Shown: positions 1-25,451 of the stretch, one piece after another
Numbering within the stretch: the first letter of the stretch is position 1
How the letters are laid out: each line of letters begins with the position of its first letter
DNA from: a virus
DNA: 25,451 nt
IMG/VR virus record: IMGVR_UViG_3300006104_001288
Coordinates: 1 to 25,451 of that record
Reading direction: 5' to 3' (one strand)
Program-made: the position numbers and the translations under genes
The notes under the pieces: generated by a model
Database searches by the model: none
The model's input: the letters and a program-made list of their open reading frames with translations, nothing else
Told to the model about the DNA's origin: nothing

Positions 1-40
1 CCAATTTAATTGATGTGATGGCTATCAGTGTGACTATTTG

Positions 41-72
41 TAAAGAAAAACGCCACCCTGGTGGGTGGCGTT
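41..72 (-). terminator. Orphan copy of the ssrA rho-independent terminator
   Basis: A perfect 10-bp stem (arms 49-58 and 63-72, four-base loop) is followed on the minus strand by a T-rich run. It is identical to the terminator of the intact tmRNA gene at the right end. Here it has no upstream RNA gene, so it would only stop leftward transcription leaving the island. Confidence 0.75.
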
Positions 73-116
73 GGACTGTTACATACTTCAAAATGGTGGG
101 TCGGCGGAGATCGAAC
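41..116. repeat. Left attachment-site repeat (attL), degenerate copy of the tmRNA 3' end
   Basis: The first 59 bases (41-99) match 25332-25390 exactly. They cover the ssrA terminator hairpin, the spacer and the CCA-end complement. Beyond that the copy still resembles the tmRNA T arm up to 116, but it lacks one base in the acceptor stem and differs in the T stem, so it cannot form a working tmRNA end. A long direct repeat of a tmRNA 3' end at both ends of a segment carrying an integrase gene is the classic signature of site-specific integration. The retained decay suggests an old insertion. Which repeat is attL or attR is a naming choice; the working gene is on the right. Confidence 0.9.
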
Positions 117-183
117 TAAAAGCTATTTTCTGCTCTAAATACAGGCACTTGGAAGAGGTCAAAAGAGTTCGAATTTCACTAAG

Positions 184-203
184 TACCCCCAAAAGTACCC
201 CCA
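184..203. promoter_or_regulatory. Left arm-type integrase sites (two TACCCCCA motifs)
   Basis: TACCCCCA occurs at 184-191 and 196-203, a 12-bp period. The same pair with the same period and orientation occurs at the right end (25253 and 25265). Tyrosine integrases with an N-terminal arm-binding domain bind short direct repeats on both sides of the core site, and these fit that role. Binding itself is inferred. Confidence 0.65.
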
Positions 204-233
204 GATTCCATCCTTACAATTTGCTTTAATTGT

Positions 234-248
234 CTTCACATTGTGAAG
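234..248. promoter_or_regulatory. 15-bp palindrome before the first island gene
   Basis: CTTCACA, one base, TGTGAAG: two perfect 7-base arms ending in the purine-rich ribosome-binding site of the gene starting at 259. Its position suits an operator or a small hairpin that covers the ribosome-binding site. No regulator can be assigned. Confidence 0.35.
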
Positions 249-258
249 GGGGTTGCTG

Positions 259-1371
259 ATGGAAAGAGAATCATACACACGCAGTGAAATATATGAACTT
301 CTATGGACTGAGCCGGCCACCAAGGTTGCGCTGAGGATTGGACTCTCCGATGTAGCGCTAGGTAAGTGGTGTAAGCAGTACGGCGTACCAAAACCGCCAT
401 TGGGCTACTGGGCCAAGCTGGAGCATGGGAAGGTAACGGCGCAGAGGCCTCCATTAGAGCCTTGGTGGAACGAGCATGATCCTCTGATACATGTCCGGAC
501 TCGGGATAAAGCGATCATAGAGGCTAGGCTAAATAAGCCTGCTGAGCCTACTCCAGTCGTAGAGATTTACAGGGGTAATAAATTTCATGAAGAGATTGAG
601 AAAACCTTTAAAGACTTTCAAATGGAAAACCATTCCAAATTTGGAAGATCAGAATCTAAAGATGGCTTTGATGTCCAGATTGGTCCACATAGTGTTCCAC
701 GGGTAAAGCGAATACTTCAGACCCTCATTAACGAATTTATCTCTCGCGGCTATAGGTTGGGTGGCCATAGAAAATACTCTAATACAGAAGTTACCGCATT
801 TAAGAGAGATGACGATGTAGTAACAATTGAGTTCTATGAAGTAAGTACTAAACCTCCAAAGCCAATGAAGAGAAAAAGCAGCTGGACTAGTGGTGGGCAC
901 ACTCACTCATACATGATGGATATTGAATACATCCCATCTGGAAGGTTAGAGCTAAGAATTCGCCATAACGATATATATGGCTGGAAGATTATTAAAGACT
1001 CTGAAAAGATTAGTGTTGAGGAGCAGCTTGGGAAATTAATAAATCTGATTTCTGAGCTTTCATTTGACGCCAAGATAGCAAGAGTAGAGCGAGAGGCTAG
1101 GGAGGCCAGAGAACAGGCTGAACGCAAGCGCTTAGCAGATATCAAGTGGGCTAGAGAAGTTGAGGCTTGGAAATGGGAGCAGCTCAAAGATGCAGCGGAA
1201 CGCTGGAATGATCTAGCCGTACTCAGGGATTTTGTAAAAACTATGAGGACTAGCCGAGTTGTAAGGAGAAAAAATAAAGGGTTAAATGATTGGGTTAGTT
1301 GGGCCCTGGCGATCTCAGAAGGTTTATGGGGCACTACACCACTGAGAACCCTGACAATCTTAGAGAGCTAA
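259..1371 (+). CDS. Uncharacterised protein with N-terminal HTH-like region, C-terminus replaced by a deletion
   Basis: Function unknown. The start is the ATG at 259, six bases after a GAAGGGGG ribosome-binding site, giving 370 residues; the TTG at 253 is less likely. The N-terminus (YTRSEIYELLW, then SDVALGKWCKQYGVP and PPLGYWAKLE) matches from memory a widespread bacterial family with a short helix-turn-helix-like segment. Residues around 270-300 form a charged helix rich in RE/AR pairs. Family members, as I recall, end with a WLAWA-type segment and a short ADRLDPL-like tail. Here the reading changes abruptly after DWVSWALA (about base 1310) into a sequence that is the +1 shadow of the downstream helicase remnant. 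The last 20 or so residues are therefore probably foreign and the true tail is lost. Confidence 0.7.
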   Translation: MERESYTRSEIYELLWTEPATKVALRIGLSDVALGKWCKQYGVPKPPLGYWAKLEHGKVTAQRPPLEPWWNEHDPLIHVRTRDKAIIEARLNKPAEPTPVVEIYRGNKFHEEIEKTFKDFQMENHSKFGRSESKDGFDVQIGPHSVPRVKRILQTLINEFISRGYRLGGHRKYSNTEVTAFKRDDDVVTIEFYEVSTKPPKPMKRKSSWTSGGHTHSYMMDIEYIPSGRLELRIRHNDIYGWKIIKDSEKISVEEQLGKLINLISELSFDAKIARVEREAREAREQAERKRLADIKWAREVEAWKWEQLKDAAERWNDLAVLRDFVKTMRTSRVVRRKNKGLNDWVSWALAISEGLWGTTPLRTLTILES

Positions 1372-2192
1372 AGACAAGGTTATCCAGTAGCAAGGCTGGT
1401 CATCCCGCACCAATGCTTAGAAGAATGAAGCATGAGGTTGCTAAAGACTTACCTAAGAAAACAGAGAAGATTATTGATGAGCAGATGCCATCCTTACAGG
1501 CGGGCTCTTATCAAGAGGTTATCACCAGTGCTAAGAGTGGTCATGCAGGAAAGAGCAAGCTTGAGATGATTCATCAGATGAGAAGTATTTCATTGCATCC
1601 TAATTACGGTAAATTTGAAACAGAAGATTCTGGCGATGCTTTTATTGGTGACTCAGCACGATTAAAAGTGATGCTAGAAATACTAGAAAGTATTCACGCT
1701 AAATCAGAAAAGGTTCTCATCTTCATTGAGAGCTTGTCTATGCAACAGTGGCTCGCATATTTTTTGAAAGAGCACTTCAATCTTCCAGAATATCCTCTTC
1801 GTATATATGGAAACACTTCAGCAGATAAGCGTACGAAGATTGTTACTCAATTTCAAAGTGTTGAAAATAAAGGTTTTGATGTTCTGCTGTTGTCGCCTAA
1901 GGCTGCAGGCGTTGGATTGACTCTGACTGCAGCCGCTAATGTCATCCACCTGACTAGATGGTGGAATCCTGCGGTTGAGGATCAATGCACAGACAGGGTT
2001 TATAGAATTGGGCAGGACAAAGAGGTTACCGTCTTTATCCCAAGAGCGATTCATCCTTTATATGGCAATGAAAGTTTTGATTGTCTGCTGCACGAAATTC
2101 TTGAGAATAAGAGGGCGCTTTCAAGAGAAATGCTGGTTCCAATGGAATCAGCTGGCGATATTGACTATATCTTTGGCAAATCTACAGGCTAG
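1299..2192 (+). pseudogene. C-terminal remnant of an SNF2-family helicase
   Basis: The open frame encodes only the second RecA-like half of an SNF2/SF2 ATPase. The segment MLRRMKHEVAKDLPKKTE is the usual linker after the first ATPase domain. Motif V is seen in SPKAAGVGLTLTAA and motif VI in DQCTDRVYRIGQ. The Walker A and DExx box domain, normally several hundred residues upstream, is absent: homology begins near base 1310, where it joins the previous gene in another frame. There is no convincing start codon or ribosome-binding site. SNF2 helicases are common in anti-phage islands, so the parent may have been a defence component. ATPase activity is not possible without the first domain. Confidence 0.8.
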
Positions 2193-2243
2193 TTAATTAA
2201 TGATCTTGCCGTAATCTTTATTTGCGCCGATTACATCCATACC

Positions 2244-4103
2244 TCAATTTAATCGATCCAATGACCAGATTTTATTGACAAGGGATTTGATGAGCGCACG
2301 ACGTTCAATTTGCTCTTCTCTCCCAAAGTTTTGGTATGACTTAAATGGATGTTTGTTTGACTCAATGAAGTTGGTAAATTGAGGTTGGTGCTCATATGCT
2401 TGAGCTGTAAGGCTGGCAGCCAATAGATTTTGTTTGGCGTAATGCGGGGATTTGGCTTCATAAGGCTTATCTTGATAGCTGCGATTTACATCGGCAGGCA
2501 ATAGAAGCAATCCTGCAATGTGATTTCGCCAGCGTTGAAATTCTTCTGCAAATGCAAAAGTATCTTTGAAGGGTTCAAAGTTATCTGCCCAGATATGTTC
2601 AATATCTAAAGTATTCTTACCCTCACGATTTACGTACTTATCAAACAAGTCAGGTCGTCCCGCTCCAACCTCGACATATGATGTCATGCGGGCGAGGATA
2701 TGATAAATGTAACGACGGCTAAATTGGTTTAGTCTAAGATCATCAATGCCTTCGCGACCTTTGGCTTCATGACCATCAAAATTAACTTCATCACTATTGA
2801 GGCGCTCTTTAAGGATTGCTTTAAGTTCCTCTAAAGGTTTTTGACGTATTTCTCTACTGAGGAGGTACATTGCATAGTTGGTAGTGCTATAACCTACGCG
2901 GATATAGTTCACAACACGGCGCATAAGCCAAATATCTAAATAGGTAGCAACTGCCTCAATTTTTGCTTTTACGGTTGCGTCATCATCAGTTGGGATAAGT
3001 GGGGCCAAAAGAACTGTGTTTTGCCATGTGAATTCGTTATGGGCGTTATAAAAAACTGACTCTAATCCTGGGGTGTAATTTTTGCTGGCAGCTAGAATGA
3101 TTTCGTAGGCTTTGGCAAAGAAAGGGAAATCTCTATTTATTAAGATGAGGTTGTTTTCTTCTTGATCCCAATTTAGCTTAGAGCTATTGTCCCTGGCCCA
3201 GCGATGAAAGGCCGAGCCGATCAACTCCCAATCCTTATCGGTAGAGCCTGCCTTACGCTCGCGAATGGTTTCAGCATATTGCGCTCTTAGCCAAGCCTTA
3301 ATGCAGGCAGAATCTCGCTCAGCTTCATGCTCATCTCCCCAGCTAATGAGATTTAGTACCTGCTGCTTCCAAAGCTGATTTGAGCTACGTCGCTTATCTG
3401 GATCGCTTATTGGTGCCAGTAGATAAGCTTTAAGCATATCTACCGGGCTTAAAGGCTTGCCTCGGTCATTCATCGTCTCAAAGATGGCGTAGGCATAGTT
3501 ATCGTTATCAGTGGCAATCTCGATAAGGCCAACCTTATTCATGAGCCAGTAAATAAAGTGGGGTAGGGCATCGCCCAGTTCTTCCGCAAGATCCTGCTTT
3601 TCAATATCTTGGTAACGGGCAAACATAGTCTGGATGGACTCTTCTTTACCATCAGGGGTAAATTGGGCCCCATTGAATAGGGCTTCGATTACGGGCAAAC
3701 GCTCTTGTATGTCTAGGTTAAAGCTTGGCTGGCCAAAGTTATCGGAATAGATTAAAGGGGCAAGCTGACCATCTAAGCCTAATTCTAGGTCTTTAGCAGT
3801 TCTGTAGAGGTAAATAAGCAAAAGAGTTAGGGAGGTAACCCTTTGTTGACCATCTACAAGGTAGCTCTTGCCATTTCGCTTGCTAACAATGATCGAGCCA
3901 AGGAAGTAACTCTCATAGGTGCTAACTTTTTGAGTTGTGTCACCGGCTTGGTAGCAGCTTAAGAATTTTTCCTGTAAATCAGAGATAAGCTCAACGATAT
4001 TTTTCTCTTCCCATTTATATTCCCGCTGGTATTCATCTATTGAGAAGGATTGGCTCTGGAGAAGCTCTTTTACGGTTCGATAATGGGGGGTAATTGTGCT
4101 CAT
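2244..4103 (-). CDS. GmrSD-like DUF262/DUF1524 restriction nuclease
   Basis: This 619-residue protein is a fused GmrS-GmrD type enzyme, the family that cleaves modified (for example glucosylated hydroxymethyl-cytosine) phage DNA in an NTP-dependent way. The N-terminal DUF262 domain shows the SIDEYQREYKW segment near residues 21-31 and the diagnostic DGQQR at 84-88. The C-terminal DUF1524 HNH-type nuclease shows DIEHIWAD near 500, then RNHIAGLLLLP and a Y..K....Y pattern. Length fits the family. The ATG at 4103 is preferred over a TTG at 4112 because GAGA lies just before it. It is convergent with the helicase remnant and diverges from hsdM, so a foreign-DNA nuclease and a methylation-based system share a 145-bp control region. 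Substrate specificity cannot be read from sequence. Confidence 0.88.
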   Translation of the reverse strand: MSTITPHYRTVKELLQSQSFSIDEYQREYKWEEKNIVELISDLQEKFLSCYQAGDTTQKVSTYESYFLGSIIVSKRNGKSYLVDGQQRVTSLTLLLIYLYRTAKDLELGLDGQLAPLIYSDNFGQPSFNLDIQERLPVIEALFNGAQFTPDGKEESIQTMFARYQDIEKQDLAEELGDALPHFIYWLMNKVGLIEIATDNDNYAYAIFETMNDRGKPLSPVDMLKAYLLAPISDPDKRRSSNQLWKQQVLNLISWGDEHEAERDSACIKAWLRAQYAETIRERKAGSTDKDWELIGSAFHRWARDNSSKLNWDQEENNLILINRDFPFFAKAYEIILAASKNYTPGLESVFYNAHNEFTWQNTVLLAPLIPTDDDATVKAKIEAVATYLDIWLMRRVVNYIRVGYSTTNYAMYLLSREIRQKPLEELKAILKERLNSDEVNFDGHEAKGREGIDDLRLNQFSRRYIYHILARMTSYVEVGAGRPDLFDKYVNREGKNTLDIEHIWADNFEPFKDTFAFAEEFQRWRNHIAGLLLLPADVNRSYQDKPYEAKSPHYAKQNLLAASLTAQAYEHQPQFTNFIESNKHPFKSYQNFGREEQIERRALIKSLVNKIWSLDRLN

Positions 4104-4248
4104 TTTTCTCAAAATAACTAGTTATAGTTAATAGTCTAATCTGTTCGCTCTAAGTTAAACTAAATAGATCAATATTAATATAGCTAAGAATAAATTAATA
4201 ACCGTAAAAACCCGGCTAGACGGGGTTAGAAAGCTAAAAATAGTAAAT
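4104..4248. promoter_or_regulatory. Shared control region between GmrSD gene and hsdM, with 12-bp palindrome
   Basis: This AT-rich divergent intergenic region must hold both promoters. A perfect palindrome ATAACTAGTTAT (4114-4125) lies 10 bases from the GmrSD start and could be an operator. A weak hairpin (about 4209-4227) lies upstream of hsdM. I cannot assign clear -35/-10 boxes, and hsdM has no strong Shine-Dalgarno sequence. Confidence 0.4.
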
Positions 4249-5982
4249 ATGAGCGAGCAAAATTTATCAAGCTTAATTTGGTCTGTAGCCGATCTTTTAA
4301 GAGGGGACTATAAGCAGTCTGACTACGGCAAAGTCATCATGCCTTTTACTGTATTGAGAAGGCTGGATTGCATTCTTGAGCCGACAAAAGCACAAGTTCT
4401 GACTGAGTATCAAAAGCGCACAAAAGAGGGGGTTGACCCGACTCCATTCCTAAACAGAATTTCAAAACAGTCCTTTTATAACTGCTCACCATTGGACGTT
4501 AATAAAGTTCTTGCTGACCCAGCTCATATTAAATCGAACTTGCTAAATTACATCAATGGATTTTCAAGTAACGTCAATGATATTTTTGAGCGCTTTGAGT
4601 TTGACAAGCAAATCGAAAAGCTCGATGAGGCTGGCTTGTTATTTATGGTCACCAAGAAGTTTTCCGAAGTTGACCTGCACCCCAATGTTGTTAGTAATGC
4701 TGGCATGGGTACACTGTTCGAAGAGTTAATTCGTAAATTTGCTGAGCTTTCCAACGAAACGGCCGGTGAACACTTTACTCCGCGCGAAGTAATTCGACTT
4801 ATGGTTGATTTGTTGCTGCACGCTGACAGCGAAGCATTATCGAAGCCAGGGGTCATTAGAACTATTTACGATCCAACTGCTGGTACAGGCGGTATGTTAT
4901 CTATTGCCGAAGAGTACTTAACTGGGCCGAATGGTTTAAATCCTGACGCAACCTTAATCGTTCATGGCCAAGAGTTAAACCCAGAATCCTATGCAATTTG
5001 CAAAGGCGATATGCTGATTAAAGGTCAGGATATTTCTAATATTAAGTTTGGGGACACACTTAAGAATGATGGACATCCTGGTGCAAAATTCGACTATGGA
5101 ATTGCTAATCCACCATTTGGTGTGGAATGGAAAAAATCCGAAAAAGAGGTAAAGCAAGAGCATGAGCGCTTAGGTTTTGCAGGACGCTTTGGCCCAGGTT
5201 TGCCGCGCATCTCAGATGGAAGCTTTCTTTTCCTATTGCATCTAATTTCAAAAATGAGGGAGCCTGAAAAGGGGGGCGGAAGGGTTGCAATTGTATTCAA
5301 TGGTTCGCCTTTATTTAGTGGTGCTGCTGGTTCCGGTGAATCTGAAATTAGAAAATGGATTATTGAGCAGGATCTACTTGAGGCGATAATTGCCCTACCT
5401 ACTGACATGTTTTACAACACTGGAATTCCAACTTTCATTTGGATTCTTTCTAATCGCAAACCAATCGAGCGAGAAGGAAAAATACAGTTAATTAATGCTG
5501 TTGAATTCTATCAAAAAATGCGAAAAAATCTGGGGGATAAGCGAAAAGAGTTGAGTGATTCTGATATTGAAAAGATTGGCAAATTGTATTTTGATTTTAA
5601 AGAATGCAAGGAATCAAGAATATTTAGATCCTCTGACTTTGGTTACTCAACTATCACAGTTGAGAGGCCGTTGAGGGATGATGCTGGTAATGTTGTTATT
5701 TCAACAAAAGGCAAATCAAAAGGCGAGCCTCAGTCAGATGCAAGTTTAAGAGATACTGAAAATATTCCACTCAATGAGGATATACAAGAGTATTTCAATC
5801 GCGAAGTATTGCCGCATGCAAAAGATGCCTGGATTGATAAATCAAAGACAAAGGTTGGCTATGAAATTCCATTTACTCGTCATTTTTATGAGTACCAGGA
5901 GCCTCGATCCCTGACCGAAATTGATAATGATCTCAAAAAACTAACCACTGAAATTCAACTGCTACTAAACGAGGTTGCCTAA
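4249..5982 (+). CDS. hsdM: Type I restriction-modification DNA methyltransferase subunit
   Basis: HsdM (577 residues) methylates adenine in the target sequence using S-adenosylmethionine. It is the core of both the modification complex (with HsdS) and the restriction complex (with HsdS and HsdR). The N-terminal HsdM helical domain (residues 1-130, beginning LSSLIWSVADLLRGDY) is followed by the N6-methylase fold, with AdoMet-binding motif I DPTAGTGG at 208-215 and catalytic motif IV NPPF at 287-290. GEHFTPREVIRLM (about 173-185) is also typical. The length is normal and the frame intact. The stop codon overlaps the hsdS start by one base, so the two are translationally coupled. Confidence 0.97.
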   Translation: MSEQNLSSLIWSVADLLRGDYKQSDYGKVIMPFTVLRRLDCILEPTKAQVLTEYQKRTKEGVDPTPFLNRISKQSFYNCSPLDVNKVLADPAHIKSNLLNYINGFSSNVNDIFERFEFDKQIEKLDEAGLLFMVTKKFSEVDLHPNVVSNAGMGTLFEELIRKFAELSNETAGEHFTPREVIRLMVDLLLHADSEALSKPGVIRTIYDPTAGTGGMLSIAEEYLTGPNGLNPDATLIVHGQELNPESYAICKGDMLIKGQDISNIKFGDTLKNDGHPGAKFDYGIANPPFGVEWKKSEKEVKQEHERLGFAGRFGPGLPRISDGSFLFLLHLISKMREPEKGGGRVAIVFNGSPLFSGAAGSGESEIRKWIIEQDLLEAIIALPTDMFYNTGIPTFIWILSNRKPIEREGKIQLINAVEFYQKMRKNLGDKRKELSDSDIEKIGKLYFDFKECKESRIFRSSDFGYSTITVERPLRDDAGNVVISTKGKSKGEPQSDASLRDTENIPLNEDIQEYFNREVLPHAKDAWIDKSKTKVGYEIPFTRHFYEYQEPRSLTEIDNDLKKLTTEIQLLLNEVA

Positions 5983-7289
5983 TGAGTGCTTCCAAATTTA
6001 AAAGATATCCAACATATCAAAACACAGATCAAAGGTGGCTAGGTGAGGTCCCTAAACACTGGGGTCTAAAAAGGGTTGGATATTATTTTGAAGAGCGTAG
6101 AGAAAAGGTCAGCGACAAAGATTTTAGTCCATTATCAGTTACTAAAAACGGTATAGTTCCTCAACTGCAAAATGCTGCAAAGTCTGACGATGGAGATAAT
6201 AGAAAGCTGGTAAGGAAAGGTGACTTTGTAATAAATAGTAGGTCTGATAGAAAGGGTTCATCTGGTTTATCTCAGCTTGATGGTTCAATTTCACTGATTA
6301 ATACTGTAATAACTCCATCTTCTGAGCTTAGAGGTGCATATATCCATCATTTGTTTAGAAGCACTCCATTTCAGGAGGAGTATTACAGATTTGGTAAAGG
6401 AATCGTCGCTGATTTATGGAGTACAAATTATTCTGAATTTAAAAATATTGTTATTCCAATTCCATCAACTGATGAGCAATTGAAAATAGCCAATTTTCTT
6501 GATATAGAAATAGCAAAAATTGACGATTTGATTCATAAACAGCAGCTACTAATTGATCAGCTAAGACTTAAAAAGTATGCAGAAATAAGCTCAGCCGTTA
6601 CTGTTGGTCTCGAAAAGCCCAATAAAAAAATATATATTTCAGATTGGTTGACAGCTATACCCGCCCACTGGGAGGTTAAAAAACTAAAACATATCGCAAA
6701 TATATTTGCTAGTAATGTTGATAAGAAAACATTAGAAGGCCAAAAATCAATCAAACTTTGTAACTATACGGATGTTTATTACCACGACAAGATAACTGAG
6801 GAATTGGAATTCATGTGCGCTTCTGCGACGGAAGATCAAATTGTTAAATTTGAACTTAAAGCTGGTGATGTGATTATTACAAAAGATTCTGAAACACCTG
6901 ATGATATTGGGATTGCTGCCTTTGTTCCAAATGATATAAAAGGCGTTATTTGTGGCTACCACTTATCTATTGTGCGCCCGAAACAAGATATTGATGGCTC
7001 TTTTTTAAAGCGATTATTCGATTCAAATTATGTAAAGTCATCTTGGATGGTTTTGGCTAATGGTGTTACTAGGTATGGACTTGGCCAATATGCCATAGGA
7101 AATTTAAAGGTTCCGGTCCCACCGATTGATGAGCAAATTAAGATTGTGCAATATTTAGATGGCTTGGCTGAAAGCATTGATTCTTTGATGAATAAATCTT
7201 TGAAATCAATTGAAATACTTAAAGAGCGTCGTGCTAGCCTCATTTCGGCTGCGGTAACTGGAAAAATTGATGTAAGAGAGCTGGCTTAA
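5982..7289 (+). CDS. hsdS: Type I restriction-modification specificity subunit
   Basis: HsdS (435 residues) reads the bipartite DNA target and positions the methylase and nuclease subunits. The two-repeat layout is visible. Each target recognition domain starts with a W..(I/V)P.HW segment (residues 19-27 and 222-230). Each ends in a conserved helical spacer, first around 163-205 (DEQLKIANFLD onward) and second near the C-terminus (DEQIKIVQYLD to RRASLISAAVTG). The variable halves between differ strongly, as expected for recognition of two different half-sites. It starts on the last base of hsdM, and hsdR follows after 15 bases. The target sequence cannot be predicted here. Confidence 0.96.
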   Translation: MSASKFKRYPTYQNTDQRWLGEVPKHWGLKRVGYYFEERREKVSDKDFSPLSVTKNGIVPQLQNAAKSDDGDNRKLVRKGDFVINSRSDRKGSSGLSQLDGSISLINTVITPSSELRGAYIHHLFRSTPFQEEYYRFGKGIVADLWSTNYSEFKNIVIPIPSTDEQLKIANFLDIEIAKIDDLIHKQQLLIDQLRLKKYAEISSAVTVGLEKPNKKIYISDWLTAIPAHWEVKKLKHIANIFASNVDKKTLEGQKSIKLCNYTDVYYHDKITEELEFMCASATEDQIVKFELKAGDVIITKDSETPDDIGIAAFVPNDIKGVICGYHLSIVRPKQDIDGSFLKRLFDSNYVKSSWMVLANGVTRYGLGQYAIGNLKVPVPPIDEQIKIVQYLDGLAESIDSLMNKSLKSIEILKERRASLISAAVTGKIDVRELA

Positions 7290-7304
7290 TAAGAAAGAAA
7301 ATAA

Positions 7305-10300
7305 ATGGCTATCCACAATGAGATCGAATTCGAGAATGACCTTTGCGATTATCTAAAGTCGCATGGATGGCTGTATTCAAGGGATGATGTTGGCTATGAT
7401 GTAGAGCGAGCGCTTTTCCCTGAAGATCTTTTAGGGTGGATTCAGGACACACAACCTGAGGCTTGGGATCGGCTTAAGAAGTTTCATAATGGCAAAACAG
7501 AATCCGTTGCTCTTGATCGACTTGTTAAGGTCATGGAAACAGAAAGCTCGTTACATGCTCTTAGAAATGGTTTTAAAGCTGCTGGTGCTGGTGCGGGAGG
7601 TTTTGATGTAGTGCAGTTTGCCCCTGCCCATAGTTTTAATCCTGAAACAAAGGCTGCATACGACAAGATTCGCTTGAGGGTCATGCGTCAAGTGCATTAC
7701 TCAGCACACAACCGAAACTCTATTGATCTTGTTCTGTTTGTGAATGGTATTCCTGTAGCTACGCTTGAGCTAAAGACTGATTTCACTCAAGGTATTGATG
7801 ATGCCAAGAACCAGTACAAACTAGATAGAAATCCTAAAGACCCTAAAACTAAGCACGTTGAGCCTTTGCTCCAGTTTAAGCGTGGTGCTTTGGTGCACTT
7901 TGCAGTTTCTACCTCCGAAGTTTGGATGACCACTAAATTAACTGGCATGGATACCTATTTCCTGCCATTTAATAAAGGCTTTAATGGCGGCAAGGGCAAT
8001 CCACCCAACAAAGAAGGCTATCAAACAGCCTATCTTTGGGAAGAGATCTTTCAAAAAGATCAGTTTCTTAAGATTCTTGAGAGCTTTATTCAAATAGAGC
8101 GTAAAGAGGTGGTAGAAAAGAATGGAGAGAAGAAAGTCAAAGAGACTTTAATTTTCCCTAGATACCACCAATTAGATGCAGTAACTAAATTAGTGACTGC
8201 CGTTAAAGAAGAGGGTGCAGGCAAAAACTATTTATTCCAGCACTCAGCAGGCTCTGGTAAGTCCAATACCATTGGTTGGAGTGCTCATAAGTTAGCTACC
8301 ATCCATGATTCTAAAGATAATAAGATTTTCGATACTGTCATTGTTATTACGGATCGTACCGTGCTTGACGAGCAGCTACAAGATACCATTAACCAGTTCT
8401 CGCATACTCCAGGTTTAGTAGTTTCAATTGATTCTGAGAATGGCTCTAAATCAGGTCAATTGGTTGAGGCCTTAAAGAGTGGTGCAATGATTATTGTTGT
8501 TACATTACAAACATTCCCATTTATTTTGAGGGAAATTAGAGAGACAACAGCCCTAGCAAAGAGAAATTTTGCGGTGATCGCTGATGAGGCTCACTCATCT
8601 CAGACTGGCGCTTCTGCTGGAAAATTGCGAAAGGTATTGAGTTCTGAGCAGGTTGAAGTAGATGAAGGTGAGACATATGAAGAGTATCTAGAACGTGAAA
8701 CTGCTAGTCGTTCACTACCTCCTAATGTAAGTTTCTTAGCATTTACCGCTACCCCTAAGAGCAAGACATTGGAGTTGTTTGGCAGAAAAGATAGCAATGG
8801 AATACCAAGGCCCTTTCATCAATACACCATGAAACAAGCCATTCAAGAGGGCTTCATTCTTGATGTGTTACAGAATTACACTCCCTATAAGGTGGCTTAC
8901 AAGCTGGCTCATAACGGAAAAGATTGGGATGATAAGGATGTAGATAAGTCAGAGGCTGCGAAGACAATCGCTAGATGGGTAAGACTTCATCCCCATAATA
9001 TTTCTCAAAAAGTACAAATCATTGTTGAGCATTTCAGGGCGAATGTAGCCTGGAGGATTAATGGCGAAGCCAAGGCCATGGTCGTTACTGATTCAAGGCA
9101 AGCCGCAGTTCGCTACAAAATTGAGATGGATAAGTATATCCAGACTCAAGGGTATGCAAAAGAACTGGCTACTTTGGTTGCTTTTTCGGGCGATGTCGAA
9201 GACCCTGAGTATGGACTTGAAAAGTTCACCGAAGGGAATATGAATAAGCAGCAAAAAGGCATGGGCATTCGTGAGGCATTCTCTACAGAAGAGTTCAAGG
9301 TCTTGATAGTTGCCAATAAGTTCCAAACCGGGTTTGACCAGCCATTATTGATGGCGATGTATGTTGATAAGCGTATTGATGGTATTACAGCAGTTCAAAC
9401 CTTATCAAGATTGAATAGGACAACCTTCGGGAAAGATATTACCTTTGTACTCGATTTTGTAAACGATACAGAAACTATTCGATTGGCATTTGAACCTTAT
9501 TACGCTACTACTGAGTTGCTGGCCACTACAGATCCTAATATGGTCTATGACCTAGAAACCAAGCTTGGAAAACAAGGTATTTATTCCGAGCAAGATGTGA
9601 AAAATTTCATTGAGGCTTACCGAAAACCGAAGGCTAGGCAACAAGATATACAGGCGGCATTAAGTCTGCCGGTATCTAGATTTAATGGCTTGTTTACCGA
9701 TGCGGAAGAGAAGGATGATAAAGAGGAGTTGGATCGCTTGGCTCTCTTTGAGAAAGACTTAGGAACCTTCTGCCGTTTCTATGACTTTCTCTCCCAAGTT
9801 GTGAACTATGCGGATACAGCCTTAGAGGCTAAGTATTTATTCTTTAGGCATTTGGGACCACTTATAAAGCCTGAAAATCGTCGCCTCCCAATAGATTTAG
9901 CAGGCTTAGAAATGACACACTATAAGCTTCAGGCTGGAGCAGCCCAGTCTATTAAATTGGCTGGCGATGTTCCCATTCCTGGGGGCGGTGGAGCGGGAAG
10001 TGGCACATCAAAAGATCCTGAGGTTGTGAGATTGGAGGAACTTCTGAATAAGTTAAATGACTTATTTCCAGAGATTACCGATACCGACCGTATTAATCTA
10101 TTTAATAATGCCAAGACCAAAATGTTGGATAGTGAAGAGCTACGAAAACAGGCCCATGCTAATACCGAGGATCAATTTATACAATCTCCAAAATTTGAAG
10201 AGGAGATGTTAGATAGCCTTATATCCAGCATGGATAGTCATCGGGCTATGACCACCAAGCTATTGAATGACGATAAGCTCAGGGCAAGATTTAAGGATTT

Positions 10301-10352
10301 ACTTGCCAGAAGTGTATTTAAGGATATCAATCGACCTGGGGCGGAGAAATGA
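7305..10352 (+). CDS. hsdR: Type I restriction-modification endonuclease/translocase subunit
   Basis: HsdR (1015 residues) pulls DNA through the complex using ATP and cuts far from the unmethylated site. The N-terminal PD-(D/E)xK nuclease shows D141 and E155-L-K157 (IDLVLF... and LELKTD). The SF2 translocase has Walker A SAGSGKS (about 314-320), the DEAH box at 427-430, motif III FTATPK, and motifs V and VI in ANKFQTGFDQP and QTLSRLNRT. All key residues are present and the length is normal. The C-terminal helical part follows a glycine-rich linker (GGGGAGSG). It is the third gene of an hsdM-hsdS-hsdR operon and its stop overlaps the next start as ATGA. Confidence 0.97.
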   Translation: MAIHNEIEFENDLCDYLKSHGWLYSRDDVGYDVERALFPEDLLGWIQDTQPEAWDRLKKFHNGKTESVALDRLVKVMETESSLHALRNGFKAAGAGAGGFDVVQFAPAHSFNPETKAAYDKIRLRVMRQVHYSAHNRNSIDLVLFVNGIPVATLELKTDFTQGIDDAKNQYKLDRNPKDPKTKHVEPLLQFKRGALVHFAVSTSEVWMTTKLTGMDTYFLPFNKGFNGGKGNPPNKEGYQTAYLWEEIFQKDQFLKILESFIQIERKEVVEKNGEKKVKETLIFPRYHQLDAVTKLVTAVKEEGAGKNYLFQHSAGSGKSNTIGWSAHKLATIHDSKDNKIFDTVIVITDRTVLDEQLQDTINQFSHTPGLVVSIDSENGSKSGQLVEALKSGAMIIVVTLQTFPFILREIRETTALAKRNFAVIADEAHSSQTGASAGKLRKVLSSEQVEVDEGETYEEYLERETASRSLPPNVSFLAFTATPKSKTLELFGRKDSNGIPRPFHQYTMKQAIQEGFILDVLQNYTPYKVAYKLAHNGKDWDDKDVDKSEAAKTIARWVRLHPHNISQKVQIIVEHFRANVAWRINGEAKAMVVTDSRQAAVRYKIEMDKYIQTQGYAKELATLVAFSGDVEDPEYGLEKFTEGNMNKQQKGMGIREAFSTEEFKVLIVANKFQTGFDQPLLMAMYVDKRIDGITAVQTLSRLNRTTFGKDITFVLDFVNDTETIRLAFEPYYATTELLATTDPNMVYDLETKLGKQGIYSEQDVKNFIEAYRKPKARQQDIQAALSLPVSRFNGLFTDAEEKDDKEELDRLALFEKDLGTFCRFYDFLSQVVNYADTALEAKYLFFRHLGPLIKPENRRLPIDLAGLEMTHYKLQAGAAQSIKLAGDVPIPGGGGAGSGTSKDPEVVRLEELLNKLNDLFPEITDTDRINLFNNAKTKMLDSEELRKQAHANTEDQFIQSPKFEEEMLDSLISSMDSHRAMTTKLLNDDKLRARFKDLLARSVFKDINRPGAEK

Positions 10353-10795
10353 AAACGCTTTACATTGACATGGACAACGTATTGGTGGATTTCCCATCTG
10401 GCATTGCAAGAACTCCAGAGCATGTGCAAGAACAGTACGAGGGGTGCCTAGACGAGGTTCCCGGGATCTTTTATTTAATGGATCCAATTCCAGGCGCAAT
10501 TGCTGCTTATGAAGAGTTGGCTACCATGTTCGATACCTACATTCTCTCAACAGCTCCCTGGGGAAATCCAAGTGCATGGTCTGATAAATTGCTGTGGGTA
10601 AAAGACTATCTAGGTAAACCAGCATATAAACGTTTAATCTTGAGCCACCATAAGAATCTTAATGATGGAGATTTCTTAGTTGATGATCGCCTTAAAAATG
10701 GCGTTGATCGATTTAAGGGTGAGCATATTCACTTTGCTACGCCCGAGTTTCCTGACTGGGAATCGGTAGTGAGCTATTTAAAGACCAAGGTCTAA
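10349..10795 (+). CDS. 5'(3')-deoxyribonucleotidase (NT5C-type HAD phosphatase)
   Basis: This 148-residue HAD-fold enzyme should dephosphorylate nucleoside, chiefly deoxyribonucleoside, monophosphates. HAD motif I is DMDNVLVDF, with nucleophile D7 and acid D9. Motif II is the ILSTAPWGNPSAW segment, motif III the lysine in RLILSHHK, and motif IV LVDDR. APWGNPSAW and SHHKN are characteristic of the bacterial NT5C family, and the size is slightly short of the usual 170-200. The start overlaps the hsdR stop (ATGA), so it is translationally coupled to a restriction operon. That is unusual for a nucleotide-pool enzyme and suggests a defence-linked or accessory role, which is inference. Confidence 0.85.
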   Translation: MKTLYIDMDNVLVDFPSGIARTPEHVQEQYEGCLDEVPGIFYLMDPIPGAIAAYEELATMFDTYILSTAPWGNPSAWSDKLLWVKDYLGKPAYKRLILSHHKNLNDGDFLVDDRLKNGVDRFKGEHIHFATPEFPDWESVVSYLKTKV

Positions 10796-10815
10796 TAATT
10801 AAGCTCATGAGCAGC

Positions 10816-11121
10816 TCATGGCCGACCTAACTCAACGCATCGTCTATTAAGATATTCATAAAGTTCAAATGCTTTAAGGTTTTCTGTGCCATTGATGCAG
10901 GGTACTGGGCCATAATTCAAATAATTAAATATTAAAGTATCAGCGCTAGCTGGTTGTACTCTGTACCTGCTTAGGAAATCATCCACAACCATTTTGCATG
11001 CTTCTATTGCTTCTCCTAGATCGTCAAATTCCCCAATGCGTACCCAAGGGTTCTGATAATTGTTTCTGTGGTCGCTAAATATATCAACACTAAATGGTTT
11101 CGATAGGTCCATTACTTCCAT
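10816..11121 (-). CDS. Hypothetical protein downstream of alpA
   Basis: Not recognised. I place the start at the ATG at 11121 because an AGGAG lies six bases before it, giving 101 residues (MEVMDLSKPFSVDIFSD...). A longer frame open to 11280 would overlap alpA. The protein is acidic to neutral with a central DLGEAIEACKMVVDDFL helix and no membrane segment. It is the last gene of the leftward small-ORF/alpA group and is convergent with the nucleotidase gene. A 10-bp palindrome (10803-10812) lies between the two genes but lacks a T tract. Confidence 0.6.
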   Translation of the reverse strand: MEVMDLSKPFSVDIFSDHRNNYQNPWVRIGEFDDLGEAIEACKMVVDDFLSRYRVQPASADTLIFNYLNYGPVPCINGTENLKAFELYEYLNRRCVELGRP

Positions 11122-11179
11122 AGTCATCTCCTGATTTTTCCGTAGGATCATTAGCTTAAACCCAGGAGATCCCCATTTT

Positions 11180-11380
11180 TCAATTAGTGGATTGCTTTGA
11201 CCTTTCTCGGATGAAGGTTTGGACCTGATCAATTGTCCAGAATGAGGATCGACCAATCTTAATCGGCTTAGGAAACTCACCTTTTTGAACCATCAGCCAA
11301 AACTTAGATTTTGAAATTGGCATGACTTCCAGGATCTGCGGAATTCGCATTAAGGTGACTTCTGATTTTGAATTACTCAT
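11180..11380 (-). CDS. alpA: AlpA-family transcriptional regulator
   Basis: This 66-residue protein is a MerR-like winged helix DNA-binding domain of the AlpA family. These regulators control integrase/excision or early genes in P4-like satellites, prophage CP4-57 and PICI-type islands. LMRIPQILEVMPISKSKFWLMVQKGEFPKPIKI is spread over residues 10-42 and shows the recognition helix and the FPKPIKIGRSS(F/R)W wing typical of the family. A perfect GGAGG precedes the ATG. It is transcribed away from the phage-like module, so the roughly 430-bp gap to the DUF1376 gene holds divergent control signals. Its actual target here (integrase, late genes, or excision) is not visible. Confidence 0.9.
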   Translation of the reverse strand: MSNSKSEVTLMRIPQILEVMPISKSKFWLMVQKGEFPKPIKIGRSSFWTIDQVQTFIRERSKQSTN

Positions 11381-11501
11381 GATTACCTCCTTGACGGGCG
11401 CGCTTCATATTTTTTCGATAAACCTGCAAAGCCATCTTTGCAGAACTCATTTTGGTGTAACCGTATGAACGATACAAACTGTAAAGCCGAATTGCTACCA
11501 T
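11373..11501 (-). CDS. Small basic protein upstream of alpA (42 aa)
   Basis: A short frame starting at the ATG at 11501, with GGAG nine bases before it, encodes a strongly basic peptide (MVAIRLYSLYRSYGYTKMSS...). It ends inside the alpA start region, an eight-base overlap that suggests translational coupling. The IRLYSLYRSYGYTK..A...A pattern looks like a small family seen near regulators in proteobacterial islands, from memory only. Function unknown. Confidence 0.5.
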   Translation of the reverse strand: MVAIRLYSLYRSYGYTKMSSAKMALQVYRKNMKRARQGGNHE

Positions 11502-11562
11502 CAAATTGTTCTCCATCTAGTTTTGTTATGTATCAATATGTGTGCTACTGAAGAGCAATGTA

Positions 11563-11597
11563 GTCAATGAAATTTTGATGGTCAATCAAATGTCAAT
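11563..11597 (-). promoter_or_regulatory. alpA-cluster promoter region with three ATTGAC repeats
   Basis: On the minus strand ATTGAC occurs three times (plus-strand GTCAAT at 11563, 11581 and 11592). Two of the copies also look like -35 boxes (TTGACA, TTGACT). The cluster lies 60-95 bp upstream of the small ORF before alpA, where a promoter and a regulator-binding site are expected. I cannot fix the -10 box. Confidence 0.4.
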
Positions 11598-11928
11598 ACC
11601 CACTTTGAAGACGCATATTAATTTTTGACTACAAAAAATTATTTATTCACATAAGTGCTACAGGCTAATCCCGTAAAGGGCTACAGCCTTGTCAGTATTT
11701 TCTGATGGCATAAGGAGAGCAGTGGACACACATAGATCAATTAACACTTCAAGAAGAAAAAATAAACAACTCAAATTTCTTAAAGATGGATTACAGAGAA
11801 TAAGTAAATAAATAAATTCAAAATAAATTCATAAAAAACACGTTTGACGATACGCTTTCCGATTGTTAGATTCATCTCTTGCGAAAAATCTTTAGCAAGA
11901 AAAAAGAACTACACGGAGACTGTTTTAG
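11598..11928 (+). promoter_or_regulatory. Control region before the phage-like operon (promoter 11844-11872, inverted repeat 11877-11900)
   Basis: This stretch has no long gene. A good rightward promoter is visible: TTGACG at 11844-11849, a 17-base spacer, and TAGATT at 11867-11872. It is followed directly by an inverted repeat (TCTTGC at 11877-11882, GCAAGA at 11895-11900) that would overlap the transcription start, a good operator position. Further upstream, AGGCT/AGCCT arms (11662-11666, 11685-11689) enclosing CCC/GGG could form a small hairpin. The rest is AT-rich. The next gene has a GGAGA ribosome-binding site. Confidence 0.5.
11722..11811 (+). CDS. Possible 29-aa basic peptide
   Basis: A GTG codon four bases after AGGAGA opens a 29-residue frame (MDTHRSINTSRRKNK...) that is rich in lysine and arginine. 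It lies upstream of the predicted phage-operon promoter. The ribosome-binding site is good but the frame is tiny and in AT-rich DNA. I recognise no family, so it could be chance. Confidence 0.25.
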   Translation: MDTHRSINTSRRKNKQLKFLKDGLQRISK

Positions 11929-12813
11929 ATGAACTACTACGAGCATCACATTGGGGATTATTCAGAAGCTACTGCGCATCTGACTTTTATTGAGGACTCA
12001 ACCTATAGCCGTCTCATTCGGAAGTATTACGCCACGGAAAAGCCGCTGCCAATCGATATGAAGACGGTCCAGAGATTAATCAATGCCAGATCAAAAGAGG
12101 AAAAAAATGCAGTTGTCTCAGTCCTTAATGAGTTTTTTACCCTCACAGACAATGGCTGGCGACAAGAGCGCTGTGACCATGAGATAGCTCGCTTTAAAGA
12201 CCGGCAATCCAAGGCTAGGCGGAGCGCTGAATGGAGGTGGCAGACATCTCCAGCAGAGCAAATACTGTCTGACAGTATGTCAAATTCAGCATGCAATCGC
12301 AATGCGAACGCATTGCCAACGCAATGCTCGCCAAACACCATACACCAAACACCAGTCACCAATCTCCATACTCCAAGCAAACAAAACAATGGGGGTGAAA
12401 AAGAAAAATGTCCGAACGATGATCTTGAGACAAGGCAGAAGATTGCCAATGTCTTTTCTGTTCATGGAGTGAGCATCACCCCTAAGGATGAAAAGATTGG
12501 GGAAATTGCAAAGCTCATGGCTGCAGAGGAAGAAATTCGGGAGGCGATAACCCAGGCAAAAGAAATGAGAAAAAAGGCTTCAAGTTCTACCCCCATCAAC
12601 CCGGGGCTAGTTCTAGCAATTCTCAAAGGAATGCGAAAAAAGATTCAAGGCCAAGAAAGCTCAGAGGATGCCTGGTGGAAAACCAATGAAGGCATAGATG
12701 CTAAAGGGCGAGAGCTTGATATGAGAGCCCAAGGTTCAGAAAGCTATGAATCATTCAAGGCAAGAATTCTTATTGAGTTACGTAAGCGTAAGGAGATGGC
12801 GAATGCTGGTTAA
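11929..12813 (+). CDS. DUF1376 (YdaU-like) phage replication-associated protein
   Basis: This 294-residue protein opens with the DUF1376 domain (NYYEHHIGDYSEATAHLTFIE, then LIRKYYATEKPLP and FFTLTDNGW, residues 1-80) found in YdaU of the Rac prophage and in many prophage early regions, where it often occupies the place of the O-type replication initiator. The C-terminal third (about 180-294) is helical and charged. Between them (about 105-165) is a low-complexity linker whose DNA contains dense palindromes and repeats (see separate entry). It is the first gene of the rightward module, and its end overlaps the next start. A replication role is inferred; the domain itself is not biochemically defined. 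Confidence 0.85.
   Translation: MNYYEHHIGDYSEATAHLTFIEDSTYSRLIRKYYATEKPLPIDMKTVQRLINARSKEEKNAVVSVLNEFFTLTDNGWRQERCDHEIARFKDRQSKARRSAEWRWQTSPAEQILSDSMSNSACNRNANALPTQCSPNTIHQTPVTNLHTPSKQNNGGEKEKCPNDDLETRQKIANVFSVHGVSITPKDEKIGEIAKLMAAEEEIREAITQAKEMRKKASSSTPINPGLVLAILKGMRKKIQGQESSEDAWWKTNEGIDAKGRELDMRAQGSESYESFKARILIELRKRKEMANAG
12262..12354. repeat. Palindrome and repeat cluster inside the DUF1376 gene, origin-like
   Basis: A 17-bp palindrome (ATACTGTC, one base, GACAGTAT, 12262-12278) is followed by alternating inverted copies of an 8-mer: GCAATGCG at 12299, CGCATTGC at 12309 and CGCAATGC at 12320. Two direct copies of CCAAACACCA follow at 12331 and 12345. The cluster lies in the linker-coding part of a replication-like gene, the place where lambdoid phages carry their origin within gene O. 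An origin function is inference. Confidence 0.45.
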
Positions 12814-13033
12814 CCAAACCTTAGCTGGAGTTGTTCATCGCCCTGATATGGAAGACTTTCCTATTGGGTCCATTGTTAAGACGCCTAGTGGGCGTGTAGG
12901 TACGGTCGTTAAGCATCGCGGTGCCCAAAGCCGACATGACTTATTCCAAAGAATCATCATCGAGTTTGAGGATCCGATAGGTGATTCAGTAGCACTTCAA
13001 CCCCACCTGCTGACGATGATCAAAAAACCATGA
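12803..13033 (+). CDS. Small hypothetical protein before the terminase genes
   Basis: Not recognised as a named family. The start at 12803 is chosen because GGAG lies seven bases upstream; it overlaps the DUF1376 gene by 11 bases. The 76 residues contain a compact strand-rich segment (FPIGSIVKTPSGRVGTVVKH, then IIIEFEDP) that looks like a small SH3-like barrel. The stop overlaps the next start as ATGA, so this gene and the terminase small subunit candidate are coupled. Confidence 0.65.
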   Translation: MLVNQTLAGVVHRPDMEDFPIGSIVKTPSGRVGTVVKHRGAQSRHDLFQRIIIEFEDPIGDSVALQPHLLTMIKKP

Positions 13034-13434
13034 TTGAAAACAATCAAAAGAAATCAAAGGGAGGTGCAAGGGCTGGAGCGGGTCGAAAGACTGGCAGCTT
13101 AACTAAACGAACCCGTCAGATAGCCGAAGCTGTTGCAACCCAAGGAATCACGCCCTTGGAAGTCATGATGAAGGTAATGCACCAACTTTATGAGGAGGCC
13201 GGCAACGTTAGCGAGCAAGATCTTGGCGATAAAGAGTTGGCAAGCGAAGCGAGAATCAAGCTCCTTAATATGGCAGCCACCGTTGGAAGGCATGCTGCAC
13301 CTTATGTTCATCCACGACTATCTGCTATTGAACATACTGGTAAGGATGGCGTGCCCCTACAAAGTGGCGTGTTAGTCGTGCCAAGTGCTATGAGTGTTGA
13401 GGATTGGGAAAGATCCGCCCAACCCAAGCATTAG
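13030..13434 (+). CDS. Putative terminase small subunit
   Basis: This 134-residue protein carries GGARAGAGRKTGSLTKRT at the N-terminus, a lysine/arginine/glycine-rich segment found in many phage packaging proteins. A helical core follows (ITPLEVMMKVMHQLY, then AAPYVHPRLSAIEHTG near 92-108). It directly precedes the large terminase gene, which supports a role in recognising the packaging site. The assignment rests on position plus these familiar motifs; the family is very diverse. Confidence 0.65.
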   Translation: MIENNQKKSKGGARAGAGRKTGSLTKRTRQIAEAVATQGITPLEVMMKVMHQLYEEAGNVSEQDLGDKELASEARIKLLNMAATVGRHAAPYVHPRLSAIEHTGKDGVPLQSGVLVVPSAMSVEDWERSAQPKH

Positions 13435-13451
13435 TGCAGTAAACGTAAGTC

Positions 13452-14759
13452 ATGAAAACCATCTGGGCGCCATTGCCCGGTAGCCAGACTTTGTTTCTGA
13501 CTTGCCCTGTATATGAAGTATTGCTTGAAGGTACTAGGGGAGGGGGTAAGACCGATACCTTACTGATGAGTTATGCCCAGCACGTAGGTAGAGGGTTTGG
13601 TGATCACTGGCGCGGCACACTCTTTCGATTGACCTATCCCCAGCTAGCTGACGTAGTAGCCAAGAGTAAGCGCTGGTTCTATCAGATCTTCCCGGGCGCA
13701 AAGTTCAATGAATCTGACTATGTCTGGAAATGGCCAACAGGAGAGATGCTGTATTTCCGTTATGGCGCTAACGAAGACGACTACTGGAATTACCATGGCC
13801 ACGAATACCCATGGCTAGGATTCGAGGAGTTAACCAACTGGCGAAATCTTTCTTTCTACGAAGCAATGCATTCCACTTGCCGGTCATCCCATCCCGGAAT
13901 GCCAAGAATGGTAAGGGCTACCTGCAATCCATTCGGAGTAGGTCATGCCTCTGTAAAGGAAAGATTTCAGATTGGAGCAATACCGGCAGGACAAATCATC
14001 AAACAAGAAGGCGCATTACCCAGAGTCAGAATTCATTCGACGATTTATGAGAACACACACCTACTCAAAAATGATCCCAACTACCTTATGAGCCTAGAGT
14101 CTCTGAGCGATCCAAACAGACGTAGAGCATGGTTAGAGGGGGATTGGGATATTCACGTGGGAAGTTTCTTGGAAGGCGTATGGCAGCCCTCTAAACACGT
14201 CATAGAGCCCTTCGCAATCCCACCAACATGGAAGGTTTGGCGCTCAATGGATTGGGGTTATGCAAGACCATATGCCGTTTACTGGTTTGCCTTATCTAAC
14301 GATGGAGTCTATTACCTATGGAGAGAGCTCTATGGATACGGCGATAAAGAAAACACCGGCACAAGAGAAGACGCAACGGTAGTTGCTGAAAAAATAAAGA
14401 AGATCGAAATTCACGATCAACGTCTTGGCTATGAATACCGAATGAACCTAGCTGACCCTTCCATCTTTTCAAAGATAGGCGCAGAAAGATCTATCGGCCA
14501 AATATTCAGAGACAAAGGCGTGAAGTGGACCGAAGCCTACAACGCCCCAAGAAGCAGGGTCAACGGCGCTCAAGAAATCATCCGACTGTTAGCTGAAGAC
14601 AGACTCAAGATCTTCTCAACCTGTAAGCACTGGTTAAGAACCATTCCTCAATTGCCACCAGATTCACTAAACCCAGAAGATGTAGACACTGATGCCGAAG
14701 ATCATGCTTGGGATGCAACAAGGTATGGAGTCATGCGGGCACGAAGGGTTGCAGAATAA
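13452..14759 (+). CDS. terL: Phage terminase large subunit
   Basis: TerL (435 residues) is the packaging motor that drives DNA into the prohead and cuts it. The N-terminal ATPase has Walker A EGTRGGGKT (26-34) and a Walker B-like strand with catalytic acids at WLGFEE (121-126). A coupling CNP motif is at 158-160. The C-terminal RNase H-like nuclease has SMDWGY (acid D267), ADPS (D335) and DAEDHAWDATRYG with D417 and D421. All motifs are present, so it looks functional. It lies between the small terminase candidate and the portal gene. Confidence 0.93.
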   Translation: MKTIWAPLPGSQTLFLTCPVYEVLLEGTRGGGKTDTLLMSYAQHVGRGFGDHWRGTLFRLTYPQLADVVAKSKRWFYQIFPGAKFNESDYVWKWPTGEMLYFRYGANEDDYWNYHGHEYPWLGFEELTNWRNLSFYEAMHSTCRSSHPGMPRMVRATCNPFGVGHASVKERFQIGAIPAGQIIKQEGALPRVRIHSTIYENTHLLKNDPNYLMSLESLSDPNRRRAWLEGDWDIHVGSFLEGVWQPSKHVIEPFAIPPTWKVWRSMDWGYARPYAVYWFALSNDGVYYLWRELYGYGDKENTGTREDATVVAEKIKKIEIHDQRLGYEYRMNLADPSIFSKIGAERSIGQIFRDKGVKWTEAYNAPRSRVNGAQEIIRLLAEDRLKIFSTCKHWLRTIPQLPPDSLNPEDVDTDAEDHAWDATRYGVMRARRVAE

Positions 14760-14807
14760 ATCCAAAATAAATTCTTAAGCTATTGCCCCTGAATTTATAA
14801 ATAGGGT

Positions 14808-16754
14808 GTGGCCCAAGACTCTAAAGCTCTTCAACAAAAATGGAATGCCCGCATTAAACATGCGCGCATTCATTGGGCGACTTTTCATAAGCGGGTAAAA
14901 CATAACCGCAATACCGTTTCTGGATTTAATTGGAACGCAGATCCTACTGGTAAGGAGTTCTATAGCCTAAGAGCAAATCTCATCCATGGAACTATCTCTG
15001 CTGTACTGCCTAACGTCTATGCTCGTAACCCAGAGATCTCAATTGCCCCAGCCCATTCGGGCGCGGACATCAAACTCTTTTGCAATACCCTAGAGAAGGT
15101 TACCAATAGGGCCTTAGAGCATGCCCAACTAAAGAATCGAGCTAAGTCCACAGTAAGAGCGGCTCTTACTTGCAGTTTCGGAATCTTAAAGGTGATGTAT
15201 CAAAGAGATGTAGACGAGGATGCTTATATTCAGGGGCGCATCAATGACCAACAAGAAAATAGATTGGCGATTAGAAATCTCAAGCAAGACCTGGAAGATG
15301 TCAGTCAGAAAAAACACCATGAAGAAAAAGGGATTGAATTAGAAGAGCAATTACTAGGCATACATGAGCAGTCAGAAGTCTGGTCTGCTGAGGGTCTAGT
15401 CATTGACAGGGTCCTTACAGAAAATCTTCTCATTGATCCATCCGTCTGCGAGTTTTGGGATTACACCGATGCAGACTGGATGTGCCAGGTCATCCCCATG
15501 AAGCGCGCGCAGGCCGAGGCTTTATATAAAAAGAATCTTGCTAGCGCTAAGATCTACCAAGCAGGCCAAAGCGAACCCTCGCACAAGAAGGCCAAGCGCT
15601 TAGCCTCAATGCAGCTGGAAACTGGGCCAGTTACAGATGACCAGCAAATTGCTGTTTTAGAAATCTGGGATAGAACTACTCAGCGTGTTTACACAATGGT
15701 GGAGGGCGCGACAGAGTGGCTGCGTGAACCATATTCGCCATCAAGAGCGGGTGAGCGCTGGTACCCGTTCTTCTTATTGCCTTACCAGGTAGTCGATGGG
15801 CAGTTTGTGGGGCCAAGCTTAGTAGATCTAACGGAGCGTTTACAAGACGAGCATAACGAAGCGCGCGATCGCTTTAATCAGCATCGAGACCTTTGTATCC
15901 CGGGGTGGGTTGCATCTGCAGACATTAACGAAAAGACAATTAAGAAGCACTCTGATTCAAGATTCGGTGAGATCACTATTGTTGATACTGAAGGCAAGCC
16001 ACTTAACCAAGTCATTATTCCTAGGGGTCACCCGAAGATAGATCCGGTCGTCTATGACACCAGCGCAGTACGTTATGACTGGGAGCAAGTCACCGGTCTA
16101 CAAGATGCAGCAAGGTCCACCGTAGTTAGACCAAAAACAGCCACCGAGGCAAATATTTTGCAAAGAGCCTTATCAGGGCGCGTATTTGAATTCAAAGACC
16201 AGATAGAAGATTGGTTGCAAGAGATAGCGCAATACAGCGCACAGGTTCTCTTGCAAGAACTCACCAAAGAACAGGTAGAGCGCTATATGGGCGCGCCAAT
16301 AACTAAAACAACTATGGTCGATGGCAAGCTCACCATAAGCAAAGAGAAAACCTATGATTGGCCAGAGCTAACTAAAGAGAGAATCTTTGACATGGTTGAT
16401 CTGCGTATTAGGGCGGGCACTACCGGAGCCCCTGATGGCATAGAGGAAAAAGAAGGTTGGCTCAAAGTGCTACCGATGGTTACCAGCCTATCTATCCAGA
16501 TGCAAAACCTACAAGCAAGAGGGATGGATTACGAACATATACGTAGTCTCCTACGAGAGACTCTCTTGCGATATGACGATCGTATCGATTCAAATCTATT
16601 TATGCCCAACGTTGCAAAACAAGCCGACGGATTCGTAGATCTACCACATGAAATTTCAATACATCGGCTATGGGAAATGAGTGCGGATAAGCAAAGTAAA
16701 CATCAATATTTAAAAGAGGAGACAGTAGATGACACAAGAAGTGAAAAACTTTAA
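14808..16754 (+). CDS. Phage portal protein
   Basis: The 648-residue product fits the P22-type portal, the dodecameric ring at one head vertex through which DNA passes. It follows terL and is of suitable size. Recognisable stretches include the conserved segment around LVDLTERLQDEHNEARDRFNQHRD (near residues 341-364) and the long helical region at 420-475 (KTATEANILQRAL). The start is a GTG; an in-frame stop at 14802 rules out anything upstream. No good Shine-Dalgarno sequence is visible, which is odd for a structural gene. The 3' end overlaps the next gene by 26 bases. Confidence 0.82.
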   Translation: MAQDSKALQQKWNARIKHARIHWATFHKRVKHNRNTVSGFNWNADPTGKEFYSLRANLIHGTISAVLPNVYARNPEISIAPAHSGADIKLFCNTLEKVTNRALEHAQLKNRAKSTVRAALTCSFGILKVMYQRDVDEDAYIQGRINDQQENRLAIRNLKQDLEDVSQKKHHEEKGIELEEQLLGIHEQSEVWSAEGLVIDRVLTENLLIDPSVCEFWDYTDADWMCQVIPMKRAQAEALYKKNLASAKIYQAGQSEPSHKKAKRLASMQLETGPVTDDQQIAVLEIWDRTTQRVYTMVEGATEWLREPYSPSRAGERWYPFFLLPYQVVDGQFVGPSLVDLTERLQDEHNEARDRFNQHRDLCIPGWVASADINEKTIKKHSDSRFGEITIVDTEGKPLNQVIIPRGHPKIDPVVYDTSAVRYDWEQVTGLQDAARSTVVRPKTATEANILQRALSGRVFEFKDQIEDWLQEIAQYSAQVLLQELTKEQVERYMGAPITKTTMVDGKLTISKEKTYDWPELTKERIFDMVDLRIRAGTTGAPDGIEEKEGWLKVLPMVTSLSIQMQNLQARGMDYEHIRSLLRETLLRYDDRIDSNLFMPNVAKQADGFVDLPHEISIHRLWEMSADKQSKHQYLKEETVDDTRSEKL

Positions 16755-18012
16755 CTCTGGAGTATTAACTAATGGGGGCTCCATTCAGAGGGTGCAAAAC
16801 CGTGAAGCAAAGAGAGAGGAAGAGCGCTTAAGAAAAGAAGCGGAAGAAAAGAACGCAGCTGAATCTGTTGCTCGGCGTCAAAAGGCAAAAGAAGAGCGCG
16901 CGATTGAATTAGCTGAGCAATCAAAAGCTCGGCAGCTTGCAGAAGAAGAAAAGCGAAGAAAGGCTGATGAGAAGGCTGCCCAAGATGAAGTTGCAAGATT
17001 GAAAGCAGTTGCAGATAAAGAAGCGGCCAGATTAGAAAGACAGCAAGACCTTGAGAGAAGAAATGCTGAGAGAGCTGCTGCCCAGCAACAAGAAGAGGCC
17101 AGGCGTAAGAGCCAGTCTGCTGCCTTATTGGATGATTTGGGTAAAGACGTTACCCCTGAAGAGGTTGATAGTTCCGAGGAGTCTGAAGAAGTGCAGGAGC
17201 CGATATTTGCACCAGTCAAAGGAGAGGTACAAATACCAGCTGAAGTCTCTTCATTTGATGCAAAGCAAGAATCAGGGCCGCTGATAGCCCACGATATCAG
17301 TGAGCTATTGCCACCACCTGCCGTCCTTACAGTTGAGTCTGAGTCACAAACCCCCATACAAGTTGAGAGTGGCAAAGAATTAATTGAAAGAGTTCTTCAC
17401 TCAACTGAGCAAGCTTCTGAAAATCAGCCCCAAGAAGTGGCGCAAACGAATCGTAGTGAAAATCGATATCAGAAGATCATCAATACCAACCGAGAGCTTG
17501 CAAAAGAAAACGATTCTCTCAAGTCAAAGGTTGAAGATCTCCTTGATAAGCTTCATGGCTATGAGATTGAAGGTGAGCTGGTAGGTAGCATCATGACCTC
17601 GGTTGATCGAAACAAGAGAGAGAAATGGCGTGAGAAGAGTGAGGCTAACTACTTAAAGAATGATCGCTGGAGTGTTATTGATGAGGCCAAGAAAGAGATC
17701 CTGAACTATCTCTCCACGCGTCATGGTGAGGTTGATTATTTAGATAAGTCACAGCTATTTCTAAAGTACATGCAAGATCCTTTCTATATGAATGTCTTCG
17801 TACAGAACCATCAAGTTTCGCAATGGTGGCCTACGATAGATGCGATATATAACTCGATTGATCTACAGCCAAAAGACTGGTCTAAGGTAAAGCCTATAAG
17901 CTATAAACCTCAACCTATTCGGGCGAGAACGGCTACTCTAGGGGCGCCAGTAGCGAGCTCTGAAGAGCCAATGGATCGGATTGCCCAGCATCTAGGCAAT
18001 ATGGGGATTTAG
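16729..18012 (+). CDS. Coiled-coil protein, candidate head scaffold
   Basis: The 427-residue protein has a very long charged helix (about 20-135, rich in E, K, R and A with heptad-like repeats), then a disordered acidic and proline-rich middle (140-220), a second predicted coil (235-280), and a more globular C-terminal region (290-427) with several tryptophans. Placed between portal and major capsid and preceded by AGGAG, it has the position and character of an assembly scaffold as in P22. No direct sequence family is recognised, so the role is inferred from order and composition. Confidence 0.6.
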   Translation: MTQEVKNFNSGVLTNGGSIQRVQNREAKREEERLRKEAEEKNAAESVARRQKAKEERAIELAEQSKARQLAEEEKRRKADEKAAQDEVARLKAVADKEAARLERQQDLERRNAERAAAQQQEEARRKSQSAALLDDLGKDVTPEEVDSSEESEEVQEPIFAPVKGEVQIPAEVSSFDAKQESGPLIAHDISELLPPPAVLTVESESQTPIQVESGKELIERVLHSTEQASENQPQEVAQTNRSENRYQKIINTNRELAKENDSLKSKVEDLLDKLHGYEIEGELVGSIMTSVDRNKREKWREKSEANYLKNDRWSVIDEAKKEILNYLSTRHGEVDYLDKSQLFLKYMQDPFYMNVFVQNHQVSQWWPTIDAIYNSIDLQPKDWSKVKPISYKPQPIRARTATLGAPVASSEEPMDRIAQHLGNMGI

Positions 18013-18013
18013 T

Positions 18014-18604
18014 TTATTGCCTAGCAAATAGCATTAAGGGCGCGATATCGCCGTTATCTGCGGCGCGTAGAGCTGATAAGTAGTTTTGGCGTGTAGTACC
18101 TGGGGTGGCAATTGAAGGGTTGCCACCCCAAGAAAATCTTTTACCACCAAGGCTGACAATCAGAGCATCTGCTATCAATCGTGCATGACGACCATTGCCA
18201 TTTGGAAACGCATGGATCAGCACTAACTGATGATGAAACCGCACTACGATTTCATCAATGGGCATCGTTTTATTTTCAATTTGATAAGCAGTGTTATCTA
18301 AAAGATTTTTGAGGGCAACAGCAATTTGAGTCCAATCAATGCCAATGCTCTTAGCGCTCTTTCTGAATGTGCCAGCCCACTGCCATGTTTGATTAAACAT
18401 GCGGCTATGCAAATTACGTACCAACCCCTCATTCAGACTTTGAATGATCTTTTGACGAGCAATCCAATCCGCACCTTCGACAATATTGAGTTCTTCCCAA
18501 GCATTTAATTCAGCTTGAGTCTTAATATGCGCTGGAATGAGACCAAGAGCTTCATCCGGATCAATCGGAGTAGCTCCTGGTGGATATTCAAACTGCATCA
18601 CCAT
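18014..18604 (-). CDS. Mobile mystery protein B (Fic-domain protein)
   Basis: This 196-residue Fic/DOC-fold protein is the typical partner of mobile mystery protein A (TIGR02613). The Fic core motif is HAFPNGNGRHAR at 131-142, with catalytic H131 and the GNGR loop. The usual acidic D/E before GNGR is N135, as in other members of this family, so AMP-transfer chemistry may be altered. It starts four bases after an AAGGA site and overlaps the mobile mystery A gene by seven bases. It sits antisense in the middle of the head module, only one base from the scaffold gene's end, so it is late-acquired cargo. Confidence 0.88.
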   Translation of the reverse strand: MVMQFEYPPGATPIDPDEALGLIPAHIKTQAELNAWEELNIVEGADWIARQKIIQSLNEGLVRNLHSRMFNQTWQWAGTFRKSAKSIGIDWTQIAVALKNLLDNTAYQIENKTMPIDEIVVRFHHQLVLIHAFPNGNGRHARLIADALIVSLGGKRFSWGGNPSIATPGTTRQNYLSALRAADNGDIAPLMLFARQ

Positions 18605-19056
18605 AGATTCCTTCTAGGGCCGTCCAAAATCTCTTTTGCTAGTAGTTGAAGTTGCTTTTCACTGGCAGACTTATCCACTGACTGATTCTCAAGACTCATC
18701 GAATGAGAAATAGGACGGAGTCTTTCACGCGCAACCGTAATAGCGCGATCTTCCAAGATTTCTTCTAAAGATTTGCGTGGCACTAGGGTGTATTGCAATT
18801 CGCAATCTAAGGCGCTAGCCAACTTGCGCAGGCTAGCTAAAGTGATCTTTTCATCAGCCTCAGCCTTTTCAAGCTTAGCAATGCTATGTGGCGTAACACC
18901 GAGCTTTCGAGCCAGCGCAGAAGCCGACATACCCAAAGATTCGCGAATAGCCTTAACCCACCCATTTCCTGGGCGGCTTGGGGGGCGAGCATCCCTTAAC
19001 TTAGTAAGGGCAGAATCCATTTGATGGAGTTGTAAGTTAGCGAATTTCTTGTTCAT
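18598..19056 (-). CDS. Mobile mystery protein A (XRE-type HTH regulator)
   Basis: The 152-residue protein has the TIGR02612 layout. An N-terminal leader (about 1-30) with LHQMDSALTKLRDARPPSRPGNGW precedes an XRE helix-turn-helix (about 33-90) with SASALARKLGVTPHSIAKLEKAEA, then a tail. Such proteins accompany Fic protein B in mobile DNA and likely act as autorepressor/antitoxin-like partner, which is inference. Its promoter region carries three palindromes with exact 33-bp spacing. The ribosome-binding site (AGGT) lies within the closest one, so binding could block both transcription and translation. Confidence 0.88.
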   Translation of the reverse strand: MNKKFANLQLHQMDSALTKLRDARPPSRPGNGWVKAIRESLGMSASALARKLGVTPHSIAKLEKAEADEKITLASLRKLASALDCELQYTLVPRKSLEEILEDRAITVARERLRPISHSMSLENQSVDKSASEKQLQLLAKEILDGPRRNLW

Positions 19057-19089
19057 ATTGATACCTATAGGTATTAATTAATATATCTA

Positions 19090-19119
19090 ATTGTAACCTA
19101 TAGGTATAAATTAATACAA
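19090..19119 (-). promoter_or_regulatory. Promoter of the mobile mystery A/B pair
   Basis: On the minus strand TTGTAT (19119-19114) and TACAAT (19095-19090) are separated by 18 bases. The central operator fills the spacer, so a bound repressor would exclude RNA polymerase. The predicted start near 19083 gives a short leader before the ATG at 19056. Confidence 0.5.
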
Positions 19120-19120
19120 T
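19091..19120 (+). promoter_or_regulatory. Opposed rightward promoter candidate leading to the capsid gene
   Basis: Because the array is symmetric, TTGTAA (19091-19096) and TACAAT (19115-19120) with an 18-base spacer form a promoter-like pair facing right. It overlaps the leftward one. Transcripts would start in the third operator and run through a leader of about 380 bases into the capsid gene. Confidence 0.35.
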
Positions 19121-19191
19121 AAAATGATACCCATAGGTATCAAATAGCTATAAGAATGAGGGGCTTTAGACTAAATAACAACGTCATTCCG

Positions 19192-19500
19192 TCAAGGGCA
19201 CCCCAAAGGGGTGGCTTGCGAACCCTTGATGGGCACGACTAAGGAAACGCTCTTTTATGCCCAAGGTGGCGCAATGACACATTGGGCATAAAGACAACTC
19301 GCGAACAACAAAAACCCCAGAAATATTCAAACCAAGCTTGTGCAGCCCCAATAATCAATACACGTAGCAAGAGTTAATAGCTCTAGCTACTGATTCATCT
19401 CACGCGTTATAGCTAGAGTCGCGTCTAGTAGCGTAGTAATGGATAGTTTCACGCCCTATCAATCAAGATGAATCTAACTAATTCATAAACATAGATAGGG
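19192..19500 (+). ncRNA. Structured leader upstream of the major capsid gene
   Basis: This gene-free stretch holds four stems. Stem 1 is nested: TCAAGGG/CCCTTGA (19192, 19223) around CACCCC/GGGGTG (19199, 19208). Stem 2 is a perfect 10-bp TTATGCCCAA/TTGGGCATAA (19255, 19282). Stem 3 is CTCTAGCTA/TAGCTAGAG (19381, 19410). Stem 4 is CCCTATC/GATAGGG (19454, 19494), and its right arm contains most of the capsid ribosome-binding site AGGGG, so it could hide it. No T tract follows any of them, so none is a plain terminator. I match it to no known RNA family. Confidence 0.5.
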
Positions 19501-19507
19501 GTGGCAT

Positions 19508-20554
19508 ATGCCAATTTCAAATACAGACTTGCAAGAGTTAGCTAAGGTCTCCTTAGATGAATACTTGCGCAATCTTCCAGTAGATCAAATAGCAGTAGAG
19601 AGACCTTTTCTCAAGAAATTGATGCAAGGGCGTAAGAGCCTATTAGGTGCCAAGCAAAACGTTGTTGAGAACATTCGCAAGGAATATGGAAGTAACTTCA
19701 CCTGGGCCTTTGGGGAGGAGACCGTTAAGTTCAATAAGCGCAATACCACTGAGCAAGCCTCATTCCCATGGCGCAGAGCCGTTGATGGCCTCTATATAGA
19801 CTATGACCGCTTATTCAGTAACGGCATTAAGGTCAGAGAAGGCGGGGCGCGAGGCTTCCAGTTGGAATACAACGAGCGTGTACAACTCATTAACTTGCTT
19901 GATGAGCAGTTAGAAGTTCTGCGAGAGGGCTTTCTCAATAAGCTAGACCTGGAGCTTCATCGTGATGGCTCACACGGCGCCGATGCGGTAGTCGGCTTGG
20001 ATAGCCTAGTCAGCCTAGCACCGGATGCTGGTACGGTAGGTGGTATCGATCGAGCAAAAGCAAGTTACTGGCGTAACTACGCAGTCAAAGACATCGTTTC
20101 AACCACGCCAGGTAATTTAGTGAGCGAGATGGAAACTGCATGGCGTCAATGTATTAAGCATGGAGGAAGCCCTGATTTCATCATCGCCGGAGGAAAGTTC
20201 ATTGATACCTATCGCAAACAGGTGACAGTGACTCATATCGCTGGATCAGGCGAGACTAAGTACATCGATGCTGGGGTAGGTGCTGGAGTAAATACGGGTC
20301 TGGCCTTCAAGGGAGTGGAGATCATCTGGGATCCCCAGTTTGATGAACTTGATGCTATGGCTAATCGCACAGTGGAGTGGAGTAAGCGTTGCTATTTCCT
20401 CAACACTCGCTTTATGAAACTACGAGATGACGATTTAGATATTGTTGCCCCAATCCGTCCGCACGACACACTCGCCATGTATGCCATGGTGAACCTACGC
20501 TGTGCTTTATCTATTTCAAGAGCTAATGCCCATGCGGTATTAGCCATTCAATAA
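19508..20554 (+). CDS. Phage major capsid protein
   Basis: The 348-residue protein is the likely major coat protein. The elements NTTEQASFPWRRAVDGLYI (about 78-96), DLELHRDGSHGADAVVGLDSLVS (about 147-169), VGGIDRAKASYWRNY (about 177-191) and the C-terminal MKLRDDDLDIVAPIRP are like those of HK97-fold coat proteins, where the GGIDRA...WRN step is widespread. It follows portal and scaffold candidates. There is no N-terminal prodomain and no maturation protease gene nearby, so the head would use a separate scaffold. AGGGG lies six bases upstream of the ATG. Confidence 0.85.
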   Translation: MPISNTDLQELAKVSLDEYLRNLPVDQIAVERPFLKKLMQGRKSLLGAKQNVVENIRKEYGSNFTWAFGEETVKFNKRNTTEQASFPWRRAVDGLYIDYDRLFSNGIKVREGGARGFQLEYNERVQLINLLDEQLEVLREGFLNKLDLELHRDGSHGADAVVGLDSLVSLAPDAGTVGGIDRAKASYWRNYAVKDIVSTTPGNLVSEMETAWRQCIKHGGSPDFIIAGGKFIDTYRKQVTVTHIAGSGETKYIDAGVGAGVNTGLAFKGVEIIWDPQFDELDAMANRTVEWSKRCYFLNTRFMKLRDDDLDIVAPIRPHDTLAMYAMVNLRCALSISRANAHAVLAIQ

Positions 20555-20565
20555 GGGAGATCAAT

Positions 20566-20952
20566 ATGAACCACAAAGAACTTATTCACAGCGACTTCCA
20601 AATTAAAGAGGTAGAGGCGGTAGTGCGTAGAGATGCATTCACGACCATTCATGTACACGTGCCGCCGTATGAGACAAACATCCTGCGAAATCTATTCGGG
20701 CGGGAGAACGTCACGGTGTTCGAGCGCCCATCAAAGACCACTATTACTCCAGAACAGGAGTACGACAGACTCTGCGCCAAATATGGACATGAAGTAGTGG
20801 CCAAAGTCTTTGGTGAGGATGACGGTGATCGCTTAATGGAAATAGTAGAGGCGCTAATGGCTGAAGGAAAGCTCCCGGCTCACGAGCAAACATTGGAAAA
20901 AGCTCATGAGCCAGAGGCAACACCAGAAAGCAAAGGAGCCAAGAAACGCTAG
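20566..20952 (+). CDS. Unknown protein after the capsid gene
   Basis: Not recognised. The 128 residues start well (GGGAGA site five bases before the ATG) with a strand-rich N-terminal half (IHVHVPPYETNILRNLFG) and a helical C-terminal half ending in a charged, disordered tail (PEATPESKGAKKR). Directly downstream of the coat gene in the same direction it could be a head decoration or head-completion protein, but nothing in the sequence fixes that. Confidence 0.6.
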   Translation: MNHKELIHSDFQIKEVEAVVRRDAFTTIHVHVPPYETNILRNLFGRENVTVFERPSKTTITPEQEYDRLCAKYGHEVVAKVFGEDDGDRLMEIVEALMAEGKLPAHEQTLEKAHEPEATPESKGAKKR

Positions 20953-20965
20953 CAGTAGGGAAGAT

Positions 20966-21082
20966 CACCGCTGGCGGCCGGTGTTTGGGTGCGGCTGTGG
21001 GTGTTGAAGTAACGATGGTGTGTGGGCGCGCGTAACTGCGCCCCACTGCCAACACTAATTAAAAGCCTAGGCGGTAGTGGGG
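20966..21082 (+). ncRNA. GC-rich structured segment with competing hairpins before the holin gene
   Basis: This gap (20953-21126) is far more GC- and GT-rich than its surroundings. CACCG/CGGTG (20966, 20979) forms a small stem. GGGCGC/GCGCCC (21024-21029, 21038-21043) forms a second. CCCCACTGCC/GGTAGTGGGG (21041-21050, 21073-21082, one G-U) forms a third that shares three bases with the second, so they cannot coexist. This is switch-like geometry, but no ligand or known class is evident. Confidence 0.4.
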
Positions 21083-21126
21083 CGGTGGACTTTCATATTC
21101 CAAGCATCAAGAAAAGAACCTATTAC

Positions 21127-21663
21127 ATGCTTCCAATCATCACCTCTCTAGTGCAAACCTTGGCCGTCAATGGCCTTGGGCTACTTGCGGGCGCGGTCCA
21201 AGCCAAAGGGAAGGAATTCATTGAGAGCAAGATTGGTGTGCGCATTCCGGAGAATCCCAGTCAGGAAGATTTAATCAAGCTCAAACAATTAGAGATTGAG
21301 CAAGAGCAGCTTCTGTTGCAATACACCCTTAAGCAAAAAGAACTTGAGATAGAAGAATCAAAGCTACTAGCTGAGATGCATCGAGCTTCACAAGAGAATA
21401 TTACACACCGATGGCAGTCCGATATGGGTAGCGATTCCAAGCTATCCAAGAACATCAGACCGGGAACACTTGTTTACATTCTGACTGCTTATCTTCTATT
21501 CGCACTTCTTTCAGCAATGGGGATAGACATCAATGAAGCCTATGTAAAGCTGCTAGGCGAGTGGGGGCAGCTAGTCATGCTCGCTTACTTTGGCGGAAGG
21601 TCTGTTGAGAAGATCTTTGAGATGCGCATGCATAGCTCAAATAAAAAAGAAGAGCAGGCATGA
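21127..21663 (+). CDS. 3TM-type phage holin
   Basis: I take the ATG at 21127 as the start (178 residues), because the 35 residues upstream in this frame lie in the structured GC-rich gap and do not look like protein. The N-terminus has a hydrophobic stretch (about 4-24), then a long charged coil (45-95, KQLEIEQEQLL...). The C-terminal part has SKLSKNIRPGTLVYILTAYLLFALL, and after a short loop YVKLLGEWGQLVMLAYFGGRS at about 139-159. RP..L and YFGGRS.EKI are typical of the three-transmembrane holin group also found in gene transfer agents. It should open the inner membrane for lysis. The endolysin gene follows with an overlap. Confidence 0.8.
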   Translation: MLPIITSLVQTLAVNGLGLLAGAVQAKGKEFIESKIGVRIPENPSQEDLIKLKQLEIEQEQLLLQYTLKQKELEIEESKLLAEMHRASQENITHRWQSDMGSDSKLSKNIRPGTLVYILTAYLLFALLSAMGIDINEAYVKLLGEWGQLVMLAYFGGRSVEKIFEMRMHSSNKKEEQA

Positions 21664-21998
21664 GTGGTTTAGTGGCAGAACAAGCAGCATTCCTTATTGA
21701 TGTTAGTCGCCTCATCCAATTTGCAACTGCAGAAGGATGGGTGGTTACAGGAGGTGAGCTGTGGAGGTCTCCAGAACAGCAGGAGATCTACTTTAAAAGC
21801 GGTAGATCTAAGACCATGAATAGTAATCATTTGAGACGCTGCGCTATAGACCTGAATTTCTTCTGGAATGGAAAGCTAGTCTGGGATAAAGAGCTCATTC
21901 GTACTGTAGGCGAATACTGGGAGAGCCTAGACCCTAAGAATAGATGGGGCGGAAATTTCAAGGGTTTTGTGGATGTACCGCATTTTGAGAGGCTATAG
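21660..21998 (+). CDS. M15-family peptidase endolysin
   Basis: This 112-residue zinc peptidase belongs to the VanY/Ply-like M15 group that cuts peptidoglycan peptide cross-links. Metal ligands are visible as H57 (in NSNHLRRCAID), D64, and H108 (in DVPHFER), with general base E110 and R36 near the substrate pocket. The usual SxHxxG is N-x-H-L-R-R here; the glycine is replaced. The start overlaps the holin stop (ATGA), a compact lysis cassette. There is no signal peptide, so export relies on the holin. Confidence 0.88.
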   Translation: MSGLVAEQAAFLIDVSRLIQFATAEGWVVTGGELWRSPEQQEIYFKSGRSKTMNSNHLRRCAIDLNFFWNGKLVWDKELIRTVGEYWESLDPKNRWGGNFKGFVDVPHFERL

Positions 21999-22053
21999 TA
22001 AGAGTTTGGCTTATTTCCATCGGACCTAAACGCGTCTATCGACAAAGTTAATA

Positions 22054-22068
22054 CTTAAATTATTTAAG
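22054..22068. promoter_or_regulatory. AT-rich palindrome before the three-gene cassette
   Basis: CTTAAAT, one base, ATTTAAG: 7-base arms 16 bases before the ATG at 22084, in an 85-bp AT-rich gap where the cassette promoter should be. It could be an operator. No clear -35 box is assigned. Confidence 0.35.
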
Positions 22069-22083
22069 AGTTATTATTAGCAA

Positions 22084-22836
22084 ATGGCTAAGCCTTTTAA
22101 AGACTATGAACGTCCACCAATTACCGAGGCGGTAATTGCTTTAAATTTCAAATCTAGCATTGGATTTGAAGATTTAACTTCAGTTAGTAAAAAATATCTA
22201 AAAGATTACCCCCAAACAGCCTCTGTTTCTAATGTTCATTTAGCGGTGGATATGAGCAGTTCGGGTAATGAAGGCCCTGTCTCAACTAGTATGAATCAGC
22301 AGAACGGCTTGCGGCTTTCATCCAATGATATGACTGAGATAATGGTCTTGTGGCCACAATCATTTGCTATCTCTCAGTTGGCCCCATATGTAGGTTGGGA
22401 AACTTTTTTAAATCGGTTTATTAGGGACTGGAAAAGATATAAGCGCCATATTGGTCAAAAAGAAATTTCGCGCATTGGTGTTAGATATATCAATCGAATT
22501 GATATTCCCGTTGCTAACGATATTGTGGAGCACGAGAAGTACTTAAATGTATTTCCTAAGCTTCCAGCCTCTTTTACGCCTTTAACTGCGTTTGCAGTTC
22601 AGACAGCATTAAAAATTCCTGATATTGGTTGTGATTTGTTATTGAACTCTGCAGCTGCACCATCACCAGTTCTTGACCATGCAAGTTTTATGCTAGATTT
22701 AGATATTTACAAGTCAATAGATCTACCTCAAAGTGACCAGCAGATTATTAATTTGCTTAATAGCATCCGCCAAAAAAAGAACCAAATTTTTGAGCAATGT
22801 ATTAGCAATCGCGCAAGAAAGCTTTTTAGGAAATAA
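22084..22836 (+). CDS. TIGR04255 family protein
   Basis: The 250-residue protein starts with YERPPITEAVIALNF, close to the family's PPL-EAV signature, and contains RIGVRYINRIDIP (about 136-148), matching the usual R.GLRY.NRI segment. The remainder alternates strands and helices, ending in a basic SNRARKLFRK helix. TIGR04255 members are sporadically distributed in bacteria and mobile DNA and have no proven function. It heads three overlapping genes between the phage lysis genes and the integrase. Its stop overlaps the next start by one base. Confidence 0.8.
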   Translation: MAKPFKDYERPPITEAVIALNFKSSIGFEDLTSVSKKYLKDYPQTASVSNVHLAVDMSSSGNEGPVSTSMNQQNGLRLSSNDMTEIMVLWPQSFAISQLAPYVGWETFLNRFIRDWKRYKRHIGQKEISRIGVRYINRIDIPVANDIVEHEKYLNVFPKLPASFTPLTAFAVQTALKIPDIGCDLLLNSAAAPSPVLDHASFMLDLDIYKSIDLPQSDQQIINLLNSIRQKKNQIFEQCISNRARKLFRK

Positions 22837-23525
22837 TGAATAGCCCCTTAAAAAAGATTTTGTCTAGTCAGGTTGAAAATGTAATGTCAGCAAAAGATAG
22901 GGCTGGACTTTCTTTTTTTATTTCTCAGGCTGCGGATCAGTGGGGTAATTCAATATATGGCGATTTAAATTCAAATTTAATTAGCTCAAATACTAGCCAA
23001 TTTCAAAAGACCATTCATAACCTTACGAGCATAAGGTCCCCGTCAGCTCAAGTGGTGAGCAACAGCAAATCCTTACCCGAGAAAATTTATGATGCTACAG
23101 CTGAAGTAAAAATTCTTACTGCGCAGGTTGCTATGTATTTAACTCGCTCTTGGAGGGATCGAGTATTTAAACAGATTGATCATTTGCACGATCTTAGCGA
23201 ATGGGATTTAGATGCAAATCCCATTCAAAAAGAATCTTTTAGAACTTTTTTAAAGGCAATGATTGCTCTGAAACCTACCGAACACCCCGGATTGGGTCTT
23301 TCTGATAAGGGCTTTCTACTTGCAGCATGGATTTCGGATAATAGTCGCTTAACCACAGAATTTTTGCCTAACGATCAAATTAAATGGTCTCTTTCGGTTT
23401 GGGTGGGGTCCGATGATGAGGTAGATCGCGCGGCAGGAATTACCAGTACTGCAAGACTTCTATCTCGTCTATCACCTTATACACCTGAGAAATGGTTTTA
23501 TGACAAAGCCACAAAAAAGAGGTGA
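22836..23525 (+). CDS. Unknown cassette protein 2
   Basis: Not recognised. The 229 residues appear largely helical, with no membrane segment or known catalytic motif. Notable are SPSAQVVSNSKSLPEKIYDATAEVK in the middle and KWSLSVWVGSDDEVDRAAG near the C-terminus. It is coupled to the TIGR04255 gene (TAATG) and its end overlaps the next gene by 26 bases, so the three products are made together and probably act together. Base composition is AT-rich like its neighbour. Confidence 0.65.
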   Translation: MNSPLKKILSSQVENVMSAKDRAGLSFFISQAADQWGNSIYGDLNSNLISSNTSQFQKTIHNLTSIRSPSAQVVSNSKSLPEKIYDATAEVKILTAQVAMYLTRSWRDRVFKQIDHLHDLSEWDLDANPIQKESFRTFLKAMIALKPTEHPGLGLSDKGFLLAAWISDNSRLTTEFLPNDQIKWSLSVWVGSDDEVDRAAGITSTARLLSRLSPYTPEKWFYDKATKKR

Positions 23526-23952
23526 TTTAATACCCGACGATGATGAGGTTGTCCGACATGTTCCTTATCGAAAAATAATATTCGATCAAAATGAGAACAT
23601 TGTCGGAATTTTTCCTCATGCCTATCATTTGCGGGATGGTGAGACACATTTATCTGTTAGCTGGCTTAACTACCATAGCGGAACAAGGCTAGATAGATTA
23701 CGAGGCGTTCTAGTCGGCCTGAGAGCATCAAAAGATATCGGTGCTAAAAGTGCTCTAACTTCCGGTTATGTTTTATCGTTAAAAAATGTAGCCCAAAAAG
23801 CTGCAAATGTGAATTTACGTTTTTCTTATGCCCCTAGCGTAGAAGATAAAGCACATTCATTTATTCATAATATAAAAAATGATGACAATGACTTACTTGA
23901 GGCATTGGCTGCGGAAGGATTTACCAACATAAAGCAGGTCCGTGATCTTTAG
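23500..23952 (+). CDS. Unknown cassette protein 3
   Basis: The 150-residue protein opens with DLIPDDDEVVRHVPYRKI and then AYHLRDGETHLSVSWLNYHSG (about 41-61). The P...VVR.V, AF.LR..E..LSV.WLE pattern recalls a widespread uncharacterised bacterial family, from memory. No catalytic motif is assigned. It starts within gene 2 of the cassette, and the frame ends just 17 bases before the convergent integrase gene. Confidence 0.65.
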   Translation: MTKPQKRGDLIPDDDEVVRHVPYRKIIFDQNENIVGIFPHAYHLRDGETHLSVSWLNYHSGTRLDRLRGVLVGLRASKDIGAKSALTSGYVLSLKNVAQKAANVNLRFSYAPSVEDKAHSFIHNIKNDDNDLLEALAAEGFTNIKQVRDL

Positions 23953-23969
23953 AAAATTGAATTTACCGG

Positions 23970-25307
23970 TTACGCTACTTTCTTTATTAACTCAATAACC
24001 TCAGCCCCATTCTGCGCATGAGTAAGCTTCTCGCCCCACCATTTGTATAGCTCGATCCTTTGTATGAATCTTTCACCACGATCATAGGCCCTTACAACCT
24101 CATTCCCATGTGCGTGATCGAGTGCTAACTCAACAACATCTTGCTCAAACCCATTGTCTCTGGCTAGTGTAGAGAACGCGCTACGCCAGCCGTGGGGTGC
24201 ATGCTTTCCTGACATATTGAGTGTTACCCGATAAGCTTTCTCAAGACTCTCACGACTGATGAATTGATTGCCTGTTGGCGATGGAAATACATAACCTTTT
24301 CTCCCAAAAAGCTTCCCCCATTGCTTTAACTCTGCAGTAATTTGCGGGCCTAGAGGAATTCGATGATCGCCAATACGTGTGTGATCTTTCATCTTGGCGC
24401 GAGGTATTACCCAGATCGGAATATCTGCATCAAGATCAAACTCTTTCCACTCAGCTTGCACAACGTTACTAATACGCGTTGCACTAAATGCGAGAAGGCG
24501 ATGAGCAGCTCTCACTGATGGTGAAAGACGTGCAGCTTCTGCTGCGCGTAATAGGGCGCCTAAAGAATTCCAATCAAGTAATGCAGGCATGCGACCATTA
24601 GTTTTCTTTCTAGGAAGAATTTCTTTTACGGGCGCAGCAGAATTAATTTCACATAAGCCTTTTGCTTGCGCATAACGAAAGACGCCATTCAGGTGCTGCA
24701 AAATTCTTGTGGCAGTTTCCAGAACATCTCGCTTATTGATTGTTTCAATAGCCTTAGCGATGACTGAGGGAGTGATGCTTTCAATGGGAAGTTCGCCCAG
24801 GGCTTTATAAATATCCCTCTCAAATGCCCTTTTAGACTTGGTATGGTGGGTTAGGCTCCATTCTTTCTCTTTCATGGCGAACCATTCCTCGGCCACAGCC
24901 CTGAAAGTACTCTCAGAATGGGCTGCCGCCTGGGCCATCGTTATACGCCTAGCAACTACTGGATCGCGGCCCTTATTCAACGAGGCTTTAACTTCCTTTA
25001 GTTCAAGTCTTGCCTGAGCCAAACTGCTCTGAGGATAGGTGCCGATGGTGTAACTTTTTTCTTTGCCTTCGATGCGATATTTAATTCGCCATGAAGCAGT
25101 TTTGGCACGAGTGATAAGTAGATAAAGACCTTGTCCATCCGCAAGCTTGCTGCCAATAACTTTGCGGGCGATAAAACTTTTAATCCCTTTATCCGTAAGC
25201 TTTCCAGACGTACCCCCAACCATGTTTTTTACCCAGTTCGATTTTGCTTGAATACCCCCAATAATACCCCCAGAGGATTTGGCTAGAGCTGGATTTAGAA
25301 AGACCAT
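23970..25307 (-). CDS. Tyrosine-type site-specific integrase
   Basis: This 445-residue protein is the recombinase that moved the island into ssrA. The arm-binding DUF4102-type N-terminus (GKLTDKGIKSF... to YTIGTYPQSSLAQAR, about 35-120) is followed by a core-binding helical domain (135-225) and the catalytic domain. R278 (SATRISNV), H372 and R375 (HGWR), H398 (LDH) and nucleophile Y408 are all present, so it looks active. The ATG at 25307 has an AAGG five bases before it; the ATG at 25223 (MVGGTSGKLTD) gives a more usual length. The extra 28 residues are coded by DNA containing arm-type repeats. Confidence 0.95.
   Translation of the reverse strand: MVFLNPALAKSSGGIIGGIQAKSNWVKNMVGGTSGKLTDKGIKSFIARKVIGSKLADGQGLYLLITRAKTASWRIKYRIEGKEKSYTIGTYPQSSLAQARLELKEVKASLNKGRDPVVARRITMAQAAAHSESTFRAVAEEWFAMKEKEWSLTHHTKSKRAFERDIYKALGELPIESITPSVIAKAIETINKRDVLETATRILQHLNGVFRYAQAKGLCEINSAAPVKEILPRKKTNGRMPALLDWNSLGALLRAAEAARLSPSVRAAHRLLAFSATRISNVVQAEWKEFDLDADIPIWVIPRAKMKDHTRIGDHRIPLGPQITAELKQWGKLFGRKGYVFPSPTGNQFISRESLEKAYRVTLNMSGKHAPHGWRSAFSTLARDNGFEQDVVELALDHAHGNEVVRAYDRGERFIQRIELYKWWGEKLTHAQNGAEVIELIKKVA
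25211..25272. promoter_or_regulatory. Right arm-type integrase sites (three TACCCCCA motifs)
   Basis: TACCCCCA occurs at 25211-25218, 25253-25260 and 25265-25272. The last two have the 12-bp period found at the left end and also share the bases that follow. They lie inside the 5' part of the integrase frame, where they spell GGIIGG- and GGT-like codons, which argues that the DNA itself is selected. Confidence 0.65.
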
Positions 25308-25331
25308 GACGGCCTTATGGGCCTTTATCTA

Positions 25332-25363
25332 TAAAGAAAAACGCCACCCTGGTGGGTGGCGTT
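25332..25363 (-). terminator. Rho-independent terminator of ssrA
   Basis: A perfect 10-bp stem (arms 25340-25349 and 25354-25363, loop TGGT) followed on the minus strand by TTTTCTTTA lies 22 bases beyond the tmRNA CCA end. The integrase gene follows in the same direction, so this also isolates integrase from tmRNA transcription. Confidence 0.85.
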
Positions 25364-25408
25364 GGACTGTTACATACTTCAAAATGGTGGAGTCGGCGGG
25401 AATCGAAC
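25332..25408. repeat. Right attachment-site repeat (attR)
   Basis: The first 59 bases are identical to 41-99. Beyond them the copies align with one indel and a few substitutions up to the T loop. This copy completes the working tmRNA gene. The crossover should lie within the shared acceptor/T-arm region or its flank. Confidence 0.9.
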
Positions 25409-25451
25409 CCGCGTCCGCAAATCCTCTACAGCAAGTTCTACATACTTAGTC
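25385..25451 (-). ncRNA. ssrA: Transfer-messenger RNA, 3' end (partial)
   Basis: On the minus strand the last 67 bases read as a tmRNA 3' end: the helix strand, then GCGGACGCGGGTTCGATTCC as T arm, the acceptor half and an encoded CCA at 25385. The gene continues beyond the window, so the tag peptide is not visible. tmRNA rescues stalled ribosomes; the 3' end is a common integration target and is restored here by the island. Confidence 0.93.

Follow-up and report, generated by a model that had tools for sequence, protein, structure and literature searches.

A tail-less podovirus-type element of Polynucleobacter, likely a capsid-forming satellite

The stretch of viral DNA analysed here (IMG/VR virus record IMGVR_UViG_3300006104_001288, positions 1–25,451; 25,451 nucleotides, hereafter the window) encodes the parts of a phage head together with lysis genes, and no tail gene was recognized in it. 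Is this a satellite that builds its own capsid and borrows the tail of another phage, or a prophage that has lost its tail? The original prediction, made from sequence alone, favoured a capsid-forming satellite with the logic of the capsid-forming PICIs (cf-PICIs), a different head type and its own lysis genes.

An integrated element and its genes

The window holds one complete integrated element of 25.3 kb that spans positions 41–25390 and is thus wider than the region from 11180 to 21998 to which the original prediction was confined. It is bounded by an exact repeat at the host ssrA gene, and because copies 96–99% identical occur in Polynucleobacter (Betaproteobacteria), we assign the host to this genus. 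The earlier placement at ssrA in a probable betaproteobacterium therefore held. With att sites and an integrase, the element meets the satellite criterion of a mobile island. Exact att repeats also flank other copies, located there at tRNA-Ser, and the integrase of the window is 87–97% identical to those of other ssrA elements versus 25–29% to those of tRNA-Ser elements; the family uses two interchangeable integrase modules. The features are as follows.

41..99, no strand: attL, 59-bp direct repeat, exact match to attR
253..1371, +: left cargo, unknown function; homologues in 4/20 elements
1299..2192, +: left cargo, ZorD-like SNF2 helicase, C-terminal part, N-terminal part missing (PADLOC ZorD 3.1e-126, profile 685-971 of 1012)
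2244..4112, -: left cargo, putative defence protein, DUF262-like by our naming (PADLOC HEC-06 4.2e-35, Orf5, SspE)
4249..10352, +: left cargo, type I restriction-modification (RM) system (PADLOC type I MTase, specificity and REase models); hsdM 4249-5982, hsdS 5982-7289, hsdR 7305-10352, all +
10349..10795, +: left cargo, 5' nucleotidase-like (NT5C) gene (PF06941 6.2e-13); in 6/20 elements
10816..11280, -: small protein adjoining AlpA, not universal; cluster in 10/20 elements
11180..11380, -: AlpA-type regulator/excisionase (PF05930 E 7.7e-5, above cut-off; phrog_9834 2.1e-8)
11929..12813, +: replication (primosomal, DUF1376) protein (PF07120 1.2e-29; primosomal PHROGs to 2e-29)
12746..13033, +: 95-aa core protein, function unknown; core cluster, homologues in tailed relatives
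13030..13434, +: TerS candidate (phrog_15261 3.7e-15; phrog_5334, terminase small subunit, 0.077; position)
13452..14759, +: TerL (phrog_2 6.6e-35; Walker A at residue 27)
14808..16754, +: portal (phrog_12082 3.6e-14; P22_portal and SU10_portal weak)
16729..18012, +: scaffold candidate, between portal and coat; low-complexity charged composition, core cluster
18014..19056, -: cargo, Fic-domain protein and HTH partner (PF02661 4.2e-11, PF01381 2.2e-10)
19508..20554, +: major capsid (coat), podovirus type (NF033394 288.5 bits vs cut-off 80, 5.7e-86; phrog_9953 1.7e-35)
20566..20952, +: post-coat 128-aa protein, function unknown; core cluster, conserved in tailed relatives
21022..21663, +: holin (phrog_3427 1.2e-11); in 20/20 elements
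21660..21998, +: M15-type endolysin (PF13539 4.3e-10, above cut-off; phrog_465 5.1e-18); in 20/20 elements
22084..23952, +: right cargo, three genes; the first of TIGR04255 family (2e-36), the other two unmatched
23970..25307, -: tyrosine integrase, ssrA-specific version (phrog_1 2.5e-50; PF00589/PF13356/PF22022)
25332..25390, no strand: attR, 59-bp exact repeat, overlapping the last 6 bases of ssrA
25385..25451, -: host ssrA (tmRNA), 3' part, integration site (Rfam RF00023, positions 306-374 of 374)

The AlpA, replication-like, terminase, portal, scaffold, coat, holin and endolysin genes that had been predicted all lie in intact frames, with two provisos: TerS remains a candidate that rests on a weak match and on position, and the scaffold candidate has no family match and is called from position and composition only. 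The predicted absence of tail, neck, fibre and protease genes also held, as no protein of the window matched any of these. The 128-aa post-coat gene was considered as a neck protein; its AlphaFold model (mean pLDDT 74) had no PDB match at E <= 0.001, and its role is left unassigned. A promoter scan did no better than shuffles.

Cargo varies across the family and is rich in anti-phage systems (defence-model matches to retron/RT, AbiE, AbiL, AriA and RM). The HTH and Fic pair, which sits between the scaffold candidate and the coat here and in the same place in 6/20 elements, may be a toxin–antitoxin or defence system.

One old tail-less clade under purifying selection

A full-length coat 96–99% identical was found in 34 copies in 30 of 186 Polynucleobacter species. 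A comparison of synteny across islands showed that twenty elements share a 12-gene core (int, AlpA, Rep, 95-aa gene, TerS, TerL, portal, scaffold, coat, 128-aa gene, holin and lysin), outside which no gene is present in more than 10 of the 20. Purifying selection acts on every core gene (dN/dS 0.014–0.13, dS about 1 or saturated), with values of 0.014 for the coat and 0.015 for TerL (dS about 1). Two other copies carry an insert with intein-like ends in TerL, at the Walker B site. Elements range from 25.3 to 43.9 kb, with one of 66 kb; this loose size, not fitted to a small capsid, counts against the satellite reading. No close coat relative was found in phage and plasmid collections (best about 26% and 36%), and the open-access literature that we searched, subscription papers being outside its scope, held no description of these elements.

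The nearest tailed comparison is with sister podophages and prophages of Burkholderiales (L040, L047 and L051; Quisquiliibacterium, Pusillimonas and Achromobacter). They share the order TerS–TerL–portal–scaffold–coat–128-aa gene, with coats 62–75% identical, and the portal of the window is 56–62% identical to portals of tailed relatives. After the coat, however, these phages of about 40 kb encode a fibre, an adaptor, a gp10-like protein, ejection proteins and genes for 1,800–3,000 aa, where the satellites have holin, endolysin and integrase. The element thus does not meet the criterion of a complete podophage or prophage, namely adaptor, tail and ejection genes. The adaptor has a podovirus fold and resembles those of SU10, VP1 and N4, so that the gene order earlier called P22-like is only partly so: the head is of podovirus type, but the adaptor of its tailed relatives is of this other kind.

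The shared head order, the extra tail block of the sister phages and the existence of degenerate copies (for example that of P. sphagniphilus G014, which shows fragments and a stop codon in the coat) could be read as favouring a defective prophage, left by a podophage lysogen whose tail block was lost and which is now in decay. Close relatives with the same module and a tail block would have refuted the satellite reading; they were looked for and not found. Among 43 viral-contig loci with a coat at least 95% identical, 22 had at least 3 kb downstream, and all 22 had holin and lysin and no tail gene, whereas loci with a coat below 79% had tail-type genes in 18/18 and these lysis genes in 0/18. 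Trees of the coat and of the portal place the tail-less elements in a single clade (support 100/100) that excludes the podophages. The tail-less state thus has a single origin in one old clade, and the criterion of a maintained tail-less lineage distinct from phages is met. Selection, the single clade, intact in 30 species, and the lysis module conserved in the place of the tail rule out a deleted prophage; as a general account decay is contradicted, and we regard it as very unlikely.

It could also be argued that unrecognized tail genes, whether within the element or at another chromosomal site, make this a whole phage of an unusual type, given that the core has two small genes, and the cargo several, without an assignment. 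But the 95-aa and 128-aa genes are also present in the tailed relatives, which have a tail block next to them, and so are no replacement for it, cargo is not conserved, and searches of the chromosomes for podovirus tails were empty. When 69 non-core proteins (internal cargo of at least 110 aa, one per cluster, from elements other than G008, plus five window proteins) were compared with PHROGs, 56 families were matched and no tail family was among the 25 shown. We consider this explanation very unlikely.

Helper, life cycle and significance

A helper prophage, which the original prediction proposed to seek, was not found in the same genomes. Adaptor, gp10-like and PF11134 tail genes were each found in 0/186 Polynucleobacter species (the positive control for the gp10-like search detected 9/9), and the tape-measure family was above cut-off in only 2/186, which makes a helper from outside more likely. 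The podophages of the sister lineage are the candidate helper lineage; that they mobilize the element is inferred, without experiment.

Two further explanations dispense with a helper. Tail-less heads and lysis might serve an element whose DNA spreads without a phage tail, for instance by natural competence after lysis. The element's own holin and endolysin, a satellite described as moved in this way (PMC13376191) and the genomes without a detected helper prophage speak for it; naked DNA as a vehicle, however, would not demand such strong selection on packaging and portal genes, and we think it unlikely. Alternatively, coat, scaffold and portal could be weapons of a defence island that poison podophage assembly, as cargo is dense in anti-phage systems and likely predators have homologous head proteins. 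This leaves the conserved set of TerL, TerS, integrase, replication gene and lysis genes unexplained and is very unlikely.

With head genes under selection genus-wide in one old clade, the satellite reading is supported: the element is likely a functional satellite that forms a capsid of podovirus type, packages its own DNA, lyses the cell and depends on a helper for the tail. Of this, the use of a helper, the packaging and the induction are inferences. In the cycle that we propose, a trigger would raise the level of AlpA, the integrase would excise the element from ssrA and the DUF1376 protein would recruit replication. Scaffold, coat and portal would form proheads, TerS and TerL would load element DNA, and holin and M15 endolysin would open the cell. 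The missing neck adaptor, tail and ejection proteins would be supplied by a podophage of the sister lineage that infects the same cell, and would be built onto the element's own portal; the anti-phage systems in the cargo slots would be the payment to the host. Neither particles nor excised circles nor transfer have been observed, and every step from trigger and excision to particle formation is inferred. Among 25 satellite-type contigs, no terminal repeat indicative of excised or circular copies was found. In P. asymbioticus, AlpA and HsdM of the local copy are among the proteins most raised after UV (PMC7522526 Table 1C). The induction step remains open, since no CI/Stl-type repressor was recognized in the core.

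A bolder reading, towards which we lean only slightly, is that these elements are a satellite family in their own right, one that makes and fills a podovirus-type head of its own, brings its own lysis, has a short tail assembled piecewise from helper proteins on its portal and moves large anti-phage blocks through a whole genus of freshwater bacteria. Tail theft has so far been described for long-tailed helpers, in which a finished tail joins a finished head. A podophage tail is built on the portal, so each helper part in turn would have to match the portal of such a satellite, a strict form of molecular compatibility that lends itself to testing, and P. asymbioticus offers a culturable host. 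Members of the family are frequent in this abundant freshwater genus and carry dense anti-phage cargo, which would provide a path for the exchange of islands described in Polynucleobacter (PMC5644125).

Comparison with known satellites

The cf-PICIs (Alqurainy et al. 2023, per PMC10690885 and PMC13230959) are likewise integrated, self-packaging islands with their own terminases, portal and coat and no tail, and tail borrowing would be alike. Their criterion of no tail genes with own TerS, TerL, portal and coat is met (TerS by weak match and position). The others are not: instead of an HK97-type coat (PF05065, no match) there is the podovirus capsid NF033394; instead of a head maturation protease, no family of which was found in the head module, there is the scaffold candidate; of head–tail connector, adaptor and closure proteins, only the portal itself is weakly connector-similar, and the sister-phage adaptor is absent; and no HNH endonuclease lies beside the terminase, with no HNH match in core proteins. 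The present elements also differ in their own holin and endolysin and their 25–44 kb with large cargo. As the coat differs and protease and connectors are lacking, we do not class the element as a cf-PICI, and searches limited to known cf-PICI parts would be expected to miss its kind.

The Streptomyces satellites MulchRoom and MiniFlayer (PMC10690885) also encode terminases, portal, scaffold and coat, and MulchRoom, which has an integrase, appears to use its helper's long tail. They have siphovirus helpers, a head-to-tail adapter and no primase homologue, whereas the present element is of podovirus type, lacks an adaptor and has genes for replication and lysis. Satellites of the P4-like and proteobacterial PICI families resemble it in integrase, AlpA, replication gene and defence cargo. 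These satellites, however, have no capsid genes of their own and redirect the helper's capsid, a criterion that the element does not meet, as it encodes its own coat, portal and TerL.

Extent and gene content of the ssrA element

The virus record is 25,451 bases long, and the ends of the integrated element were defined by the following features:

25385-25451, 3' part of ssrA (Rfam tmRNA match), at the right end of the window
41-99 and 25332-25390, exact 59-bp repeats, the right copy overlapping the final six bases of ssrA
23970-25307, integrase, inside the repeat-bounded element

As the repeats are exact and one lies at ssrA, we assigned the element to 41-25390 (repeat unit, 25,291 bp). The original prediction had placed a candidate capsid-forming satellite at 11180-21998, which corresponds to the conserved core of this wider element. 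Family searches backed AlpA, a DUF1376 primosomal-type protein, TerL, portal, coat, holin and an M15 endolysin, and the coat scored far above the curated cut-off of the podovirus major capsid family NF033394. The predicted gene list held, with TerS and scaffold resting on weak matches and position; the predicted absence of tail, neck, fibre and protease genes also held, with zero matches in family searches of the window's proteins. Genes from that encoding the DUF1376 replication protein (Rep) to scaffold overlap or are tightly spaced, and a reversed HTH/Fic pair occupies the gap between scaffold and coat. A type I restriction system lies in the left arm together with genes for a DUF262-like protein and a ZorD-like helicase, and the right arm encodes a TIGR04255 protein. 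The helicase gene (1299-2192) is a truncated defence gene: of a ZorD-like SNF2 protein it retains only the C-terminal third, with the N-terminal part missing, and it overlaps the preceding ORF; genome G004 encodes a longer homologue that is 98% alike.

A family of tail-less elements in Polynucleobacter

A coat scan of viral contigs yielded 64 loci (43 at ≥95% identity, 3 near 80% and 18 below 79%), and a TerL scan of genomes identified the host as Polynucleobacter. Full-length coat was found in 30 of 186 Polynucleobacter species (34 copies altogether), and cut or decayed pieces in five more. Four genomes (G011, G013, G024 and G149) hold two full-length copies each; G011 has one element in ssrA and another in tRNA-Ser. 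Ten elements with repeat-defined ends measure 25.3 (window), 26.4, 27.0, 27.3, 28.0, 31.0, 35.4, 37.2, 43.9 and 66.0 kb. Integrases are 87-97% like that of the window in ssrA-inserted elements and just 25-29% in those inserted in tRNA-Ser; such divergence on one core indicates that integration modules have been exchanged.

When 20 elements were clustered, 12 genes emerged as their core, encoding the integrase, AlpA, Rep, TerS, TerL, portal, scaffold, coat, holin and endolysin together with two proteins of 95 aa (after Rep) and 128 aa (after the coat). No non-core cluster exceeds 10 of the 20, and the cargo sits at set positions: to the left of AlpA, between TerL and portal, between scaffold and coat, and between lysin and integrase. 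Non-core proteins matched defence models (retron/RT, AbiE, AbiL, AriA and others) and 56 PHROG families, the 25 listed of which include no tail family. Between TerL and portal, Polynucleobacter sp. MWH-Jannik1A5 carries 52.6 kb of metabolic genes, including lactate permease, FAD-linked oxidase, ribonucleotide reductase and nitrate reductase alpha, which could be a very large cargo or the result of a rearrangement of the chromosome. In two elements (regions L145-L146 and L234-L236), TerL contains an in-frame insert of ~330 aa at the Walker B site (HEY/WLGFEE) with intein-like ends, starting with Cys and ending in Asn before Cys.

Tailed relatives and the origin of the tail-less state

Were the window merely a deleted prophage, close relatives with a tail block would be expected. 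Among close relatives (≥95% coat identity, ≥3 kb downstream), 0 of 22 had tail genes after the coat and 22 of 22 had holin and lysin, and the satellite reading held. The 18 loci with coat below 79%, on phages of ~40 kb and Burkholderiales prophages, all had tail-type genes and neither lysis gene. Downstream of coat and the 128-aa gene, these sister phages have fibre-like genes and genes for an adaptor of 235 aa, a gp10-like protein and a protein of 1,800-3,000 aa, among others. By its predicted structure (mean pLDDT 79) the adaptor matches those that link portal and tail in podophages, for instance VP1, SU10 and N4. Satellite and sister-phage portals are 56-62% identical, with many invariant residues.

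Median pairwise dN/dS was 0.014 for coat, 0.015 for TerL, 0.030 for lysin, 0.033 for holin, 0.057 for portal and at most 0.13 for other core genes, at a synonymous divergence near or above one substitution per site. Trees of coat and of portal both place the tail-less elements, members of the 80% group included, in a single clade (support 100/100). Purifying selection and this single clade rule out recent deletions as the origin of the tail-less state; the elements are a long-lived lineage. The 80% group (L036, L037 and L038) is a second tail-less lineage with a G+C of 0.41, in which two of three loci have an M15 lysin after the 128-aa gene.

Helpers, induction and comparison with known islands

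Across 186 Polynucleobacter species, the gp10-like query (which matched 9/9 tailed relatives as a control), the adaptor profile and PF11134 each had no match, and tape-measure matches exceeded the cut-off in two species; resident prophages are thus an unlikely source of tailed helpers. One phage, IMGVR_UViG_3300038704_000011, is a possible helper on circumstantial evidence only. Its 47.2-kb contig (G+C 0.47) contains a unit of ~40.7 kb flanked by near-duplicate ends, no other tailed relative in the comparison comes as close to Polynucleobacter in tetranucleotide profile (r 0.76-0.79, against ≤0.59 for the rest), and the contig shares one metagenome with satellite contigs L013 and L055. Portal and coat of this phage are typical of the sister phages; its TerL is only 42% like that of the satellites (75-79% for most sister phages).

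In the element of G025, which we take to be P. asymbioticus as it carries that species' diagnostic sequence, AlpA is followed by hsdS and hsdM. In the proteome of the P. asymbioticus type strain, the 50 proteins that rise most after UV include AlpA (Pnuc_1131, log2 1.79) and an N-6 methylase (Pnuc_1133, log2 1.76) (PMC7522526 Table 1C; the panel's printed header reads 4 °C and down-regulated, and we followed the legend). Gene order and approximate position suggest that these may be genes of the G025 element.

The likeliest working mode is a self-packaging, self-lysing satellite with a helper-provided adaptor and tail; its trigger, excision, packaging and helper use are inferred. AlpA would be induced, and the element would excise, replicate, build and fill its own podovirus-type heads and use its own holin and endolysin for lysis. 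Adaptor and tail are missing from these heads and would be provided by a co-infecting podophage, on the satellite's portal. We found no published description of such tail-less podovirus-type islands in the open-access literature searched. The logic is that of capsid-forming PICIs (cf-PICIs), but their defining HK97-type coat, protease and connectors were tested for in the window and none is present, and the lysis genes are additional in the window's family. We therefore classify the family as a variant among capsid-forming satellites, distinct from the cf-PICI parts list.

Follow-up and report, generated by a model that had tools for sequence, protein, structure and literature searches.

The window analysed here is the whole of IMG/VR record IMGVR_UViG_3300006104_001288, which represents a virus (prophage) and is 25,451 bases long. 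Three open reading frames on its plus strand, here called g1, g2 and g3, lie between an endolysin gene on one side and a phage integrase gene on the other (Table 1), in agreement with a preliminary description of this DNA that had placed them in a cargo slot between the lysis genes and the integrase. The frames and their coordinates were recovered as described there, with overlaps of 1 base between g1 and g2 (TAATG) and 26 bases between g2 and g3. The trio is also AT-rich, as had been claimed, with a G+C content of 0.38-0.39, whereas the window as a whole has 0.43 and the phage structural, lysis and integrase genes have 0.46. Across 200 dinucleotide shuffles of the trio stretch the longest plus-strand frame reached 118 codons, compared with the 250, 229 and 150 observed, and chance frames were rejected as an explanation.

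Table 1. Module genes and context genes in the prophage window
Feature	Position	Strand	Basis and remarks
g1, TIGR04255 protein, 250 aa	22084..22836	+	NCBIfam E 2e-36
g2, 229 aa, proposed partner (antitoxin/adaptor)	22836..23525	+	synteny, class C homology
g3, 150 aa, proposed effector/toxin	23500..23952	+	alignment, hhalign to class C gene 3
Endolysin, peptidase M15	21660..21998	+	PF13539 E 4e-10; upstream border of cargo slot
Phage integrase	23970..25307	-	Pfam Phage_int_M, Arm-DNA-bind_3, Phage_integrase; downstream border of cargo slot
GmrSD type IV restriction enzyme	2244..4112	-	PF03235 E 6e-35, PF07510; context, outside module
Type I restriction-modification, hsdM-hsdS-hsdR	4249..10352	+	PF02384, PF12161, PF01420, PF04313, SWI2_SNF2; context
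Fic/Doc protein	18014..18604	-	PF02661 E 4e-11; context

At the opposite end of the prophage, the GmrSD gene directly adjoins a complete type I restriction-modification operon (2244-10352), and the C-terminal part of a SNF2-type helicase is encoded ahead of these genes (1299-2192). The Fic/Doc gene and an adjacent open reading frame of 152 residues (18014-19056, minus strand) sit amid the structural genes and are likely a second toxin-antitoxin-type cargo. The end of the window (approximately 25385-25451, minus strand) resembles the 3' terminus of a tmRNA gene (GGGTTCGATTCCCGCCGACTCCACCA), which makes ssrA the probable attachment site of the integrase; ARAGORN detected no complete tmRNA gene at the window end because the record stops there.

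The g1 product matches the NCBIfam model TIGR04255 over its full length and above the curated cut-off (126.1 bits against a cut-off of 30, E 2e-36, residues 8-248 aligned to model positions 2-251). This model, sporadTIGR04255, names just a sporadic protein of unknown function and contains neither the three-gene architecture nor the partner classes described below. Neither TIGR04255 nor DUF7689 is mentioned in the 5.39 million open-access papers searched. The AlphaFold model of g1 (pLDDT 94, pTM 0.88) adopts a duplicated beta-alpha-beta4-alpha fold of the kind seen in TBP and AdoMetDC. Foldseek gave trypanosome AdoMetDC/prozyme (E 8e-5) and TBP (E 3e-3) as the best matches in the PDB, with low TM-scores, so that kinship is suggested at the level of the fold only. 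Residues P12, Y102, R134-Y-I-N137, P142, D205 and F236 are invariant among 78 homologues and may mark a binding groove. No SecB-family match to g1 was found in Pfam or NCBIfam, and SecB was absent among the 50 Foldseek matches listed; a Panacea (DUF4065) domain was absent too, and Pfam returned no family at a meaningful E-value.

Neither g2 nor g3 has a match in Pfam, NCBIfam or PADLOC, and PHROGs yielded no significant one; the preliminary description had given one gene of the trio a sporadic-family signature and left the other two unassigned. None of the three proteins matched a family of the PADLOC 2.0.0 defence models at E <= 1, and Foldseek gave no usable match for either g2 or g3. The N-terminal part of the g2 protein is disordered and poorly conserved, whereas its C-terminal part, of helical and beta structure, is conserved; in the model of the g2 homologue from locus L013, residues 10-50 have a pLDDT below 50, after which the value is about 95. 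At this locus g2 and g3 occur naturally in frame, separated by a single stop, and we modeled them in tandem with the stop read as Gly, purely as a folding device; the resulting pTM of 0.53 is too low to establish an interface between g2 and g3. The g3 family (gene 3 of class A, defined below) carries the motif R-x-V-P ... AF-x-LR-x2-E-x2-LSV-x-W ... N-x-AH-x-x-I, and in the class A alignment R19 and S52 of g3 are invariant and R45, E48 and L51 nearly so. No PDB or viral fold match to g3 was found at E <= 0.001, and comparison with known toxin families gave no hit in Pfam, NCBIfam or PADLOC and none by sequence or fold in the PDB. The protein may have an enzyme-like fold in which Arg19 and Ser52 are the invariant residues.

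Single-protein scans with g1, g2 or g3 across viral and genome contigs gave no matches. A search based on four aligned sequences, g1 and three plasmid relatives, retrieved 80 bacterial and 7 viral loci. The same trio, which the preliminary description had proposed to seek in other genomes, was present at about 30 other loci, where homologues of g2 and g3 invariably follow immediately 3' of the TIGR04255 gene, in the same order and nearly always overlapping. The hosts are Polynucleobacter (with a g1 relative of 75% identity), Gallionella, Polaromonas, Rhodoferax, Methylobacter, a Bathymodiolus symbiont, Nitrosomonas, Rhizobiales including Rhizobium, and Caulobacter, together with virus contigs. 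Over these loci the spacing ranges from -1 to -164 bases between g1 and g2 and from +3 to -169 between g2 and g3, overlaps that come out somewhat too long, since each frame was called from the first possible start codon. Pairwise distances are correlated between the genes (g1-g2 0.85, g1-g3 0.73, g2-g3 0.83; Mantel permutation maxima 0.45-0.55), which indicates that the trio is inherited as a unit. Among 300 Burkholderiales genomes, TIGR04255 was found in 28, g3 in two and g2 in one, gene 2 of G109 being recognised by a local profile, and every g2 or g3 match stood beside TIGR04255. The class A g2/g3 pair is thus a recurring matched pair that was never split in these genomes, and homologues standing alone in housekeeping contexts, the finding named beforehand as counting against a new system, were not encountered there. 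A phage morphogenesis or housekeeping role for the trio was discarded, relatives and contexts of that kind being absent.

TIGR04255 genes that are not followed by g2 and g3 carry two other small genes at the same positions. Two co-directional genes lie 3' of TIGR04255 in 118 of 130 loci, with gaps of at most 30 bases in 117 and 116 of them, although calling from the first start codon overstates overlap here too; of the 12 exceptions, 8 are truncated at a contig end. The same layout holds at 49 of about 52 loci in an additional sample, for the most part taken evenly from Bacteroidota, Gammaproteobacteria and Chloroflexota. TIGR04255 is therefore gene 1 of a three-gene operon at 167 of about 174 evaluable loci, in many phyla and on plasmids, and in ten annotated plasmid regions two genes likewise come after TIGR04255, the second of them often annotated as helix-turn-helix. 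The window trio follows this rule, with two co-directional, tightly spaced genes 3' of g1. We regard the architecture of the module and its conservation as virtually certain. Partner class tracks the g1 tree, with 17 changes compared with a mean of 71 after shuffling, so the pairs have been long kept, yet repeatedly exchanged. Gene 1 is the constant component; genes 2 and 3 are co-inherited, usually overlap, and are swapped as matched pairs between clades. The earlier picture of a single isolated system must accordingly give way to one in which the window trio is a subclass of a modular, toxin-antitoxin-like family defined by TIGR04255. Stops or frameshifts interrupt the TIGR04255 gene at four loci (L015, L046, L171 and L198); at L015 and L046 genes 2 and 3 are still open, which may bear on the dispensability of gene 1.

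Genes 2 and 3 fall into at least eight swappable classes. Class A is that of the window trio, with the R-x-V-P motif family as gene 3, and gene 3 of class B is DUF7689 (PF24738, E 3e-40), in which Cys and His residues are conserved. Both genes of class C profile-match their class A counterparts in hhalign (gene 2, Prob 94, E 1.3e-7; gene 3, Prob 96, E 2.3e-9, a likeness that was absent at first and emerged only once the class C alignment had been enlarged), and no characterised toxin was found among the gene 3 members of classes A and C. HEPN RNases are expected to bear an R-x4-6-H motif; gene 3 of class D, a HEPN protein by a match just under the cut-off (PF05168, E 2e-4), has R..DYxD instead and so may not be a nuclease. 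Classes E and H share one gene 3 superfamily (Prob 97.7) with invariant QG...CD residues, the QGD...CDL family, and gene 2 of class H contains a helix-turn-helix. In class P, gene 3 encodes H-x-G-I...LTCATF proteins, which their motif suggests are Cys-His papain-like. Other third genes, each a single case or a small set, encode a zeta toxin (L003, PF06414, E 3e-12), MazF/PemK proteins (L122, PF02452, E 8e-9; L162-L164, PDB mRNA interferase, E 2.6e-5) and a PIN protein (L180, with relatives on cyanobacterial plasmids, one of them annotated PIN). The gene 3 position is filled, then, by unrelated proteins, several of which belong to established toxin families.

The PIN case also bears on gene 2. 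The C-terminal part of L180 gene 2 can be aligned, at 33% over 63 residues, with a small gene that precedes a Planktothrix PIN gene, the position expected of an antitoxin; this Planktothrix pair is homologous to the C-terminal part of L180 gene 2 and to its gene 3. The pair is carried as a two-gene unit on a plasmid (L215, 2217-2917), between BREX pglX and DISARM drmA. Conservation of gene 2 in classes A, B, C and H is lowest over its N-terminal third (0.18-0.25 versus 0.27-0.43 for the middle third), and a few gene 2 N-termini are common to modules with differing gene 3 (L092/L177, E 1.3e-5; L027/L033, E 0.002). We infer a two-part gene 2 protein, in which the conserved C-terminal domain would meet the gene 3 effector and the divergent, disordered N-terminal tail would meet TIGR04255. 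An N-terminal stretch of hydrophobic and small residues (for example LSAALVVSMGFAANA) is present in gene 2 at L099, L104, L149-L151, L156, L161, L180 and L202, sometimes followed by a helix-turn-helix; it is possibly a docking or membrane segment.

The content of the third slot also speaks to which gene acts. TIGR04255 could itself be a catalytic effector, AdoMetDC-like, or a TBP-like binder of nucleic acid or ligand, with genes 2 and 3 as regulators or specificity factors, a possibility suggested by its invariant polar residues (R134, N137 and D205) and by the weak fold similarity to AdoMetDC/prozyme and TBP. However, variation and known toxins are found in the third slot and not the first, a pattern typical of the effectors of polymorphic systems, and we consider an effector role for TIGR04255 improbable. 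Gene 3 is, to judge from these patterns, probably the effector or toxin.

TIGR04255 is sporadic, occurring in 9%, 5%, 10% and 8% of the genomes of four large bacterial groups but absent from all 14 model genomes, a distribution that may explain why it has been overlooked. Modules occur on plasmids beside integrases, PIN and RES genes, and many copies are chromosomal. CDL-class modules are found on plasmids of clinical isolates (L149, L150 and L156, from Klebsiella, Pseudomonas and Acinetobacter); 5,426 E. coli genomes searched at distant-DNA sensitivity held no close relative of the Klebsiella plasmid module. The neighbours of other copies include defence-type genes, namely type III restriction (L013) and Lamassu LmuB (L029), as well as type I methylases (L012, L040 and L051). 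On a Rhizobium plasmid, a multiubiquitin/ThiF/DUF6527 operon lies just 5' of the module (L158, 1147-3444). Known defence genes were nearby at 9 of 87 loci as against 0 of 18 in a small control set, a difference that is not significant, and PADLOC tallies in the control regions were dominated by generic kinase-type models.

The suggestion that the trio is a possible undescribed defence system fares unevenly against these results. It is a genuine mobile three-gene cassette that no PADLOC model matches, it resides in a prophage with several defence genes, and known toxin families occupy the third slot; the excess of known defence genes around the modules, however, fell short of significance. A shield for the phage against host defences, neutralising for instance host toxins or restriction, would suit the accessory position adjoining the integrase in a prophage, but most relatives reside in bacterial chromosomes and plasmids, 50,697 phage records gave no match and TIGR04255 was present in just seven viral contigs, and slot 3 holds toxins, not inhibitors; we therefore judge counter-defence very improbable. 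Plain addiction or maintenance fits nearly as well as an anti-phage role. Taken in its pure form, as a tripartite toxin-antitoxin that stabilises plasmids and prophages without dedicated phage sensing, it would explain the carriage on plasmids and prophages beside integrases, the toxin families of slot 3 and the lack of a demonstrated defence enrichment; yet many copies are chromosomal, a constant third component of 250 residues exceeds the needs of addiction, and the other cargo of this prophage is defence, so that we think this pure form rather unlikely.

On balance we lean toward reading the trio as class A of a widespread, modular TIGR04255 three-gene system of toxin-antitoxin-like character. 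In such a system gene 3 would be the toxic effector and the variable subunit, gene 2 its cognate partner (antitoxin/adaptor), and TIGR04255 a shared sensor or stabiliser under which the gene 2-gene 3 pair stays silent. A trigger, either phage infection or loss of the element, would disturb this silence, free gene 3 and bring about growth arrest. In this prophage the module would most likely serve abortive infection or superinfection exclusion, and maintenance of the element would be a by-product; an anti-phage use is plausible, and we rate it an even call. More tentatively, and with some doubt, we speculate that a tripartite immune/addiction class not recognised before is built around TIGR04255 as its hub, and that this TBP/AdoMetDC-like sensor and a two-part gene 2 allow almost any toxin to be plugged in, including undescribed effector families. 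Those meant are g3 (R/S enzyme-like, R...LSV...NxAH), QGD...CDL, DUF7689 and other Cys-His papain-like proteins (HiGi...LTCATF), which makes at least four candidate toxin families in the third slot. Were TIGR04255 such a universal hub, the genes downstream of it would be a handle for new toxin and antitoxin families, and the modules would test whether third components other than chaperones can act as phage sensors. The MazF and PIN variants are the cases in which the part played by the constant subunit could be read most directly.

Among known systems, the logic of toxin, partner and third component is that of toxin-antitoxin-chaperone (TAC) systems. In CmdTAC (PMC11618068) the chaperone senses phage capsid and frees the effector, and TAC and the TIGR04255 module share the number of genes, the provision of one third component for a toxin-antitoxin pair and the proposed logic. 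By likeness to the CmdTAC chaperone, the chances that TIGR04255 acts as a sensor or stabiliser seem roughly balanced. The third component of TAC is a SecB-like chaperone, whereas TIGR04255 is unrelated, with AdoMetDC and TBP as its nearest folds, and the absence of a SecB-like chaperone sets the module apart from TAC; its gene order (control, partner, effector) also differs, and the range of proteins in slot 3 is wider. Partner swapping is known from the hyperpromiscuous Panacea antitoxins (PMC10440598), and in the Panacea/NetFlax systems, as here, one constant protein family is combined with many unrelated toxin domains (PMC10440598, PMC8832971); the terms 'TIGR' and 'three-gene' are absent from the text of the NetFlax paper. 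Panacea systems, however, have two genes and their constant domain is the antitoxin, whereas TIGR04255 is an added first gene and it is gene 2 that changes along with the toxin. Some third-slot proteins belong to the toxin families of type II toxin-antitoxin systems (MazEF/PemK, PIN/VapBC and zeta), and in one module gene 2 is similar to the gene at the antitoxin position of a PIN pair, but the TIGR04255 module has an additional constant first gene, and g2 and g3 of the window fall outside these families. What appears to be new is the constant component, together with several of the effector families with which it is combined.
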